A stretch of 62,854 bases of DNA from a virus. The notes beneath the pieces are model-generated. The model made no database searches, was not told the DNA's origin, and was given only the letters and a program-made list of their open reading frames with translations. The stretch covers positions 1 to 62,854 of IMG/VR virus record IMGVR_UViG_3300044634_002660; one strand, written 5' to 3'. Numbering within the stretch: position 1 is the first letter of the stretch; each line of letters begins with the position of its first letter. Positions 1 to 62,854 of this stretch are shown here, in pieces. The position numbers were made by a program, and so were the translations under genes.

Positions 1-521
1 TTCTTTGTTGTGAATGATGGATCAAACAGTCTAACCCTATTATTTGGCTGGATGGCTAGATTGCCATCATCTCTAACAATCACATGACCACACTTGTGCT
101 GTCCCGGATTTGTGCTGAATCCGGTGTTCAGAATATTATCATCTGGAGAGTGCCAGTCAAGTGTGAAAAGGTATTTACCGTTAACAAATTCTCCGCTTCT
201 TGCAACATAGGTCATTCTCATATTCCTCATTGCATAGAACTCAGTAGCGGTTACATGGGATGAGAATGAGTTCCACAGAACAAGGTCATGAATATCCACC
301 TCAGGAACTCCAGGCTTCATGCAGAAAGCAGAAATTGGCATTCTCCACCAAACACCGCCATCCTCCATTATAAAATGGAACAGAGGACTTCTAGATGGGA
401 TAGAGGTCACTCCAAAGATTACGCAGGGGAAGTACTGATCGTGAGAATCTAATTGATTTCTTAGGTAGTTACCACGAACATAGCATTCAATTGATGGGAT
501 ATTTGCATTTAATTCAGGCAT
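1..521 (-). CDS. Hypothetical phage protein, 3-prime end cut by window edge
   Basis: An open frame runs from an ATG at 521 leftwards off the window, about 173 codons without a stop. It begins MPELNANIPSIECYVRGNYL and is rich in aromatic residues and beta-prone stretches, with a Trp-Trp pair near residue 60 and no signal peptide or obvious membrane segment. I do not recognise a catalytic motif. Its start overlaps the end of the preceding minus-strand gene by 8 bases, so the two are probably translationally coupled. Confidence 0.8.
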   Translation of the reverse strand, partial: MPELNANIPSIECYVRGNYLRNQLDSHDQYFPCVIFGVTSIPSRSPLFHFIMEDGGVWWRMPISAFCMKPGVPEVDIHDLVLWNSFSSHVTATEFYAMRNMRMTYVARSGEFVNGKYLFTLDWHSPDDNILNTGFSTNPGQHKCGHVIVRDDGNLAIQPNNRVRLFDPSFTTK

Positions 522-795
522 TGTCAAACAGTCTATCAATAGCTTTCCACAAAGTAGGCCATTCGTTGCGATGTTTTTTCATAACATGATGATGATACTT
601 TGGAACAACCCCAGCATCTTTTACCGCTCTCTCAATATCGTTAAATATTGATCTATATCTATCGTTTTCCATCTTGGTAATCGCAGCTTCACTAGAGAAC
701 TTCTCTGCTGCTTTCATCCAAGTTTTAACTTGCTTTTCGTATTCCTGAATGCTTGCTTGCATATCACGGATTGTTGATTCATATTCATTTGACAT
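514..795 (-). CDS. Small charged helical hypothetical protein
   Basis: This 93-codon gene starts at ATG 795, at MSNEYESTIRDMQASIQEYE. The frame is open further upstream, but that extension only translates the tRNA-Asn gene and is rejected. The protein is charged and probably coiled-coil over residues 1-50, with a His triplet near residue 69. The A of its start codon is the last base of the CCA end of the tRNA, so the only Shine-Dalgarno-like bases (GGGAG) lie inside the tRNA acceptor end. Translation may therefore start on unprocessed transcript or at the next in-frame ATG, 11 codons in. Function unknown. Confidence 0.7.
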   Translation of the reverse strand: MSNEYESTIRDMQASIQEYEKQVKTWMKAAEKFSSEAAITKMENDRYRSIFNDIERAVKDAGVVPKYHHHVMKKHRNEWPTLWKAIDRLFDNA

Positions 796-870
796 GGCTC
801 CCAGAGTAGGGCTTGAACCTACGACACGCGGATTAACAGTCCGCTGCTCTGCCAACTGAGCTATCTGGGA
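795..870 (-). tRNA. tRNA-Asn (anticodon GTT), CCA encoded
   Basis: The minus strand folds as a complete cloverleaf. It has a 7-bp acceptor stem TCCCAGA/TCTGGGA, D arm GCTC/GAGC, anticodon stem GCGGA/TCCGC with loop CTGTTAA, a 5-base variable loop, T arm GTAGG/CCTAC with loop TTCAAGC, G discriminator and genomic CCA. The GTT anticodon reads AAC/AAT, and AAT is common in this AT-rich genome. It is probably transcribed from the promoter at 1005-1032, which also drives the 23S-like element just upstream. Confidence 0.96.
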
Positions 871-914
871 ATATATTGTGAGTATATCAGTTTGTTGAGC
901 CGGTAAAAGCCAAA

Positions 915-997
915 CCCCCATGCTTTCACATGAGGGTCAGCCGTAACTATAACGGTCCCAAGGTAGCCTGCACTCGCGCAACAGACACCATAGGTGC
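915..997 (-). ncRNA. Candidate small RNA antisense to 23S rRNA helix 69-71
   Basis: Downstream of a good promoter (1005-1032) the minus strand has no convincing gene before tRNA-Asn but holds a series of hairpins. First is GGCACC-TAT-GGTGTC (983-997), then a weak stem in 968-981, then the complement of 23S helix 69 (bases 940-957). Last is a stem at 915-936 (CCCTCATG against CATGGGGG, one mismatch) followed by TTTGGCTTTT, which resembles an intrinsic terminator. Together they outline an RNA of about 80-90 nt. Strand and transcript ends are inferred. The alternative is that the plus strand is the functional, rRNA-like sense. Confidence 0.5.
940..967 (+). other. 23S rRNA helix 69/71-like segment
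   Basis: Read on the plus strand, these 28 bases equal E. coli 23S rRNA 1907-1934 (all of the helix 69 loop plus the start of helix 71) except for C959 in place of U1926. The identity is from memory of the conserved rRNA sequence, which also includes the I-CeuI homing site. It is far too long for chance. Weaker resemblance to the rRNA flanks is visible: GAGCCGGTAAA at 897-907, and CTGCAC...CGCAAC after a gap. The rest of the 23S gene is absent, so this is not an rRNA operon. From memory, actinobacterial helix 69 stems often differ from this sequence. Confidence 0.85.
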
Positions 998-1004
998 CAT
1001 AGTT

Positions 1005-1032
1005 ATTATACACTATCGGCTATTGTTGTAAA
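1005..1032 (-). promoter_or_regulatory. Sigma-70-type promoter for sRNA/tRNA-Asn transcript
   Basis: On the minus strand TTTACA (1032-1027) is followed after 16 bases by TATAAT (1010-1005), a near-consensus pair. Initiation would fall near 997-999, at the first hairpin of the candidate small RNA. The -10 box begins just after the stop codon of the upstream zinc-ribbon gene. Confidence 0.7.
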
Positions 1033-1186
1033 AGCCTCCACCTTTAAGTTGAATACCTGGAGGTGAGAATACTTGTTTAATAGCATCTCCACAAATTGGG
1101 CAACAGATAATCTTTTGATCTTCCGTTATCTTTCTTGTTTCTTCGATTTCATGTCCACTAAGGCATTTGTATTGATAAGTTGGCAT
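1013..1186 (-). CDS. FmdB-like small zinc-ribbon protein
   Basis: A 57-codon gene beginning MPTYQYKCLSGHEIEETRKI. It has the FmdB/regulatory zinc-ribbon layout: an aromatic N-terminus, a first metal pair KC...GH at residues 8-12, a second pair CPIC at 29-32, and the closing GGGFYNNSR typical of the family, whose members often end GFYxTD. It probably binds one zinc ion. Its role in phages is unknown, perhaps in transcription or RNA binding. A Shine-Dalgarno GAAGGA lies 5-6 bases before the ATG. Confidence 0.85.
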   Translation of the reverse strand: MPTYQYKCLSGHEIEETRKITEDQKIICCPICGDAIKQVFSPPGIQLKGGGFYNNSR

Positions 1187-1262
1187 TTAATCCTTCATTC
1201 CTAATAAAACAATGAAGACAACTACTCGGTAATATGCTCTATGGATTTTTCTATAGGTACGC

Positions 1263-1874
1263 TTAATCATTTTGCTCCTGAACAAAAATCTGAAATGGCG
1301 ATCCTGTATACGGATCAAACTTTGATGTGATTGAAAGGGCTTTATTTATAGCCGCTTTTGCTTTTTGGATTGGGAGTTGCTTTCCTCCCGTGATTGCCTG
1401 TATAGCACCAAGAGCATACGAAGAACCACTGCCGATTGCATAAACACCAGTACGGTCAGAAGTCCAAGAGTAGTCCCCATCAATTATATATATTACACCA
1501 TTAACAACCACAACAATTGTAGAGTTATGTTCTGCCATATGATTCTTTGTATCATTATCTGGCATGGCGTATCCATGATTCTCAAAACAATTTCTTAATG
1601 ATGGAATAAATTTTTGTGTAATAAAATGATCTAACTTAGCACCACCTTCCGAAAAAGTCGGTGTTGGAGGAACAAAGACATGGTGAAGTATGTTTATAGC
1701 TCGAACATCTCCAGCAGCTCCTAGGAGATATTTACCATTTTGAGCAATTTTTGCTGTTCCTGTTCCAAGCGTTGTGATTTGGAAAGCCATCCCTTGTTCA
1801 TCAAAAGATGAAACCCGTGAATCAGTACCTACTACAGAATAAGTATCTCCCTGAATAGCAACAATTGTAGTCAT
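1263..1874 (-). CDS. HslV / proteasome-beta-like Ntn peptidase
   Basis: This 203-residue protein starts MTTIVAIQGDTYSVVGTDSR, the classic HslV/proteasome beta N-terminus. Removal of Met1 would expose a Thr nucleophile at residue 2. The expected Asp is at 18 (mature position 17), a Lys follows in GTAKIAQ (residue 42), and the family signature AIGSGSSYALGAIQA is near residues 145-160. Length fits the family (about 175-240). Such peptidases form rings degrading unfolded proteins or a delivered substrate set. No ATPase partner (HslU/Mpa) is present in the window, so it may use a host unfoldase or act in self-processing or in host takeover. Confidence 0.88.
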   Translation of the reverse strand: MTTIVAIQGDTYSVVGTDSRVSSFDEQGMAFQITTLGTGTAKIAQNGKYLLGAAGDVRAINILHHVFVPPTPTFSEGGAKLDHFITQKFIPSLRNCFENHGYAMPDNDTKNHMAEHNSTIVVVVNGVIYIIDGDYSWTSDRTGVYAIGSGSSYALGAIQAITGGKQLPIQKAKAAINKALSITSKFDPYTGSPFQIFVQEQND

Positions 1875-1891
1875 ACAAATATCCTACACTA

Positions 1892-2491
1892 TTATTTGGT
1901 AGTATTTGCACTCATTGGTAGCAAAAATGTCTGATTTATCCACATGATGCTCAAAACCGAGTAGCCAATGACATCTAACAAATTATCTTTAATAGATTCA
2001 TTTTCTGGATTAAGATTGTTATTAACTAAATTCTCAAGTCTTCCAATTTTATCGTGCATTCTTATAATTAAACCATTAAGTCCAAATCTTGAAATATTAG
2101 ATGGGCCATAATCTTTTTGTTTTTTAATTACAGTTTTATTTACAACATCTCGATATTCATCAAGACTAAACTTCAAGTCTATTTCTTTTGATGCAAGGAT
2201 GGAAAAACTTGATAATGCTACCCAATACTGAGTAATTGTTTTAGCTAATTCATAATCATATTCAACATCATCAAATTTCCATATTTTTTTATCAATCATA
2301 TCGTCAAGAGTTAAGATCATGTTCATTAAATGATTTTTATCAAAATTAAGATTTCCAAATGTTAAAGAGAAACCTTCTGAATATCTTCTATCAAGTTCTA
2401 ATATATCTTCAAATAAAGAATTAACAGTGATAGTGCATGATTGCTCCCAACTACCACAGATTTTTGCATCTTTAATTTTATCCAAAAGCAT
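1892..2491 (-). CDS. DUF1599 / MazG-like nucleotide-metabolism protein
   Basis: A 199-residue, mainly helical protein. Its C-terminal half carries KKQKDYGPSNISRFGLNG, then RMHDKIGRLENL and DNLLDVIGYSVLS. This is the pattern of DUF1599 (nucleotide modification associated domain 1), part of the all-alpha NTP pyrophosphatase/MazG-like group, where the acidic residues bind metal. It may act on a phage or host nucleotide pool, consistent with ThyX and ribonucleotide reductase nearby. Its start overlaps the stop of the upstream gene (TAATG). The N-terminal half is unrecognised. Confidence 0.72.
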   Translation of the reverse strand: MLLDKIKDAKICGSWEQSCTITVNSLFEDILELDRRYSEGFSLTFGNLNFDKNHLMNMILTLDDMIDKKIWKFDDVEYDYELAKTITQYWVALSSFSILASKEIDLKFSLDEYRDVVNKTVIKKQKDYGPSNISRFGLNGLIIRMHDKIGRLENLVNNNLNPENESIKDNLLDVIGYSVLSIMWINQTFLLPMSANTTK

Positions 2492-2913
2492 TACTTAGAA
2501 GCTTTTCTTTCTTTTTCTGGATCAATGATTTCAAACATTCCTCTTTCAATTTTTTTGAAATAAGAACGATTATCTCTATGAAAATTATAAACAGTAGGAA
2601 CAGAGATGTTTAGCTCTTCGGCAACTTTAGCAAAATTTATGGTCTTGCCAGTATTTGTTTTTAAGTAATTTTCAATAAGTTTTGTCTTAGATGTTCTCTT
2701 CGATGAATTTCCTGTTTTACCAGTTGTGAAAGAGAAATAAGACATCCATTTTTCAACCGCTTCTTTTGAAACAGCGTAGTAAGAAGAAATCTCAGAAATG
2801 GACTTTCCATCTGCAAACCCAGTGATTACAGAGTAAGCAATCCTTCTTTCTTCTGCATCAATGGATGATGGGATTTTTGTAATATAGTTATCAATTTCAG
2901 CTCTAGTTAGCAT
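2491..2913 (-). CDS. Putative DNA-binding protein with two helix-turn-helix segments
   Basis: A 140-residue basic protein. Residues about 38-58 (SISEISSYYAVSKEAVEKWM) and 92-112 (NFAKVAEELNISVPTVYNFH) each look like a helix-turn-helix, the second resembling resolvase/invertase or homeodomain-like HTHs. It may regulate the minus-strand early genes, since it is the first gene after the strong hairpin at 2993-3050. AAAGG precedes the ATG. Specific family unknown. Confidence 0.65.
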   Translation of the reverse strand: MLTRAEIDNYITKIPSSIDAEERRIAYSVITGFADGKSISEISSYYAVSKEAVEKWMSYFSFTTGKTGNSSKRTSKTKLIENYLKTNTGKTINFAKVAEELNISVPTVYNFHRDNRSYFKKIERGMFEIIDPEKERKASK

Positions 2914-2992
2914 ATTGGACCTTTCTATTGTCGGAATTGAATCATATCAGGAATTTTCACAAATAATGCACAATTTTAAAAAAAGATAAAGA

Positions 2993-3050
2993 TATAGCGC
3001 CTTAGTTCACGATCATAATCTTTCGAAATACAACCGCCCAAGGCGCTATA
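2993..3050 (-). terminator. Long hairpin with U-rich tail; terminator or structured leader
   Basis: The arms TATAGCGCCTT (2993-3003) and AAGGCGCTATA (3040-3050) are perfectly complementary over 11 bp and enclose a 36-base loop. On the minus strand the stem is followed by TCTTTATCTTTTTTT, as in an intrinsic terminator. It separates the gene at 3059-3250 from the HTH gene. The loop is unusually long for a terminator, so a regulatory RNA element is also possible. Confidence 0.6.
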
Positions 3051-3058
3051 CCAGATTT

Positions 3059-3250
3059 CTATTTTTTCAAATGCCAATCAATATGATTGTCTAATTTTTC
3101 TCCAACGCTACGAACATCGTCATGAAGGTTCTGAAGAGAGTTATAAACCGTATTGTGGTCATCTTTATTCTCTTTACGAGCCTTCTGTATTAAAGCAACA
3201 AGAACAGAGAAAACCCCTGTTATTATTACTCCAATAATTCCAATATCCAT
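3059..3250 (-). CDS. Single-pass membrane protein with coiled coil, DUF2746-like
   Basis: A 63-residue protein. Residues 3-22 (IGIIGVIITGVFSVLVALIQ) form one membrane helix. They are followed by a charged heptad-like tail ending VGEKLDNHIDWHLKK. This layout and the HIDWHL ending recall DUF2746-type small membrane proteins of actinophages, often found beside lysis genes. It could be a holin-like or membrane-tethering protein. Its ATG overlaps the stop of the preceding gene (ATGA). Confidence 0.65.
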   Translation of the reverse strand: MDIGIIGVIITGVFSVLVALIQKARKENKDDHNTVYNSLQNLHDDVRSVGEKLDNHIDWHLKK

Positions 3251-3630
3251 CAGTCATTCAACAGGAATTTAGCGATTGCTTCAACTTCCATGTCGAAATC
3301 GCCATACTGAGCTGCATGCTCTTCAAGAATTGCAATCAAGTCTGACTTCTTAACCTCTGGGTCAAGAGCGATCTCTTTTGTAGGGGAGGTCTTTCCTGCA
3401 CCAGATGTTGGTGTGTCTGCAGAACCGGCTGTTGGGATTGATGTAACCTTTTTTTCCGGGTCAAGAGGAACTTCGTTCATCATTGACTTCATAATGTCAG
3501 CTTGCGAGTTATGCCAAGCAGCTGCTTTGATATGATCTTGCATTGATTCAGCAGCTGATTTAGCCATCTCCTCATGCCAAGACTTCATTGAATCATGATC
3601 TTGAATCATTTTATCAATATTGTATTTCAT
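3250..3630 (-). CDS. Hypothetical helical protein
   Basis: A 126-residue protein. The N-terminal half is helical and rich in Met, His and Lys. A Pro/Thr/Ser-rich linker covers about residues 55-85. The C-terminus is an acidic helical segment (SDLIAILEEHAAQYGDFDME). No known family was recognised. It lies between a cysteine-containing structural-type protein and the small membrane protein in one close-packed minus-strand operon. Confidence 0.6.
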   Translation of the reverse strand: MKYNIDKMIQDHDSMKSWHEEMAKSAAESMQDHIKAAAWHNSQADIMKSMMNEVPLDPEKKVTSIPTAGSADTPTSGAGKTSPTKEIALDPEVKKSDLIAILEEHAAQYGDFDMEVEAIAKFLLND

Positions 3631-3631
3631 T

Positions 3632-4609
3632 TTATTTCTCCTTATTAAGTAATAAATCTCTAATCATAGAGATAAGAGATGACATTGAATTCTCTTCTTC
3701 GTCATCCTCTTCTTCTTCGTCTTCCATTTCTGGAGACACTAGACCGTCTGGAATTACAGCAAATCTGCACTTCCCTTCGTCTTCTACTTGTTGAGCGATA
3801 ATTTTACAAATACCATCACCCTCGTATAGAACACAATTTCCACATTTAACACCGATGCTTTTTACTTCGTTTTCTTCTGGGCTATCATAACCAGCCCAAA
3901 TACCAGTTTCATCTTCGTTAAACTTACCATAATTTGATGCAATTGTTACCAAAGCATCTGCAAGTGCAGCCTCTTCTTCTGCAAGATCTTCTGCAACCTT
4001 TTCCACATTCTCTTTTGTCACTCTGTAACCTCCACCCCTTCTTTTATATTCACGGACAAGCCATGCGTTTGCGTATGCAGAAGGGTATACATCAAACTTT
4101 GCTTTTGCCTCAGATTTAATCCTGGCATAGAGTTCTGGATTTGTTGGCACATTTGCCTTCTCCATATCCTCTTTATCTGTTGAAACATTGATTGGTTTTT
4201 TACCATCTCTTGTTTCAGTTGTCTCCGCTCTTCTCTTTCGTCTTACAGCAGATTCAATCTGTTCAGGTGTCATTCTTGCTGCTCTTGATGCAGGAACACA
4301 CTTTGGGTACTTACCACTGCTTGCATCACTTCTTCCGCAAGGTTCAAAACCACCACCGGGTTTTGGTCTGGAGATATCAACCCATCTCTCCTTAAACCAT
4401 TCTTTAAGAGATTTTACTGCCTCTTCAACAATTGGCTCAGTAGATTCGTTTTTGTTTTCATACTCGCCAGTAGCAATACCCTGAACAGTTGCTTTCCTTT
4501 TTGCTTCACCCATTGATTCAGCATTTCCTCGCTCATAGATATAGCATTTACCGCTATCTCCCCATTTAAAACCGGGTTGACCGTTATTTGAGCATGGATT
4601 TACAGGCAT
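3632..4609 (-). CDS. DUF5872-like phage protein with Cys cluster and acidic tail
   Basis: A 325-residue protein built of several parts. The N-terminal region contains PCSNNGQPGFKWGDSGKCY. Residues about 70-130 (KERWVDISRPKPGGGFEPCG...SGKYPKCVPASRAARM) are a widespread phage/algal-virus motif. A DUF5872-like stretch KFDVYPSAYANAWLVREYKR is near 172-191. A Cys group (CGNCVLYEGDGICKII, then GKCRF) near 255-285 may bind metal, and a strongly acidic segment is near 295-308. I infer a virion-associated or DNA-packaging-related role, but the function is not established. It ends with a basic helix. Confidence 0.6.
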   Translation of the reverse strand: MPVNPCSNNGQPGFKWGDSGKCYIYERGNAESMGEAKRKATVQGIATGEYENKNESTEPIVEEAVKSLKEWFKERWVDISRPKPGGGFEPCGRSDASSGKYPKCVPASRAARMTPEQIESAVRRKRRAETTETRDGKKPINVSTDKEDMEKANVPTNPELYARIKSEAKAKFDVYPSAYANAWLVREYKRRGGGYRVTKENVEKVAEDLAEEEAALADALVTIASNYGKFNEDETGIWAGYDSPEENEVKSIGVKCGNCVLYEGDGICKIIAQQVEDEGKCRFAVIPDGLVSPEMEDEEEEDDEEENSMSSLISMIRDLLLNKEK

Positions 4610-4631
4610 AGTAGAACCATTTTACCATGAT

Positions 4632-4967
4632 TCACTTGTAATAGCTGTATAATTCTTCCCTATTCCATCTCTGAACAGGTATTGAAAGAGAATTGAATTC
4701 TGCATAGGCCTGTTCCGTTGAGTAAACAATTCTAGCGTATGCTTTTCTAGCACCCTCGTCATAAACAGGACAGTCGGGATTGGGATCTAGGTACAAAGCC
4801 TTGTATTGATACATGTCTTCTTCCCAATGAATTGCATTAACCACTTTTAACTTTTGGTAACAGTATGGGCACTCTTTATCTGGATAGGGGAAATTTGGAA
4901 GAACACGACCCATTATCAATCCGGGTATGTCTAAACTGTTCAATCCGGGGATGTTTATATTATTCAT
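4632..4967 (-). CDS. Hypothetical protein with CPYC motif
   Basis: A 111-residue protein with a CPYC pair near residue 34 and a single later Cys. It is rich in Tyr and Asn and has no membrane segment. Repeated IPGL motifs occur in the first 20 residues. The CPYC pair could be half of a zinc-binding site or redox active. No family recognised. It overlaps the upstream gene by 8 bases. Confidence 0.6.
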   Translation of the reverse strand: MNNINIPGLNSLDIPGLIMGRVLPNFPYPDKECPYCYQKLKVVNAIHWEEDMYQYKALYLDPNPDCPVYDEGARKAYARIVYSTEQAYAEFNSLSIPVQRWNREELYSYYK

Positions 4968-5202
4968 CTATTTTTGACCTCAGTAGGAAATCAATAATAT
5001 CATCAATATTTTTTCTTGCAATATCGATGCCATCCATTAAGCAAGAAAGCTCTTCAATATTCATTACATAATCATCAGATGGACTTGATATATAAAAAAC
5101 TGGGGCAAATGTATCTTCAAAAGGAACGGTTTTTATTGTTATCTCAAGAGTTTCAAAATCACCGATATCTTCATTGCCAGAATATGGGACTATTCTCGTC
5201 AT
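4960..5202 (-). CDS. Hypothetical small acidic protein
   Basis: An 80-residue acidic protein beginning MTRIVPYSGNEDIGDFETLE. It is predicted as beta strands followed by a C-terminal helix (MDGIDIARKNIDDIIDFLLR). No known domain. It overlaps the neighbouring genes on both sides (32 bases with the upstream gene), typical of tightly packed phage early operons. Confidence 0.55.
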   Translation of the reverse strand: MTRIVPYSGNEDIGDFETLEITIKTVPFEDTFAPVFYISSPSDDYVMNIEELSCLMDGIDIARKNIDDIIDFLLRSKIDE

Positions 5203-5581
5203 AATCTACCCCTTCCTCAGTAATTGTTATAACATTATAGTTTAAAACAACTAATTGCTGTGCCAAAACAGTCAACATCTTTGTTTCTTTAGTTATTTTT
5301 GAACCAAAAAAAACAACAACAATGTAATCTTCTTTTTTAATTTTATTAAATAATAAAAAGTTTTTATCTTTAAGAATCTTTGCTCTTTTATTTCCAGAAA
5401 ACGACATATAAACTTTAAGGAAACCAGATGTAGTTGCTGGAGAAACATACACATCAACAATTGACTCTGACAGCTCTTTGCAGAAATCTTTTATGTGCTT
5501 ATGCGGATACCCAGTATCTGATAGGGCTAATACTTTTTTATCTTTAAGATAGGATTTAAAATCAATTTGATTTTGATGCAT
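5171..5581 (-). CDS. Hypothetical alpha/beta protein
   Basis: A 136-residue protein with alternating strands and helices: KKVLALSDTGYPHKHIKDF, then DYIVVVFFGSKITKETKML and LNYNVITITEEG. This is a Rossmann- or flavodoxin-like succession, possibly related to nucleoside 2-deoxyribosyltransferase or TIR/SLOG folds. I cannot place it with confidence and see no clear catalytic residue. It overlaps both neighbours. Confidence 0.55.
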   Translation of the reverse strand: MHQNQIDFKSYLKDKKVLALSDTGYPHKHIKDFCKELSESIVDVYVSPATTSGFLKVYMSFSGNKRAKILKDKNFLLFNKIKKEDYIVVVFFGSKITKETKMLTVLAQQLVVLNYNVITITEEGVDYDENSPIFWQ

Positions 5582-5723
5582 ATAACGCTGCCGTTATGTT
5601 TAATGCAACAACGATTATTGCTGGTCCAACAAAACCAGGGTCAAAATTCCATCCATACTGAACTCCAAGATTAAGCAAAAGAGTGTTTAGAGAAATCCAA
5701 AAAATAAATAATAAAAATGTCAT
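5562..5723 (-). CDS. Small two-helix membrane protein
   Basis: A 53-codon frame beginning MTFLLFIFWISLNTLLLNLG. Residues 2-18 and about 32-47 (FVGPAIIVVALNITAALYAS) are hydrophobic helices. It starts inside the stop of thyX (ATGA) and ends 20 bases inside the next gene, so it fits the operon by translational coupling. It is a candidate membrane effector, but nothing else is known. Confidence 0.65.
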   Translation of the reverse strand: MTFLLFIFWISLNTLLLNLGVQYGWNFDPGFVGPAIIVVALNITAALYASKSN

Positions 5724-6415
5724 ATTGCTACTCTATCAGATTTTACAAAAGATTCATGGGTGATTGGCATTTTCTTCATAAAAATATATTCAATTGCTTT
5801 TGCATATTCATTAATCTCATATTGTGCATTGTTATCGTTACGCAACGAAATAAAATTAATAAGACTCCTTGCATTAACAGTCCAAATAAACTCTGTGTAT
5901 TGAGTTACTGGCAATACACATCGAGCAATCTCTTTTGCTACACCAGCTTCAATAAGTTTATAGTAAGCAGAGTCGGCCTCTAGAATTGACTTTTGGAATA
6001 CAGAATAGAATAAATCTTTAACTTCTGGATCTTCAATTTCCTCAAAAGAATAAGCTCCGGGCTTACCTATCTGCTTTCTAATATTTTTATACGAAGGGGT
6101 ATAGTAATCAATCTGCTCTGGCTGATAGTATCTCATACTCATCTCATTAAAAGATGACCAGCGATGACGCATCCACTCCCTTGCAACAAAAATGGGAGCC
6201 TTTATGCGGAATTTAAAAACGGAATGTTCAAAAGGAGTCGCATGTTTGTTTTTCATAAGATAATTGATCAATCCAACGCCTGATTCATCAATTTCATTTT
6301 TACTGGCTGCGAAGGAAACTTTGGCAGCGTTTATGACATCAAGATCTGAAGCCATGCAGTCTAAAAGTTCTACAAAGCCGAAGTCCAAGATTTCATGAAA
6401 GTGTTCATTACTCAT
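5720..6415 (-). CDS. thyX: Flavin-dependent thymidylate synthase ThyX
   Basis: A 231-residue protein of normal ThyX length. It has the family signature RHRWSSFNEMSMRYY at residues 83-97, which matches the ThyX motif RHRxxSxNExSxR. The C-terminal part VTQYTEFIWTVNARSLINF contains the NARSL segment near the substrate-binding arginine. It makes dTMP from dUMP using FAD, NADPH and methylene-tetrahydrofolate. Together with the ribonucleotide reductase it supplies DNA precursors. It is the first gene of the minus-strand operon leaving the divergent control region. Confidence 0.96.
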   Translation of the reverse strand: MSNEHFHEILDFGFVELLDCMASDLDVINAAKVSFAASKNEIDESGVGLINYLMKNKHATPFEHSVFKFRIKAPIFVAREWMRHRWSSFNEMSMRYYQPEQIDYYTPSYKNIRKQIGKPGAYSFEEIEDPEVKDLFYSVFQKSILEADSAYYKLIEAGVAKEIARCVLPVTQYTEFIWTVNARSLINFISLRNDNNAQYEINEYAKAIEYIFMKKMPITHESFVKSDRVAI

Positions 6416-6599
6416 GTCCAGTATGCTATCACTGAGAAAAGAAAAATTTTGTATTTTTTGAAATTTTTAGATTTTCTCTGGTATGCTTCGCATCGAAGGA
6501 TGCGCCAGTATACTAAGTACACCAAGTATACTAAGAGATACTTAATAGTATTAAAGTATTAATAGTGTACTAATAACTCACTAATAGTAAGATATATAT
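6416..6599 (+). promoter_or_regulatory. Divergent AT-rich control region with palindromic repeats
   Basis: This gene-free stretch separates the leftward thyX operon from rightward genes. It contains a 6-bp hairpin CGCATC-GAAG-GATGCG (6489-6504). Two copies of the perfect palindrome AGTATACT (6507-6514 and 6525-6532) are 18 bp apart. Further degenerate copies follow (AGTATTAAAGTATTAATAGT, then GTGTACTAATA and CACTAATAGTAAG) up to the start codon. The spacing of close to two helical turns suggests an operator; an origin role is also possible. Confidence 0.6.
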
Positions 6600-6848
6600 A
6601 TGAAAATAATAGCAATTGTGGAATCTGAGGATTGTGGTCCTTTTGTAATTCTTGACGAAAATGCTATTTCGATAGTTAAATGTTCTGATTTCTATATCGC
6701 TGCAACATATTGCGCGTTTACTGGTAGAGCACTAACCTGTGAAATTTCTGACGAGTGTGCTGAGAAATTAATGGAAAATGGTGTAAAATGTCTAGACTTC
6801 AATGACGAGATAAACTTGTCAAAAGAAATATCTGACAAGAAAGACTAA
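6600..6848 (+). CDS. Hypothetical small protein with several cysteines
   Basis: An 82-residue protein beginning MKIIAIVESEDCGPFVILDE, with five Cys (residues 12, 28, 38, 47, 53 region) but no standard zinc pattern. The C-terminus is acidic and charged. It is the first rightward gene after the divergent control region. The ATG lies directly after an AT run with no Shine-Dalgarno sequence, so translation may start near the 5-prime end of the mRNA. Confidence 0.55.
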   Translation: MKIIAIVESEDCGPFVILDENAISIVKCSDFYIAATYCAFTGRALTCEISDECAEKLMENGVKCLDFNDEINLSKEISDKKD

Positions 6849-6863
6849 CAACAGTAAAATTCT

Positions 6864-7883
6864 ATGAAAAAAATTAGCTGGTTCAGCGTACAAAATACTG
6901 ATGTAAGTGGTGGTCTATGGACTAGCCAAGGCTACGCCAATGCTGCAGTTAGCATGATAACATCTCTACAGCAAAAGAAATTAGCTGTATTTTTTAATAA
7001 TCCAGATATTCCTTTTCATATTAACTTTTGTCAGCCTTATTACTATCAGTTAAATAATGCTTATAATATTGGTTACACCCCTTGGGAATCTACAAAGATA
7101 CCTTCAGGTTGGCAATACAATATGAGTATTTGTAATGAAATATGGACAACTTCAAACTTTGTAAAAGATGTTTATATAAACAATGGTATTAAAAATGATA
7201 TTCATGTAATCCCTCATGGTATATCTGAAGACTTTAAAATAACAGAGAGAGAATTGACTGATACATTCTACTTCCTTCATGTAGGAGGAGATTCTAAAAG
7301 AAAAAACGCTCAACTTGTTGTTGATGCTTTTCTAGAACTTTATGATGGTGATGATAACTATAAGCTTGTTCTTAAATATAATAAATTCTGTTATGCAGAA
7401 TGTTATGTTAACAACCAATTAGTTCCAGCAAACAACCATCCTCAAATTATTGGTATTCCAGATGTATTGTCTAATGATCAAATAGTGCAGTTATACAGTA
7501 AATGTCATTGTCTCGTATATCCAACAAGTGGTGAAGGATTTGGAATGATTCCTTTTGAAGCAATGGCAACTGGACTCCCAACCATTGTCACAAATCTTAC
7601 AGGTTGTGCAGATTTCGCACATTACGGAATACCGCTTTCAGCAGAATACGGTGACGCTACTTTTAATAATCACGAATACAACACCGATACTGGTAAATGG
7701 GCAATCCCTGATTTTGATGAACTTATTGAACATATGAAAAATGTTCCTAATGAATATGATCTTTTCAAACAGGCAGCTGTGCATTCCGCAAAAATTATTC
7801 ATCAAGAGCATTCTTGGCCCGCTGTCGCTGATATGATTATCACACGGTTCAACGAGTTTGAAAAAAATATTACACCTAAGTAA
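6864..7883 (+). CDS. GT-B glycosyltransferase, family 4-like
   Basis: A 339-residue protein with the glycosyltransferase group 1 fold. The N-terminal domain opens KKISWFSVQNTDVSGGLWTS. A linker IHVIPHGISEDF leads to a C-terminal nucleotide-sugar domain with HVGGDSKRKNAQLVVDAF, then YPTSGEGFGMIPFEAMATG. The latter carries the E-x7-E pair that binds the donor nucleotide. In phages such enzymes may glycosylate virion proteins, phage DNA or host surface polymers. The target here is unknown. Confidence 0.88.
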   Translation: MKKISWFSVQNTDVSGGLWTSQGYANAAVSMITSLQQKKLAVFFNNPDIPFHINFCQPYYYQLNNAYNIGYTPWESTKIPSGWQYNMSICNEIWTTSNFVKDVYINNGIKNDIHVIPHGISEDFKITERELTDTFYFLHVGGDSKRKNAQLVVDAFLELYDGDDNYKLVLKYNKFCYAECYVNNQLVPANNHPQIIGIPDVLSNDQIVQLYSKCHCLVYPTSGEGFGMIPFEAMATGLPTIVTNLTGCADFAHYGIPLSAEYGDATFNNHEYNTDTGKWAIPDFDELIEHMKNVPNEYDLFKQAAVHSAKIIHQEHSWPAVADMIITRFNEFEKNITPK

Positions 7884-7943
7884 TATCTCTTGAACTTAGT
7901 TATCAGGCTGGTAAAATTGTTACCTGCGTATTAAGGAGTTCAA

Positions 7944-10001
7944 GTGGTAAATAGTACATTAAATGAAAGTCTTTTTTCTTTTAGACTTAGCGATGATTTT
8001 GTTTCATCTTATAAAGAAAAGAAAGCCCCATTCGGTTATAGAGATGCAGCTGGCAATTCTGTTGGAGAAATCACATTTCTCAGAACATATTCAAGAAAGA
8101 AAGCCAATGGAACCAAAGAAACATGGGTTGATGTTTGTGAGCGCGTTATCAACGGCATGTATTCCCTTCAGAAAGACCATTGTAAAAAGAATCGTCTCCC
8201 TTGGAATGGCGTAAAGGCTCAGTCAAGCGCTAAAGAAGCCTTTGATCGTTTGTTCAATCTTAAGTGGACACCACCGGGAAGAGGTCTCTGGATTATGGGA
8301 ACACCTCTTGTAAATCTTCATAAGAACTCTGCTGCTCTTCAGAACTGTGCTTTTGTGTCTACATCTGAAATGTCAAAAGACAATCCAGCAGAGCCTTTTA
8401 CTTTCTTGATGGAGGCCTCAATGCTTGGCATCGGTGTTGGTTTTGATGATAAGGGTTCTGATAAAGATTTTGTTATCTATGAACCAAACAGAACAACGGT
8501 GATTGATGTTATTGCTGATGACCGCGAAAGTTGGGCAAGAGCTACTGGTGATTTGATTAATTCTTATCTTAAGCCATATCAGAATGCTATTGAGTTTGAC
8601 TACAGCCTCATCCGCCCATACGGTTCACCAATTGCTACTTTTGGTGGCACAGCATCAGGCCCAGAGCCTTTGATCAAACTTCATAAAGCAATTAAGAAGA
8701 TGTTTGAAGGTCGTGCTGGTGAAAAACTTACATCAACAGATATTGCTGACATTGGAAATCTTATTGGTGTCTGTGTTGTTTCGGGAAATGTTCGCCGTTC
8801 TGCCGAACTTTTTATTGGTAGAAATACAGAAGAGTTCTTGAATCTTAAAAACGCATCCGTTTATCCAGAAAGAAACTCTTATGACCCAGAAAATCCGGGT
8901 TGGGGTTGGATGAGCAATAACTCAATTGAAACAACAGTTGGGGCTGATATCTCCAACATTGTTGACGGTATTGCTCTTAACGGAGAACCCGGTGTTATTT
9001 GGATGGACATGTCTCGCAAGTATGGTCGTTTAATTGATCCACCAAACAATAAAGACTGGCGTGTTGCTGGATATAATCCGTGTGCAGAGCAGTCGCTTGA
9101 ATCGTATGAGTGTTGTACGCTCGTTGAGACTTATTTAAATCGCCATGATTCTCTTGAGGACTATAAGAGAACTTTAAAGTTCGCTTACCTGTACGCAAAA
9201 ACTGTAACTCTTCTCCCAACACACTGGGAAAAAACAAATGCAATTATGCAGAGAAACCGCCGTATTGGTGCATCAATGTCTGGAATCGCAAACTTTGCTG
9301 ATATTAACGGAATCCCCGTTCTTCGTGAATGGATGGATAGTGGATACGAAACTGTTAAGAGATATGACAATATCTATTCAGAATGGTTTGGCATCCGTGA
9401 ATCAATCAAGATGACAACGGTTAAGCCATCTGGAACAGTATCAATCCTCGCCGGCGAATCACCAGGAGTTCACTGGACACCAGGAGGAAAATACTTCCTT
9501 CGTGCAATTCGTTTTGGAAATGATGACCCAATGCTTCCTCTGTTCAAGATGGCAAACTATAGAGTTGAACCTGCATCTGAATCTCCAGAAACAACCTCTG
9601 TTGTTTTCTTCCCAATTCAGTCTGATTCTGAAAGAGCGGAAAAAGATGTGACCATTTTTGAAAAGATGGCTATCGCTTCTGTTGCACAGCGTTACTGGTC
9701 AGACAACTCTGTCTCTGTAACAATTTCTTTTGATTCAGAAACTGAGCAAAAGCATATCGGAACGGTTCTGCATATGTATGACGGTCAGTTGAAAACTGTT
9801 TCCTTCTTACCTTCTGGAAACTTCACATATCCTCAAATGCCATACACGCAAATAACAGAAGGTGAATACATTAAGGAAACATTAGACCTTTTCCCAATCG
9901 ATTTTGCTGGTGTTTATGCAGGAATGGCAGCTGATGCTGTTGGAGAAGCATATTGCACAACAGATGCGTGTGAAATTAAGTTGATTAAAGATAATATCTA
10001 A
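7944..10001 (+). CDS. Adenosylcobalamin-dependent ribonucleoside-triphosphate reductase (class II)
   Basis: A 685-residue monomeric class II reductase like that of Lactobacillus leichmannii. It has LQNCAF (N-terminal redox Cys), active-site NPCAEQSLESYECCTL near residue 379 with the thiyl Cys and Glu, the TVKPSGTVSILAG phosphate-binding segment, and a C-terminal redox pair in YCTTDACEIK. It reduces NTPs to dNTPs using adenosylcobalamin, so it depends on host or scavenged B12. The start is GTG at 7944, preceded by AAGGAG. Length is close to the usual 700-740. Confidence 0.93.
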   Translation: MVNSTLNESLFSFRLSDDFVSSYKEKKAPFGYRDAAGNSVGEITFLRTYSRKKANGTKETWVDVCERVINGMYSLQKDHCKKNRLPWNGVKAQSSAKEAFDRLFNLKWTPPGRGLWIMGTPLVNLHKNSAALQNCAFVSTSEMSKDNPAEPFTFLMEASMLGIGVGFDDKGSDKDFVIYEPNRTTVIDVIADDRESWARATGDLINSYLKPYQNAIEFDYSLIRPYGSPIATFGGTASGPEPLIKLHKAIKKMFEGRAGEKLTSTDIADIGNLIGVCVVSGNVRRSAELFIGRNTEEFLNLKNASVYPERNSYDPENPGWGWMSNNSIETTVGADISNIVDGIALNGEPGVIWMDMSRKYGRLIDPPNNKDWRVAGYNPCAEQSLESYECCTLVETYLNRHDSLEDYKRTLKFAYLYAKTVTLLPTHWEKTNAIMQRNRRIGASMSGIANFADINGIPVLREWMDSGYETVKRYDNIYSEWFGIRESIKMTTVKPSGTVSILAGESPGVHWTPGGKYFLRAIRFGNDDPMLPLFKMANYRVEPASESPETTSVVFFPIQSDSERAEKDVTIFEKMAIASVAQRYWSDNSVSVTISFDSETEQKHIGTVLHMYDGQLKTVSFLPSGNFTYPQMPYTQITEGEYIKETLDLFPIDFAGVYAGMAADAVGEAYCTTDACEIKLIKDNI

Positions 10002-10058
10002 TCTTTTTTACCAATTAGTGTAGATAAAATAAAGAAAGTAATGTAGAATTGTACTGAA

Positions 10059-10397
10059 ATGACTTCTGATATGATTAAAAGTAAAAATATCTGGGTGCCA
10101 GAGAGATCTTATGGTGTCTGCCTTTGGATAATGGAAGATGGTCTTCCACTATCAGATGGAGATGGTGTTCTTTGTGCCGAAGGTTTAATGAATGATCCTG
10201 TGATTGAGAAAAAGGTTGCAGAGGCTGCTAGATACTGGACAGGCAGTGATGTCGGAAAGGTGAGTTGGGTTGCTGGTGCAAGAAAAATCTCTGCATCAGA
10301 AAAAGACGATCAAGCAGAAAGACTCTCTAACGGTCTGGTCGCAGATCCCTATGAAGACATCCTTGATGCCTACTTCTCTCATCAGAGGGTTAAATGA
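10059..10397 (+). CDS. Hypothetical protein preceding portal
   Basis: A 112-residue acidic protein beginning MTSDMIKSKNIWVPERSYGV, with no membrane segment. Its last codons overlap the portal start (ATGA), so it belongs to the head operon. No domain was recognised. It could be a small virion or assembly protein. Confidence 0.65.
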   Translation: MTSDMIKSKNIWVPERSYGVCLWIMEDGLPLSDGDGVLCAEGLMNDPVIEKKVAEAARYWTGSDVGKVSWVAGARKISASEKDDQAERLSNGLVADPYEDILDAYFSHQRVK

Positions 10398-12040
10398 ACG
10401 ATAACAGAATGGTTCATGTTGAAAACGAATTGTCTTCTGATGTTGAAATCGAGGACATTGCTTACATCTCTTCAGATTCCTACGAAGAAAGTGTTGACCC
10501 ATTTTCCGTTATTAAAATAGATTCTCTTCCTCCAAAAATGAAGAGAAAAGCTATTTCTCTGAAAAAGAGACATGAGGGCGAGGATGGAACAAAGTCTAAG
10601 TACTTGGACCCAGAGGTTGTTAATGGCTACTCACTTTGGGATATTGTAAATCCTCCTTACGATCTTGATAACTTGGCAAGACTTTACGACCAGAGTGCAA
10701 TTCACAATGCTGCTATTAATGCAAGAGTTATGAACACCGTTGGGCTTGGTTTTGAGTTTGTAGAAACATTAAAGTCAAGAAGAAGAATTGAAAAAGCCCA
10801 AGATGACAAGGCGAAACTTGAAAGAGTTCGTAGAAATCTTCAAGATACAAGGGAAGAGCTTGAGCAACTGTTTGAAGACTTCAATGTTGAAGAAACTTTA
10901 ATTGAAACACTTGTTCGTGTTTGGCAAGATTGTTTAACTGTTGGAAACGGCTACCTTGAGGTTGGTCGAAACAATGCTGGCAAGGTCGGCTATATCGGTC
11001 ATATTCCAGCAACAATGATTAGAGTGAGAAGAAAGCGTGATGGCTATGTTCAGTTGTCAAGAGCTAATAAGATTCAAGCAGTGTTCTTTAGAAACTTCCA
11101 AGATTTAGAAATGGATGACCCAATCAATGCTGATCCAAGCCCAAACGAAATTATTCACTTTAAGATATATTCACCAAACAGCACTTACTACGGAATTCCT
11201 GCAGCAATTTCAGCTGCTGCCGCTATTGTTGGCGATAAGTTCGCAAAAGAATACAATATTGATTACTTTGAGAATAAAGCAATTCCAAGATACGCAATCA
11301 TTCTGAAAGGCGCAAAACTTAGCAACAAGTCAAAAATGGAACTTGTTAACTATTTTAGAAACGAGATTAAGGGCAAGAATCACGGAACATTGGTTGTCCC
11401 CCTTCCTGCTGGAATTGGTAGCGACTCTGATATTAAATTTGAAAAACTTGAAGCCGGTGTGCAAGATGCTTCGTTCGATAAGTATCGTAAATCAAACCGT
11501 GATGAAATCTTGATTGCAAACAGAGTTCCTGCTCCAAAAGTTGGTGTCTATGACAATGCAAACTTGGCTGTTTCAAGAGATGCAGATAAAACATTTAAGA
11601 TTCAGGTTATTGGACCAGATCAAGCTGTTATCGAGAAGAAGATTAATAGACTTCTTTCTGAATTTACAGACCTTCTCCAGTTTAAGCTAAAGAAGATTGA
11701 CCTTCTTGATGAAGATATGGAATCAAGAATTCACGATAGATATCTCAGAACTGAGGTTATTAGTCCAAATGAAGTCAGAGCTAAAATCGGCCTCCCAGAA
11801 AAGTCTGATGGTGATGACATGCTTCCTTTCCCAACAAAGATTAAGAAAGAAGAGTCTGCTGGTGCTCCATTTGGTAATTCAAATGGTTCTGCCGCAAACC
11901 CTCCGCAATCACGATCTGATAGCGGCGCTACGCCAAGCGGTGTTCAGGGTTCTGGAGATCAAAAAGAAAGAGGCCAGAGTCAAGACTCTGGTGACAATGT
12001 GGATACTGTAAAAGTATTCGAAGGAGAAAACAATGAGTGA
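10394..12040 (+). CDS. Portal protein
   Basis: A 548-residue protein of PBSX/HK97-like portal type. It has HFKIYSPNSTYYGIPAAISA, then GDKFAKEYNIDYFENKAIPR and NYFRNEIKGKNHGTLVVPLP, the portal wing/stem pattern. A mixed Ser/Gly/Asn-rich, likely flexible C-terminus covers about residues 490-548. The dodecameric portal forms the DNA entry vertex and docks the terminase. Position before protease and capsid genes supports the call. No terminase gene precedes it in this window, which is unusual. Confidence 0.9.
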   Translation: MNDNRMVHVENELSSDVEIEDIAYISSDSYEESVDPFSVIKIDSLPPKMKRKAISLKKRHEGEDGTKSKYLDPEVVNGYSLWDIVNPPYDLDNLARLYDQSAIHNAAINARVMNTVGLGFEFVETLKSRRRIEKAQDDKAKLERVRRNLQDTREELEQLFEDFNVEETLIETLVRVWQDCLTVGNGYLEVGRNNAGKVGYIGHIPATMIRVRRKRDGYVQLSRANKIQAVFFRNFQDLEMDDPINADPSPNEIIHFKIYSPNSTYYGIPAAISAAAAIVGDKFAKEYNIDYFENKAIPRYAIILKGAKLSNKSKMELVNYFRNEIKGKNHGTLVVPLPAGIGSDSDIKFEKLEAGVQDASFDKYRKSNRDEILIANRVPAPKVGVYDNANLAVSRDADKTFKIQVIGPDQAVIEKKINRLLSEFTDLLQFKLKKIDLLDEDMESRIHDRYLRTEVISPNEVRAKIGLPEKSDGDDMLPFPTKIKKEESAGAPFGNSNGSAANPPQSRSDSGATPSGVQGSGDQKERGQSQDSGDNVDTVKVFEGENNE

Positions 12041-12299
12041 GCAAACTTTGGTTTATTCAGACACTAGCGTTACTAGCGCTGACAGTGTGGTAAGTATTGG
12101 AAGACACACATCTTCTATTAAATTTTATAATGCAAGTAATGCAACAGATGCTGTTGTTGAAGTTAATGGTGGACCATTAAGAGTTTTAATTCCATCTACT
12201 GCTGAAGGCAATGCTGGTTATGTTGAGCTTTACGGAGATTATACAAAATTTCAAGTTATCACAGCTGGTGTAACAATTGCTGTTATGGCTTTTGGTTAA
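12033..12299 (+). CDS. Small beta-rich structural-type protein
   Basis: An 88-residue protein beginning MSEQTLVYSDTSVTSADSVV, with alternating small polar and hydrophobic residues typical of beta-sandwich decoration or fibre proteins. It overlaps the portal end by 8 bases and has AAGGAG before the ATG. It may decorate the capsid or plug the portal; no family was recognised. Confidence 0.65.
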   Translation: MSEQTLVYSDTSVTSADSVVSIGRHTSSIKFYNASNATDAVVEVNGGPLRVLIPSTAEGNAGYVELYGDYTKFQVITAGVTIAVMAFG

Positions 12300-12316
12300 A
12301 TATATAACATATAGTG

Positions 12317-12322
12317 TATAAT
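12317..12322 (+). promoter_or_regulatory. -10 box TATAAT (in TGTATAAT) before protease/capsid genes
   Basis: TGTATAAT lies 20 bases before the protease ATG, with a GAGG ribosome site between. It gives the protease-capsid unit its own promoter. The -35 region is weak (AT-rich). Confidence 0.5.
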
Positions 12323-12341
12323 TTTAGATTACGAGGTCTTT

Positions 12342-13904
12342 ATGGAAAATTTTAATTTATCTTTCCCTATTGATATGATCAAGAAAGAGGAAAGAATCGT
12401 AAGCGGTATCGCAACCGCTGATAATATTGATAAGTCTGGGGATGTTGTTGAGTTCAACGCATCCTTAGAGGCATTTAAAAACTGGGGTGGAAATATCCGT
12501 GAAATGCACCACCCAATCGCTGTCGGTAAAGCTATTAGTTATGAACCAATTGAGATTACATCGGAAGATGGCGAGAAATATAAGGCCATCAAGGTAAGTG
12601 CTTACATTTCAAAAGGTGCTCAGGATACATGGGAAAAGGTTCTTGATGGAACCCTTAAAGCTTTTTCTATTGGCGGTAAAATCATGGAGAAGGCAGAGTC
12701 TACAGAGAAGATGTTTAGAGGTCGCCCTGTAAATGTTATTAAAAAATATACATTAGGTGAACTTAGTCTTGTTGATAATCCGGCAAACGCTTTAGCAATT
12801 GTTGATATTATCAAAATGGATACAGATGGTAATCTCGATTACATTTTAGATACCCTTGAAGATATTAATTTTGAAAAAGCAAAAGCTCCATTGAAAGATC
12901 CAAAAGGTGGTCTTACTGCTGCTGGTCGTGCTCACTTTAAACAAACAGAAGGCGCAAACCTGAAACCCGGAGTTAAAGGTGCCGCAGATACTCCTGAAAA
13001 AATGCGCCGTAAAGGTTCTTTCTTAACAAGATTCTTCACTAATCCATCTGGACCAATGAAGAAACCAAACGGAGATCCAACTCGTTTAGCGCTTTCAGCC
13101 GCTGCTTGGGGTGAGCCTGTACCTCAAAACATGCAAGATGCTGCTGAATTAGCAGCAAAGGGTAGAAGGCTTCTTGAAAGATATCAGAATACAAAAGAGA
13201 AGTCTGTCCATGTTGAAATGGAAAAGGAAGGAGAGGTAACTTCTTCCGGAATGGGTTCTGGAATTAAAAATCCAACACAGGGTAATAGATATATTACACC
13301 TACAATACCAAAAAAGAAAAAGGAGAAAAAAGAAATGAGTTCATATAAAATTGAAGAACTCGTAGAAATCATTAAAACGCAAGATGAAACATTGCAGAAT
13401 GATGTAAACTATGATATGGTCTTAAGCATGAATGAACAAGAAATTAATAGACTTTCGCTTCTTAAGCGACTTGTAAATTGGCTTGTTCCAGATGTTCAAG
13501 AGAATGCTTCAACACAAGTTGAAGTAACTGAAAACACACAGGAGGAAGAAATGGATATTGCAATCCTTAAAGAAGCTCTCGGTGCTGTGGTTGACGAAAA
13601 ACTGGATACCTTCGCTACTTCAATTAAAGAAGAGATCGAAGCATCGGTTCAAGAAAAAATCGACACCATCACAAAGGGTTTTGAAGCAAACACAGTTGAG
13701 CTTCAAGAAAAATTAGAAGCAGCAGAAAAGGCACTTTTGGAGACAGAAGAGCAGGTTAGTAAATTCGCTAACGCTGGTGCTATCAAAAAGAGCGTTGACC
13801 CGGAAGAACAGGATGAGGATGAAACAATCACCAAGTCCGAGTCTATCTGGAACAATGTTTATCTGCCACAGGGCGTTATCAACGCACTTGGTTATAAGTC
13901 ATAA
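12342..13904 (+). CDS. Prohead protease fused to DUF6321-like linker and scaffold
   Basis: A 520-residue fusion. Residues 1-165 are a herpes-type maturation protease (HK97/XkdF-like) with likely catalytic His in REMHHPIAVGK and Ser in KAFSIGGK. Residues about 180-290 hold a DUF6321-like basic segment (GGLTAAGRAHFKQTEGANLK). Residues 330-520 are an acidic coiled coil typical of scaffold, ending YLPQGVINALGYKS. The protease would digest the scaffold and capsid N-termini during maturation. In-frame ATGs at 13335 and 13551, each behind an AGGAG-type site, predict separately made scaffold, as in lambda C/Nu3. Confidence 0.88.
   Translation: MENFNLSFPIDMIKKEERIVSGIATADNIDKSGDVVEFNASLEAFKNWGGNIREMHHPIAVGKAISYEPIEITSEDGEKYKAIKVSAYISKGAQDTWEKVLDGTLKAFSIGGKIMEKAESTEKMFRGRPVNVIKKYTLGELSLVDNPANALAIVDIIKMDTDGNLDYILDTLEDINFEKAKAPLKDPKGGLTAAGRAHFKQTEGANLKPGVKGAADTPEKMRRKGSFLTRFFTNPSGPMKKPNGDPTRLALSAAAWGEPVPQNMQDAAELAAKGRRLLERYQNTKEKSVHVEMEKEGEVTSSGMGSGIKNPTQGNRYITPTIPKKKKEKKEMSSYKIEELVEIIKTQDETLQNDVNYDMVLSMNEQEINRLSLLKRLVNWLVPDVQENASTQVEVTENTQEEEMDIAILKEALGAVVDEKLDTFATSIKEEIEASVQEKIDTITKGFEANTVELQEKLEAAEKALLETEEQVSKFANAGAIKKSVDPEEQDEDETITKSESIWNNVYLPQGVINALGYKS
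13551..13904 (+). CDS. Nested scaffold protein (internal start in protease gene)
   Basis: An in-frame ATG at 13551 is preceded by AGGAGGAAGAA, the best Shine-Dalgarno sequence in the head module (AGGAGG, 5-base spacing). The product is the last 117 residues, MDIAILKEALGAVVDEKLDT onwards, an acidic coiled coil. A second internal start at 13335 (AGGAG, 9-base spacing) would give 189 residues. Free scaffold in excess over the protease fusion is a known head-assembly strategy. That both starts are used is inference. Confidence 0.65.
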   Translation: MDIAILKEALGAVVDEKLDTFATSIKEEIEASVQEKIDTITKGFEANTVELQEKLEAAEKALLETEEQVSKFANAGAIKKSVDPEEQDEDETITKSESIWNNVYLPQGVINALGYKS

Positions 13905-13921
13905 GTAGGAGGAAAAAATAT

Positions 13922-14953
13922 ATGGCATCACAAGAAGAAATTCTTTCAAAAGCTGATGAAGTAACAACGGGTGTTGTTGGCAACGATTCTGGTGGTTTAA
14001 TGAAACCAGCTCAGTCAAATCGTTTCCTTGACTTCGTTATTGATCAGTCTGTCCTCATGCAGAACGCAAGAGTCGTTCGCATGCGTACACCACAAATGGA
14101 AATCGATAAGGTTTCCGTTGGCACTCGCTTGCTTTCCAAGGCAACCGAGGCAACAGATGACGGTGCAAATGCAGCCGTTACATTCAGCAAAGTTTCGCTG
14201 AGCACAGTTAAGCTCCGTCTTGACTGGGCAGTATCAACAGAGTCTCTTGAAGACAACATTGAAGGTGCTTCTCTTGAAGATCACATCGCACAGATCATGG
14301 CTCGTCAAACAGCCAACGACCTTGACGATTTGTTCATCAACGGAAATACATCTTCAAACAATGGTCTTATCAAGGCACTTGATGGTTTTATTAAGCTTGC
14401 AAGAGCTAATGGTCGTACAGTCGATGAGGCAGGAACGCAAGTTTCCCGCGCAACATATGACCGTATCCTCCGCAACCTTCCAACGAAGTATCTCCAGCGC
14501 AGAAATGAGTTGAGGTTCTTCACCGGTTCAGGTGTTGTGCAAGACACGATTTACTCACTTGGTAATCCTAACTCAGCAACAGCTGCAACAGCAGGCGCAC
14601 CATCACCAGCATCTACCGTTGGTGATATGGCATTCCTTCAGGGTTCAATGCGTGGTAATGGCGGTGCCGGTTCAACAGGCATCTCCCCATTCGGTATTCC
14701 ACTGATTGAAGTTCCACTCATGCCAGAAGCTGCTGCAGGAGATTACTCAGGCACAAGCGGTTCTCATGGTCATATTGAGTTGACATTCCCGAACAACCGT
14801 GTTATCGGTATCCACCGTGACATTACTGTTTATCGTCAGTTCAAGCCAAAGACCGACACAATCGAGTACACCCAGTACATGAGAGTTGCAAGCAACATTG
14901 AAAATGCTGATTCATATGTAATCGGTAAGAATGTTAAGCTTCGTTCACTGTAA
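13922..14953 (+). CDS. Major capsid protein, HK97 fold
   Basis: A 343-residue capsid protein following protease/scaffold, with a strong site (AGGAGG). It has the N-arm MASQEEILSKADEVTTGVVG, an E-loop region with MEIDKVSVGTRLLSK, spine-helix segment EDHIAQIMARQTANDLDDLF followed by INGN, and C-terminal P/A-domain strands (HIELTFPNNRVIGIHRDITV). Codon choice is more GC-rich and uniform than in neighbours, as expected for a highly expressed gene. A terminator follows. Confidence 0.93.
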   Translation: MASQEEILSKADEVTTGVVGNDSGGLMKPAQSNRFLDFVIDQSVLMQNARVVRMRTPQMEIDKVSVGTRLLSKATEATDDGANAAVTFSKVSLSTVKLRLDWAVSTESLEDNIEGASLEDHIAQIMARQTANDLDDLFINGNTSSNNGLIKALDGFIKLARANGRTVDEAGTQVSRATYDRILRNLPTKYLQRRNELRFFTGSGVVQDTIYSLGNPNSATAATAGAPSPASTVGDMAFLQGSMRGNGGAGSTGISPFGIPLIEVPLMPEAAAGDYSGTSGSHGHIELTFPNNRVIGIHRDITVYRQFKPKTDTIEYTQYMRVASNIENADSYVIGKNVKLRSL

Positions 14954-14977
14954 TTAGTAATTAAAAAATTTGTGATT

Positions 14978-15006
14978 GGGAGGGGTGAAATATCCCCTCC
15001 CTTTCG
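14978..15006 (+). terminator. Intrinsic terminator after capsid gene
   Basis: A perfect 8-bp stem GGGAGGGG (14978-14985) / CCCCTCCC (14994-15001) with an 8-base loop is followed by TTTCGCATT. It lies 25 bases after the capsid stop codon. Confidence 0.85.
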
Positions 15007-15039
15007 CATTATACAGATAAGTATGGTATTGTATTAGTT

Positions 15040-15366
15040 ATGACTGACAACATCGTTACATCAAAATCAACAATGGGAGAAGAAGCAAAGCCTGCTAAGA
15101 AGGCTGCTGCAAAAAAAGCCCCTGCAAAACCAAAGGTTAATGCAGAAAATTCTACTGAGGCAAAAGCAACAAAGAATTCAATTGAAATTAATTTAATTGT
15201 ATTTGAGTCTGGTGCTGGCTATAGCTCTCAAAATCTCTTTTTTACAAGAGAAAATCCAATTCAAGAAGTATCAGACGAAGATTTTGCTTTTCTTTTAACA
15301 CTTGAAAACTTTAGAAGAGCTAATCAATTTGAAATTGAAGAATATCTTAATTCCAAGGAGGATTAA
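15040..15366 (+). CDS. Small structural-type protein with Lys/Ala-rich N-terminus
   Basis: A 108-residue protein. Residues 17-35 are Lys/Ala/Pro-rich (AKKAAAKKAPAKPKV). The C-terminal half is folded (FFTRENPIQEVSDEDFAFLL) and resembles small proteins found after capsid genes in many actinophages. A head-decoration or head-tail role is inferred. It starts 34 bases after the terminator, so it probably has its own promoter (TATTGT about 12 bases before the ATG). Confidence 0.6.
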   Translation: MTDNIVTSKSTMGEEAKPAKKAAAKKAPAKPKVNAENSTEAKATKNSIEINLIVFESGAGYSSQNLFFTRENPIQEVSDEDFAFLLTLENFRRANQFEIEEYLNSKED

Positions 15367-15369
15367 TGT

Positions 15370-15753
15370 ATGGCCGGTAATCTAAGTGATTATCTTGAAA
15401 ATAAAGTTCTTGATCATATTTTAGGAACAACCTCTTACACAATGCCAGCAGATGTCTACTTGGCTTTGTATACGACAACACCAACAGATAGCACTTCTGG
15501 AACAGAGGTCACTGGTGGTTCTTATGCAAGAAAATTAATTACCTTTGGTGCATCTTCATCTGGTGCTGCCACTAATAATACGAATGTTGACTTCACATCG
15601 ATGCCAACCTGTGTTGTTACTGGAATTGCAGTATGTGATGCTTTAACAAGCGGAAACATTCTTGTTTATGGAGGCTTGGCCGCTAGTAAGTCGCTTGCAT
15701 CTGGAGATACTTTAAGAGTTTCATCTGGAGATTTGAGCATTTCAATCAACTAA
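15370..15753 (+). CDS. Tail-fibre-like / decoration protein
   Basis: A 127-residue beta-rich protein beginning MAGNLSDYLENKVLDHILGT and continuing VYLALYTTTPTDSTSGTEVT. This is the pattern of small actinophage tail-fibre-annotated proteins (N-terminal helix, then jelly-roll-like strands with GGSYARKLITFGA). AAGGAGG precedes the ATG. The exact place in the virion is not shown by sequence. Confidence 0.7.
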   Translation: MAGNLSDYLENKVLDHILGTTSYTMPADVYLALYTTTPTDSTSGTEVTGGSYARKLITFGASSSGAATNNTNVDFTSMPTCVVTGIAVCDALTSGNILVYGGLAASKSLASGDTLRVSSGDLSISIN

Positions 15754-15761
15754 GAGGTTTT

Positions 15762-16106
15762 ATGATTAGAAGAGAATTTGTAGGAAACGCATTGAGAACA
15801 ACATTATCTGCTAATATTTCAAACTCAGCGACTTCTTTTAGCGGTGTAAATGGATCCTCTTTTCCAACAGGAGACAACAATCCTTTTGTAATATCAATCG
15901 GTAGAGGAACTGCTCTTGAAGAAAAAATTCTTTGTTCCTCAAGATCATCAAACACTTTCACTGTATCTGAAAGGGGTTATGATGGAACAACAGCATCAGA
16001 ACATACAATAGGTGAGTTGATTGATCATGTTCTTGACGCTACAGTTATTCAGGATATGAATACTGTTACAAATGACACAAGCATTATTGCTTGGATGGGG
16101 ATTTAA
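15762..16106 (+). CDS. Virion protein with RGYDGT module
   Basis: A 114-residue beta-rich protein. Residues about 45-85 contain EEKILCSSRSSNTFTVSERG followed by YDGTTASEH. The same pattern, an LCS...RGYDGT...H string, occurs in the large distal-tail protein at 49821-53711, so this is a shared structural module. It probably is a fibre or baseplate-associated protein. It is read with its neighbours in one operon. Confidence 0.65.
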   Translation: MIRREFVGNALRTTLSANISNSATSFSGVNGSSFPTGDNNPFVISIGRGTALEEKILCSSRSSNTFTVSERGYDGTTASEHTIGELIDHVLDATVIQDMNTVTNDTSIIAWMGI

Positions 16107-16442
16107 ATGGCAAACTTAACACCAAAACTTCTATATCTTGGAGCAGATACCGGAGCTAATGTATATACGGTATCAAGCAATACAGGTAGTTATTCAATTG
16201 TTAAAAATATGAATATTTGCAATGTGACTAGCAGCTCAGCGACATGTAATGTGCATGTTCTTCTATCTGGGGTCTCAGCATCAGCAAACAACAACGCAAT
16301 CCTTAGTTCATTTACGGTAGCACCAAACGAAACAGTTGCTTATGACGGCATCTTTGTATTGCCTGCTAATTCTAAAATTTATATTTCTCAACCAGCAGCT
16401 AGTCTTACTTTTTCAATTAGTGGAGTTGAGTACGCAACTTAA
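16107..16442 (+). CDS. Small beta-sandwich virion protein
   Basis: A 111-residue Ser/Asn/Val-rich protein, predicted all-beta. The string ILSSFTVAPNETVAYDGIFV is mirrored by ILSNVTVSPNETVSFNCSMV in the protein at 21843-22202, so the two are paralogues. Likely a repeated receptor-proximal or decoration domain. No catalytic motif. Confidence 0.65.
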   Translation: MANLTPKLLYLGADTGANVYTVSSNTGSYSIVKNMNICNVTSSSATCNVHVLLSGVSASANNNAILSSFTVAPNETVAYDGIFVLPANSKIYISQPAASLTFSISGVEYAT

Positions 16443-16466
16443 TTCTATATCATATACAATTGCTAT

Positions 16467-17948
16467 GTGAGAAGATTAAGAATTAGAAAAAACTCTTGGA
16501 TTATAGCTCCCGTACTGGTCTTGTCATTATTTTCAAGCCCTGTAAAAGCAGAGACTTTTGAAACCAATGGGGCTAATGATTTCTTTTTTACGCTTGAGTC
16601 AGGTACAACTTTTACAATAAGAACCTTTGCTCAGTCAAGAGGGATTGACAGCATGTTATGGCTCTATGACAGTAATAACCAAGTGCTTGTTGCTAATGAT
16701 GACCATTTCGGTCTAGATTCATATATCTCATACCCAGTCCAAAATACTGGTATTTATCGAATAAGGACTGGTGTTTGCTGTGGTGATCCGAATCGATGGT
16801 ATGGGAGCACTTACACATTTGAATCGAGCAGTGTCCCTACAAATGCACCGGAAACAACAACTACCACCAGCAGTACAACAACCACAACCGTTGCTCCATA
16901 TCTGAATCCTCCCATTGATTTAAGAGTTTCATCCGTTAATGAAAGCAAGGTTTATCTTGAATGGGATCCACCGCTACAATCGAATACCCAAGTTGAGAGA
17001 TATGCAATATTCTGGTCTTGTGACAGTTGGTCAACTGGTTTTGCAATATCCTCAACAGTAACAACTGCAATTGTTGAAAATCTAGATTCTGGTGCAACAT
17101 GTGAATTCCGAGTAAGAGCTGATAATGACTCTTTATCTATTTACTCTTTTTTCTCAGAGACGGTTTCTGGAACTACAACCGCAACTACAACGACAACCAG
17201 CACTACTACAAGCACAAGCACGACTACTACAAGCACGACAACCAGCACGACTACAACAATTCCAGAAACAACAACGACCTCTGTATTCATCTCTCCGTTT
17301 ACGACTACAACAATTTCAGCACCTACCACAACTGTTGCACAAACGACAACTGTTCCTCCGACTACGACACTTCCCCCTGTCACAACCACAACACCACCCG
17401 TAACCACTACAACAACTACTCAACCACCACAGGGTATTGATGAGGAAGTTACTGAGTTATTAAATAACACAGAGGAGTTGTCACAAGAGGAAATTGTTTC
17501 TGCAATTGAAAATATTATAAATGACGGAGTTAGCTCCGAAGAAGCCGCCTCTATTGCAACAAACTCAGCAATTCTTGAGGCGATATCTGCTGAAGATGCA
17601 AAAGAAATTTTTCAAGAAATTTCTATAAGTGAACTGACAGCAGCACAGCAGGATGCTCTTGTTGAAGCATTGACGAATGCTCCAGAGGATGTCAAAGAAA
17701 CATTTGAACAGGAGATTGACATCTTTGGTGAGGGGCTTGATGATTATGTGCCTACAGGCTCTCAAATTGATGTTGAAGCAAGAAGAGCACTGATTGCCGT
17801 AACAACGGTTTTAACAACGATTACAACGGCTCCTATGCCCTCTGGAGGCAGCTCTGCCCCATCGGGTGGAGGAGCAGGAGGAGGACCATCTGGAGGCGGT
17901 GGTTCTGGTAACACAGATCGGGGCGGTAGCCGATCAAGGAGAAAATAA
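16467..17948 (+). CDS. Secreted host-like protein: Fn3 domain plus Thr-rich linkers
   Basis: The start is GTG 16467, beginning MRRLRIRKNSWIIAPVLVLS and ending the signal at SSPVKAE, a clear export signal. Next comes a beta-rich domain (residues 30-130), a Thr run, a fibronectin type III domain (about 150-235), a second Thr/Pro linker of about 95 residues, an acidic helical domain (325-430), and a Gly/Ser tail ending in Arg/Lys. A TACAAT box ends about 8 bases before the GTG, so the mRNA would be leaderless. It resembles secreted proteins of freshwater Actinobacteria (from memory), suggesting capture from a host. It could alter the cell surface, for example in superinfection exclusion. Confidence 0.8.
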   Translation: MRRLRIRKNSWIIAPVLVLSLFSSPVKAETFETNGANDFFFTLESGTTFTIRTFAQSRGIDSMLWLYDSNNQVLVANDDHFGLDSYISYPVQNTGIYRIRTGVCCGDPNRWYGSTYTFESSSVPTNAPETTTTTSSTTTTTVAPYLNPPIDLRVSSVNESKVYLEWDPPLQSNTQVERYAIFWSCDSWSTGFAISSTVTTAIVENLDSGATCEFRVRADNDSLSIYSFFSETVSGTTTATTTTTSTTTSTSTTTTSTTTSTTTTIPETTTTSVFISPFTTTTISAPTTTVAQTTTVPPTTTLPPVTTTTPPVTTTTTTQPPQGIDEEVTELLNNTEELSQEEIVSAIENIINDGVSSEEAASIATNSAILEAISAEDAKEIFQEISISELTAAQQDALVEALTNAPEDVKETFEQEIDIFGEGLDDYVPTGSQIDVEARRALIAVTTVLTTITTAPMPSGGSSAPSGGGAGGGPSGGGGSGNTDRGGSRSRRK

Positions 17949-18124
17949 TGTTTAAAAAAATATTAAACGAACTCCATGCACTTGCATGGACATTATCTGG
18001 AGGTGTAATTGTGATAATTACATTATCTGGTCAAACAAGAACATATGGTTTATGGTTAACAGTATCTGCATTTCTTATCCATATGTTGGGTGTTTTAATT
18101 AAAAAGGATGAAAACAATGAGTAA
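17948..18124 (+). CDS. Small two-helix membrane protein, holin candidate
   Basis: A 58-codon frame starting MFKKILNELHALAWTLSGGV and overlapping the preceding stop (TAATG). Two hydrophobic helices (about residues 12-26 and 33-50) are followed by a charged tail KKDENNE, a class II holin-like layout. It lies at the head of the lysis cassette, just before two other small membrane proteins and the endolysin. Confidence 0.65.
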   Translation: MFKKILNELHALAWTLSGGVIVIITLSGQTRTYGLWLTVSAFLIHMLGVLIKKDENNE

Positions 18125-18365
18125 TACAAAAAATATCTTACTTCGAATTTTCGCGGTCTTTGGGGCTTCTGGTCTTGGCGTTATCGGCGCAGGTGCAGTT
18201 GCCGGAGTTAGTCTTCCACAGGCTATCTTTATGGCCGGAATTGGGGGAGTTGCAAAGGTCATTGAGGGGCTTGCTAATGCCTTCCTAGATGACGGAAAAC
18301 TCTCTGAAGATGAAATACAAGCAATTTTCAGCAAGGCAAAAACTAAGCCTGATGAAGAAGACTAA
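18117..18365 (+). CDS. Glycine-rich membrane protein, lysis cassette
   Basis: An 82-residue protein from ATG 18117, which has AAGGA 8 bases ahead. An in-frame ATG at 18108 is also possible. Residues about 9-35 (RIFAVFGASGLGVIGAGAVA) are a long Gly/Ala membrane segment, and the C-terminus is acidic (LSEDEIQAIFSKAKTKPDEE). It is holin- or antiholin-like by position and topology, overlapping the previous gene. Function is inferred. Confidence 0.6.
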   Translation: MSNTKNILLRIFAVFGASGLGVIGAGAVAGVSLPQAIFMAGIGGVAKVIEGLANAFLDDGKLSEDEIQAIFSKAKTKPDEED

Positions 18366-18367
18366 TG

Positions 18368-18373
18368 TATAAT
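18368..18373 (+). promoter_or_regulatory. -10 box TATAAT (in TGTATAAT) before holin/endolysin
   Basis: TGTATAAT lies 35 bases before the next ATG. It is followed by an inverted repeat GTGATTA-T-TAATCAC (18382-18396) in the leader, then AAAGGAG. This suggests a separate, possibly regulated late lysis promoter. Confidence 0.5.
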
Positions 18374-18408
18374 GTAATCAAGTGATTATTAATCACAAAG
18401 GAGATTGT

Positions 18409-18609
18409 ATGATTAAGATTTCAGAACAAAATAAGGCAATGCTCGCCTCTTACGGAAGAAGCGTTTTAGGAGCTGGTGTAGCAGTTTATGTCTCAACAGG
18501 TGATGTAAAAATGGCTGCAAATGCTCTTTGGGCTGCAGCGCTCCCAGTGCTTCTTCGCTATGTAAATCCAAAAGACCTTGCTTTCGGCAAGACTGAGGCA
18601 GGTAAATAA
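18409..18609 (+). CDS. Holin-like small membrane protein
   Basis: A 66-residue protein from ATG 18409, chosen because AAAGGAG lies 6 bases ahead; a GTG further upstream lies inside the inverted repeat. A hydrophobic stretch (RSVLGAGVAVYVSTG...ANALWAAALPVLLRYVNPKD) gives one or two membrane helices. The ending LRYVNPKDLAFG is, from memory, common in r1t-type holins of actinophages. It ends one base into the endolysin gene (TAATG). Confidence 0.7.
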   Translation: MIKISEQNKAMLASYGRSVLGAGVAVYVSTGDVKMAANALWAAALPVLLRYVNPKDLAFGKTEAGK

Positions 18610-19142
18610 TGCCAAGAAAATATAGCTATTATCCAAGTTTTGATGGGAAAGGCGCACAGCCTGGAACCGAGAAGTTAGTTGAGCTTTGCGGTAAGAGATG
18701 GAAGACATCCAATATGGGAATCTACTCCCCCCGGTTGATGAGAAATTCTAAGACTGCTGGTAAGAAGATCGGTGATCCAGGCATGGAGAAGTTCTTAAGT
18801 GTACACGCAACTGGTGCTGCATGCGACATTGGTTACACAGATCGTAAGGTCGGAGTTGAAATGTGGAACTGGTTTATTAAGTACACTAAAGAGTTAGGTA
18901 TTGAAGAAATTCATGACTATGCATTTGATGCAAATCCTAAAGATAAGAATCAGGGGTATGGTCGCGGTTTTAGGTGCTCAAGAGGCGAAAACGAGGCTGG
19001 GGTAAAAATCTTTACCGAGTCTGATAATGCTGGTAGTTTTGGAGGGAAGTGGTTACATTTAGAGCTTTCTCCAGAAATGGCAAAAGATGCAGCAAAGTTT
19101 GAGGCAGCTTGGAGAGCCTTGCCTAAGCCCGGTGCGGCTTAA
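18609..19142 (+). CDS. Endolysin, M15-like peptidoglycan peptidase
   Basis: A 177-residue protein with zinc-peptidase signatures of the D,D-/D,L-carboxypeptidase M15 (VanY-like) group. SVHATGAACDIGY (His...Asp metal ligands, residues 65-77) and GKWLHLELS (final His, near 148) are seen. It would cleave peptide bonds in the cell-wall stem peptides. It has no signal peptide, consistent with release through the adjacent holins. A short C-terminal helical tail lacks a recognisable wall-binding domain. Confidence 0.82.
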   Translation: MPRKYSYYPSFDGKGAQPGTEKLVELCGKRWKTSNMGIYSPRLMRNSKTAGKKIGDPGMEKFLSVHATGAACDIGYTDRKVGVEMWNWFIKYTKELGIEEIHDYAFDANPKDKNQGYGRGFRCSRGENEAGVKIFTESDNAGSFGGKWLHLELSPEMAKDAAKFEAAWRALPKPGAA

Positions 19143-19154
19143 TTAGGAGCTAGA

Positions 19155-19235
19155 ATGAGTAGAAGTAAAATATGCAATTGTGGTTGCGAATGTGTTGATC
19201 AATGCGATTGTGGTTGCGAGGAGTGCGACTGTTAA
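19155..19235 (+). CDS. 26-residue cysteine-rich micropeptide, metallothionein-like
   Basis: A 26-codon frame with AGGAG 7 bases before its ATG and the next gene starting 4 bases after its stop. It has 9 Cys, all in residues 7-26, as repeated CxC units in a near-duplicated half: CNCGCEC, then CDCGCEECDC. It is acidic with almost no hydrophobic residues. The CxC-repeat pattern is that of metallothioneins, so binding of Zn, Cu or Fe-S is likely but unproven. It sits between the endolysin and tail genes and is too small for most gene callers. Confidence 0.7.
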   Translation: MSRSKICNCGCECVDQCDCGCEECDC

Positions 19236-19238
19236 CAA

Positions 19239-19574
19239 ATGGCCGGTGCTAGAGATATAACAATTTATAAAGGTGATTCTTATACCCATGAAGTTCGTAT
19301 TAAAAACAGTGCGAATACGGCTATAAACATTACTGGCAGAACATATAGGGTTCAGATGCGTCAATCAAAAGCATCGAGCTCTATTTTGCTTACATTTAAT
19401 ACAGCTATTACAAATGCTGCAAATGGAATTGTTACTTTCACTCTTCAACCAAGCGATACTTCAAACATTAGTGTTGGTACATATTATTATGACTTTGAAG
19501 AAACAAATGGTTCATATGTGACAACACTAATGGGAGGCAAGCTGGTAATTACAGGAGAAGTAAGTCGTGGCTGA
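19239..19574 (+). CDS. Baseplate/fibre-associated beta protein
   Basis: A 111-residue protein beginning MAGARDITIYKGDSYTHEVR. It has an Ig-like beta pattern (RTYRVQMRQSKASSSILLTF, then VTFTLQPSDTSNISVGTYYY), similar to the N-terminal BppU-like domains that anchor fibres to the baseplate. It leads the fibre gene series, overlapping the next gene by 8 bases. Confidence 0.65.
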   Translation: MAGARDITIYKGDSYTHEVRIKNSANTAINITGRTYRVQMRQSKASSSILLTFNTAITNAANGIVTFTLQPSDTSNISVGTYYYDFEETNGSYVTTLMGGKLVITGEVSRG

Positions 19575-19842
19575 TATAACAACTTTACAAGTAAATACTG
19601 GTGATATAAGTAATGTTATCGTTGGAAACAGCGATGTTACTGCTTTAAGCGTTCAGAATGGTGATGTGACGACAATTGTTGGCGCACCAGCAACAGTAAC
19701 ACTTGAAAGGATTTTAACATTATCAGATGCATCGCCATCTGACATAGCAAGGACTGCGAATAGCGGTGTTCTTGAGATTGCAAGCAGAGCGGATCATGTC
19801 CACTCAATTGCAAACACGCTATTAGACGGAGGAAATTATTAA
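19567..19842 (+). CDS. Small fibre-associated protein
   Basis: A 91-residue protein starting at GTG 19567 (MADITTLQVNTGDISNVIVG). Repeated short beta units alternate Val/Thr/Gly/Asp, and the end is SRADHVHSIANTLLDGGNY. The ADHVHS string is common at the foot of phage fibre proteins. It overlaps neighbours at both ends. Confidence 0.6.
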   Translation: MADITTLQVNTGDISNVIVGNSDVTALSVQNGDVTTIVGAPATVTLERILTLSDASPSDIARTANSGVLEIASRADHVHSIANTLLDGGNY

Positions 19843-21065
19843 TGGCAAATACAATTAGAATTAAGAGAAGGGCATCAGGCAATGCTGGCGCTCCGGGTTC
19901 GCTCGAAAATGCAGAACTTGCATATAACGAGGTAGATGATGTCCTTTACTACGGTAAAGGAACAGGAGGTGCAGGTGGAACTGCTACAACAGTGCAAGCA
20001 ATCGCTGGTACTGGAGCATATGTGTCACTTTCGGGTGCTCAAACAATTACAGGAAACAAAGATTTCACTGGAACAGTAGTTGTTCCAACACCAACAGCAA
20101 ACACACATGCTGCTACAAAACTTTATGTTGATCAGGCAGTTGGTGCAGTTTCAGGTTCTTTCACCTTAGCTGGAGATGGTGGTTCAAGCCAAACAGTTAC
20201 TCTTGGAGATACTTTAACAATCTCTGGTGGAACAGGTTTGACATCAACCGCTGGCACAACTGACACAGTTACGATTAATCTTGATAGCACAGCAGTAACT
20301 GCTGGCTCGTATGGCAATGCTAATACAATTGCTACTTTCACAGTTGATGCTCAAGGTCGGTTGACTGCTGCTGGTAACAGCGCTGTTTCAATCACAGGCT
20401 CTCAGATTAGCGACTTAGGAACCGCTGCTGTAACATCAGTTACTGGTACATCCAATGAAGTTACTGTTTCTGGTACAGGAACTGGTCCTTGGACTGGTGC
20501 TGTGACAATTGGCCTCCCAGACGATGTGACAATCGGTAACACCCTCACTGTCACTGGAGATCTTGTAGTTAATGGAAATACGACAACCCTTAACACTTCA
20601 ACATTGACAGTAGAGGATAAGAATATTGTTCTTGCAAATGTTGCTACCCCAACAGACACAACTGCTGATGGTGCTGGCATTTCTGTTCTGGGTGCAACAA
20701 CCAAGACCTTTAACTGGGTTGATGCAACTGATGCATGGACTTCCTCAGAAGATCTTAACCTTCTTGCAGGAAAAGTCTTCGAAATTGGTGGAACTTCAGT
20801 TCTTTCAAACACAACATTGGGTTCAGGAATCATAAACTCAAGTTTGACATCAGTTGGAACCATTGCGACTGGTGTGTGGAATGGTACAGCAATTGCTTCG
20901 ACATCTGGCGGTACCGGCCTTACATCTTATACAACTGGTGATTTAATTTATTCCTCATCTGGAAATACACTTTCTAAGTTGGGGATTGGAACAACTGGAC
21001 AATTCTTAAAGGTTGTTGCAGGCGTACCTTCATGGTCTGATACAGTAGATGGCGGTACTTTCTAA
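19842..21065 (+). CDS. Tail fibre protein
   Basis: A 407-residue repetitive beta protein beginning MANTIRIKRRASGNAGAPGS. This is an N-terminal module of tropism-determinant fibres (AELAYNEVDDVLYYGKG). The shaft contains ATKLYVDQA and multiple Thr/Gly/Val-rich repeats (TGDLVVNGNTTTLNTSTLTV), as in trimeric fibres. The sequence beside the shaft, TAGTYGNA-like with QVTVDAQGRLTAAG-like text (here FTVDAQGRLTAAGNSAVS), is widespread in phage fibres. Likely host adsorption. Confidence 0.85.
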   Translation: MANTIRIKRRASGNAGAPGSLENAELAYNEVDDVLYYGKGTGGAGGTATTVQAIAGTGAYVSLSGAQTITGNKDFTGTVVVPTPTANTHAATKLYVDQAVGAVSGSFTLAGDGGSSQTVTLGDTLTISGGTGLTSTAGTTDTVTINLDSTAVTAGSYGNANTIATFTVDAQGRLTAAGNSAVSITGSQISDLGTAAVTSVTGTSNEVTVSGTGTGPWTGAVTIGLPDDVTIGNTLTVTGDLVVNGNTTTLNTSTLTVEDKNIVLANVATPTDTTADGAGISVLGATTKTFNWVDATDAWTSSEDLNLLAGKVFEIGGTSVLSNTTLGSGIINSSLTSVGTIATGVWNGTAIASTSGGTGLTSYTTGDLIYSSSGNTLSKLGIGTTGQFLKVVAGVPSWSDTVDGGTF

Positions 21066-21078
21066 TTAGGAGGAAGTA

Positions 21079-21843
21079 ATGGCTAATACCATTAAGATTA
21101 AAAACTCAGGAACAGCCTCTGCGGTACCTTCTACGCTTGAACATGGCGAACTAGGTCTTAATTACGCTGACGGTAAACTTTATTACAAGAATGGCTCAAA
21201 TACCATTGTTGAATTTAGCTCTGTCGGTATTAGTTCTACAGCACTTGATGATCTTACTGATGCTGTAATCACAGCTCCAGAAGAATTTCAATCTCTTGTT
21301 TATGATGGAACTAATTGGGTTAATAAACATTCCTCTGTGGTCTCATATGTTAGAAACGCAGAGTCTACAACATTAACCACAGGAACTGTTGTTTATCTCT
21401 TTGGAGCAACAGGTGATCATGCAACTGTAAAAAGAGCAGACAATGACTCTGACGATACATCCTCCAAAACGGTTGGTTTGGTTGCTGCTAGTATCGCTGC
21501 ATCTGAGAATGGCCCAGTGGTCACTCGCGGATATGTCGATGGTATTGACCTTTCTGTTGGATACTCTGCTGGCGATGTTCTCTGGCTTGGAGAAGACGGG
21601 GCATTTACAAAAACAAAACCATCTGCGCCAGAACACCTTGTCTTTGTTGGCGTTGTTGTTCGTGCAACAAATAACGGAATTGTCTATGTCGCAACGCAGA
21701 ATGGTTATGAAATAGATGAACTTCATGATGTTTCCATTACAACCCCAGCATCAGGACAGGTTTTAGAATATAATGGTAGTTTATGGGTAAATAAAAATAC
21801 TGTTCGTGACAATATGATCAGATTCTATATGGAGGTTATATAA
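21079..21843 (+). CDS. Tail fibre protein
   Basis: A 254-residue protein whose N-terminus MANTIKIKNSGTASAVPSTL ... GELGLNYADGKLYYKNG is the same module as the preceding fibre gene. The middle (VVYLFGATGDHATVKRADND) resembles adhesin or distal fibre domains that occur repeatedly in freshwater and marine phages. It probably assembles with the other fibres. Confidence 0.8.
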   Translation: MANTIKIKNSGTASAVPSTLEHGELGLNYADGKLYYKNGSNTIVEFSSVGISSTALDDLTDAVITAPEEFQSLVYDGTNWVNKHSSVVSYVRNAESTTLTTGTVVYLFGATGDHATVKRADNDSDDTSSKTVGLVAASIAASENGPVVTRGYVDGIDLSVGYSAGDVLWLGEDGAFTKTKPSAPEHLVFVGVVVRATNNGIVYVATQNGYEIDELHDVSITTPASGQVLEYNGSLWVNKNTVRDNMIRFYMEVI

Positions 21844-22202
21844 TGCCAATTAGTCAAAAAAGGTTGGCTGGACCAACACAGATTTCAACGGTTAGTTCTG
21901 TTGCATATACTGTTCCTATTAATACAACTACAATTGTTAAACAAATTATTTTAACAAACACAACAAGTTCTTCAAGAACTGCAACAATTAGACTAAAGCC
22001 TCTCAATGTATCTGAGGCTAATACCCATGATATACTGAGCAATGTGACGGTTAGCCCTAATGAAACCGTTTCTTTTAATTGCTCTATGGTTTTAATTAAT
22101 AACGGAAATATCGCAAACAATACGAATAGCGATCAGATTACATTTTTATGCTCTGCCAACTCTGCATTGAATGTAACAATCTTTGGAGTTGAGGAGTCAT
22201 AA
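21843..22202 (+). CDS. Small beta-sandwich virion protein (paralogue of 16107-16442)
   Basis: A 119-residue protein, Thr/Asn/Ser-rich and all-beta. It shares the ILSNVTVSPNETVSFNCSMV string with the gene at 16107-16442, about 5.7 kb away, pointing to duplication. It is coupled to its neighbours by stop/start overlaps. Confidence 0.65.
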   Translation: MPISQKRLAGPTQISTVSSVAYTVPINTTTIVKQIILTNTTSSSRTATIRLKPLNVSEANTHDILSNVTVSPNETVSFNCSMVLINNGNIANNTNSDQITFLCSANSALNVTIFGVEES

Positions 22203-22951
22203 TGGCCGGTATAGAAAGATTTCCTAATGTAAATGTTTTTGATTCATTCGTTGATGCCCCAGACTCGATTTATGGATCTGGCTCTGATGGGACAGTAACA
22301 ATTTCTGCTAATACAACATTGACGACTGATAAGTTTTATTACAATCTTACTGTCAATTCCAATATAGTTTTGAACACCGCTGGTTACAGAGTTTTTGTAA
22401 AGAACCTTTTGACTCTTAATTCAAACTCTGCAATTGGAGTGGGAACAGCTCTCTCTTACACAATGAATACTGGCTTCTCAGGAACTGGAACGATCTCAGG
22501 AGGCGGTGCTACCAACACGGCTGTTACCAATAGTCTTGGCGGTAACAGCGCATCTCAAACTGCAACTCCTCCAACCGTTGCACAAGGAGGCACTGGGGTG
22601 AAACCAGACTTGGCAAACTCGGCAACCCTTACCGGATATTGGTATCAACCAACTCAATCAGTAAAGGGGTATGTCCTTAATGCAAGTAATACAACTCCAT
22701 TATTTCTAAGAGGTGGGGCAGGTGGTTCTGCCGGTGCAGGAGGCGGAGTTTTGATTATTGCATCTCGTTATATCTCCGTAACTGGTACTGCCTTCTTTGA
22801 TGCTGCTGGCCTTACAGGAAGTGGTGGAGGAGGCGGTGGAGTGATAATTGCAATTTCAAGCCATCCATCACTACCTGCTGGAATCACAACTGATGTAACA
22901 GGTGGAACAGGATGTGCTAATGGCACAGTGATATACTCTCAATTGGTTTAG
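22202..22951 (+). CDS. Glycine-rich tail fibre tip-like protein
   Basis: A 249-residue protein. The N-terminal half has a beta unit (SIYGSGSDGTVTISANTTLT, FYYNLTVNSNIVLNTAGYRV). The C-terminal half is a Gly-rich segment (GGAGGSAGAGGGVLIIASRY, GGGGGGVIIAISS), resembling poly-glycine-sandwich receptor-binding domains. The following gene contains the same module with two insertions. Confidence 0.7.
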   Translation: MAGIERFPNVNVFDSFVDAPDSIYGSGSDGTVTISANTTLTTDKFYYNLTVNSNIVLNTAGYRVFVKNLLTLNSNSAIGVGTALSYTMNTGFSGTGTISGGGATNTAVTNSLGGNSASQTATPPTVAQGGTGVKPDLANSATLTGYWYQPTQSVKGYVLNASNTTPLFLRGGAGGSAGAGGGVLIIASRYISVTGTAFFDAAGLTGSGGGGGGVIIAISSHPSLPAGITTDVTGGTGCANGTVIYSQLV

Positions 22952-22952
22952 T

Positions 22953-24983
22953 ATGACAGGTGTAGAAAGATACAGTAGCAAAGCAAAAGTCTCATACAAC
23001 ATTGGTGATATTGGTCCCAGTGGTGGACTTATCTTTGCTACTCCATCAACAGATGGCAATACAACTGGAGAATATTTTGAAGCCGCCCCTTATGGGTGGA
23101 ATAGTGGAGCAGACCCCTCAAGAACTTGGGCAGAATCTGCATATCAAACAACAAATGTTGCAGGCGCTACTGGAACAGTTTTTGGCACTGGTTATGCCAA
23201 TACTTTGGCAATTATTGCTCAAGGAAATACAAACACTGCTACATCAGCAGCAGCACTTGCTCAGTCTTACAGGGGTGGAGGTTTTAGTGATTGGTTCTTA
23301 CCGTCATTTAACGAATTAACTCAGTTAGTTCAGGTACTTTTTGTTGACAATGGCAATATTGCAAATTTAGTAGAAAACACATCAGGAGTTGTTAACTATT
23401 GGAGCTCTACACAGGAGACTAATAATATATATCTTAATGCCCCCGCTAGGGCATTATCATGGATGTATTTTGGAGATGTTGGCCCTGAGAAGTCAGATCT
23501 TTTCTCTGTTAGACCAGTAAGAATGTTCTCAGTTACATCTTCATCATCTGTTCAAAGATCAGGTAATGATTCTGCTTATGGAAGCGGTCAAGATGGAACC
23601 GTTGTGATTGCGTCAAATATCTCTTTAACAAGAGATATGTACTATAGCAATCTTACAATTAATAGTGGTTCTCACTTAAATACAAATGGTTTTAAAGTTT
23701 TTGTAAAGAATAAATTAACAGTAAACGGAAGTATTGGTATAACATCTGCACAATCTGTTTCTACAGGAACTCTTGCTGGTCGTTTAGCCGTCGGTTCGGG
23801 TAATACAAGTGTATCTATTGGAGGTAACTCAGGTGGAAACACTTTTACTGCTTCTCAACTTACAGCATCTGATAGATCAAATCTTGAATTTCTTATTTCG
23901 GGCATAGCGTTTAATTCATCTGGAGTAATCACTTCTATTAAAGGGGGTGCTGCTGGAGTGGCAGGAGCAAACGGAACCGTAACTGCAGGAGGGGCTGGCA
24001 GTCCAGGAACTCTCTCAAGAAATGCCCTAGTTCCTGGCGGTCCTGGAAGCCCCGGAACGGCTCCACCTGCATCTGCTGGAGGCGCTGGAGGCGCTGGAGG
24101 TGCGGTTGTCCTTATTGTTGCTAAGCAAGTCATTGGTTCTGGAGTGATTTTATCTCAAGGACAAAATGCAAATGTCGGGGCAAGTAGTTCAACGGGAAAT
24201 GTTGGCAACACTGCCCCTACTGCAACACTAACTCATTTAGTTGATGGCTCTGCTCATTATAGAACTGGGGATGGTACAACTGGTCCTCACGCATCCGTTA
24301 CTGCACCCAATGTTCCTCATGGCACTCATTTCCCATATACACAAAATAGATTGCATGGTCACACATACCGCCATGTTCATACGGGTAATAACCATCATAC
24401 TAATAACAATGTTTTTGGTGCTTATCATAACAATCATGGAGAGCAAGCTCCTATAACAAATCCTCATCATTATGGAGATTTTAATGATACACCTCATGTT
24501 GACACTTTAACATCAACATACTTTGCAATTAGTGGTATTCCACATAATACCGGTCATAGAAACCATACTGGAATTGCTTTTACATTTACATACACTCACT
24601 ATAGTGGAGCATTTAATTCAACCAATGACACACAACATTTCACACGCCATTGGCCTGCCCAACATGATGGTAAATACCACATTCCTGCGAGTCATGAGCA
24701 TGTAGGCTATCCAAGACATCATGTTGACAATAACCATTCTCACTTCAGAGCCAGAAACGCAGGAACGGTTTCAACACAGGGCAGCAACCCCTATCCAGGC
24801 GGGGCAGGTGGGGCAGCAGGTTCTTCAACAGCAGGTTCTTCTGGCATAACCGGTGGTGGTGGTGGTATAATTGTTATTACAGATTTAATCGCTAATACAG
24901 TAACAACATCAACAGTTGGTGGTACTGTGTCTGGTGGTGGAACAGGTCAATCAGGAACTGTTCTTACAATATTAAATCAATAG
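22953..24983 (+). CDS. Fibre tip protein with DUF1566-like domain and His-rich insertion
   Basis: A 676-residue protein. Residues about 18-205 look like a DUF1566/Lcl-type domain related to C-type-lectin-like folds (SDWFLPSFNELTQLVQVLF, VNYWSSTQE, FSVRPVRMFS). Residues 205-425 repeat the module of the preceding gene (YGSGQDGTVVIASNISLT), then a Gly-rich segment. Residues about 428-600 are an insertion with about 30 His (roughly one in six). A Gly-rich end closes the module. A receptor-binding adhesin is likely. The His-rich part may bind metal ions that stabilise the tip. Confidence 0.75.
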   Translation: MTGVERYSSKAKVSYNIGDIGPSGGLIFATPSTDGNTTGEYFEAAPYGWNSGADPSRTWAESAYQTTNVAGATGTVFGTGYANTLAIIAQGNTNTATSAAALAQSYRGGGFSDWFLPSFNELTQLVQVLFVDNGNIANLVENTSGVVNYWSSTQETNNIYLNAPARALSWMYFGDVGPEKSDLFSVRPVRMFSVTSSSSVQRSGNDSAYGSGQDGTVVIASNISLTRDMYYSNLTINSGSHLNTNGFKVFVKNKLTVNGSIGITSAQSVSTGTLAGRLAVGSGNTSVSIGGNSGGNTFTASQLTASDRSNLEFLISGIAFNSSGVITSIKGGAAGVAGANGTVTAGGAGSPGTLSRNALVPGGPGSPGTAPPASAGGAGGAGGAVVLIVAKQVIGSGVILSQGQNANVGASSSTGNVGNTAPTATLTHLVDGSAHYRTGDGTTGPHASVTAPNVPHGTHFPYTQNRLHGHTYRHVHTGNNHHTNNNVFGAYHNNHGEQAPITNPHHYGDFNDTPHVDTLTSTYFAISGIPHNTGHRNHTGIAFTFTYTHYSGAFNSTNDTQHFTRHWPAQHDGKYHIPASHEHVGYPRHHVDNNHSHFRARNAGTVSTQGSNPYPGGAGGAAGSSTAGSSGITGGGGGIIVITDLIANTVTTSTVGGTVSGGGTGQSGTVLTILNQ

Positions 24984-24990
24984 AGGTTTT

Positions 24991-25221
24991 ATGGAATTCA
25001 CACTTTCAAATGAAAAGAAAATAGAGATGGCTCAGCATGCGTTGAGCACACTCGAAATGCATTACTATCGGGAAATCATTATGCTAGGGGAAAATCCAGA
25101 GACATTTGTTCTTCCTAACCCATCGGAAATCACCGATCCACTTCAGGCTGCGTCATATGCAAGCGTAATTTCGCTTAGTCAAAAGATTGCAAATATTCAA
25201 GAAATTATTGATTCGATTTAA
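24991..25221 (+). CDS. Small helical protein
   Basis: A 76-residue, mainly helical protein beginning MEFTLSNEKKIEMAQHALST, with GAGG before the start. The C-terminus SLSQKIANIQEIIDSI is an amphipathic coiled coil. No family recognised. It could be a small chaperone or fibre-assembly protein, since it follows the fibre tip gene directly. Confidence 0.55.
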   Translation: MEFTLSNEKKIEMAQHALSTLEMHYYREIIMLGENPETFVLPNPSEITDPLQAASYASVISLSQKIANIQEIIDSI

Positions 25222-25225
25222 GAAG

Positions 25226-25627
25226 ATGGATAGGGTCATATATTGTCCATCGGATGATTTTTTAGAAGAAGCATCTACCCTATCTTCAAAAAACTATTTG
25301 CAAATAATTATTGGAGACAACTCTCACACTGAAAGTTTAATTTTCGATAGAGAAAAAGTATCAGTAGTTTCTATACCTGTGTATAGAGGTTATACATTAT
25401 TAGGCAATGTTAAAAAAGGGTTCCATCAAAGTCTTAATTATAAAAATGAATTTATTATTATAAAAAATAAAATTCAGTTATTTGTTAATAACAAAATTAT
25501 TAAACCGATGTATGAAGAATCTCATGTCGCAAAATTTATATTTATTTGCGAAGAAATTGGGGATTATTCATGTAGAATAGTCGTTGATGGAAAAATAGAA
25601 GAGGAGTTTTGTTTTGTTGTCAATTGA
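25226..25627 (+). CDS. Hypothetical beta-rich protein
   Basis: A 133-residue protein from ATG 25226 (MDRVIYCPSDDFLEEASTLS). An earlier in-frame ATG would lie inside the preceding gene and is less likely. Predicted mostly beta (KNEFIIIKNKIQLFVNNKII, SCRIVVDGKIEEEFCFVV). It overlaps the oxygenase gene by 14 bases. Unknown function, perhaps linked to the oxygenase/halogenase cassette. Confidence 0.55.
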   Translation: MDRVIYCPSDDFLEEASTLSSKNYLQIIIGDNSHTESLIFDREKVSVVSIPVYRGYTLLGNVKKGFHQSLNYKNEFIIIKNKIQLFVNNKIIKPMYEESHVAKFIFICEEIGDYSCRIVVDGKIEEEFCFVVN

Positions 25628-26213
25628 GAAAGAGGAGAAGGCTCCTTGCATTTGGGTTTACAAAAACGCTTTTGATAGTAAAAATTTTTGCGAATTGGTG
25701 GAGGAAGAAACAGAAAAAGACTGGCCGTATATTGATTGGGTTTACTCTAGCACTGGTGATGACCAAGACAGGCAGACTAGCGAATATAGAACATCTCTTG
25801 AGATGTCAATGAATTTATTCTTTTCTGAAACAATTAATAAAAATTTAAAACATATACAAGATTTATTTTTAAAAGATATTTTTTCTAAAATTGATGAATG
25901 CGTATGGGATTATAGAACATGTTTTGATTTACACCTCAACGCAGATTCTGGTTACGCTCTTTTGAAGTATCTTGATGGAGGGGAATATCATATTCATCAT
26001 GACCACTCTTCTAGCAATGGAAGAGTTTTAAGCCTAGTTGCTTGTCTTGGCGATGATTTTGAAGGAGGAGAGTTGGAGTTCAATAATTTTGATTTGACAA
26101 TTAAACTTGAAAAAAACTCATTGGTTCTATTCCCCTCAAACTTTCCTTATACGCACATTGCTCACCCTGTAAAAAGCGGTGTGAAATACAGTCTGGTAAC
26201 ATGGTATATATGA
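25614..26213 (+). CDS. 2-oxoglutarate/Fe(II)-dependent oxygenase, prolyl-4-hydroxylase-like
   Basis: A 199-residue protein, start TTG at 25614 just after the overlapping previous gene. The facial triad is visible: HHDHSS (HxD) around residue 128, and the distal His in FPSNFPYTHIAHPVKSGVK near 182, followed by a basic residue for the co-substrate carboxylate. The strand LVACLGDDFEGGELEFNNF is the typical double-stranded beta-helix core of P4H-type enzymes. Substrate unknown: protein, free amino acid or small molecule. It lies two genes before a halogenase. Confidence 0.85.
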   Translation: MLSIEKEEKAPCIWVYKNAFDSKNFCELVEEETEKDWPYIDWVYSSTGDDQDRQTSEYRTSLEMSMNLFFSETINKNLKHIQDLFLKDIFSKIDECVWDYRTCFDLHLNADSGYALLKYLDGGEYHIHHDHSSSNGRVLSLVACLGDDFEGGELEFNNFDLTIKLEKNSLVLFPSNFPYTHIAHPVKSGVKYSLVTWYI

Positions 26214-27250
26214 AAAATATTTCTGAAATCGATCCTTCTTTGTATGTCTCATACTTTCTCACAGAAGAGAGTGGAGATGTCATTCTTAAATTTAATACAT
26301 CAATTGGATTAGTTGATATTGATATAGACGATTACGATACATTTTCAACAGAAGTTGGAACCCTTATTGCTTTTAAAAAGTTTCATTCTGGCATCCATAA
26401 TTATGTGTATTTTGCTGGTTTGGATAAAAAATATTTTCAAAACCTAGCTTATGAATTTTTTCAAGAACATTTTGATAGACAAATAGATGAATTTTTTGTA
26501 GTTTACTCATTTCTAGACTCATCGGTAGTTCCAGCGAGAGATAATCAGTCACTCGCCTACAATTTTATTCCAGATAGTTTTGTAAGATGTGATTACGGAA
26601 TGCTCGGTGTTAAGCCATTTTATTTACTCCCAAACAGACTTTCAATAAAAAGAACGGCAAGTCTTATGGATATTGCAGGGGTCGGTCATCTTTTATGCAC
26701 ATTCACAGATAACACAGAAAACCCTAATAAAGACTCTCAAGGAGCAAACGCAAACGCAAGGACTCTTACCGGTGCTTTAAAAACCATTTATGAATGGTCT
26801 GAGGTATATAAGCCTCCATTTAGTAACCAAGAGCCAATTGCTAAGGCTGCATATGATTTTCTGAATGAGATTGGGATGCCAGAAGATGTTTTAGCCGATA
26901 TTATCAATTCACAGGGGGATATGAAGGTTGCCAGATACCTTAAAGGTGAAACTAGACAGGTGTATGACATAGACGAAAACACACAGACACCAGACTCTTT
27001 GAAAAAATTTATGAATAATAGATGCAAATATTCATATTTATCCAATATAAAGAGCAACCATCAAAATGGTTTTGCAATACCAGATTCTGTTATTGCAAAA
27101 GAAAAAGAAAGTTTTGCTTCAAAAATTTTTGATTTTTGCCTTATTCATGGTATAAACTTTAATAATAATGAAGAGGTAATGAACTATTTTTCACAAAATC
27201 CAAATCAAGAATTAGAAAAATTAATTGCTTTATATAATCAAATTAATTAA
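26201..27250 (+). CDS. Hypothetical protein in oxygenase-halogenase cassette
   Basis: A 349-residue protein starting at ATG 26201 (MVYMKNISEIDPSLYVSYFL) or 26210. No membrane segment or known motif. The N-terminal half is alpha/beta, the C-terminal half helical with several Lys/Asn-rich helices. It overlaps the oxygenase gene end by 13 bases, so it is co-expressed with it. It might be a substrate-carrier or partner protein for the two oxidative enzymes, but this is only inferred from position. Confidence 0.55.
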   Translation: MVYMKNISEIDPSLYVSYFLTEESGDVILKFNTSIGLVDIDIDDYDTFSTEVGTLIAFKKFHSGIHNYVYFAGLDKKYFQNLAYEFFQEHFDRQIDEFFVVYSFLDSSVVPARDNQSLAYNFIPDSFVRCDYGMLGVKPFYLLPNRLSIKRTASLMDIAGVGHLLCTFTDNTENPNKDSQGANANARTLTGALKTIYEWSEVYKPPFSNQEPIAKAAYDFLNEIGMPEDVLADIINSQGDMKVARYLKGETRQVYDIDENTQTPDSLKKFMNNRCKYSYLSNIKSNHQNGFAIPDSVIAKEKESFASKIFDFCLIHGINFNNNEEVMNYFSQNPNQELEKLIALYNQIN

Positions 27251-27271
27251 ACACATATTGGAGTGTATAGA

Positions 27272-28735
27272 ATGAATAAAATAACAATAGTTGGCAGTGG
27301 TACCGCTGGTTTAGTCGGTGCAATAATGTTACGCTCAGCTTTCCCCTTGATAGACATCACAGTGGTTTCGTCATCTCAAGTTGGAATTATTGGTGTCGGT
27401 GAGGGGTCAACAGAACATTGGAGAATGTTTATGGATGCATGCAACATCCCTCTTGGCGAACTTTTAAATGAAACACAAGCAACCCATAAAAACGGTATTA
27501 GATTTGAAAACTGGACAAAACACACCCCTGATTACTTCCACAGTGTAAGTGATGCAAGCACCATTGGTTATTACAATTTTTACGGCTTATACAATGGTCT
27601 TATTGAGAATAATAAAACATTGACTGAAAATATTGCATCAAGAGCAATGATAGAAAACAAAGTTCGTGCTGACAGACCCCATGAATCTGTGAACCAATAT
27701 CATTTTGATACTGCCCTTCTCAACAATTATTTAACAAAATTATGTCAAGAAAGAAATATTTTTTTCATTGATAGCAAAATCGTTAAAACAAATTTAAGTA
27801 TCGAAGATGGTAGTATTAAATCAGTTATACTGGAAAATCAGGAAATTCTTGAGGCGGATTTTTGGATTGATGCATCAGGGATGGCTCGTATTCTTATATC
27901 AGAGGTAAGTGATGCTAAGTGGAAGTCTTTCTCCAATCATCTTCAGATGAATTCGGCAATCCCTTTCCCTACCGAATCTGACCCCTCTGGAGAAATTAGA
28001 CCATACACAAGGGCTAGGGCTATTCAGAACGGATGGGTTTGGGAAATCCCAACTCAGCAAAGAAGAGGTAATGGTTATGTTTATTCCACAAACTTTTGCA
28101 CTGATGATCAAGCAATTGCTGAAGTGTCAGCGTTGCTTGGATTTGAGGTTCAACCAGTAAAGACTATTAAATTTGACCCCGGTCATCTCGAAAAGATGTG
28201 GGTAAAGAACTGCGCTGCAATCGGTCTATCTTCTGCTTTTGTTGAGCCAATTGAAGCATCCTCCATTGGAGGTACAATTCAACAAATGAGGTGTTTGGTG
28301 GAGAATTTGTCCTCGTACAAGATTGGCCACACTGCTGTTCAAAATGAATACAATAAGAAGATGAATATTATGATGCAAAATATTTTATCCATGATTTATC
28401 TTCATTACATGTCTGACAGAAGAGATACTGAAATGTGGATAAACCAAGCGAATACACCAGTTCCAGAATATTTGCAAAACTTACTAGATTTGTGGAGCGA
28501 AAGACCTCCGTTCCATAATGACATACCAACAAGTAATTATGAAATGTTCCATGTTCCGCATTTTTATCATGTAGCCCAAGGTCAAAAGGTTCTGTCTAGA
28601 GATGCCTCTTCGCTTGCTATAAGTAGATTTAACATCAGAGATGCTGTAAAAAACTCTATGTATTCTGCTAAAATAAGACAATCAGATCATGCAAAGGTGG
28701 ACCATGCGAAATCGCTCAAAGAAATACAATTATAA
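27272..28735 (+). CDS. Flavin-dependent halogenase (tryptophan halogenase family)
   Basis: A 487-residue FAD enzyme from ATG 27272 (GGAG 8 bases ahead). It has the GxGxxG fold start KITIVGSGTAGLVGAIMLRS, then VGIIGVGEGSTEHWRMFM and ATHKNGIRFENW with the conserved Lys position of tryptophan halogenases. WIDASGMARILI and the halogenase-specific WxWxIP string (NGWVWEIPTQQRRG) follow. With reduced flavin, O2 and halide it would halogenate an aromatic substrate. Phage halogenases are known (VirX1 of a cyanophage, from memory). No flavin reductase was seen nearby. Confidence 0.9.
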   Translation: MNKITIVGSGTAGLVGAIMLRSAFPLIDITVVSSSQVGIIGVGEGSTEHWRMFMDACNIPLGELLNETQATHKNGIRFENWTKHTPDYFHSVSDASTIGYYNFYGLYNGLIENNKTLTENIASRAMIENKVRADRPHESVNQYHFDTALLNNYLTKLCQERNIFFIDSKIVKTNLSIEDGSIKSVILENQEILEADFWIDASGMARILISEVSDAKWKSFSNHLQMNSAIPFPTESDPSGEIRPYTRARAIQNGWVWEIPTQQRRGNGYVYSTNFCTDDQAIAEVSALLGFEVQPVKTIKFDPGHLEKMWVKNCAAIGLSSAFVEPIEASSIGGTIQQMRCLVENLSSYKIGHTAVQNEYNKKMNIMMQNILSMIYLHYMSDRRDTEMWINQANTPVPEYLQNLLDLWSERPPFHNDIPTSNYEMFHVPHFYHVAQGQKVLSRDASSLAISRFNIRDAVKNSMYSAKIRQSDHAKVDHAKSLKEIQL

Positions 28736-29504
28736 GATTTCAATGTTTAAGGGAGACACCCCCAAGCCAAAAAGGAATGAAGTTGTAATTGTCCCTGATG
28801 ATAATCGTTTATTAGAAATCCCTCCTTACCTTGGGCAAGGGAACTTGCCTTCTTGGTGGAATTCTCTCCCTGTCAAAAGTATGTCTTTAAGAAGATGTAA
28901 TGGGACTTTTGATTATCTTCAATACGGTTTTATTATTCCCATGTGGACAGATGTGACTATTAGACCAGGTGCATCAGGTGTAAAATTTGAATATAAAATG
29001 AGTTCTTTTGGTGATAATTATTCTTTTCATGTAGAGGACTTTCAAGCTGAAAGCGCAAGTGGCTGTCCTGTTGGTGAAAATAGAGCATTGAAAAATTTTA
29101 ATTATCCAAAGCTTGTTTCTCCTTGGAGATTCTTTACACCAAAAGGTGTTTCCTTAATGTCTTTGCCCATTCTTCATGAGCCAAATCCGAACTATACGAT
29201 TATGCCTGGTATTGTCCACACTGATTTCTACCATCAAATTCATGTTGTTATATCTGTATTAACGGATAAAGAATTCACCATCCCCGCTGGGACACCTATT
29301 CAGCATATGGTTCCTATTAAAAGAAATGAAGGCATTGATAAGATTATTTTCGGTAATGAAAGTATGTATAAATTTCACATTGGGAATGGGATGGGTGAGG
29401 GTAGTCTTGTAGTGCCGGACAACAGCCAGACCTATAGAAAACTTAGAATGCAGAACGATGAAGAAGCAGAAAGGAAAAGAAGATGGAATTTTTTCAAAAA
29501 ATAA
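28704..29504 (+). CDS. Hypothetical protein next to halogenase
   Basis: A 266-residue protein from ATG 28704, overlapping the halogenase end by 32 bases. It is Pro/Trp-rich and beta-like (GQGNLPSWWNSLPVKSM, PMWTDVTIRPGASGVKFEYK, HQIHVVISVLTDKEFTIPAG), possibly a cupin-like sandwich. I recall similar proteins in other phages, but I cannot name a function. The C-terminus is highly charged (NDEEAERKRRWNFFKK). The coupling suggests it works with the halogenase. Confidence 0.6.
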   Translation: MRNRSKKYNYKISMFKGDTPKPKRNEVVIVPDDNRLLEIPPYLGQGNLPSWWNSLPVKSMSLRRCNGTFDYLQYGFIIPMWTDVTIRPGASGVKFEYKMSSFGDNYSFHVEDFQAESASGCPVGENRALKNFNYPKLVSPWRFFTPKGVSLMSLPILHEPNPNYTIMPGIVHTDFYHQIHVVISVLTDKEFTIPAGTPIQHMVPIKRNEGIDKIIFGNESMYKFHIGNGMGEGSLVVPDNSQTYRKLRMQNDEEAERKRRWNFFKK

Positions 29505-29773
29505 TTAATGCTGTCAAGACCATGAGTAATCGCTCATACTGGACAAGTGTTAACACAGTAGAGGCTTGGGGCTTTGCTACCAAGATTGCAATTATCTTTC
29601 CGGGTCTTCTTCTCGGCAAGCAATTTTGGTGGTTATATATTTTCGCCATCATTTCCAGCGTTGCTCTTATTTGGACTTCAACACACAAGACCCTTCCAAC
29701 AATCATCCTTTTCAATGTCGCTTGGGTGGTTTTGGCAAGTTTATCGATATTAAAACATTTTTGGTGGTTTTGA
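29483..29773 (+). CDS. Small membrane protein
   Basis: A 96-residue protein (start ATG 29483; MSNRS at 29522 is an alternative). It has three likely membrane helices: ATKIAIIFPGLLLGKQFWWL, YIFAIISSVALIW and TIILFNVAWVVLASLSILKH. It ends the accessory cassette. It may anchor the cassette enzymes or be a separate exclusion factor. Unknown function. Confidence 0.6.
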   Translation: MEFFQKIINAVKTMSNRSYWTSVNTVEAWGFATKIAIIFPGLLLGKQFWWLYIFAIISSVALIWTSTHKTLPTIILFNVAWVVLASLSILKHFWWF

Positions 29774-29799
29774 GATTTACCAACTAAAACCGTATGCTG

Positions 29800-29805
29800 T
29801 ATAAT
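29800..29805 (+). promoter_or_regulatory. -10 box TATAAT (in TGTATAAT); near-leaderless start
   Basis: TGTATAAT lies 9 bases before the ATG of the connector gene at 29815, so transcription starting 6-8 bases after the box would leave almost no leader. TTTACC (29777-29782) upstream is a possible -35 box with about 17-18 bases spacing. Confidence 0.6.
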
Positions 29806-29814
29806 TAAAGCATA

Positions 29815-30741
29815 ATGGATGAAGTAAAGATCAATACATCTAAAACCCTCACACTAACCCTGCCAAGTGACCCAACATCAAATCTAGTGTCAGTATCTCT
29901 GTACCATGAGTTCGGTGATTTGGTGTCAGGACCGACCAGCGCAACCAGAACGGGCGCAGGTGTTTATACAATCACCTATGGGCAACAATCTTCGGGTATC
30001 TATATTTTAAATTCAAGTGGCAAGTATCGTGCTGATTTCACATATACGGTTTCTGGCACATCTTATACGCAATCTCAAATATTTAGCGTTTACGCCCCCT
30101 ATGTGACATATGAGGAATTCTTTGAGGAGTATCCAGAACTTGAGGAAACTTTTGGTTCCAAGTTTGATAAATCCGAGAGGCAAGTCCGTAATATTGTTAA
30201 CACATTTACCGGCCAATCTTTTGACCCTTACTACAATAAGACAATTTTTATGCATGGATCAAATTCGGAAAATCTCCACTTACCTCTCCCATTGTTTAAT
30301 CTTAAAAAAGTTGTTACTGATGTCGGAACGACAATGGAAGAAGTCATTCATGATGTTGATAACAATATTACAAATATTGAAAAAGTTAGATCTCAACCAT
30401 TTAATTTTGAATCGACGTATTTCCTTCGCTGGAAGAAGTCGCTTCTTGACACAATCAATGTAATGCTTTACACAAATAAATTTAAACCTAAAACAACATA
30501 CACTGTGCTTGGCGATTATGGCTGGCAGTATGTACCAGAGAATGTCAAACAAGCCTCTATTTTAATTATTGCAGATATGTTGAATGATGACTCTACATAC
30601 AGAAGACATGGCTTTTATGCGGTTGATCTTGACATTGTTAAACTTCAAACAAAACAATCCTTTTATGAATCAACAGGAAATATTGATGCAGACACTCTTC
30701 TTATGGACTACACATTATTTATCATGGACTATGTTGGATAA
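29815..30741 (+). CDS. Head-tail connector (adaptor) with Ig-like N-domain
   Basis: A 308-residue protein. Residues 1-95 form an Ig-like beta domain (SKTLTLTLPSDPTSNLVSVS). Residues 100-308 fit the gp6/adaptor type that docks on the portal (YVTYEEFFEEYPELEETFGS, then RWKKSLLDTINVMLY, and QASILIIADMLNDDSTYRRH). It opens the connector operon, with a likely near-leaderless start. Role by analogy with siphophage connector clusters. Confidence 0.75.
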   Translation: MDEVKINTSKTLTLTLPSDPTSNLVSVSLYHEFGDLVSGPTSATRTGAGVYTITYGQQSSGIYILNSSGKYRADFTYTVSGTSYTQSQIFSVYAPYVTYEEFFEEYPELEETFGSKFDKSERQVRNIVNTFTGQSFDPYYNKTIFMHGSNSENLHLPLPLFNLKKVVTDVGTTMEEVIHDVDNNITNIEKVRSQPFNFESTYFLRWKKSLLDTINVMLYTNKFKPKTTYTVLGDYGWQYVPENVKQASILIIADMLNDDSTYRRHGFYAVDLDIVKLQTKQSFYESTGNIDADTLLMDYTLFIMDYVG

Positions 30742-31133
30742 TGGCTTCAGTAGGCTATTTGAGATATCCTCACACAGTTGAGGTTCATGAGAAGACTACT
30801 GCCGAGAATGCAGCTGGTCAAAAGTATTATACCTTCACATTAGATAAGAAAATACCCGCAATTGTTAACTCTCCAGAAGATCAATATTCTGCTGGCACGA
30901 AGATAAGGGTTGCTCCGTATCAAGAGTTTATCCCTGTTTTGCAAATGATTGTTCCCGGTGAATATGCAAGCACTGTTGTGAGTTCTTCAAGAATTTTAAA
31001 TATAAAAGATAGATATGGCAATGTTCTTGAAACTGGTCCATATGAGATTATAACCATTCAAGCAAAGTATGGATGGAACGGTAAAAAACACCATCTTCTA
31101 GCAAGTCTAAGATTAGTTGTGGAGCAGGCATGA
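30741..31133 (+). CDS. Head closure / head-tail joining protein
   Basis: A 130-residue mostly beta protein (YLRYPHTVEVHEKTTAENAA, then EIITIQAKYGWNGKKHHLLA) following the adaptor in the conserved adaptor-closure-tail order. It resembles SPP1 gp16-type stoppers, which seal the packaged head. It overlaps the adaptor by one base. Family assignment rests on size and order. Confidence 0.65.
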   Translation: MASVGYLRYPHTVEVHEKTTAENAAGQKYYTFTLDKKIPAIVNSPEDQYSAGTKIRVAPYQEFIPVLQMIVPGEYASTVVSSSRILNIKDRYGNVLETGPYEIITIQAKYGWNGKKHHLLASLRLVVEQA

Positions 31134-31465
31134 TTGGTTTAAAAATTAATCATAATCTTAGTTCAGTTGTTGACTACATCAACAGTATGGAAAATAACAT
31201 TCAAATGACTGTTTCTAATTCTGTACAAGAAGCAAGGGGTATTCTCGCACAAGAACTTCCGGCATTATTCGGTGGAGGAAATGACGACATTGTAATAGAT
31301 TTTCAATATCATCATGGCTCATACACATTGATAGTTGAAGGTATAAACCAATATCAAGCGTATCATCAAACAGGAATGGATATCGATAGTCTTGTAACAT
31401 ACATGGAAAATAGAATTGTTGACATTGTGCAAGACGGGTTGAATAGGAGCGGTTATGGCAATTAG
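31130..31465 (+). CDS. HK97 gp10-like tail-joining protein
   Basis: A 111-residue protein (ATGA overlap with its predecessor). It has an N-terminal helical stretch SSVVDYINSMENNIQMTVSN and later YQAYHQTGMDIDSLVTYMEN. Third in the connector order, it fits the gp10/neck type that completes the head-tail junction. No decisive motif. Confidence 0.6.
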   Translation: MIGLKINHNLSSVVDYINSMENNIQMTVSNSVQEARGILAQELPALFGGGNDDIVIDFQYHHGSYTLIVEGINQYQAYHQTGMDIDSLVTYMENRIVDIVQDGLNRSGYGN

Positions 31466-31871
31466 TGTTTATGATGTAAATACATATTTAAAAAATGATA
31501 CACAGATCCAAACTATTGCTGGAAAGACCATGAGTTTCTTTCCAGTTGTTTCAACAGACGGGGAGCCTGCTCCTTTTGTTGTTTACTTTTATAATCCAAT
31601 GGTTTCAAATGTTGAGACATATTGGGAAAGATATGACTACATTAAATATTCAATTTTTGACACAGATGTTGATAGGCTTTTTAAGATTTCTGAGAGATTT
31701 ATTGACCTGCTCAGTATTGGAGATGGTGTTGCTAAACAGAATGGGATAACCAGCACTACAGTGAGAATCCTATCATCACAACAAACTGGGTCTAGCCTAT
31801 TAGCCCCTTTGGAAATAAATGGCTGGTATAGGATGAATTTAGACTTCAGAATCTGTGTTGTGGTAAAATAA
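31455..31871 (+). CDS. Tail terminator protein
   Basis: A 138-residue alpha/beta protein (AISVYDVNTYLKNDTQIQTI, then PAPFVVYFYNPMVSNVETYW and YDYIKYSIFDTDVDRLFKIS). This follows the pattern of tail completion/terminator proteins such as lambda gpU, which cap the tail tube. It lies before the major tail protein as usual and overlaps the preceding gene by 11 bases. Confidence 0.72.
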   Translation: MAISVYDVNTYLKNDTQIQTIAGKTMSFFPVVSTDGEPAPFVVYFYNPMVSNVETYWERYDYIKYSIFDTDVDRLFKISERFIDLLSIGDGVAKQNGITSTTVRILSSQQTGSSLLAPLEINGWYRMNLDFRICVVVK

Positions 31872-31890
31872 CTGTGGTAGTATAGTAAAT

Positions 31891-32085
31891 ATGAAATATA
31901 CTACAATTACATATGTGGGGAAAACTCCCGGCTATGTGGTGAGAATATCAAATAGAACTTATGACTTTGAGTGGAATAAGGGTCTTGGAATCGGAAGAAG
32001 ACAAGATGAAATTCACCCAGACCATATGAAAAAGATCGCTAAATGGCGTGACAAAAGAGGAAAAAGGATTTTTATCCTCGAATAA
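31891..32085 (+). CDS. Small basic protein before major tail protein
   Basis: A 64-residue basic protein beginning MKYTTITYVGKTPGYVVRIS, ending KRGKRIFILE. TATAGT lies about 6 bases before the ATG, so it may be translated from a leaderless mRNA. The N-terminal beta hairpin and basic helix give no family. Its place between tail terminator and tail tube genes suggests a tail assembly or virion role. Confidence 0.6.
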   Translation: MKYTTITYVGKTPGYVVRISNRTYDFEWNKGLGIGRRQDEIHPDHMKKIAKWRDKRGKRIFILE

Positions 32086-32102
32086 TTTAGGAGGAAAACT
32101 AA

Positions 32103-32681
32103 ATGGCAGTTAATGTCTCAAATATCGTAGTCGGTGAGGCTACAATCAAGCTTGGCGATTCCGCCAACGCAACAACAATTTCCGCAATGGATGGCTTTGC
32201 TGATCTTGGCGCTACACAAAATGGCGTTGAAATCTCATGGGAGCCAGACATGGTTGATATTGAAATCGACCAGTATGGCGATGCAGCAAGAATCGTTCAG
32301 TCGAAGGTGAAGGTTATGGTTAAGACAACTATGGCTGAAGCAACATTGAACAACCTTGCAATTGCATGGAACTATGACCAGAATACTGGTGGTTCTTCAA
32401 TCATTGCAAACAATGACGGTGCAAGCACCACAACCTTTAAGTTCGGCGCACAGTCTGTGTTCCCATACGAAAAGGGTCTTGTTGTTCAAGGTACCGCTCC
32501 TGGCTCAGCAGCTGGTTCAATTAAGACAAGAAAGTTCTACACCAAGAGAGCAATCTCGATGGAGGCATCAAATGTCACCATGAAGAGAGCAGAGGCATCG
32601 GTGTTCGCCGTTGGTTTCCGCATTCTTCCAAAGACAGAAGACACTGGTTACGAGTACGGCAAGATCATCGATCAGGCATAA
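32103..32681 (+). CDS. Major tail protein (tail tube)
   Basis: A 192-residue protein with a strong GGAGG site. It has beta-rich tube features (SNIVVGEATIKLGDSANATT, ISWEPDMVDIEIDQYGDAAR, VKVMVKTTMAEATLNNLAIA) as in siphophage tube proteins. Codon use is regular, as for the capsid. A strong terminator follows, as expected for a highly expressed gene, and the tail chaperones come next. Confidence 0.88.
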   Translation: MAVNVSNIVVGEATIKLGDSANATTISAMDGFADLGATQNGVEISWEPDMVDIEIDQYGDAARIVQSKVKVMVKTTMAEATLNNLAIAWNYDQNTGGSSIIANNDGASTTTFKFGAQSVFPYEKGLVVQGTAPGSAAGSIKTRKFYTKRAISMEASNVTMKRAEASVFAVGFRILPKTEDTGYEYGKIIDQA

Positions 32682-32705
32682 TTCTTAAAACTTAATTATC
32701 TCGGT

Positions 32706-32754
32706 AAAATCCCTGGGCTTATGTGATAAACTTAAAGCCTAGGGATTTTGCTTA
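32706..32754 (+). terminator. Intrinsic terminator after major tail protein
   Basis: Fifteen paired positions (one G-T) join AAAATCCCTGGGCTT (32706-32720) to AAGCCTAGGGATTTT (32735-32749), with a 14-base loop, followed by TTTGCTTATCC overlap. The A-rich and T-rich flanks make it possibly bidirectional. Confidence 0.85.
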
Positions 32755-32786
32755 TCCCCGATTAGATACTAAGGAGTATATAAAAA

Positions 32787-33092
32787 ATGGCAACTGATAA
32801 AAACAAAGATCTTTTCTTGGGAACAGAGATTATTTTCGCTGATGGAAAGAAGAGAACGATTAGACCTTTGACAATTCGTAACTTAAGAAAGTTTATGAAG
32901 ATTGTAAAGGATCTTAAGACTGAGGATAATCTCAATGATGACGACATCGATGTGATGGTTGAAGCAGCTTCAATTGCACTTCTCGCTGTTGATCCAGAGT
33001 TAGCAGAAGATAAAGATAAGTTGGAAGACGCTCTTGACCTTCGTTGTTTCGGTGAGCTTATGGCCGCCGCAATGGGTTCAGACCCTTCCTAA
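32787..33092 (+). CDS. Tail assembly chaperone, zero-frame product (gpG-like)
   Basis: A 101-residue protein beginning MATDKNKDLFLGTEIIFADG, with RTIRPLTIRNLRKFMKIVKD. This is the beta-start then helical layout of siphophage tail chaperones that bind the tape measure. It lies between major tail and tape measure genes and ends at 33090-33092. A following -1 frame ORF overlaps its end, so a fraction is probably extended by frameshifting. Confidence 0.82.
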   Translation: MATDKNKDLFLGTEIIFADGKKRTIRPLTIRNLRKFMKIVKDLKTEDNLNDDDIDVMVEAASIALLAVDPELAEDKDKLEDALDLRCFGELMAAAMGSDPS

Positions 33093-33406
33093 CAGATGAG
33101 GGTGGAACTGGTGAGCCTCTCGCTTGGGAGGACATTCCACTTCTCAAATACGAATCTGAGATATTCGTAAAAACCGGTGCTTGGAAAAACATTTTTGAAC
33201 TGGAGTCTAGTCTCACCCTAGACGAAATGTTCTTGTTGTATAGAGCCTGTGCTAATGATACAAATATGACAATGAAAGTTATGGCTGCTTCACAGGGCGC
33301 AGATATTGATTTCAATGATGACTGGTATGATCCAGCTCCACCAGAAGTTCTTAGTCAGAATGACTTGAGGGGCATACCAATCGGATTGATGATTGAAGAA
33401 ATATAG
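33056..33406 (+). CDS. Tail assembly chaperone extension, -1 frameshift (gpT-like)
   Basis: This -1 frame is open from 33056 to the stop at 33406. It lacks a start codon in its first 170 bases, so it should be read by slippage from the gene before it, giving a fusion of about 206 residues. Candidate slip sites in the right phase are GGGTTCA (33074-33080) and CCCTTCC (33083-33089). Both are imperfect, and the shift would have to occur before the zero-frame stop. The extension (FLTDEGGTGEPLAWEDIPLL) is helical and acidic, as in gpGT proteins. Confidence 0.75.
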   Translation, partial: AYGRRNGFRPFLTDEGGTGEPLAWEDIPLLKYESEIFVKTGAWKNIFELESSLTLDEMFLLYRACANDTNMTMKVMAASQGADIDFNDDWYDPAPPEVLSQNDLRGIPIGLMIEEI

Positions 33407-33452
33407 TATTGCTTTATTTACAAGCGTATGAAATAATGTTAAAGAGATAATT

Positions 33453-36400
33453 ATGGCTGAAAGAAATGGTAGAGTAGAGATAACTGCTGAGATTGATCAA
33501 CGACTTCAATCTGCCCTATCTCAAATGTCTTCTAGTCTTCGCAGTACTATTGAAGTAACAAACGCTGTAAATAGATCAACAGACTTGACAAAATCGACAA
33601 TGCGCGGTTTGAGTCAGGCTCTTTCCGTAACAAGCGGCTCTACTAATGAATATAATAGATCTGTAACTGAAGCTGTTAAGAATCAAGCAATCTTAGCAAG
33701 TCACTTTGGCAAAACAAAAGAAGCCATAGCCAGCCTTAATAAAATCATGGCCAACAGCCGGGGGACTAATGTAACTTCTCAGGATATTGCTGTTCAAAGA
33801 GCTTTCATTAATCAGTTGCAGTCTCAACTGGGTATTCAAAAAGAATTACAGAAGTATTCAAATACTCAATCTTTAATGGCACAAAGCAATGCCTTAAACT
33901 CTTTGGCTACAAAGTACTCTTATGCTGGAAACCGCTTGTCAATGGGGTTGACACTTCCCTTAGTCGGTTTCTTTAGAACAGCATTCTCCAACTATAGAAG
34001 ACTAGAAATAGAAACTGTTCGCACAACAAAACTTCTGGGTGACTCTTATACCGATGCTGGCGCTCAGGTAAAAACTCTTGGAAAAGAACTTGATGCTATA
34101 TCTCTCAAGTATGGTGTTGCTAGAGATCTTGTTCAGGGGCTTGCTGGCGACTATGCTGAATTGGGAATTACAGATATCAAGGCTCTTTCTGGATTAACAG
34201 ATTTAACAGCAGCAACTGAAAAACTTGGTAATGTTGATATCACTGAGGCTTCAAACTTCATCAAGTCTATTTATCAAACAGTTAATCGTGTTAAAAGAGA
34301 TGAGGCTGCAAGGGCTGGTCGTGCAATTAGCTTCAAAGATCCAGCAGAGGAGGCTCTCTTCTATGCTGATTCTATTGCTCAAGTTCGTGGTCAGTTGGCG
34401 ATGTTCAACCTTTTGGAAAACAAAACCTCTTTGGCACTTCAAGACATTGCGAAAGCATTCCCTGAATTAACAGCAGCATCAACCTCTTTTGGTCTTTCAA
34501 TGACTGAAGCATCAGCTCTTATTATTCCGATGGTTGCTTCTGGTTTCCAAGTAGGTGCTTCAGCAAACTCTGTGAAAGTTTCTTTGCAGAGATTAGTTGC
34601 TATGACAAAGAAGAACCAAGAAGCAATTAAAGAACTCAAATTAACTCAAGCAGATTTCAACTTTGAGGCTGGAGTTGGCATTGAAACAATTCAAAAACTA
34701 TCTGATGGTTATGAAAGTTTGAAAAGGACAAGAGGTGATGAAGGAGCGTTGAGATTCTTCTCCGATCTTTTCGGTGTTCGTCAGGGTCCAAGAATGGAAG
34801 TCGCCCTCCAGAACCTGAGTCAGTTCCAAAGTCAAATCAGCAAAGCTGGAACTATTGAAGATCAGTTAACAACGCAATTAGAAAACTATGTAAGACAAAG
34901 AGCCGGACAAGCTGGCTTGGGTGAAAAATATAGCAAAATGGAATTGACAAAATATTCTGACTTGTCAAAAGTTATTCGTCTTTCTCAGAATGCGGATAAA
35001 GAAGTTGCTTCTGCATTCACATCAGCAAGAGCAGACTTTGGTAATTATCTTGTTTCAGAAAGCAAGAGAGGACAAGACCTTCTCGGCAAGGTGACAACAG
35101 AAACTGGTAGAGCATTATTTGCTGCTGCTTCAGGTGGTGGCAAAGGTTCTCAAGCAGAGGCTACATTTAACTTAGAACTTGAGAAAGCCTTGGATACGGC
35201 TGACAGAAGATACAAAACATCAAGAGAATCCATCAAAGCGCTTGGTCGTGAAATGGTTCCTGTATTTGACTCAATCTTAAAAGTGGTTGTTCCATTATTA
35301 GAAAAATTTGCAAAATTTGTTGGAGGTATTCCATCTGGCTTTAAAGCATTCTTGACAATTGGCGGTCTAGTTCTAGCAATGCTTGGACCAATAATGAAGA
35401 TTCGTGGTGCATTTGCACAACTTCATTCAAGCGTTCTCTCTTTCAAAGCATCAGGGGGGATATTTAAAAATCTTAAATCATCAATTCATCCAATCTCTGC
35501 AGAACTTCTTGCGTCTTCTGATGCATTTTTGAGATTTAAAAATAAATTAACTCAGGTTGGAAATCAATTCTTTTTCAAGGGAACAATTAAAGAGTTAAAG
35601 CAAATGGAGAAATTGATTGCTGCTCAATCTTCAGGTAGAACAAGAGTATCAGATCGTCTTGAGAAAAAGTTGAAATTAAAAGAAACAGCAGATTATTCAG
35701 GTTTATATGAAGAAACATCAAACCAACTTAAAAATGTATTTGATGAATCTCTTGATGGATACTTAAAACCATATAGCGGAATTAAGCCAGATATTACTGG
35801 AACAATTATTGATGGTAGAGTCGTTGGCTTAGAAATGGGTAATGCTTTTGTTTCTGTTTTAACAAGTTTAGGTTTTGATCCTAGAGCCTTTACAAGAGTA
35901 GCGTCTACTGCTGGATCAGCAACGACTACAACTACTCCTGCTGGAGATGTTGTTGTTGTTCCACCAAACATAAAGAGAACGGGTAGCAGGACACCTCCTC
36001 CCGATGATGACGGTCCAGATGGACCTCCATCTGGTGGTAGTCCAGCAGGTGGTAGTCCAACAGGGGGCGCTCCAGCAGGTGGTGGTGCTGCACAAAGAGG
36101 GCCGAGAGTTCGTAATGCAATGTCTGGTCTTGAACAGGTTTGGGGCGCATTGCAGGGAACAATGGATTTTGTTAATAGTGCAACAAAGTCTCAACTTCAA
36201 GATTTTGCTAAATCATTAAATATTACAAAAGTTTCCGGATTTACTGTAAAGAGTCCTAAGTTGAAAGTTGCACAACTTAGAAGAGCAATCATTGAAGCCA
36301 TATCTGCTCCTAGTCAGGTTATTGCTAAGGCTGCTGAGGAAATTCAAACTACTGTTGAGCAAGTTAAAGAGACTGTTAACAACAACGCACCTCCAGCAAA

Positions 36401-39400
36401 AGATACATCAAAAACAAAGAAAGCCTCTGCAAAAGCGACGGAAAATGTTGCTGAAGCGCAGGCTGATGTTGATACAACTGCTGTTGTCGAGCAGGGTAAA
36501 GAAGATGAAAAGACAGCAAAAGAAACAAAACCAAAAACTGGTAGAAAACCTACAGTAAAGAAAAAATCAGAAGAAGCAGTCGATAATACTGCTGAAGCGC
36601 AATCTACTGCAGATGCTGCCACTGTTGTTGAACAAGGCAAAGAAGACAAAAAGGTTGTTGAACAGACAAAGCCAAAAACTGGTAGAAAAGCTCCAGTAAA
36701 GAAGGCTTCTGATAAAGCAGTAGACAATGTTGCTGCTGAACAAGCAAAAGCTGATGCAAAGGCGGCTGAGCAGCAGGGCAAGGCTGATGCCGCAGTAGTT
36801 CGTTCTGGTCCAAGAACAATTAAAGCAAGACTTAAAAGAAAGCCATTCCTTAAAGTTGATAAGAATCTTGAAGGAACTATTGGAGCCTTTAGTCATTTAA
36901 CTTCAACAATTAATGAAATGGTTGCCAACGCACAGCAAGTTAAAAAAGTTTCTGTTGAAGAAGCAATTGCAAAATTAAATTTAGGTATTAAAGGTTCTAA
37001 AAAACTTCGTTTTACTCCTAAAGACTTTACTCGTCTTGCTGAATTGATGGGTGTAATCCTTCCTCAAGCTTTTTATGAAATTCAAGAGTTTACAAATAAA
37101 GCCGGGAAGCCACTACAGATTCAGGCAGATAGTCTTCAAAATATAATTAATGCTATTGCAAAAATTGTTCCAGCATCTGAATCCCTTCCAGAGCTCGCTG
37201 GTAAAAAAGTTTTAAAAATTGAACAAGATTTGAATAGAGCATTTATTGCTCTTGAAAAACAAGGTGGAACAAAAGCTTTTAATATTGGTAATATTGTTGG
37301 AACATTGCGTCATACATTGAATGAAGCAATAAACATGATGATTCCAAAAGAAAACTTAAAAGAAGGTGTCGTTGTTCCATTAGAGGAGTTAACTTACAGT
37401 GACCTTGGAACTGGTGGAAGAAGAAGTCGTGGTCGAAAAGTAAAAGCAAAACCACTTGACTATGATAGTTATGTAGATTCTGCAATACAATTTACAAAAA
37501 CTTCTACAGGTACAGAATTTTGGCGGAAATTAAGAAAAAATTTACAACTTAGAACAGGTAAATCACTGTTTGAAAAGTCGATGACCGAAGAATCATTGAA
37601 TCAATCATATGGTCCAGCAACTGGTGAAGTAACTGAAGGAAATGTAAGAGTTGCAAGAGCATTATCTTTTGGCAGAGCAAAGAGTAGAGGTGCGAGAGCG
37701 CTATTCAGAAGAGAAATAGACTTTGCTAGTTCATTAGATAAACTTACAGAAGAAGCATACAATGCTCATCGTGCAAAAATTGAAAAAGGAATTGCCGATG
37801 CAAGAGCTCGTATGGAAGTTATTAAAAAAATGTTTAGTGCGGGTATGGACACTGACCCGGATAAAACAAAATTATTTTCTATAGATGAATTAAAAGCTGC
37901 ATTAGCGGATTTTGAAAGAGAAATGCGCGAGGCTAATCTTAATGAGGATATTAACGAAGTAATTGAAAAACTTAAAGGTCAATCGGAAATTATTTCTAAA
38001 AATAGAAATAGACCAGGCAAACTTGTGTCTGGTGAAGATGCTATTTTTGATATTTCAAAGAGGTTAGATGAAAACCTCGCAAAAGCTGAAGCATCTTTAA
38101 AGGCAGAGTGGGGAGATGCCGCCCCAGAGGGAGCAAGAAAATCAGCAATTAGAGCGGCCTTTAGGCAAACAGCAAGCGATTTGCAATATGCTTACATGGA
38201 GCAATTAGCATTATTCCAAAAGCAAGTCACCAAAGAAACTCCAGAAGTTGCAAGAAATCTTGCTATTGCAGATGAGAATGTTGAAATTGCAAGAGGCAAA
38301 CTTAAAGATGTAAAAGGTCTTAAGGTTGGCTCTGAAGAAGGAAAGGAATATTTCAAAGGTCGTAAAAAAGCTGATGTTGTTAAGGGTCTTGAGAAAGAAT
38401 TAAGTTTATTAGAAGAACAAAGACATGCAATTAAACTTCAACATGATGAATTAGTTAGAAGAAATCAGGCTGAGCAAGAAAATATTAGGAATCTTGAAAA
38501 AGTAAGAGATGCACAACTTGCTATTCTACAATCAAGAAGGGTCGATATTGGTCTTCAGCCAATTACAATATCTGGTCCAGCAATCGAAGATACTTCTCCA
38601 TCAAGCAGCGAAAGAGCAGAGGCTTATTGGAAATCAAGATCAGAGTCCATGTCGAAAGCTCTCAACCAAGAAGATGCAGACAAAAGAGCTCCTGATGCAA
38701 TTTCCACAACGGTAGTTAATGCTATTACTCAAGTTTCTCAAGAGATTCTTGATGCAGAGCAAGTCGTAAAGGCAGCAAGAGAAAGATTAGATGAACTTAT
38801 TGGTCTTAGAACAGATATTTCAATGTCTGAACCGGGAAAGCCTTTTGCTGAAAAAGCACAAGCAAGAGTTAAAGAAGCTGTTAAAAATCTTAAAGTTAAA
38901 GCCGCTAATATTGATAAAGAAATCGTTAAACAAGAAAAAACTCTTGAAGAAGCAAAGACTGAATTAGCAAAAGTTAGTGAAAGAAGTCGTGCTGGTGGTG
39001 GAGGTCGAACTGGTTCTGTAAACCTCGGAATGCCAATGGCCGGTGGTTTTGGTGATCCAATGTCAACAGACCTTTCTCCAAGAGGAGGAAGAAGATCTCC
39101 TCTTGACATGATGACACCAAGAAACATCATGAGCATGATTCCTTCCGGTGGAGATTTAACTCCTGACCTTAGCGGTGTTATTGAAACTCTGTTTAAACAA
39201 ATTTCTCAAGCTATCGGAGCACCTGCTGAGGTTATGGCGGGGGTTCTTAAAGATATTGATGACAGAGCAAAGAGAGTTTCAACAATTGTAAATACTTCTC
39301 TTGATCAATTTGATAATGAACTTGTTAATAAACTTATTACTCAAATTCAAGGCCTTCTCGGAGATAGTGAATTAACTGTTGAAAATATTTATAATGCAAT

Positions 39401-42400
39401 TCTTGGTGCAAGAAACCAAATTTATGGAATGGTTCCAAAAGAGATTAAAGGTAATGTAATAAGTGGTAAAGCAACTGCTGAGCAAGTTACTGGTCTTGTT
39501 GAGGCTTTAAATCTTTACAATGTTTCAAAAGAAGAACTTCTTAAACTTGATGCAAGAACATTGAGAAAGATTGCTGAAAAGATGAAACTTGAAGGTAGAG
39601 CAAAGGCAAGTGAAGATGTTCTTGCCGGTCTTATCCATAATGCAATATTTAATCTTGATAAAGAAACAATTAAGGCAATTGATCTTGTTGCTCTTATGCC
39701 TGTTGTTGAAGCAGGAGCAACTGTCAAGACTGCTGGCAAAACTGTTCCAAAACCAGCTGCTCAGAAGAAAGTTAAAGAAGCGGTTATTAAACTTGAGGAT
39801 ACTGTTGAGGAAGTGATTGTGACAACTGAGCAGGTCATTGAGACAACGGCAAAAACAGTTGATGCTGTATTCGTCAAAATACAGAAGTCTATTCCAGTCG
39901 CTGTTCGCGTTGGGCAATCCGTCTTAGACCGTAGGGCTACAGGAATCGGAAGCGGTTGGAAGGCATCTGACGATCCAGTTTCTCCACCAATTGCTCCGAA
40001 CTTACCACGCACTCCGGGGCCATTCCCTCCACCAAGATTTGGCTACGGAGGAACAGATTCTCAAGATAAATTCCTTCTTAGCCTTGTTAAAATCATAGAT
40101 GCTTCTGTTTCTGCTGGTAAAGCAGTTGGTTCTCTATACCTGTCGGTCATGAGGGCTGGAACAATGATGCTTCCATTTGGCAAGACTGTATGGAACATTG
40201 GTTCAGGATTCGTTTCCTTAACACAAAGCGCAATTGCTCTTTATAAGAGCTCTAAGGAGGCTGGAACGGGTCTTCAGGGCGTTGGGAAGACTCTTAAAGA
40301 GATTGCGAAAGCAAAGATATTTGGTGGAACATATACAAATGCACAAGGTAAGCAAGTCGAATCAGCTGGTGTTCTTGGTCGATTGAGCGGAACTGCTGGT
40401 TCGATAAAGCAAGCATTCTCTGGTGCAGCAGGTAGTGGTATTCAAGGTCTCATCAATACGGCAACAATGGGTATGGGGCAATTTGGATTTGTTGCTGGCA
40501 ATGTTCTTCAGAACCTGACTTCTGCACTCCAAACAATCCCGTATGTTGGAGGTCCAGTAGTTGGCATTCTTGGTGCAATTGCTGGCTCAATTTATCTTCT
40601 CATTAAGTCATCAACCATTTGGAAAGGAACAAACGAAGAAGCCTTTAAAAACTTTAAAGATGCTTGGCAAAATATTAAAGACATCTTGTCTGCAATCGCA
40701 GGCCCGTTTGAAGACTTCATCGGAACGCTTCTTGGAGCTCCAGAGGCTGGTGCAAACGCAACTGATTCGGCAAAAAGCAAGCTCCTTGCATTCTCAAATT
40801 TCATTCTCAACCTTTCTAATAGAATTGAATCTTTTGTAAAAGACTACATTGTTCCAGCAATTAGAAGATCACTAGAAATTGTTGTTTATATATTTAATGC
40901 AATTAAACCATTTGCCTCAGCAACTGTTGGATTGGTTGTTGCAATCTTTAATCAGATAACAAATAGACAAGCAAATATGGTTAAAAAAGCAGGAGATCTT
41001 TTCAAGCAAGGAACTCAAGAAGCAAGCGCTGGAAACTTTAGAATGGTTGATAATGCAATCAGAAATGTTAAAAGTGTTGAAGATGCTTGGGCAACATTTA
41101 AAAATTCTTTTAAAAATGTTTGGGAAGCAATTACTAATATTGTTCAATATTATTTATCAATAATTTATCTTAGAGCATATATGTTCTTAAATCTTGCAAT
41201 GGCAGAGATTCTTCAATCATTGGTTAGTCTTTTCTTTGAAGCCGGTCAGCAAATGGGTGAGGCTATTCAGAATGGTATGTTTTCAAAAATCAAAGGACCA
41301 CTTAAAGTTCTTAGCTATCTTAGCCCAGTAGCTAGAGGATTAGGCCCTCTAGGCTCCCTTATAGGGATGGCAAGTAGTGGTGCTCAAGGAGTATCCAATA
41401 ATTTCTTTGATAAGACACAAACAGATATCACAAGTAAGTTTAATAAGATGATTAAAGCCATTGAAAGCAGCGGTCAAGGTAAAGCAGCTTTTGATAAACT
41501 TCTTAATTCCTTAATGCCAAAAGGCGCTGGAAGTGGACTGTTCAAGTCGTTTAGAGATTTACTTACTAAAGTATTTAAAGACCCAACTGCTGCAAATGCT
41601 GCTGCTGACAATTTCAAGGATGCTGTAAATAGTGCTTTATCAAACCTTAAGCAAACCTTCTTTAATGCCGCATTAAGCGGTTTAAGCGATGCTGTTTCAA
41701 AAATCAAGAGTGAAGTCTCCGATATTCTTGAGACTCAAAAAGAAGAGTACCTTAAGGCTTATGATGATCAAATTGCTGCTATTGACGCAATGGTTGAGGC
41801 TGAGCAAAGACTTACCGCAACAGAAGAATATGAAGCTGACAAGAGACAGAGAATCAAGGATAGAGAACTTCAAAGACAGAACTATCAGAAGAATCGTACT
41901 TTGGCAATCTATGAGGGAAGAATTGATGATGCACGACAACTTGACCTTGAAGAGCAAAAAAACATTTCAGATTTCAATAAAGAAAATGCCGATGCAGAAA
42001 CTGCAAGGAATAGAGATCTTCAAGGTAACGCAAGAGCAGATGCAAAAGCAGTTATTGAAAAGCAAAGGTTGGAGGCTTCTAAATTATTTGATCAGGCAAT
42101 TAAGGATTTCAACGAGTATGTCGAAACTGTCGGTAAGAATGGAACATTAACAGAAGCTCAATTAACAGAGCAATGGAAAAAAATCTCTGAAGAAGCAGAA
42201 AAAACCTCAAAGGGATTGTATGACACATTCAAAACTTCATTTGAAGCTCTTCCGGGAGCAATATCCGCTGTTACCAATTCTGCTGGTGGTCTATTTAACA
42301 TTCCATACGACAAATTAATTGAAGAAACAAAGAAGCAATTTGGTATTGGAAATGAAAATGCAGACTCAATACTTGGCTTAACAAGATCGATGCTCACAGG

Positions 42401-45400
42401 TCAGGGTTCTGCAATATCCAGTGCTTTCGACACAAGTGGTCCAATTACAAAATCTTATTCTGAAGGTCTTGAGAAGTTAAAGACTTATATTGCAACTAAA
42501 AATTCTGGAGAGGGAGAGGATAGCCTTAAGGGCATCTTCAAGAAGATTATTGCTGACGCTAACGAAGCAGCAAGGCAAGAAGTTCTCAAGGGGCAGACTG
42601 GTATTGGAAGTGCATTTGACCAGTTGGTTGGGAAAATGGATGCATCTCTTAGAAAGCTTGCGATAAAGGATATTGTCGCAGCTCAACTTAAAGAAGCGAT
42701 TGATCTTGTTAATAATACGACAATCCCTGCTCCTCGAATTCAAAACAGAACCGATGCAAGTGGTAATAGTGGATTTGGCGCTGGTGGACAGAGAGTGCCA
42801 GCAGGCAGTAATCAACCAACTCCCGGATTTGATCCTAGGTCAGTGTTTGGTCTTACAAGTGGTCAAGACACTACATCACAGGGTCAGTGGTGGTCAAGAT
42901 TTAGACTGAATAACAAATCTCCTTGGAATGCTTGGAATAAATTTGCAGCAGACAAACTTCCTATGTATCAGAACTTCCAGTTAAAGAATCCACAAAGATG
43001 GGAACTTAAGTTCCTTCCAAAGTCGATTGCTGTTGATCCTAATACAGTTATTGGTGGCACAAACTTCGGCCCAGTTCGTTTTAATGGTGGAGCTATCCCG
43101 TATGGAAATGGTGGTCCAACAGAAGGTCCAATGCATCAAGGCATCCCCGCAATCCTTCATGGCGGTGAGTATGTTGTTCGGAAGTCTGCTGTTGATAAGT
43201 ATGGCACCGGAATGCTTCAAAAAATCAACCAAGGAACATTTGGGAAGAAAGGCGGTTTCTTTACTGGTGGAAGAGTTCGTGGAAGCAGCTTGGATGTTCC
43301 TGGTCTTAATATGGGAACAGATCCTAAATTTAATACAACAAGAGATGTAATTCGTAAACAATATACTAGTTTTTATGAAGGACTAGAGAAATTGGCCCCT
43401 AGTAGAGATAGAGCTCTTTATGAATGGCAAGTTTCAATGGGTGGTCTTAATTACAATTATATGAGAGAGATTTGGAGAAAAGAATCAAAAGATTGGGCTA
43501 ATAAAGGTGAATACGCTGGTGGTGGTCTTGGGATTGAATATGACAACTGGAAAAAATGGGGAGGTTTGGAATTCTCAGATTTCCCATATAATGCAAATCC
43601 ATATCAACAAATGGCTGTTTATAACAGAATGTTTGCTCTTGGTTATAAAGGAAAATATGGCGTAAAAGAAAAAGCCTTTAGTGCGGCTCAAAGAATTAAA
43701 GATACTTATGGTGGTAAATTGGCTGCTTTCCATTTTGGTTCAAAACAACTTTATGACAATGATGCATTTGTAAATAAAAATACTCCATCAAATAAAGATA
43801 AAACAAACAACTCTATTATTGTTTCTGAAAAGGATGGCATTGGGTACACACCAACAGGTAGTGCCGGATTCCGCAACTTCATTCCAATCTCTAGATTGAG
43901 AGATAGAAGAGGTAAAAGATTTGTAGACGCAAGATCTTCTTCCTACAAGCCATTCTCTTTGTTTAATGGTGGTTCAATGCCTCAATTCAAAAAGGGAGGC
44001 CCAGTCCGTTTAAGTTGTGGTATTTGTGGAAAAGGGTTTGCAAACGGAGGTCTGTTAAGAGCTCATCAACACACAGGTCATTTCAATGGTGGTTTGCTAC
44101 CAAGTTATAAAGTTGGTGGAACTGTAAAACCTGCTGCAGTAACTTTAGATGAATCGATTTATGGTCCAGAGCCAACAATTGATGAAAAAATGATTAAATA
44201 CATTTCTTGGTATAATAAAGACACAACGCCATATGATGCTCTATTCGATGTAAGACTAGGCGTTTCTGAGAGAACCGATCTTGGTCTTGTTAAAGGTATG
44301 GGAGATATTGGAACTTTAAGTAAATTCTATGAGAATGAAAAATATCCAAAAGGAACTATTGGTATTGGAAATATTTCCGATAAGAAAAATAAATACAATC
44401 GTGCAATCCTTACTTTAAAGAAAAACGCTCCTAAAAATGCAATTGATTATTTTAAAAAACTTATTTATTCTGAAATACAACGAGCAAAGAAAGTTCAAAA
44501 ATATCAAGAATACTATTTATCACAAGAAGAGAAATTTGCTTCTGATTATGCGCCATCTCCAAGTAAAGCTTTTGTAAACATACGAGGATTTGACTTCCAA
44601 CCTTATGAATATGACTGGCAAACAACAAGTATTGAGATGATGGCGAATCAACTTAAACAAGGAAACCTTAATAAAATTAAACCATTGAAAGCTTTTTATC
44701 AAAATTGGGATTCTAGTAAAGTTAAAAAGATTATTGGTATTGATCCTATAAAAGAAGGGTTCTATACAGCAATGAATTCCGTCTCCAAAGTAATAGGATT
44801 TGATGATTTTTCTATTGCTGATTCAAAAAATGCATTTCAAGATGCTAGAAAATATTTTAATAATAATAAAAATGTATTGGCTTTAAATGCACAGCCTTTT
44901 CCTCCTGGAGAACTTCCTGAAGGAAGTACTATAGGAGGAAGAGCTTCTGTATTCATGCCAGAAAAAATTGGAGGATCATCGTCTATATCAGCAATAGATT
45001 ATAATCCTAAAGTACTTGATTACTACCTAGATCACTATAAGAGAGGGGATATTGATAAATCTACTCTCAAGATACAACAACATATGAAACCTGATGCTTG
45101 GAAGAGAATATTTCTTCATGAATTTGGTCATTCTATTAATCTAGGTCACCTTGATGAAGGCTACAGGTCATACAGAAGCGGAGAAGAATTACCAAAAGGC
45201 TTTAGTTCACCATTTGATAGAAATGAATCCATTATGTCTTATGCATATGTAAATCAAGATGATACCCCCGCAAGATTTGGTATTGGAGACATTGCATATA
45301 TTCAAAGACTGCAAGATATTATTTTTAAAGGTAAAAAGCCAAAAACCCCAAAGGCAACGGTTCCATCAACAACGACAACTACTCCATCAAGACCTACTAC

Positions 45401-48400
45401 TACAACGACAACTCCTTCAAGACCTACAACAACGACAACTGTTCCATCAAAACCTACTACGACTACAACTGTTCCAAAGGCTCCTACTACAACTGTTCCT
45501 CCAAAAACGACTACAACAACTGTTCCACCTACAACGACAACAGTTCCTACTGTTCCTTGTCCTACAATCCCTGGTGTAACACCAATACCTAATCCAACAA
45601 TACCAAATCCTGGTACTACAACAACTATTCCTAAAATACCTGGGGTTACTCTTCCTAATGGCACAACAACAACATCAATTCCTGGTATTGACAATACAAA
45701 ATGTAAAGTAATACCAATTAGAGTTTGGGATAACGATAAAAATCCAGGATTTACAGAGGATAGTTTTGCTGGAATGACTTGGCCAATGGCAAGAGATTCT
45801 CAATCTGGATGGAGAAAATGGTTTAGAGAAAGAAAAACTATTGGATCAAAATGGACTTACTGGAAAGTTGTAAATCCTAAAGAAAAGGCAAAGCTTGCAA
45901 AGAAGCAAGTTAAGAATCCTGAGCTTATTGAGAGTATTCAATATCCGGTTCCTCATGACCCAAATGCTTGGCAGATGGAGAAAGACAAATACCCAGAAAG
46001 ACAACCCAGTAGGGGAGGAAGTAAATCCGGGAAAAATGGCAGAACATGGCGTATTAAATGGGTAAAAACTTGTGAGACTACTCCACCAACAGGAACAACA
46101 TCGTCAACATCAACTACAACAACCATGCCAAATGGAGTTCCATCAACATCTGTTCCTGGAGTTACGACATCTACAACACCAATAAGACCAATACCTAACC
46201 CAACAATACCTCAGCCCTGTTTCCCTCCAGAAATTTATCCAACAGGGTTAAAAGTTCCACAATCTAGAATTGTTGCTATTTATGACAAAGATCCAACATC
46301 AAGATTTGTTGGTGGAATTATGCCATATGCAAATGGAGGTCCAACGGTAGGACCAATGCATAAAGGTATTCCTGCCATTCTTCATGGTGGTGAATATGTT
46401 GTAAGAAAGAGTGCGGTTGACAAATATGGCACCAACATGCTTCAGAATATTAATCAGGGCACATTTGGTAAAAAAGGCGGTTACTTTAAAGGTGGTCTTA
46501 TTCCATCAGGGCTTGAGGTATCTTCCGATAAGAAAAATCTGTCCAGATTGGGATCTCTTAAAATCCCAAGACTTCAACTTAACAGTCCTGTATACGAAGG
46601 TGTAAATGAGGATACATTGAATGCTGGTCTTGGACATCAACCGGGTACACCATTTGGATGGTTGGGTAATACCGTTATTGGTGGACATCGCACTAAAGGC
46701 AATAGCCTATTTAGAAATATTACAAAAATGATTAAAGGCGATAAAATTAATTTAACTAGAGGTAATTCTAGTTATGAATACGAAACCGCTTATTCAAGAA
46801 TTTTAAAACCAAATCAAGTTCAAGAATTAATGGGACAACCTCAAGGTCAAGTTAGTGGTTATAATTCAATATTAAGCCTCTTCTCATGCCATCCTCTTGG
46901 TTCAACAAAACTTAGATACATTCTTATTGCTAAATTAAAAAAGGCTTTTGATGGTAGAAAGGTTTCTAGATACAAGATTGGTGGAGTTGTAAAGGGAGGC
47001 AAGAAATCAAATCCTGCCGGAAATCCACCTCCTCCATACAAGACATGGGAAGAGTATTTTGCTGCAGAGGGACCACTAACGCCATATCAAAAATCTATTA
47101 TGATTCCTAATAGGAATAATAGTAGTAACCTTCAACCTTACGATAAGAAATGGCGCGCTGAAATAAAAAGAAAAAATGAGGCTTTTGATAAAAGTTTTAT
47201 TAATAGATTTGTCAAACCTGTTAGTGAGATTTTTGGTCCTATGGCTGCTATCAAGTTCGGCGCAGAAACAATTACTGGTAAAGACCTAGATGCCGCTGCT
47301 GGTTCTAATAAAAAACAAAACCGTCTTGGTTCTGCTGCCAACACCATTTTGTCGTTAATACCCTCAAAGGTTGTAACAAAACCACTTGGAAAGATTGCAT
47401 CAAAAACTGGTATTTCTGGAATTGCTTCTAGAGTTATTGGAAAGGGTTCTGGTTTAATTGGTAATCAACTTAAAGGTTTCAAATCAAAATTTGCATCAAT
47501 GTTTAAGGGTCTAAAATCTTCAAAGGCAGCGAATAGTGGTGTGATTGAAGATCAAATACCAACACACTGGGGAGCAATTACTCAAGGATTAAAGGAAGGG
47601 GTTATTCCAACAAATAAACAAGCAGTTGATGCTATGCTTGCAAGGCAAGCACTTGAATTATTTGATGAATTAGATTATTTAGTAACTGGTCAAATAAAAG
47701 GTAGTGTCAATAGCCTTGATAAAGCTCGATTCTTAGATCAGTTAATTCTTGATGCAATAAATGATGTCCCTACAACTGCCACTAAAGATTTGAGCGTAGA
47801 AGACAGACTTTTTGGTATAGCTAAAAGTCTTGCTAATCTTTTAAACCCAAAAAAGGGATTAAGCGCTCTTGACCCAAGAATTCTTCCAAAATCAAAAGAA
47901 TTAATTGAATATCAACAATTTGTAAAAGATTTTAATGGAATGCTATTGCGTGAAGTGGAGTTAAGATCTTCAGCTTGGAATAAAGCAAATCCAAATGCAA
48001 CCCGTGAAGAACAAAGTGTAGCATATAAAGATATTCTCGATAACTGGTATGATAAAAATAAAATTCCAGATACTCCACTTTCAACAAATGATATTGCTCC
48101 TAATACAACTAAAAAAATTAAAACACCTAATAAATCTAAAAAAAATAATATCTTTAACCCTTTTAAAAATATCTCACCAAAAAATAAAAAATTTAATGGT
48201 GGAGCTATTCCATACTTTGATGGTGGTAGTACATACGGATCAGAGAGCCAAGGAATTCCTGCAATTCTTCATGGTGGTGAATATGTAATTCGTAAATCTT
48301 CTGTTAATAAATATGGAACAAATATGCTTCAAAATATCAATCAGGGTATTTACAAGAAAGCTGGTCAGTATAAGATTGGTGGATATGTTGATGGAATTAA

Positions 48401-48659
48401 TGTTCCTTCAATCCCTAAGTTCTCAACCCCGATGGCAAACTATGCAAAGATCTCTGCACCAAATGTGTCAACTGGTACAATGCAGTCAGAGTCCACTCAT
48501 AACTATAACTTCTTTGTCGACAACTTTATCGGAGAGACTGAATGGTTTAACTCAATGATGAAAGAATACAATATGAAAGTTGTCCCTGCTAACCAAAAGC
48601 AAGCCGGTCTTGAATCAAGGATTGTTAGAACATATAATGGTATAAACAGAGGAATGTAA
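33453..48659 (+). CDS. Giant modular tail tape measure protein
   Basis: This single open frame encodes 5068 residues. The tape-measure core (residues about 160-300, SLKYGVARDLVQGLAGDYAE) is followed by hydrophobic helices near 631-650 and 2369-2387, SAP-like helices near 905-950, a Lys/Ala triple repeat (985-1115) and long coiled coils. The last third carries extra domains. They are Rpf/lysozyme-like (3318-3440, Glu 3344), a C2H2 finger (Cys 3522/3525, His 3538/3543), metzincin-like HEFGHSINLGH (3889-3899) with Met-turn at 3928, Thr/Pro linkers, class-E-like sortase (His 4412, Cys 4479, Arg 4488) and a pre-toxin-like segment (about 4593-4640). Three repeats with LHGGEYVVRKSAV separate them. 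It sets tail length and is ejected at infection. Confidence 0.92.
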   Translation: MAERNGRVEITAEIDQRLQSALSQMSSSLRSTIEVTNAVNRSTDLTKSTMRGLSQALSVTSGSTNEYNRSVTEAVKNQAILASHFGKTKEAIASLNKIMANSRGTNVTSQDIAVQRAFINQLQSQLGIQKELQKYSNTQSLMAQSNALNSLATKYSYAGNRLSMGLTLPLVGFFRTAFSNYRRLEIETVRTTKLLGDSYTDAGAQVKTLGKELDAISLKYGVARDLVQGLAGDYAELGITDIKALSGLTDLTAATEKLGNVDITEASNFIKSIYQTVNRVKRDEAARAGRAISFKDPAEEALFYADSIAQVRGQLAMFNLLENKTSLALQDIAKAFPELTAASTSFGLSMTEASALIIPMVASGFQVGASANSVKVSLQRLVAMTKKNQEAIKELKLTQADFNFEAGVGIETIQKLSDGYESLKRTRGDEGALRFFSDLFGVRQGPRMEVALQNLSQFQSQISKAGTIEDQLTTQLENYVRQRAGQAGLGEKYSKMELTKYSDLSKVIRLSQNADKEVASAFTSARADFGNYLVSESKRGQDLLGKVTTETGRALFAAASGGGKGSQAEATFNLELEKALDTADRRYKTSRESIKALGREMVPVFDSILKVVVPLLEKFAKFVGGIPSGFKAFLTIGGLVLAMLGPIMKIRGAFAQLHSSVLSFKASGGIFKNLKSSIHPISAELLASSDAFLRFKNKLTQVGNQFFFKGTIKELKQMEKLIAAQSSGRTRVSDRLEKKLKLKETADYSGLYEETSNQLKNVFDESLDGYLKPYSGIKPDITGTIIDGRVVGLEMGNAFVSVLTSLGFDPRAFTRVASTAGSATTTTTPAGDVVVVPPNIKRTGSRTPPPDDDGPDGPPSGGSPAGGSPTGGAPAGGGAAQRGPRVRNAMSGLEQVWGALQGTMDFVNSATKSQLQDFAKSLNITKVSGFTVKSPKLKVAQLRRAIIEAISAPSQVIAKAAEEIQTTVEQVKETVNNNAPPAKDTSKTKKASAKATENVAEAQADVDTTAVVEQGKEDEKTAKETKPKTGRKPTVKKKSEEAVDNTAEAQSTADAATVVEQGKEDKKVVEQTKPKTGRKAPVKKASDKAVDNVAAEQAKADAKAAEQQGKADAAVVRSGPRTIKARLKRKPFLKVDKNLEGTIGAFSHLTSTINEMVANAQQVKKVSVEEAIAKLNLGIKGSKKLRFTPKDFTRLAELMGVILPQAFYEIQEFTNKAGKPLQIQADSLQNIINAIAKIVPASESLPELAGKKVLKIEQDLNRAFIALEKQGGTKAFNIGNIVGTLRHTLNEAINMMIPKENLKEGVVVPLEELTYSDLGTGGRRSRGRKVKAKPLDYDSYVDSAIQFTKTSTGTEFWRKLRKNLQLRTGKSLFEKSMTEESLNQSYGPATGEVTEGNVRVARALSFGRAKSRGARALFRREIDFASSLDKLTEEAYNAHRAKIEKGIADARARMEVIKKMFSAGMDTDPDKTKLFSIDELKAALADFEREMREANLNEDINEVIEKLKGQSEIISKNRNRPGKLVSGEDAIFDISKRLDENLAKAEASLKAEWGDAAPEGARKSAIRAAFRQTASDLQYAYMEQLALFQKQVTKETPEVARNLAIADENVEIARGKLKDVKGLKVGSEEGKEYFKGRKKADVVKGLEKELSLLEEQRHAIKLQHDELVRRNQAEQENIRNLEKVRDAQLAILQSRRVDIGLQPITISGPAIEDTSPSSSERAEAYWKSRSESMSKALNQEDADKRAPDAISTTVVNAITQVSQEILDAEQVVKAARERLDELIGLRTDISMSEPGKPFAEKAQARVKEAVKNLKVKAANIDKEIVKQEKTLEEAKTELAKVSERSRAGGGGRTGSVNLGMPMAGGFGDPMSTDLSPRGGRRSPLDMMTPRNIMSMIPSGGDLTPDLSGVIETLFKQISQAIGAPAEVMAGVLKDIDDRAKRVSTIVNTSLDQFDNELVNKLITQIQGLLGDSELTVENIYNAILGARNQIYGMVPKEIKGNVISGKATAEQVTGLVEALNLYNVSKEELLKLDARTLRKIAEKMKLEGRAKASEDVLAGLIHNAIFNLDKETIKAIDLVALMPVVEAGATVKTAGKTVPKPAAQKKVKEAVIKLEDTVEEVIVTTEQVIETTAKTVDAVFVKIQKSIPVAVRVGQSVLDRRATGIGSGWKASDDPVSPPIAPNLPRTPGPFPPPRFGYGGTDSQDKFLLSLVKIIDASVSAGKAVGSLYLSVMRAGTMMLPFGKTVWNIGSGFVSLTQSAIALYKSSKEAGTGLQGVGKTLKEIAKAKIFGGTYTNAQGKQVESAGVLGRLSGTAGSIKQAFSGAAGSGIQGLINTATMGMGQFGFVAGNVLQNLTSALQTIPYVGGPVVGILGAIAGSIYLLIKSSTIWKGTNEEAFKNFKDAWQNIKDILSAIAGPFEDFIGTLLGAPEAGANATDSAKSKLLAFSNFILNLSNRIESFVKDYIVPAIRRSLEIVVYIFNAIKPFASATVGLVVAIFNQITNRQANMVKKAGDLFKQGTQEASAGNFRMVDNAIRNVKSVEDAWATFKNSFKNVWEAITNIVQYYLSIIYLRAYMFLNLAMAEILQSLVSLFFEAGQQMGEAIQNGMFSKIKGPLKVLSYLSPVARGLGPLGSLIGMASSGAQGVSNNFFDKTQTDITSKFNKMIKAIESSGQGKAAFDKLLNSLMPKGAGSGLFKSFRDLLTKVFKDPTAANAAADNFKDAVNSALSNLKQTFFNAALSGLSDAVSKIKSEVSDILETQKEEYLKAYDDQIAAIDAMVEAEQRLTATEEYEADKRQRIKDRELQRQNYQKNRTLAIYEGRIDDARQLDLEEQKNISDFNKENADAETARNRDLQGNARADAKAVIEKQRLEASKLFDQAIKDFNEYVETVGKNGTLTEAQLTEQWKKISEEAEKTSKGLYDTFKTSFEALPGAISAVTNSAGGLFNIPYDKLIEETKKQFGIGNENADSILGLTRSMLTGQGSAISSAFDTSGPITKSYSEGLEKLKTYIATKNSGEGEDSLKGIFKKIIADANEAARQEVLKGQTGIGSAFDQLVGKMDASLRKLAIKDIVAAQLKEAIDLVNNTTIPAPRIQNRTDASGNSGFGAGGQRVPAGSNQPTPGFDPRSVFGLTSGQDTTSQGQWWSRFRLNNKSPWNAWNKFAADKLPMYQNFQLKNPQRWELKFLPKSIAVDPNTVIGGTNFGPVRFNGGAIPYGNGGPTEGPMHQGIPAILHGGEYVVRKSAVDKYGTGMLQKINQGTFGKKGGFFTGGRVRGSSLDVPGLNMGTDPKFNTTRDVIRKQYTSFYEGLEKLAPSRDRALYEWQVSMGGLNYNYMREIWRKESKDWANKGEYAGGGLGIEYDNWKKWGGLEFSDFPYNANPYQQMAVYNRMFALGYKGKYGVKEKAFSAAQRIKDTYGGKLAAFHFGSKQLYDNDAFVNKNTPSNKDKTNNSIIVSEKDGIGYTPTGSAGFRNFIPISRLRDRRGKRFVDARSSSYKPFSLFNGGSMPQFKKGGPVRLSCGICGKGFANGGLLRAHQHTGHFNGGLLPSYKVGGTVKPAAVTLDESIYGPEPTIDEKMIKYISWYNKDTTPYDALFDVRLGVSERTDLGLVKGMGDIGTLSKFYENEKYPKGTIGIGNISDKKNKYNRAILTLKKNAPKNAIDYFKKLIYSEIQRAKKVQKYQEYYLSQEEKFASDYAPSPSKAFVNIRGFDFQPYEYDWQTTSIEMMANQLKQGNLNKIKPLKAFYQNWDSSKVKKIIGIDPIKEGFYTAMNSVSKVIGFDDFSIADSKNAFQDARKYFNNNKNVLALNAQPFPPGELPEGSTIGGRASVFMPEKIGGSSSISAIDYNPKVLDYYLDHYKRGDIDKSTLKIQQHMKPDAWKRIFLHEFGHSINLGHLDEGYRSYRSGEELPKGFSSPFDRNESIMSYAYVNQDDTPARFGIGDIAYIQRLQDIIFKGKKPKTPKATVPSTTTTTPSRPTTTTTTPSRPTTTTTVPSKPTTTTTVPKAPTTTVPPKTTTTTVPPTTTTVPTVPCPTIPGVTPIPNPTIPNPGTTTTIPKIPGVTLPNGTTTTSIPGIDNTKCKVIPIRVWDNDKNPGFTEDSFAGMTWPMARDSQSGWRKWFRERKTIGSKWTYWKVVNPKEKAKLAKKQVKNPELIESIQYPVPHDPNAWQMEKDKYPERQPSRGGSKSGKNGRTWRIKWVKTCETTPPTGTTSSTSTTTTMPNGVPSTSVPGVTTSTTPIRPIPNPTIPQPCFPPEIYPTGLKVPQSRIVAIYDKDPTSRFVGGIMPYANGGPTVGPMHKGIPAILHGGEYVVRKSAVDKYGTNMLQNINQGTFGKKGGYFKGGLIPSGLEVSSDKKNLSRLGSLKIPRLQLNSPVYEGVNEDTLNAGLGHQPGTPFGWLGNTVIGGHRTKGNSLFRNITKMIKGDKINLTRGNSSYEYETAYSRILKPNQVQELMGQPQGQVSGYNSILSLFSCHPLGSTKLRYILIAKLKKAFDGRKVSRYKIGGVVKGGKKSNPAGNPPPPYKTWEEYFAAEGPLTPYQKSIMIPNRNNSSNLQPYDKKWRAEIKRKNEAFDKSFINRFVKPVSEIFGPMAAIKFGAETITGKDLDAAAGSNKKQNRLGSAANTILSLIPSKVVTKPLGKIASKTGISGIASRVIGKGSGLIGNQLKGFKSKFASMFKGLKSSKAANSGVIEDQIPTHWGAITQGLKEGVIPTNKQAVDAMLARQALELFDELDYLVTGQIKGSVNSLDKARFLDQLILDAINDVPTTATKDLSVEDRLFGIAKSLANLLNPKKGLSALDPRILPKSKELIEYQQFVKDFNGMLLREVELRSSAWNKANPNATREEQSVAYKDILDNWYDKNKIPDTPLSTNDIAPNTTKKIKTPNKSKKNNIFNPFKNISPKNKKFNGGAIPYFDGGSTYGSESQGIPAILHGGEYVIRKSSVNKYGTNMLQNINQGIYKKAGQYKIGGYVDGINVPSIPKFSTPMANYAKISAPNVSTGTMQSESTHNYNFFVDNFIGETEWFNSMMKEYNMKVVPANQKQAGLESRIVRTYNGINRGM
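43080..43290 (+). repeat. Tape-measure repeat module, copy 1
   Basis: Residues about 3210-3280 of the tape measure: FNGGAIPYGNGGPTEGPMHQ, then AILHGGEYVVRKSAVDKYG and a Lys/Gly-rich FGKKGGFF end. A widespread C-terminal tape-measure motif, here repeated. It precedes the Rpf-like domain. Confidence 0.85.
46314..46500 (+). repeat. Tape-measure repeat module, copy 2
   Basis: Residues about 4288-4350: GGIMPYANGGPTVGPMHKGI, AILHGGEYVVRKSAVDKYG, FGKKGGYFKGG. Nearly the same protein sequence as copy 1, but with many synonymous changes. It follows the Thr/Pro-rich region and precedes the sortase-like domain. Confidence 0.85.
48192..48390 (+). repeat. Tape-measure repeat module, copy 3
   Basis: Residues about 4914-4980: FNGGAIPYFDGGSTYGSESQ, AILHGGEYVIRKSSVNKYG, YKKAGQYKIGG. 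The most diverged copy, close to the conserved C-terminal end of the tape measure. Confidence 0.8.
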
Positions 48660-49057
48660 TGTCAATAATAAGTTTTTTATCATTAAACGGAACAGAGGTT
48701 ACAGAGCAGGGCAGAACAATATCTGACTCTGTAAAAGTCGGGGCATCCGAGGTTGAACTTGATGCTGGAATAACAAAGAGATATATTAAAACGAATAAAA
48801 GAACATTTTCTTTTAAATGGGAATGGCTTCCAACAATCAAAGAAGACACCATTGATAATAGAGAAGCCCGAAACTGGCTTAAGAACTTAGCTCTAACAAC
48901 ACGGGGCAAGGTTCTTATGAATATTCAGTTAAGCCCGGTTGATGCCTCAGAGTCTTTCTATGTTTACATTACTGATTACTCAGAGGATCTTATTAGAAGA
49001 GATGTACAGAGAGCGTGTGACTATTATTCAGCGAGTCTTTCGGTTGAGGAAGCCTAA
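48659..49057 (+). CDS. Distal tail protein, short paralogue
   Basis: A 132-residue protein starting one base inside the tape-measure stop. It contains FKWEWLPTIKEDTIDNREAR, then YVYITDYSEDLIRRDVQRAC. The same strings recur in the C-terminal half of the next gene (SWEWLPSTRDSTIDKREARD, ITSYSEDLVRRDLTSDVYF), so the two arose by tandem duplication. By order it is a distal-tail or tail-tip adapter. Confidence 0.75.
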   Translation: MSIISFLSLNGTEVTEQGRTISDSVKVGASEVELDAGITKRYIKTNKRTFSFKWEWLPTIKEDTIDNREARNWLKNLALTTRGKVLMNIQLSPVDASESFYVYITDYSEDLIRRDVQRACDYYSASLSVEEA

Positions 49058-49821
49058 TGTCAGAAGAAAATCCAATCTATAGGATAAATGATCTTTTAAG
49101 CGGGGTTGTCTTTAATGAAATTCCTCTTATAGTTGAAGCATCTTCGTCATTAACTATTGAAACTGAATTATCAGTAACAACACTTAGAATTACATTTGTA
49201 TCTGAGTCTTTTTCTGGAGATTTAACAGTTAATTCCTCTGCGTTAAGAATACAGTTTGCATCAGCAAATCTTGATGGAATTGCAAACATTACATTAATTA
49301 CACCAGTCAAAACAGTAATTTTGGGATTAACAAATCTTCCAATTAATAGTAATCTTTTAATTTCTGACTTAATACGTTTTACCCCATCTTCAAGATATCC
49401 GGGATCACTTGTTCCTCTTGTTATTCTTGACAACAATGCTTTAACAGATCAAGGTCGTAAATTTAGTGACAGCATAAAGCAAGTCTTTGTTGAGAAATCA
49501 AATTGGAATAATTCTAAGTCTAGATATTATAAAAGAAATAATGCTGGAAAGATAACATTCAAAATGTCATGGGAATGGCTTCCCTCAACCAGAGACTCCA
49601 CTATTGATAAAAGAGAAGCTAGAGACTATATTAAGAAATTAGCTATGGATCCTGATGTTCATGTCTTAAAGGTTGTTACATATGGAGCGGATCCTGAAGA
49701 TATTTTCTCTGAAACAGCGTATAATGTATTTATAACTTCTTACTCAGAAGATCTTGTCCGTAGAGATTTGACTTCTGATGTTTATTTTTGGAAGTGCGAT
49801 TTGGAATTAGAGGAGGTTTAA
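49057..49821 (+). CDS. Distal tail protein, long paralogue with extra beta domain
   Basis: A 254-residue protein. Residues 1-115 are a Thr/Val/Leu-rich beta domain absent from its neighbour. Residues 120-254 are homologous to the preceding gene (SWEWLPSTRDSTIDKREARD). The two may form a hetero-ring at the tail tip or be sequential adapters. The stop overlaps the next ATG (TAATG). Confidence 0.72.
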   Translation: MSEENPIYRINDLLSGVVFNEIPLIVEASSSLTIETELSVTTLRITFVSESFSGDLTVNSSALRIQFASANLDGIANITLITPVKTVILGLTNLPINSNLLISDLIRFTPSSRYPGSLVPLVILDNNALTDQGRKFSDSIKQVFVEKSNWNNSKSRYYKRNNAGKITFKMSWEWLPSTRDSTIDKREARDYIKKLAMDPDVHVLKVVTYGADPEDIFSETAYNVFITSYSEDLVRRDLTSDVYFWKCDLELEEV

Positions 49822-52800
49822 TGATTACACAAGATGTCTATGGGAAACCATTATCCGATTCGTTTCAAACCGCTACCAATTCATACGCTCAAAAGGTAAA
49901 ACCAAAGGTTGTTATCACCTTTCTAGATAGTCGCCATGTAGACAATCTTGTTGTAACGAGTAGTGATTCCTATACATCAAACTCAAGAGGAACACTGGCC
50001 CAGCAAATGGCCGGCACTTCAATGCTTAGCGGTTACTTTTTTACACCTCAGCAATCAATGAATGGAACACAGAGGCAAGGATTTCCTTGGGCTATTGCTG
50101 GAGATATTGACCAGAACGGCAAGACGATATGTGCTGATGGAAACTTTTATGCTATGCCAAGCGACCTTGAAGATAATTATAAGTATGGATGGAGATCAAA
50201 TGCTGTATCAACAGCAACATTGCATTCTGTTTCTGGATATGAATTTACAACACCAATTTGGATAAACTATAGCTTTACTCAAAGAAAAGTTAATAAGGTA
50301 AAGGTTGTAACATCAGAATTTGGTGGTAAAATAAGTTACTATAAACTTGAAATTGCTAACAATGCTTTGTCAACATTTCATACCGTGTTTGCTTCAATTG
50401 GTAAAGATGAATACTATAGAGAGCATATAATTCCATCAAATATATCTACAGATGTTGCTACAATTAAAATAACTATATATAGCACACAGACAAAATCAGA
50501 TCGTGCAAGGCTTATTGAGGTCATTCCTTTATACGAAGTTGATGTAACAGACTATGTTGTAAGCCATTCTGTTCAAAGACAAGGTGAACTTTGGGAGAAT
50601 TCAATTCCAATTGCAGGAAGTGGTTCTTCAAGTGCATCGATTGTATTGGATAATACAACAAAAGATTTTAGCCCATTTGACCCTACATCTTTATATGGAA
50701 AATATATGAAAAAAGATTTGAAAGTTAAACTTTCAAATGGTTGGAGGATTGTAAAAACAGACGATATTTTGGTCAATGCTGTTTTAACTTCTTCCATGAC
50801 AACATCAAGCAATACACTATCTGTTAATGATGCAGCTGGTTTTTTAAATGGCAATGCTACAAACCAATTTACATTAATAGTTGATAAAGGAACTCCTAAT
50901 GAAGAGGTTGTTTTGTGTTCAACAAGAACGGATAAGACAGTAACTATCCTTGACCGAGGCTATGACGGAACCTATGCTGCCAACCATAGCGCTGGTTCTT
51001 CTGTGATTTTTGACCCATACGAATACATTAACTTAGGGGAGTTTTACATAGACGAATGGTCTGGAAGTAGCGGAATGGATCTCACAATAAAATGCTTGGA
51101 CAAAACAAAATTTTTAACTGAAAAGCAAATCACTAAGGGTTTCTATGTTCAGAACTCAACAGTCGGTCAGGCAGTTAAGAATATGCTTATGCAGACAAAT
51201 ATCTCGCAAAATGAATTATCACAACTTGTTCCGTATTCTGATTTCTTGCAACAAAATGCGGTTGCGTCATACTCATTTAAAGAAGATTTGACAGACAAGA
51301 CTGGTACACCAATTGTTCCGGGGACTGGATTGAGAGTCCGGTATTGGCAAATTGCAAGTAACAAACTTAACGAATTAAAAGACATTAAGGCTGACGCTTT
51401 AGACATTCAACTATCTGCATATGACAAAGCAATGAAAGCAAAGAGTTTTGTCCCTCAAAGCAATACACAATTTACAAGTGGCGACTTCGCTGTTGATCTG
51501 CAGAATGTCAAGTTTAGCACAGGACTTGGAACGGCAGAGTCTCCAACCGTTGATGTTAAAGAGTATTTTAACGGTGTCATTGATGGCTACTGGATTCCTG
51601 CAACTGCCGGTAATATGTCTTTTGAAATAGCAGTAACAGAAGGTGGTGTTCGTGCGTACCTTGATGACAATCTTGTTCTTAGTAAATGGACAACAGCAAC
51701 AGGAACTGTTACATCATACGACTATCTTGGTGGATATTTAGATGTTGATGACGGTGTTCCCTATAAACTTAGAATTGAGTTCTTTCATGGTCGTGGTTCT
51801 GAAACATTCGATATCGCCCTGTATACCAAATATGAAAGTTCTTCTGCAACAAAGCTTGCAAGATCACAGACGACAACTGTGGTAGCAGAAGAGTCTATTG
51901 GTAAAAGAAATTCTATCTTTACAAGAGGAGTTAAGAATAGAAATCATTACAGGAATAATGGAATTTATGTAAGTGATCCTGTTCTTAAACAACCATCCGG
52001 TCTGGTTTCAGAACCTTTAAATAAAGCTGTATACCTTGATGGCTCATCTTATATTAGAATACCTTATGATCAATCCTTGAATTTAGCCAACTCATCAAGT
52101 ACAAGTTATACAGATGAATGGTCAATTGAATTATACGCAAAATTTCCTAACACATTTAATAGCGATGGTGAATATTTAAGCAACTGGAGCAATGCTTCTT
52201 CAACATCTGGTTTTGAATTTTTTAATACATCATCAAGTCATGGATTTAAAATTATAAAACATAATGGAACAGTAAAAACTGCTTCATCAAATACAGCTTT
52301 GTCAACAACATCCTATACACATATTGTAGTTACACATAAAGATGGTGATGCTAAATATTATGTAAATGGAGTTCTTGCGGGTAATGTTGATGGTGTTGGA
52401 GCACAAGCTAGTTGGGTTAACGACATAACAATTGGCGGAAGGGGTGCTAGTTTCTCCGCAGGCGCTGAGGTTGCACCATCTACTATTCGTAGTTTTTATA
52501 TTGATGAGTTCGCAATGTATAACAAAGCCCTTACCGCAGAGACTATTAAGGACAGATACATCACGACTCAGATTAAGCCAATAACATCATTCCCTCATCT
52601 TTATGGTAATGACCAAAGTGCAAAACAAATTATTGATGCAATTGCCTTGGGTGATTTTGGAAGATTTTTTGTGGATGAAAATGACAAGTTTCAGTATTAT
52701 CATTACTATAGATTCTTTGAGCCAACTATTACACAGCATTCGGTAAGTCAAAAAACAATATCAGATAGCACTCATATTCAAAGCGGTGAGTATAATGTGC

Positions 52801-53711
52801 AGTTACAAGTAAATAAGATAACAGTTAATGTTACAGATCAATCACCTTTGACATCTGGAAGACAAGGGCTTTGGTCTCCACCTGACAATTCTTCTTTGGG
52901 GGTTGTGACTTTGAAAGGAAATATCAGCTCAACATCAACAACAATCCCTGTTAATACAACAAACAATCCACCATTCCCAACGAGCGGTTATGTGCAGATT
53001 GATAATGAAATTATCAAGTATTCATCTATTGATGACAATAATTTTATCTTGAACACATCGGATGATAGAGCTCAGTTTGATACAACCGCTATAGAGCATT
53101 ATATAAATACACCTGTTAGAGAAGCTCGTTATTATCAGATTAAGTATGATAATGCACCAGCATTTGATGTGTATAAGCCATATGTTAGCGCAATACAGGA
53201 TACTGTTCCACCAAAAATTGTTATGTCAAGATATATAGCAAATGCATACACAGCTGAACTCATATTGTCAGCATCCACATCGGTTGTAAGCGGGAACATT
53301 GCCTATATTCAAGGAACAAATCCTAAAACTGAAGAGCAAGATTTTACATCAATCTCTGGAGTCCCTGTTAAAAAACAAGAAGGAGCTAACCAAATCAAAT
53401 CTCAAAGTGCAACTTTGTCTGAAGACATTAAAAGATACGGTCTTAAAGAAGTTGTTATTGATAATCAATATATCTATACAGCATCTAAGGCACAAGAGAT
53501 TGCTGATTTTTTAATTTCAAAATTTAAAGAACCAATTCCAGTTTTAAATATTACATCAATGGCAATACCAACTCTTCAAATTGGTGATAAAATTACAATA
53601 TCATCGCTAAGAAGTCTTGATATTATCAATACTGATTACTGGGTTGTATCTCACAACCTAAGTGTCGGAGATACGCTAGAGCACTCTATTACATTAAGGA
53701 AGGTTTCGTAA
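49821..53711 (+). CDS. Large tail-tip protein with PA14-like and LamG-like domains
   Basis: A 1296-residue protein from ATG 49821 (AGGAGG 5 bases ahead). The N-terminal part resembles tail-tip hub proteins. Around residues 360-400 is the LCSTRTDKTVTILDRGYDGT module shared with the gene at 15762. About residues 500-680 resemble PA14 (YFNGVIDGYWIPATAGNMSF, LRIEFFHGRGSE). About 735-920 resemble LamG/concanavalin (VYLDGSSYIRIPYDQSLNLA, then IDEFAMYNKALTAETI). Both are carbohydrate-binding beta folds, so attachment to cell-surface glycans is likely. The C-terminal part (NTDYWVVSHNLSVGD) returns to tail-tip-like sequence. Confidence 0.8.
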   Translation: MITQDVYGKPLSDSFQTATNSYAQKVKPKVVITFLDSRHVDNLVVTSSDSYTSNSRGTLAQQMAGTSMLSGYFFTPQQSMNGTQRQGFPWAIAGDIDQNGKTICADGNFYAMPSDLEDNYKYGWRSNAVSTATLHSVSGYEFTTPIWINYSFTQRKVNKVKVVTSEFGGKISYYKLEIANNALSTFHTVFASIGKDEYYREHIIPSNISTDVATIKITIYSTQTKSDRARLIEVIPLYEVDVTDYVVSHSVQRQGELWENSIPIAGSGSSSASIVLDNTTKDFSPFDPTSLYGKYMKKDLKVKLSNGWRIVKTDDILVNAVLTSSMTTSSNTLSVNDAAGFLNGNATNQFTLIVDKGTPNEEVVLCSTRTDKTVTILDRGYDGTYAANHSAGSSVIFDPYEYINLGEFYIDEWSGSSGMDLTIKCLDKTKFLTEKQITKGFYVQNSTVGQAVKNMLMQTNISQNELSQLVPYSDFLQQNAVASYSFKEDLTDKTGTPIVPGTGLRVRYWQIASNKLNELKDIKADALDIQLSAYDKAMKAKSFVPQSNTQFTSGDFAVDLQNVKFSTGLGTAESPTVDVKEYFNGVIDGYWIPATAGNMSFEIAVTEGGVRAYLDDNLVLSKWTTATGTVTSYDYLGGYLDVDDGVPYKLRIEFFHGRGSETFDIALYTKYESSSATKLARSQTTTVVAEESIGKRNSIFTRGVKNRNHYRNNGIYVSDPVLKQPSGLVSEPLNKAVYLDGSSYIRIPYDQSLNLANSSSTSYTDEWSIELYAKFPNTFNSDGEYLSNWSNASSTSGFEFFNTSSSHGFKIIKHNGTVKTASSNTALSTTSYTHIVVTHKDGDAKYYVNGVLAGNVDGVGAQASWVNDITIGGRGASFSAGAEVAPSTIRSFYIDEFAMYNKALTAETIKDRYITTQIKPITSFPHLYGNDQSAKQIIDAIALGDFGRFFVDENDKFQYYHYYRFFEPTITQHSVSQKTISDSTHIQSGEYNVQLQVNKITVNVTDQSPLTSGRQGLWSPPDNSSLGVVTLKGNISSTSTTIPVNTTNNPPFPTSGYVQIDNEIIKYSSIDDNNFILNTSDDRAQFDTTAIEHYINTPVREARYYQIKYDNAPAFDVYKPYVSAIQDTVPPKIVMSRYIANAYTAELILSASTSVVSGNIAYIQGTNPKTEEQDFTSISGVPVKKQEGANQIKSQSATLSEDIKRYGLKEVVIDNQYIYTASKAQEIADFLISKFKEPIPVLNITSMAIPTLQIGDKITISSLRSLDIINTDYWVVSHNLSVGDTLEHSITLRKVS

Positions 53712-55084
53712 TGACATCAGAATTTTCTGTTACATTCTCTGGAGCTGGCGGTCACAACCATGACGGCATAAGCTCCTCTAGGATTGACACAACATCGTAT
53801 TCAATATTTGATTTTAGGACAGGTATTATTGGGAATAATCCATCAAGAACATCCTTGCAACAAACAAATAAGATATCTTTTGATAACTACATTATTGACT
53901 TGCTAAATACAAAAGAGTTTTCACCTACATTAATTAAAATCAAACCAAACTCTCTTGCAGGTAAAATCTTAGTTCAAGGAACTTTAACAACAGATAAATT
54001 AGAAACTAACATGGTGCTTGTAAAACAGCAAATTCAAAGTGATAATTTCAATGGAGTTATTGATAGTAATCAAAACATAACAAACGATGGGACAACGGGT
54101 TGGGCAATATCTTCATCTGGTCAATCTGTATTTAATGATGTCACCGTTAGAGGAACTATTATTGCTAATTCAGGAAATATTGGTGGAATTGTTATATCAA
54201 ATTCAGCAATATACTCATCTGATTTTGATGGAAGTAACGGCTTTGCACTGTATTCAAACGGCTTTGCAGACTTCAATGAAGTTTCTGTGAGGGGCGAGAT
54301 TCTTGCAAATTCCGGAAATATCGGTGGAATTCTTATCTCCAGTTCAGCAATATACTCGTCTGATTTTGACGGGAGCAACGGCTTTGCACTCTATTCAAAC
54401 GGATTTGCAGATTTTAATGAAGTCTCTGTAAGGGGTGAAATCTTTGCAACTTCTGGAAGTATCGATGATAACTTTCAAATTGGTGCAAATTTAATTATTG
54501 GAAATAATTTAAATATTGGAAATAATGTCCGAATTAACGGGGCTGCTGCTGATGGAGCAACTTCTGTTTTAAAAATTAGAGCTGATGCCCAAACAATACC
54601 CCCAGGTAATAGTGTATCTAATGTTGGAGATCCAGGCAGAATACCATTAAGAGTTACAAGTTTTTTAGATAATCTTGCTTTCTCTGTTAGATATGATGGA
54701 AGATGCGACTTAGGAGCTACATCGTTTGTAGACGGCAGTATTATCCAAACATCAGATATTAGGTATAAAAAAAATATTCAAAATTCACAATTGGGACTTG
54801 ATTTTATTAAAAAATTAAAACCTGTTTCATTTTACTGGGATAATATTGAAGGAAATGACTCTTTAAATATTAATCAAGGTTTTATTGCACAAGATATTCG
54901 GATGATAAAAAACTCTTTTGAAGAAGAATTTGGTGGATGGTTTTTAACAGATGAAAATAATCCTGAATCAAAGCAAGGTTTGGACTATGTTCAATTTATA
55001 CCTCCAGTGGTTAAGGCAATTCAGGAACTATCTGAAAGAAATGAGCAATTAGAAGCTAGATTGCAAGCTTTAGAGGGTGTATAA
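53711..55084 (+). CDS. Tail fibre/spike with S74 intramolecular chaperone
   Basis: A 457-residue protein. A beta shaft contains two nearly identical 47-residue repeats. The C-terminus has SDIRYKKNIQNSQLGLDFIK, PVSFYWDN and GFIAQDI, the signature of the peptidase S74 / endosialidase chaperone domain. That domain trimerises the fibre and then cuts itself off. The end is a coiled coil (LSERNEQLEARLQALEGV). It starts with a one-base overlap with the tail-tip gene. Likely another host-recognition protein. Confidence 0.88.
   Translation: MTSEFSVTFSGAGGHNHDGISSSRIDTTSYSIFDFRTGIIGNNPSRTSLQQTNKISFDNYIIDLLNTKEFSPTLIKIKPNSLAGKILVQGTLTTDKLETNMVLVKQQIQSDNFNGVIDSNQNITNDGTTGWAISSSGQSVFNDVTVRGTIIANSGNIGGIVISNSAIYSSDFDGSNGFALYSNGFADFNEVSVRGEILANSGNIGGILISSSAIYSSDFDGSNGFALYSNGFADFNEVSVRGEIFATSGSIDDNFQIGANLIIGNNLNIGNNVRINGAAADGATSVLKIRADAQTIPPGNSVSNVGDPGRIPLRVTSFLDNLAFSVRYDGRCDLGATSFVDGSIIQTSDIRYKKNIQNSQLGLDFIKKLKPVSFYWDNIEGNDSLNINQGFIAQDIRMIKNSFEEEFGGWFLTDENNPESKQGLDYVQFIPPVVKAIQELSERNEQLEARLQALEGV
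54182..54463 (+). repeat. Two tandem 141-bp repeats in fibre gene
   Basis: Units 54182-54322 and 54323-54463 each encode 47 residues around SSDFDGSNGFALYSNGFADF. The protein repeat is almost exact, with many synonymous base changes. A degenerate third unit precedes them (residues about 115-157). These are shaft repeats that could vary in number by recombination. Confidence 0.85.
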
Positions 55085-55091
55085 TAGATAA

Positions 55092-55745
55092 ATGGCTTAT
55101 GAGAATTACACAACAGTTGCTTGGACAAACGGAACTCCCATTACAGCGGATCGTCTTCAGCAAATGTCAATTAACACAGAGCAAGTTAAAGACGCTACTG
55201 ATGATAATCCAAGAGGTGTTATTAAGAGAAAAATTGGTGACAATGTAACCGTTGCTGCTACAACTTTTAATACACAAACAACAATTGTTGAATTAAAAAA
55301 TGAAGCAGGAGCGGCAAATAATTCCATCACACTTCCTGGAAATAGATTTGTAAAAGCATCTTTTAATTTTGCTGGCATTAGTTTAGGGGGTTCTGGTGGT
55401 GAAGATTCAACATTTGTAATAAGATTAATACAGGGAACAGAGAACTCAGCAATATATACTTGGACCATATCACCACCTGTTGGTGTTTTTTTAAATAATG
55501 CAAGCGCTAACGCTCCGGCTTTTGGAACAGTTGCAATTGGCGATTTTGATACAAGATCACCGCAATTTGGCGGAGGAACTTATACTCATCTTTTTGATTC
55601 AAGTACTGGTCTCAAAGAAGTGGATGGAACAGGTATTTTTAAAATCACAATAGAAAGAGATGCAGGTGTATCAACTGCCAATCTTCCGGCCTTCACCGTT
55701 TTCAGTCCTCATTTTTGGATTGAAGACGCAGGCGGAACTGCTTAA
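55092..55745 (+). CDS. Fibre-associated protein
   Basis: A 217-residue, mostly beta protein beginning MAYENYTTVAWTNGTPITAD, then RLQQMSINTEQVKDA. This kind of start is common in fibre-tip proteins of actinophages. It contains Gly/Thr/Asn-rich strands and no catalytic motif. Probably a distal fibre or tip domain, co-transcribed with the S74 fibre. Confidence 0.65.
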   Translation: MAYENYTTVAWTNGTPITADRLQQMSINTEQVKDATDDNPRGVIKRKIGDNVTVAATTFNTQTTIVELKNEAGAANNSITLPGNRFVKASFNFAGISLGGSGGEDSTFVIRLIQGTENSAIYTWTISPPVGVFLNNASANAPAFGTVAIGDFDTRSPQFGGGTYTHLFDSSTGLKEVDGTGIFKITIERDAGVSTANLPAFTVFSPHFWIEDAGGTA

Positions 55746-55747
55746 GC

Positions 55748-56188
55748 ATGTCAAAAAGACCTCTTGCATCTAAAAGAGACGATGTTGAATGGTCGGACAG
55801 AATAGCTTTGGGTGAAAGCAACCCAAATTACAATGGTGGGAAATACATTGATGATAAAGGATATGTTCGTTTATTAAGGCCAGATCATCCAGCAAATATT
55901 AAAGGTTACATCTACGAACACAGAGCTTTGTTTGAGGAGTATCTTGGTCGCTATCTAAACAGCTGGGAAAGCATTCATCATATTAATGAAGTTAAATCAG
56001 ACAATAGGTTGGAGAATTTATTCCTTTGTTCAATACAAGAACATAGCGCTGTTCATCGTGAAGGAAAAAGACCATCCGAAGAACATCGAAATAAACTTCG
56101 TCAGAATATGAACAATAGACCAAAACCCGTTAGGAAGCCTCTGAAAAAGAGGACAACTATCGTTAGAAAATATAATTCAACAGATTGA
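55748..56188 (+). CDS. HNH endonuclease
   Basis: A 146-residue protein with a clear HNH fold: YEHRALFEEYLGRYLNSWES, IHHINEVKSDNRLENLFLCS, EHSAVH. The HHIN and Asn/His residues match the ββα-metal site. A lysine/arginine-rich tail follows. Free-standing HNH genes in phages are often homing endonucleases or packaging helpers. Lying at the junction of the tail and replication modules, it may be a mobile gene; no intron is seen around it. Confidence 0.85.
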   Translation: MSKRPLASKRDDVEWSDRIALGESNPNYNGGKYIDDKGYVRLLRPDHPANIKGYIYEHRALFEEYLGRYLNSWESIHHINEVKSDNRLENLFLCSIQEHSAVHREGKRPSEEHRNKLRQNMNNRPKPVRKPLKKRTTIVRKYNSTD

Positions 56189-56210
56189 GTTTTTTCACCA
56201 ATAACTGGTG

Positions 56211-56216
56211 TACAAT
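56211..56216 (+). promoter_or_regulatory. -10 box TACAAT with overlapping inverted repeat; leaderless start
   Basis: TGTACAAT ends 7 bases before the ATG at 56224, so the mRNA should have no leader. Directly upstream, CACCA-ATAAC-TGGTG (56196-56210) is an inverted repeat placed to act as an operator. Confidence 0.6.
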
Positions 56217-56223
56217 TATCCCT

Positions 56224-57426
56224 ATGAAAATTTGCGCTGCAGAAAACTGTGACCAGACATTCGAACCTAACACTGCAAACCAGCGTTACGCCGATTCGTC
56301 TTGTCGTAAAAGCATAGACTCACTAGGTCTATGCAAATTTAGAAAAGAAAATGGAATCATTGATATGCCAATTGATGTTAAAACAGGTAAGACTGTTAAC
56401 TCAGAGTCGGAATTAAAGATTGGTTACACCAAACTTTTACAAGAGTATGAAAAACTTAAGACAAAAGAGGTTCATCTTGCCGATGCTGTATACAAAGCGG
56501 TTAAGGAGGAGATTGACAAAGGTAAATTATACTCAACACCAAAAGTTCCTACACCAAAAAAAGATACAAGAAAGTCATCCGAAGAGATTGCTGTCGCAGT
56601 CTTGGCAGACTGGCAATTAGGCAAGGTAACTCCTGACTATAACTCAGCTGTCTGTGAGGAGAGAATTAATCAGTACGCTGATAAAGTAATTCATCTTACA
56701 GAGATTCAGAGACAAGATCACCCAGTCCGTGAACTTAGAATTTGGTGTCTTGGAGACATTGTTGAAGGTGAGTTAATCTTTCCTGGTCAAGAGTTCCTTA
56801 TTGATAGCGGTTTATACCGTCAGGTAACTGTTGATGGTCCACGAATTATGAAGAACTTTATCAACAAGATGCTTGAGAATTTTGAAACAATTACATTCAC
56901 AGGTGTTATTGGAAATCACGGTTCTATTGGAGGTAAGTCAAGGCGTAATCATGATCCTGAGACAAATGCTGACAGAATGCTTTACCGCATTGTTCAGTTA
57001 ATGTTTGAAAATAATCCAAGAATTAAATTCAATATTCCGGATGGTCGTGGAGATCGCTACTGGTATGCAATTGATGAAGTTGGCAAGTATAAGTCATTAC
57101 TTATTCATGGAGATCAGTTTGGAAGCCTCTCCTCATTTTACTCCTTCCAGAAGAAAGTGTACGGATGGAAGATTGGCGGTATTGAAAGAAAAGATAAAGA
57201 TGACAACCTCGTTGATGCTTTTGATGATGTGTACTTTGGACACTTCCATACGCCAACAAAGATGACATTTAATACAGTTCAATGCCGTATCTCAGGAAGT
57301 CCTGAATCAACCAACACATATGCCATTGAGGTTCTTGGCGCTGTTGGTCGTGCCTCACAGCCATTGATGTTTGTTCACCCAATGAAAGGCATTGTTACTG
57401 CAGAGTATAACTGCTGGCTTGATTGA
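56224..57426 (+). CDS. Metallophosphoesterase with N-terminal Cys motif
   Basis: A 400-residue protein from ATG 56224 (an earlier ATG at 56185 lies upstream of the promoter and is rejected). The N-terminus has CAAENCDQTF...SSCRK, a possible zinc ribbon. The catalytic part has AVLADWQLGK, WCLGDIVEGE, VIGNHGSIGG, LLIHGDQFGS and YFGHFHTPTK. These are the five metallophosphoesterase motifs (D, GD, GNH, H, GHxH). It resembles phage Mre11/SbcD-type or DNA-metabolism phosphoesterases. It opens the replication region. Confidence 0.85.
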   Translation: MKICAAENCDQTFEPNTANQRYADSSCRKSIDSLGLCKFRKENGIIDMPIDVKTGKTVNSESELKIGYTKLLQEYEKLKTKEVHLADAVYKAVKEEIDKGKLYSTPKVPTPKKDTRKSSEEIAVAVLADWQLGKVTPDYNSAVCEERINQYADKVIHLTEIQRQDHPVRELRIWCLGDIVEGELIFPGQEFLIDSGLYRQVTVDGPRIMKNFINKMLENFETITFTGVIGNHGSIGGKSRRNHDPETNADRMLYRIVQLMFENNPRIKFNIPDGRGDRYWYAIDEVGKYKSLLIHGDQFGSLSSFYSFQKKVYGWKIGGIERKDKDDNLVDAFDDVYFGHFHTPTKMTFNTVQCRISGSPESTNTYAIEVLGAVGRASQPLMFVHPMKGIVTAEYNCWLD

Positions 57427-57427
57427 T

Positions 57428-57622
57428 ATGAAAACTGTAAGACTAAAGTGTGCTCATTGTGGTGGACCAAAGTTTATCGGTGAGAAGTATTACACAAACG
57501 GTACTTATTATGTAGATGTAACCTGCGTTACTTGTTCAGACACAAAAGATATTAAGGTTGAAGACCTTGATCGCTTTTTGTCAAAACTCGCTAAGTTAAG
57601 GGGCAGAGATGGTAAGAGGTAA
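57428..57622 (+). CDS. Small zinc-ribbon protein
   Basis: A 64-residue protein from ATG 57428 (MKTVRLKCAHCGGPKFIGEK). Two Cys pairs, CAHC near residue 8 and CVTC near 33, form a four-Cys zinc ribbon. The C-terminus is basic. It could bind nucleic acid or help a replication or transcription complex. It overlaps the next gene by 14 bases. Confidence 0.7.
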   Translation: MKTVRLKCAHCGGPKFIGEKYYTNGTYYVDVTCVTCSDTKDIKVEDLDRFLSKLAKLRGRDGKR

Positions 57623-58055
57623 ATTAATTACAAATAAATTTTACACATATGCAAATAATATTGTAAAGCTTAAAAAAATTAATAAAAAACAAAATAAAAT
57701 CTTTGTTGAAAGACTTGATAACTCAGAAATAATTGAGCTTCCATATGAACAGCACGAATTGATTTTATATAGAATCTACACTGTTGGTGAAGTTGCTAAG
57801 ATTGTGGAGAAAAGACCTGATACAATTCGCAAGTACGAGAAGCGTTCATTGATACCAGAGGCAAATAAATTTGGCGAAAAGTACAATGGATACTCTTCAT
57901 GGCGATACTATAATGAAGAAGATGTCTATCTCATGGTAGAGTTCTTCAACACAAGAATTCCTGGAAGACCAGTGAATAAAGAAATAAAAAGAAACATAAA
58001 AACTCTTGAACAAAAAGTTCAAATGATTATAAAGGAAGAAAATGTCAGAAAATAA
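57609..58055 (+). CDS. MerR-type helix-turn-helix protein
   Basis: A 148-residue protein. Residues about 56-105 carry a MerR-like winged helix: YTVGEVAKIVEKRPDTIRKY, then YNGYSSWRYYNEEDVYLMVE. The N-terminal part is basic and beta-like, and the C-terminus is a coiled coil that may dimerise. It may regulate the replication operon or, like some phage MerR-domain proteins, act as an excisionase/initiator-type factor. Confidence 0.75.
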   Translation: MVRGKLITNKFYTYANNIVKLKKINKKQNKIFVERLDNSEIIELPYEQHELILYRIYTVGEVAKIVEKRPDTIRKYEKRSLIPEANKFGEKYNGYSSWRYYNEEDVYLMVEFFNTRIPGRPVNKEIKRNIKTLEQKVQMIIKEENVRK

Positions 58056-58245
58056 CAATGAAGTAGAAATTTGGGCATCAGTTGGTATTACCAAGAATCT
58101 TGGTAATTACGAGTCTTTAAGACTTGATGCCGGTGCTAAATGCAAGGCCTCATCTTTAGATGATGATGCTGCTTGGAAAAAGCTTTGGGATTCAATTGAT
58201 GAACAGATTGAAGCAAAGCTCCAAGAATTAGATGATGCAAAGTAG
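58042..58245 (+). CDS. Small acidic hypothetical protein
   Basis: A 67-residue acidic protein, MSENNNEVEIWASVGITKNL onwards, ending in a helical segment (AAWKKLWDSIDEQIEAKLQE). GGAAG precedes the ATG. It overlaps both neighbours. Such small acidic proteins recur next to recombination or replication genes in related phages, but no function can be assigned. Confidence 0.6.
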   Translation: MSENNNEVEIWASVGITKNLGNYESLRLDAGAKCKASSLDDDAAWKKLWDSIDEQIEAKLQELDDAK

Positions 58246-58528
58246 TTGGAAAGAAAAAGCTCTCTGTTACAATCATCCAGAACTCAGCATTTGGTTTTCT
58301 TATAAAAAAGAAGATGTGGACAGGGCGCAAAGCATTTGTAAAAAGTGCCCTGTCCGTGTTGAATGTTTCATGAGTATGTGGAATACTGGAGACTTCTACG
58401 GTATAAATGGTGGAGTAAGTGAGTTTGAATACCTATCTATGACATGGAAGGAGGCAACCAATGAAAAACAAAGTAACAGGACAAGAGCTGATAGAGTGCT
58501 TAAAGGAATCTTGCAGGGACTCAGGTAA
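58235..58528 (+). CDS. WhiB-like iron-sulfur transcription factor
   Basis: A 97-residue protein from the second of two adjacent ATGs (58232 or 58235). Four cysteines, at 11, 35, 38 and 44, in the pattern C...CxxCxxxxxC (ICKKCPVRVEC), plus the turn YGINGG, define the Wbl family, which binds a 4Fe-4S cluster and contacts sigma factor. Wbl proteins are confined to Actinobacteria and their phages, so this is the best host marker in the window. It may redirect host RNA polymerase or mimic a host Wbl, as WhiBTM4 does in a mycobacteriophage. Confidence 0.92.
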   Translation: MQSSWKEKALCYNHPELSIWFSYKKEDVDRAQSICKKCPVRVECFMSMWNTGDFYGINGGVSEFEYLSMTWKEATNEKQSNRTRADRVLKGILQGLR

Positions 58529-58772
58529 GTTATTTATCCCTGACTCTCCAAGACAAGAGGCTGTTGCAGACTCTCTCGCAGAGCACTATGATAGTGAAAT
58601 CATCATTGAAACAATAAAGTATTTTGTCAAATCAAGAACAGGTCCGTTTTTGATATTTGACTTTGCAATTGAATCAAAGAAACTTACAGACAAAATAAAA
58701 CAAGAAAAAGAATCCAAAGAAAAATTCATGAGAATCGTAAAAGATACTCAAAACAGAATGGCTAGTGAATGA
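58461..58772 (+). CDS. Helical protein before helicase, possible loader
   Basis: A 103-residue, mainly helical protein (MKNKVTGQELIECLKESCRD; EKESKEKFMRIVKDTQNRM) directly before the helicase, with an ATGA overlap. GGAGG lies ahead of its ATG inside the WhiB gene. By position it might load the helicase or regulate it. No loader motif is recognisable. Confidence 0.55.
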   Translation: MKNKVTGQELIECLKESCRDSGKLFIPDSPRQEAVADSLAEHYDSEIIIETIKYFVKSRTGPFLIFDFAIESKKLTDKIKQEKESKEKFMRIVKDTQNRMASE

Positions 58773-59986
58773 ACTACGAAGTTAGATTGCTGAATTCTCT
58801 TATTCAGTCAAACGATTATGTAACAGCAGTAAATGAAGGCGTTGAAAATGTCTTCATGGAATATAGGGATGTGTGGAACTTCATTGTTTCTCACTATGAT
58901 GAACACAAAAAGGTTCCATCAAAAGAAACAGTAAAGCAACATCATCCGGAGTTTGAGTTTTATGCAACTCCAGAACCAATTAAATATTATATTGAAGAAG
59001 CAAAGAAAGGATCTTTGTCTTATCAAACAAGAGTTCTTGTGTCAAAGACAAACGGTTTACTTAGTGAGGCTGGTCCTAAAGAAGCGTTAGCTTACTTGAT
59101 GGAAAATACATCAGCTCTTTATAAGTATTCAAGCAATCTTAAGGATACAGACTTAGTTGGTGAGTGGAAGGATAGAGCCTCTGATCTTCGTGAAAGATCA
59201 CAGAAAGGTTTTGGTGAACTCCAAGGAATCCCAAGTGGAATTAAAGTTATTGATAAACAGTTTGGTGGATGGCAACCCGGAGACTTTGTTGTTCTATTGG
59301 GATGGACAGGCGTTGGCAAGTCATTCATTGCAAGGTTGTTTGCAGTTAATGCTTGGAAAGCAGGATACCGACCTCTTATTATTTCTCTTGAAATGAATAA
59401 ACAACAAGAGGGTCAGCGCCTAGACACTTTGCTTAACAACGGAGAGGGACATTTTACAAATACCGATCTTGTTCGTGCAAACCCAAGTATCGTTGATAGT
59501 TATGACGAATGGGCTTCAAGCACCTTTGAGGGCAAGCACCCAATGTATCTTGTGACATCAGAGGGTCTTGAGACTGCTGACCAGAACATGGTTCAAGCAA
59601 AGATTGACCAGTATCGCCCTGATATTGTTATTCTTGATTATCACGGTCTATTTGACGATGCTTCCGGTGCCAGAAATGAAACTGAGAAAGCAAAGAATCT
59701 TTCAAAGGCTTTCAAGCGTATGGCAGTTAAGAATGGTGTACCCATCATTGATGTTGCTGCTGTAACGATGAATGATGGTCACTCAGAGAGACCGCCTGAA
59801 TTAGAAGAAGTAGCGTGGAGTAAGCAGTTGGCTTATGACGCAGACCTAGTTCTTGCAATTCAGCGCGAATACAATTCAGACTTATTTCAAGTCGTATCAA
59901 GAAAGGTAAGAAGATCCACTCAATTTGGTTTCTTTTTGAGATGGAATTTAGAAACAGGGAAATGGGAAGAAGAATGGGATATTTAA
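58769..59986 (+). CDS. DnaB-like replicative helicase
   Basis: A 405-residue protein. The helical N-terminal part is followed by a RecA-type core with GIPSGIKVIDKQFGGWQPGD, Walker A GWTGVGKS (about residues 177-184), LIISLEMNKQQEGQR and Walker B DIVILDYHGLF. A KVRRSTQFGFFLRWN ending follows. It would unwind DNA at the fork as a hexamer with the primase encoded two genes later. It is shorter than the usual 450-470 residues, with a reduced N-terminal domain. Confidence 0.92.
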   Translation: MNYEVRLLNSLIQSNDYVTAVNEGVENVFMEYRDVWNFIVSHYDEHKKVPSKETVKQHHPEFEFYATPEPIKYYIEEAKKGSLSYQTRVLVSKTNGLLSEAGPKEALAYLMENTSALYKYSSNLKDTDLVGEWKDRASDLRERSQKGFGELQGIPSGIKVIDKQFGGWQPGDFVVLLGWTGVGKSFIARLFAVNAWKAGYRPLIISLEMNKQQEGQRLDTLLNNGEGHFTNTDLVRANPSIVDSYDEWASSTFEGKHPMYLVTSEGLETADQNMVQAKIDQYRPDIVILDYHGLFDDASGARNETEKAKNLSKAFKRMAVKNGVPIIDVAAVTMNDGHSERPPELEEVAWSKQLAYDADLVLAIQREYNSDLFQVVSRKVRRSTQFGFFLRWNLETGKWEEEWDI

Positions 59987-60162
59987 TCGGTAAAAAGTTC
60001 ATCCAAGGTGAGGCTAAAGACATTGAAACAATCGTTAAACTTAGGCCTTGGATTGAAGATGAATGGAAAGCTGTTCATGGAATTTTTAAAAGCACAAACT
60101 TAAAGACAGATTACGATGCCGATAAAAACATCTTCAGATTTAAAATCATTTTCAATATTTAG
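59974..60162 (+). CDS. Small hypothetical protein between helicase and primase
   Basis: A 62-residue protein from ATG 59974, with a GAAGAAGA run ahead; 59962 is a further in-frame ATG. It starts within the last codons of the helicase. Sequence MGYLIGKKFIQGEAKDIETI and later DADKNIFRFKIIFNI give an alpha/beta mix. Unknown function. Confidence 0.5.
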   Translation: MGYLIGKKFIQGEAKDIETIVKLRPWIEDEWKAVHGIFKSTNLKTDYDADKNIFRFKIIFNI

Positions 60163-60163
60163 T

Positions 60164-61057
60164 ATGGAATCACAAATTCGTGAACTTTTTGAGAAAAACA
60201 ATATTAGTATTGAATCTCAGAATGCTCAAGAGTTTAATCTGTACTGTCCTTTTCATAAGAACAGGAATAGCCCAGCATTCTTTATAAATACAAAGACTGG
60301 TCTATGGCAATGCTTTAACCCATCATGCGGAAAGAAAGGTAACTTTCGTCAGTTATACAAACAGATAACTGGCAAGCCGTATGGTAAGGATATAAAGCTA
60401 GACCCTGTATCTTTGAAGAAAGAGATTGACAATGGTTTTCGTAAACAACCCCATATTGAAGAGTTAGAAATCTCTGATATTGAGATTGACTACGACAATG
60501 ACGAAGATCTCTTGAGTGTTAAAACATTGATTGATAGAGGTCTTACAGCAGAAACGCTGTTGCACTTTGAAGTCGGTTACTCAAGAGTAAAAGAAAGGGT
60601 CGTTATTCCAGTAAGAGATCAGCAGTACAAGCTGGTTGGCTTTATTGGAAGAGCAACAAAAGCAGAACAAGAACCTCGATATCTTTATAATAAAGGTTTC
60701 AAGAGGGCTGACATTCTTTTTAATATACAGAATGCAAAGAAATATGATTCTTGCATAATTGTAGAAGGAAGTATTGATGCCATGAAGGTTCATCAGGCTG
60801 GTTTCCCAAATGTTATATCAACATTAGGAGCACAGTTGTCTGCTAACCAAATAAAAATCATCAAGCGGTGCTTTGATAAAATCATCATATTTTCGGATGA
60901 TGATGATGCAGGAAAGGCAATGCGAGATGATATAATAAAGCTCTGCTGTGGTAAAGAGATTTACACGGTAGAAAACACTACGGGTTGCAAAGACCCTGGT
61001 GAAATGACAAGTATGCAAATACAAGAAATAATCAACAATAAAATAAACACACTATAG
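60164..61057 (+). CDS. DnaG-type primase (zinc ribbon plus Toprim)
   Basis: A 297-residue protein from ATG 60164, directly after the previous stop. An ATG at 60116 would add 16 residues unlike primases. The zinc ribbon CPFHKN...CFNPSCGKKG is at about residues 28-62. The Toprim core has VIPVRDQQYKLVGFIGRATK, IIVEGSIDAMKVHQAG and IIFSDDDDAGKAMRDD with the catalytic Glu and Asp cluster. It lacks the C-terminal helicase-binding domain of full DnaG (about 580 residues), like compact phage primases. Confidence 0.88.
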   Translation: MESQIRELFEKNNISIESQNAQEFNLYCPFHKNRNSPAFFINTKTGLWQCFNPSCGKKGNFRQLYKQITGKPYGKDIKLDPVSLKKEIDNGFRKQPHIEELEISDIEIDYDNDEDLLSVKTLIDRGLTAETLLHFEVGYSRVKERVVIPVRDQQYKLVGFIGRATKAEQEPRYLYNKGFKRADILFNIQNAKKYDSCIIVEGSIDAMKVHQAGFPNVISTLGAQLSANQIKIIKRCFDKIIIFSDDDDAGKAMRDDIIKLCCGKEIYTVENTTGCKDPGEMTSMQIQEIINNKINTL

Positions 61058-61065
61058 GAGAAATC

Positions 61066-61713
61066 ATGTTTGAAACAATTAAAACACTTAAAGATCTGGA
61101 AAAGAATGTAGTTCCAGCACAAAACACACAAAAGAGCGGAGTGAAGAAATACTTCACCGTAGCATCAGGCGAGTCCTACCGTATTCGCTTTCGTCAGGAG
61201 CTTACAGAAGATGCTAAGTACTTTGACGAAGAGAATGGTACTGGATTAACAATCCCTGTTGTAACTTCACCAATCAACTGGAAGTGGAGAGCAGCATCAA
61301 CTGCCGGTATTGCCAAGTTTAACTACCGTTGCTGGGCAACAGAGCAGTCTGTTCACGACAAGGCATGGCGACCAAAGCCTCACTTGGTAATCAACATTGC
61401 TGTTGAGGTTGAGCCGGGTGTATGGGAACCGCGTGTTATTGACACTACCTTTAACCAGCGCCATGTTGGACTTATCCTTATTGAATACGCAAAGGAATTT
61501 GGAACAATTACTGACCGTTACTATAAGATCTCTCGTACAGGTTCGGGTCCATCAGATACTAACTACAACTTAATCCCTCTTGAGTCTACAGAGATGCCTG
61601 AGAACATTAAGTCTTTGCCAATGCATGACCTTAATACTCTCTATATGACACTCTCATATGATAAGCAAGAGAAGTTCTTTACTACAGGAGAGGTAGCCAA
61701 GGATTCTTGGTGA
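61066..61713 (+). CDS. Probable single-stranded DNA-binding protein
   Basis: A 215-residue protein with AGGAG before the start (MFETIKTLKDLEKNVVPAQN). A beta-rich core (ASGESYRIRFRQELTEDAKY, INWKWRAASTAGIAKFNYRC, HLVINIAVEVEPGVWEPRVI) suggests an OB-type fold. Codon choice is GC-richer, as for an abundant protein, and a terminator follows. Placement between primase and polymerase makes an SSB-like role likely, but no SSB signature was recognised. Confidence 0.55.
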   Translation: MFETIKTLKDLEKNVVPAQNTQKSGVKKYFTVASGESYRIRFRQELTEDAKYFDEENGTGLTIPVVTSPINWKWRAASTAGIAKFNYRCWATEQSVHDKAWRPKPHLVINIAVEVEPGVWEPRVIDTTFNQRHVGLILIEYAKEFGTITDRYYKISRTGSGPSDTNYNLIPLESTEMPENIKSLPMHDLNTLYMTLSYDKQEKFFTTGEVAKDSW

Positions 61714-61730
61714 TGTAAAGATGGTGAAGG

Positions 61731-61758
61731 GGGGTCTGTGTAAAAGCAGACCCCTTTA
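61731..61758 (+). terminator. Intrinsic terminator after SSB-like gene
   Basis: GGGGTCTG (61731-61738) pairs perfectly with CAGACCCC (61747-61754), with an 8-base loop, and is followed by TTTAATC. It lies 18 bases after the stop codon. Confidence 0.82.
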
Positions 61759-61771
61759 ATCATGTAACGGT

Positions 61772-62287
61772 ATGAATAATAAATCAATCGTATTAGACCT
61801 TGACGGTGTAATATCAGATATCTCCCAGTCAATTGACAAAAGGCTTCCAGAGCCAAAAGACTATTCTGATTGGTTAATAACAGACTCCAATAGTGAAGAA
61901 GCTATGGCTATCTTTAATGATCCATTGTTTTGGAAGAACATGAAGCCATACGAGGATGCGTGGCACCAAATTAACTATTGGTTTGAAAGTGGCATTGATG
62001 TCCACATCGTAACCGCAAGGCGATGCAAGGCCGCTATGGAACAGACAGAGCCTTGGTTGGACTTATGGCGTATTAGTACGACAAAGCCAATCTTTACAAA
62101 CATTCATGAAAAGCATAAGGTGATTCATGGATTAAATCCACAATTTGTGGTGGAGGATAACCCGAACGAGGTTCGGATTCTTTTAAATGAGGGTATCAAT
62201 GCTTTTCTGCGTAAGCAGTGGTACAATCAAAAGCACTGGGATGAACTCCCGACAATAGACACGCTTTACGACTTAGATTGGAATTAA
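61772..62287 (+). CDS. HAD-family 5-prime-nucleotidase-like protein
   Basis: A 171-residue protein with HAD motifs: SIVLDLDGVISDIS (nucleophile Asp and acid Asp), HIVTARR (motif II) and FVVEDNPNEVRILL (motif IV). Size and order fit cytosolic 5-prime(3-prime)-deoxyribonucleotidase or phage nucleotidase/polynucleotide phosphatase relatives. It may trim nucleotide pools along with ThyX and the reductase. Substrate is inferred. Confidence 0.78.
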   Translation: MNNKSIVLDLDGVISDISQSIDKRLPEPKDYSDWLITDSNSEEAMAIFNDPLFWKNMKPYEDAWHQINYWFESGIDVHIVTARRCKAAMEQTEPWLDLWRISTTKPIFTNIHEKHKVIHGLNPQFVVEDNPNEVRILLNEGINAFLRKQWYNQKHWDELPTIDTLYDLDWN

Positions 62288-62288
62288 A

Positions 62289-62854
62289 ATGGATTTCGTG
62301 CATCTGCACTGCCATTCAGAGTATTCACTACTTGATGGAATGAGTACGCCACAAGAGATTGCAAACATCTCTAGTATTAACGGACAGTACGCTGCTGCTA
62401 TTACTGATCATGGCACAATGGGTGGAGTTTTGAAGTTTCAAGATGCCTGTGACAAAGAGGGCGTAAAGCCCTTGTTCGGTGTTGAGGCTTACTTCGTACC
62501 ATCGATTGATACTGACCAACAAACAAAGTATGAGCGGTTTCACCTCATCTTGTTGGCAAAGAATAATGTTGGCCTTAATAAACTTTTTAAAATGTCACAA
62601 CTTGGTTGGACTAAGAACTTTTATTATAAACCACGCATTGACTTCGAATTGCTGGAGCAAATGGTGGACAATGACATCATTGCATTGTCGGGCTGTATGG
62701 GTGGTGCAATCTCCAAGGCGATTGAAGCAGGCAACTATGCGAGAGCAGAGCAGTTGTCCGAGCGCTTTATCAAAATTTTTGGTGATGACTTCTACTATGA
62801 GATTCAGGCATGGAACCCAAAGAAGTTAAATGACGAATTGATTCGCTTGGCAAA
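62289..62854 (+). CDS. dnaE: DNA polymerase III alpha-like (DnaE), N-terminal part; cut by window end
   Basis: The frame from ATG 62289 is open to the end of the window (about 188 residues). The opening DFVHLHCHSEYSLLDGMSTP is the PHP domain of bacterial C-family DNA polymerases, and AAITDHGTMGGVLKFQDAC, GVEAYFVPS and HLILLAKNNVGLNKLFKMS follow in order. It would be the phage replicative polymerase, working with the helicase and primase just upstream. The polymerase core lies beyond the window. Confidence 0.93.
   Translation, partial: MDFVHLHCHSEYSLLDGMSTPQEIANISSINGQYAAAITDHGTMGGVLKFQDACDKEGVKPLFGVEAYFVPSIDTDQQTKYERFHLILLAKNNVGLNKLFKMSQLGWTKNFYYKPRIDFELLEQMVDNDIIALSGCMGGAISKAIEAGNYARAEQLSERFIKIFGDDFYYEIQAWNPKKLNDELIRLA

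Follow-up and report, generated by a model that had tools for sequence, protein, structure and literature searches.

Small RNAs proposed to act directly on ribosomes are known among the ribosome-associated noncoding RNAs and the tRNA fragments, which are cellular, unlike the phage RNA described here, and which are not known to form long antisense duplexes with rRNA. Box C/D small RNAs guide methylation through box C/D proteins, a machinery not known in bacteria. Those of archaea and eukaryotes also carry a guide stretch complementary to rRNA (PMC4644070); in the RNA of this work no such boxes were recognised, and it has no Rfam match at gathering score. Phage trans-acting antisense small RNAs (e.g., the c4 RNA of P1/P7) are likewise small, with their complementary bases displayed by hairpins, and as described they target mRNAs, whereas the RNA considered here is complementary to 23S rRNA (PMC12197685). 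The main text of that 2025 review of phage small RNAs has neither ‘23S’ nor ‘rRNA’ in it, and searches of the open-access literature turned up no paper describing a 23S-complementary phage RNA. A precedent as to target is a synthetic peptide nucleic acid directed at helix 69 (Kulik et al. 2017, cited in PMC7038079), which relies on the same antisense pairing and inhibits the growth of E. coli; it is, however, man-made chemistry, whilst the element described here would be a gene. The novelty is the proposed class of target and, as an RNA gene, the element resembles ordinary antisense small RNAs.

Anatomy of the element

The window (i.e., the whole 62,854-nt stretch of viral DNA analysed) contains a segment that reads as a phage small-RNA gene forming a compact transcription unit. 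On the minus strand, from 1032 to 905, it consists of a promoter, hairpin 1, a second hairpin, GCUACCUUGGGACCGUUAUAGUUACGGC, a stem and a T-rich tail (Table 1), and a scan for promoters and terminators placed both the best promoter and the only terminator found on this strand. An earlier sequence-only reading had proposed such a TTTACA-16-TATAAT promoter and terminator-like stem, and both hold, the stem being at 938-913, 3′ of the core. The extent of the RNA is the one predicted from promoter, terminator and conservation. Folding of the minus-strand RNA beats that of shuffled sequences (z -2.3, 3/200), and the plus-strand fold is unremarkable (z -0.9). The promoter overlaps the 3′ end of an ORF that we call FmdB-like judging by its short Cys-rich sequence, not by family search.

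Table 1. Features of the element and its surroundings (window coordinates)
Feature	Position	Strand	Basis or remark
Sigma-70-type promoter TTTACA-16-TATAAT	1005..1032	minus	promoter scan, 11/12
FmdB-like zinc-ribbon ORF	about 1013-1186	minus	limits read from sequence
Predicted small RNA, about 95 nt	905..999	minus	start near 998-999, end in terminator tail
Hairpin 1, GGCACC-UAU-GGUGUC	984..998	minus	GACAC..GUGUC in relatives
Hairpin 2 region UGUUGCGCGAGUGCA	969..983	minus	sequence comparison and fold
Anti-23S core GCUACCUUGGGACCGUUAUAGUUACGGCUG	938..967	minus	complements E. coli 23S 1905-1934, helices 69-71
Intrinsic terminator CCCTCATG-TGAAAG-CATGGGGG and T-rich tail	905..938	minus	terminator scan and fold
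tRNA-Asn gene, downstream of the small RNA	795..870	minus	ARAGORN and Rfam
HslV-like peptidase gene, conserved upstream neighbour	1263..1874	minus	PHROG 1040, E 1.2e-24
WhiB-family gene	58247..58429	plus	PF02467, E 1.9e-12, over cut-off

At its curated gathering threshold Rfam matches only the tRNA, 880-1060 giving weak matches at chance level, and the 23S covariance model (RF02541) scores the sense strand at 7.1 bits, below its cut-off of 50. Among the families of this RNA recognised in the present work, an independent unit with promoter and terminator is found in family A and is less firm in families C-F; in the Vibrio family neither was identified.

Complementarity to 23S rRNA

The match to E. 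coli 23S 1907-1934 in 27 of 28 positions, seen in the sequence-only reading, was reproduced by blastn, window 940-967 being present at 27/28 in the 23S rRNA of 5395/5426 E. coli genomes; the numbering also holds, the motif CCGTAACTATAACGG being at 1902 in a gene copy whose annotation lacks 6 nt, which corresponds to E. coli 1908. The single mismatch (C959 for U1926) does become a G-U pair in the antisense duplex, and the minus strand of 938-967 pairs with 23S 1905-1934 over 30 uninterrupted nucleotides, two of the pairs being G-U. This site has a complementarity score of 29.0, whereas the next one reaches 10.5 and none of 100 shuffles exceeds 16.5. The same target, encoded elsewhere, is the best 23S site of every family (scores of 18-29, next best at most 13.5), with predicted duplexes of -27 to -52 kcal/mol. 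The scores come from a local scan, used instead of unlimited duplexfold of whole RNAs against the whole 23S, which was uninformative. The core is partly buried in the predicted folds. Further complementarity, across helix 71 (GUGCAGG with UGUUGCGC, against 23S 1962-1980), looks appealing in the window but is lost in the relatives L167-L169 and is not claimed.

Conservation in close relatives

Two further viral contigs have the exact 28-mer, 14 have a relaxed core and nine a second version with CUUGAGGAUCGUUAUAGUU. The gene recurs in about two dozen contigs besides the window, in the same hslV/fmdB synteny, with an HslV-like gene close upstream wherever the contig reaches that far, and the end of the FmdB-like ORF too. 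Such independent contigs, with the same 28-mer or core and the same neighbours, exclude rDNA contamination and the assembly chimera that the sequence-only reading had allowed for. In the last viral scan HslV proteins served as an RNA-independent anchor, avoiding the bias of searching with the RNA itself; nearly every close relative whose sequence extends far enough downstream carried the RNA, new variants (L167-L171) included, and more distant relatives (from about 70% identity down) did not.

Promoter and hairpin are conserved in the related phages, as that reading suggested checking: precisely 6 nt separate the -10 box and hairpin 1 in 9/9 subvariants compared, and GGA(C/U)CGUUAUAGU is intact in 14/14 aligned distinct RNAs, hairpin 2 and the terminator being variable. 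In hairpin 1 of these 14 sequences 100% of the cells are paired, with changes only from G-C to G-U and from A-U to G-U; since none is double-sided, this structural evidence is supportive and not proof. The hairpin 2 region UGUUGCGCGAGUGCA is swapped for CGGUGCGCUUCGUGCCG in L167-L169, and the terminator is replaced in relatives by other sequences that still have a GC stem with a T-tract. Next comes tRNA-Thr or tRNA-Asn in some relatives, and tRNA-Arg in some Vibrio phages.

Recurrence in unrelated phages

The motif CCUUGGGA(YY)GUUAUAGUU also occurs in unrelated intergenic contexts, each time in antisense to this 23S site, both in cultivated Vibrio phages of ~130 kb and in at least four other phage settings. 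When the window element was compared with annotated phages by blastn, genuine 23S records were returned and, in addition, Vibrio phages of about 120-140 kb that match it between genes (9 records in all). Their element contains GCCUUGGGACCGUUAUAGUUAUGGC, 24/24 positions of which pair with 23S 1907-1930, and the helix 69-71 region of Vibrio campbellii and of another Vibrio is identical to that of E. coli. The core version of Vibrio phage VnaP is GCCUUAGGAUCGUUGUAAUUACGGC; this one and L116 have one mismatch each with 23S. Pattern scans added further contexts (L108/L109/L111; L110; L125/L131/L135; L132), the motif lying just after a capsid-like CDS in L125/L131/L135 and after an amidase-like CDS in L132, in both cases before a terminator. 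Judged by eye the flanks are unrelated among contexts, with the 23S-complementary core kept, and intergenic, in all of them. Conservation inside the pattern is not evidence, most core bases having been fixed by the scans. The two open bases and the extension do count, because the scans left both free: the former are CC, UC, UU or CU, each of which can form pairs with GG, and the latter (UACG/UAUG/UGCG) complements 23S 1909-1912. The exact core has only 4 matches in the bacterial genomes of 84,980 species.

Other candidates were set aside. L114 has the look of a scrambled assembly of 23S, and L112 and L113 that of chance matches in coding-like sequence; L121-L124, L126-L130, L133 and L134, coding-like and with neither a terminator-like nor an ACG extension, were taken as chance. 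L115 is a 23S relic beside an interspersed repeat: its positions 1-60 are a degenerate 23S-like stretch in antisense, next to trpS and a dispersed palindromic repeat on a contig of a cyanobacterial MAG, and share the base change of the window at 1926.

In the Vibrio versions L104, L105 and L116-L120, GUGUCGCUACC is invariant, and its UCGCUACC complements 23S 1929-1936, a target adjoining the main one in permuted order; across 45 kb of the Vibrio phage R16F, this element is the sole place with GGTAGCGACAC. The large terminase subunit of R16F (L244 12455-14945) is annotated as five separate CDS, as if split by introns or other insertions.

Alternative explanations

Across variants 22-24 of the 24 positions pair with 23S 1907-1930 in antisense, and the substitutions mostly swap Watson-Crick and G-U pairs with 23S whilst breaking helix 69 of the sense strand, which favors an antisense RNA over a decoy or a relic. 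The clearest comparison is that of VnaP with the other Vibrio phages, where five core differences in 24 nt, four of them interchanging Watson-Crick and G-U, leave 23/24 pairs, the flanking RNA being nearly identical; with p between 0.001 and 0.05 by simulation, depending on the transition bias, this is suggestive evidence and not overwhelming. That the plus strand mimics helix 69-71 as a decoy for enzymes or nucleases, a possibility raised by the sequence-only reading, is hardly credible: the window retains all 5 pairs of the helix-69 stem, but only 2-4 of 5 persist elsewhere, and the plus strand has no terminator, no good promoter and the unremarkable fold given above. Very improbable too, although the core overlaps the I-CeuI target and genuine rDNA relics such as L115 do exist, is an rDNA fragment left by homing (another suggestion of that reading), transduction or assembly. 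Such an origin would not account for the conserved promoter spacing, for gene anatomy and synteny maintained in many contigs or for the recurrence of the motif in cultivated phages, and relatives have changed the site itself through pairing-preserving substitutions.

Two further interpretations accept the small RNA. In one, which we consider unlikely, the core was captured from 23S long ago and is now kept for the RNA's own fold, a protein partner or an mRNA target. In its favor, family A keeps the E. coli-type core in probable actinobacterial phages, and most families have a CCC-containing element with which UUGGG can pair; VnaP, however, has A at the G position, so that this fold is not universal, and the 23S-complementary stretch is all that unrelated families, differing in flanks and folds, have in common. 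Its substitutions track 23S pairing and, in the Vibrio phages, it matches the 23S of known hosts. In the other the RNA pairs with 23S so as to help the phage and not to inhibit, by anchoring to 50S, by protecting helix 69-71 from a nuclease of the host or of a toxin or by biasing ribosomes towards phage mRNA. This rival has most weight where the motif comes after late genes: it lies immediately 3′ of CDS stops in L125/L131/L135 and in L132 (in families E and F it occupies the 3′ region behind a capsid-like and behind an amidase-like gene), and phages need host ribosomes late in infection; nevertheless the core is the only element shared, and overall we hold this explanation to be rather improbable.

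A model for the action of the RNA

We therefore favor, with a probability of roughly 0.63, the explanation that a small RNA of the phage invades host 23S rRNA at helix 69-71 and so, presumably, keeps subunits from joining or 50S from being assembled; pairing with 23S is likely to be the selected function of the core. The antisense RNA put forward by the sequence-only reading thus stands as the best interpretation of the anatomy, the recurrence and the pairing-preserving substitutions, whilst transcription, ribosome binding and the effect on translation are what we infer from them. Host RNA polymerase would transcribe the RNA of about 95 nt from the minus strand, and its hairpins would display the core. 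The first contact would probably be made between the helix-69 loop AACUAUAA and the exposed UUAUAGUU, a loop contact well suited to an initial kissing interaction that leads on to strand invasion (UUAUAGUU is predicted to be mostly unpaired in several families, not all). The core could then pair with 20-30 nt of 23S (about 1907-1934) and so open up helix 69, together with helices 70-71 on their 5′ side, in 50S subunits that are free or still being assembled. If the growth-inhibiting peptide nucleic acids that bind helix 69 are a guide, 30S joining or 50S maturation might be blocked in favor of the phage.

If so, phages would have RNA, in addition to protein, as a means of acting on the ribosome, at its main inter-subunit bridge and at a site already validated for antisense inhibitors, and this would be a new RNA family and a new viral way to shut off or redirect host translation. 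The version of the cultivated Vibrio phages is fully complementary to the Vibrio 23S checked, which makes the idea directly testable. It is tempting to extend it to a natural class of viral rRNA-antisense RNAs, in which several unrelated phage groups of actinobacterial and Vibrio hosts have come, by separate acquisition or by exchange, to carry an RNA that unzips helix 69 of host 23S rRNA and thereby controls host ribosomes during infection; this generalisation is tentative, its chances being somewhat short of even.

The host question

The main weakness of the antisense reading is that the probable hosts mismatch the RNA at one or two bases. WhiB, an actinobacterial marker, is encoded by the window phage and by 12 of the 20 related or motif-bearing records searched; families A, C and D carry it, so that their hosts, that of the window phage among them, are probably Actinomycetota. 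The objection, raised in the sequence-only reading, that actinobacterial helix 69 differs from the core was well founded: in Actinomycetia it is GGUGGUAACUAUAACCAUCC, with C and A, in the cultured members, where the RNA has CC or UC, so that the window RNA has two mismatches and the second version (CUUGAGGAUCGUUAUAGUU) one. The site of the core is still the best in actinobacterial 23S, with a weaker duplex (-37 against -52 kcal/mol; -22 to -37 overall). The C opposite 23S 1921 is invariant, though it faces C in actinobacterial 23S, and would be unexplained if the hosts have helix 69 of that type. The probe HGC69a (TATAGTTACCACCGCCGT), used for freshwater Actinobacteria, matches the actinobacterial type and suggests that lake hosts share it. 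Searches that allowed an actinobacterial (CCAUCC) version of the motif recognised none in RNA-like context.

The ribonucleotide reductase of the window (7944-10001, plus strand) is 78% (77.7%) identical to that of the predicted actinophage DSL-LC01, and the HslV-like protein only 48% to its counterpart there, hinting at recent exchange. The full core is absent from DSL-LC01. An exact 15-nt complement of 23S (TCGCTACCTTAGGAC) occurs there between genes on the minus strand (L232 4235-4249), adjoining a strong GC hairpin, the neighbouring gene being on the other strand. DSL-LC01 is also annotated with a tryptophan halogenase, a gene that the window carries at 27263-28735 (plus strand; PF04820, E 2.6e-102). 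About a quarter of the window is taken up by a single ORF of 5068 aa (33453-48659, plus strand).

Follow-up and report, generated by a model that had tools for sequence, protein, structure and literature searches.

Among single-domain metallothioneins, the copper protein of Neurospora crassa and the beta domain of the animal forms are chains of about 25 residues or single nine-cysteine domains, with CxC repeats and almost no aromatic residues. Nine thiolates fit a cluster of three divalent metal ions, as in the animal beta domain, or several Cu(I) ions. Phytochelatins, (gamma-Glu-Cys)n-Gly, are made by an enzyme and chelate divalent metals. The SmtA-type proteins of prokaryotes are about twice as long as the phage peptide described below, and have a zinc-finger-like fold and histidine ligands. 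This zinc-finger fold has been reported for the SmtA-type metallothioneins, and the bacterial metallothioneins tested carry three to four zinc ions, SmtA four and PflQ2MT three Zn(II) (PMC10612145). Apo-metallothioneins have no fold, and their shape arises around the metal (PMC11273490). A search of the open-access literature found no paper on a phage-coded metallothionein.

The DNA analysed here (the window, 62,854 nucleotides in full) comes from a tailed phage represented only by environmental DNA, and carries a gene for a 26-residue cysteine-rich peptide. The gene and its immediate surroundings are as follows:

18609-19142, + strand: endolysin-like gene upstream of the peptide, carrying the M15/LAS-type zinc-peptidase motifs SVHATGAACDIG and WLHLE
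19145-19149, + strand: AGGAG ribosome-binding site, 5 nt 5' of the peptide ATG
19155-19235, + strand: metallothionein-like peptide gene, product MSRSKICNCGCECVDQCDCGCEECDC
19173-19232, + strand: cysteine core CxCxCxC-x3-CxCxC-x2-CxC, running up to the stop codon
19239-19574, + strand: LtfC-like (tail-fibre-assembly-like) gene downstream (Pfam PF23926, E 9.7e-7; PHROG 1084 and 3304)

As read in the window, the frame runs from an ATG at 19155 to a TAA at 19233-19235. The upstream gene stops at 19142, which leaves 12 nt to the peptide ATG, and 3 nt separate the peptide stop from the downstream ATG at 19239. The nine cysteines of MSRSKICNCGCECVDQCDCGCEECDC are residues 7, 9, 11, 13, 17, 19, 21, 24 and 26, making up 35% of the peptide (9/26) and forming six CxC steps, and there are no aromatic residues. 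The first-pass annotation had cited nine cysteines in the last 20 residues, the CxC repeats, the ribosome site and the tight packing between genes, and all of these were confirmed in the sequence. When the window was simulated 30 times with a first-order Markov model and read in six frames, the maximum number of cysteines in a stop-free stretch of 26 codons was 5-8 and never 9. The window itself contains a second nine-cysteine stretch, antisense to a threonine-rich repeat near 17258, thus cysteine density alone is no proof of a gene, and we accept 19155-19235 as a gene because it is conserved in relatives.

For this comparison, we retrieved 80 genes related to the upstream endolysin-like one and inspected the region downstream for the peptide. 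The nearest of these have it in one of two forms. In L002-L004, L006 and L007, it has 26 residues and comes after an AGGAG; a similar purine-rich ribosome site is conserved among the 26-aa relatives. In L015, L016, L018, L030, L053, L057, L071, L074 and others, the peptide is 31-32 residues long and its ATG overlaps the endolysin stop codon or lies directly next to it. Further peptide-bearing contigs were collected by pattern scans. Anchor and pattern retrieval combined gave 38 distinct DNA sequences encoding 33 distinct 24-residue cores, with the consensus R/K-x-K-x-CxCxCxC-x3-CxCGC-x2-CxC-stop. The nine cysteines are invariant in all 33 peptides. On a tree of the 38 sequences, the nine cysteine codons underwent 79 changes between TGC and TGT and no residue change, whereas at the other positions the residue mostly changes often, Lys 5 and Gly 20 being the exceptions. 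Accordingly, pN/pS was 0.22 over the 24 codons, 0 at the cysteines and 0.48 elsewhere.

Since the pattern scans presuppose the cysteines, four cysteine-independent anchors were added (endolysin, LtfC-like, connector-like and portal). None of the four anchor sets contained a member that had lost a cysteine, and the portal-anchored set contained no remnants with six to eight cysteines. The L371/L375 type, MRNKYCGCNCRCEERCECGCDLCDC, which was found by anchor, has lost the first conserved glycine and retained all nine cysteines, and a looser pattern without this glycine gained only the L371/L375/L440 type among the matches listed. The peptide gene is therefore real and under selection at the protein level, with every cysteine kept. 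This bears out the initial proposal that the cysteine-rich frame is a real gene: the small frame is present in dozens of related phages, while some relatives lack the gene altogether, and its cysteine codons are switched synonymously but not replaced.

We read the product as a phage metallothionein, a metal-thiolate buffer that would act late in infection, and give this reading a probability of roughly 0.6. The peptide is small, with a very high cysteine content in CxC-type motifs, its cysteine positions are conserved as a set, and aromatic residues are few or absent: in the relatives, Tyr or Phe occurs rarely, in a few members, and Trp and Phe occur in the N-terminal extension of L084. Histidine is found at one peptide position, mainly in one clade. 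The original description of a real metallothionein-like gene at the junction of lysis and tail genes is supported. Nine thiols within 20 residues, CxC steps and a near lack of aromatic residues are the compositional hallmark of metallothioneins, and from this composition we infer that the peptide binds metal. Its chain opens with a few residues of basic character (R-x-K), after which come 20 residues that include the nine cysteines, most of them separated by acidic residues or glycine. Under the reducing conditions of the cytoplasm, these thiolates would enclose one metal-thiolate cluster, in the simplest case with three Zn(II) or Cd(II) ions, or with several Cu(I) ions; the acidic residues between the cysteines would suit divalent ions. 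Expression would be late, judging from a position downstream of the lysis genes and upstream of those for tail fibre or connector, and the peptide could then take up thiophilic metals as a general buffer or sink, with oxidants as a secondary target, at a time when host proteins are degraded and late virion proteins build up. The buffering role and the identity of the metal are the least certain parts of this reading. A precursor of a ribosomally made, modified peptide (RiPP) was considered and rejected, as no leader segment was seen and no modifying enzyme was recognised among the annotated neighbours.

The core contains two CGC units, and the glycine of the second is invariant while that of the first is kept in all but two sequences. 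CGC peptides are mimics of disulphide isomerase, and the gene adjoins lysis and tail-fibre genes, which would suit a thiol-redox peptide that works like a miniature disulphide isomerase or traps oxidants, at lysis or during the folding of tail proteins. However, such a catalyst needs two cysteines and here nine are strictly kept; moreover, an export signal was not seen and the cytoplasm is reducing. We consider a redox role unlikely.

The peptide gene is the rightmost one of the lysis cassette and always lies at the same junction, with varied neighbours. On its right, the next element is an LtfC-like/tail-fibre block in some members and a head-tail-connector-like gene in the others. This constant place immediately upstream of a tail-fibre or connector gene could point to a small structural virion peptide, located in the tail fibre or connector and crosslinked by disulphides or a metal cluster. 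Yet the two kinds of gene that can follow the peptide are not related to each other, the tail-fibre genes differ greatly between phages, and the peptide is missing from some phages whose capsid and portal are related, which makes a virion component improbable. To the left, most members have a lysin of one of several kinds, M15-like by motif, VanY in L228, or of the Rv2525c-like glycoside-hydrolase type in L084. This place is taken by an SNase-like (nuclease-like) gene in L126, L205 and L211 and by a small holin-like one in L166, L219 and L242. Eleven of the 38 sequences, mostly from one clade, have a TATAAT box in the roughly 50 nt that precede the start, and in this clade the peptide gene may have its own promoter. 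The varied neighbours together with the TATAAT box fit an independent job and not an accessory of the endolysin. As a separate observation, the phages without the peptide in L331-L399 have a strongly conserved promoter-like motif of the TATAAT/TACAAT type, e.g. TTCTGTTATAATTGAATATTATG, directly before the connector-like gene. Upstream of the lysis genes, the window encodes a threonine-rich low-complexity protein with (T)n stretches (16467-17948, + strand), which has variable relatives at the same place in other phages.

The first-pass annotation had suggested that the peptide serves the zinc-dependent endolysin or helps the His-rich tip of a fibre. The window's own endolysin-like gene (18609-19142) has no match in Pfam, PHROGs or PDB, and we regard it as a putative endolysin by its motifs and its position in the lysis cassette. 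The fibre domain in question is:

24204-24803, + strand: His-rich domain of about 200 residues in a fibre-like protein, inside gene 22953-24983

Its nearest relative is 66% identical. A zinc supply to either partner would account for the endolysin-like gene directly upstream of the peptide in most members, and among the records tested such His-rich domains were confined to those with the peptide. However, L009 and L010 (records of 64 and 77 kb) carry an endolysin 97% identical to that of the window and no peptide, L084 has the peptide beside its Rv2525c-like lysin, and elsewhere the upstream genes are the nuclease- or holin-like ones. Of 21 other records with the peptide, no more than 7 had the His-rich domain, two of them as weak matches, although these records are fragments and absence from them is not final. 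Neither proposed service was upheld by these contrasts, and a supplier of zinc to endolysin or fibre is quite improbable; most likely, the peptide works on its own.

Two further features were seen in these regions. In peptide-less relatives, the second gene after the endolysin (L529:13422-13680, L009:5764-6007 and L010:5764-6007) encodes a protein of 80-85 aa with a zinc-finger-like CxCxxC...CxxxC pattern, for which there was one weak MYND match, below the cut-off. The tail-fibre region of the window contains a tryptophan halogenase gene (27263-28735, + strand; Pfam PF04820, E 2.6e-102; PHROG 2928) and, near it, a 2OG-Fe(II) oxygenase-like gene (25614-26213, + strand; PHROG 61, E 9.7e-31).

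A profile of the peptide gave one match per record in 26/26 peptide-bearing records and none in eight endolysin-relative records without the peptide. Among 21 portal-anchored loci followed by 8.3 kb or more of sequence, the peptide was present in 14 and absent from 7, and because about a third of such related phages do without the gene, it is not essential to them. The portals found in peptide-bearing records are 67-87% identical to that of the window. Among named phages, those of Streptomyces such as Annadreamy (Stanwilliamsviridae, Loccivirinae) come closest in their portal, at 43-45%, and the host is likely an actinobacterium. The window also encodes a tape-measure protein of 5068 residues (33453-48659, + strand; PHROG and Pfam tape-measure matches), more than twice the size of that of the related Annadreamy (6231 nt), so that the predicted tail is among the longest of any phage.

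So far, members of the peptide family come only from uncultured tailed phages. The strict peptide pattern found no family member in 84,980 prokaryote (bacterial and archaeal) species. The 61 pattern stretches in prokaryote genomes were rejected, since none combined a K-x-C start with a terminal CxC-stop, and most were low-complexity or repeat frames. PF02069, the profile of SmtA-type prokaryotic metallothioneins, did not match any of 34 peptide members at E values up to 10, nor any of 11 phage records; it did detect the Synechococcus elongatus control. The family had no match in Pfam, NCBIfam, PHROGs or PDB; short cysteine-rich peptides often slip past profile searches. A tblastn search with the peptide in a collection of named phages returned nothing, although the low-complexity filter may have masked the query. 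In named phages, the blastn matches were limited to a weak one in a gut phage and another in Campylobacter phages, and the latter was dismissed as chance, since the product there is a 113-aa protein that lacks the motif. Standard annotation has probably missed the gene, because its 25-33 residues fall below the usual cut-offs for gene calling.

In their apo form, peptides of the metallothionein type can draw zinc away from sites that bind it less strongly, and a peptide of which no copy at the strict pattern is encoded by the species searched might strip zinc from host proteins and disable them. Against such a host-directed role, the gene lies in the structural/lysis block and not among early takeover genes, and we think it very unlikely. 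A broader form of the metallothionein reading is tentative, with somewhat less than an even chance of being correct: that of a phage-only metallothionein family, phytochelatin-like in its acidic character and unrelated in sequence to the cellular ones, by which lytic phages, probably of actinobacteria, would control zinc or copper in the dying cell, either protecting virion assembly or stripping host metalloproteins. If metal is bound, tailed phages own a metallothionein, and metal handling becomes a function of late infection.

With the prokaryotic metallothioneins of PF02069 (SmtA, PmtA), the phage peptide shares small size, richness in cysteine and a bacterial-type setting, but the profile match is absent, and 25-26 residues leave no room for a zinc-finger-like fold. 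In size, CxC repeats and scarcity of aromatic residues it resembles the Neurospora crassa copper metallothionein and the animal beta domain, from which it differs in cysteine spacing and in having acidic spacers instead of Gly, Ser and Lys; the PDB set gave no sequence match. Like phytochelatins, it alternates acidic residues with cysteine, but it is a gene product, with glycines and a fixed spacing. In all features legible in its sequence it looks like a metallothionein, and it is best called a putative phage-borne representative of a functional kind that is already known, metallothionein-like, from a family that is new to the protein-family libraries consulted.
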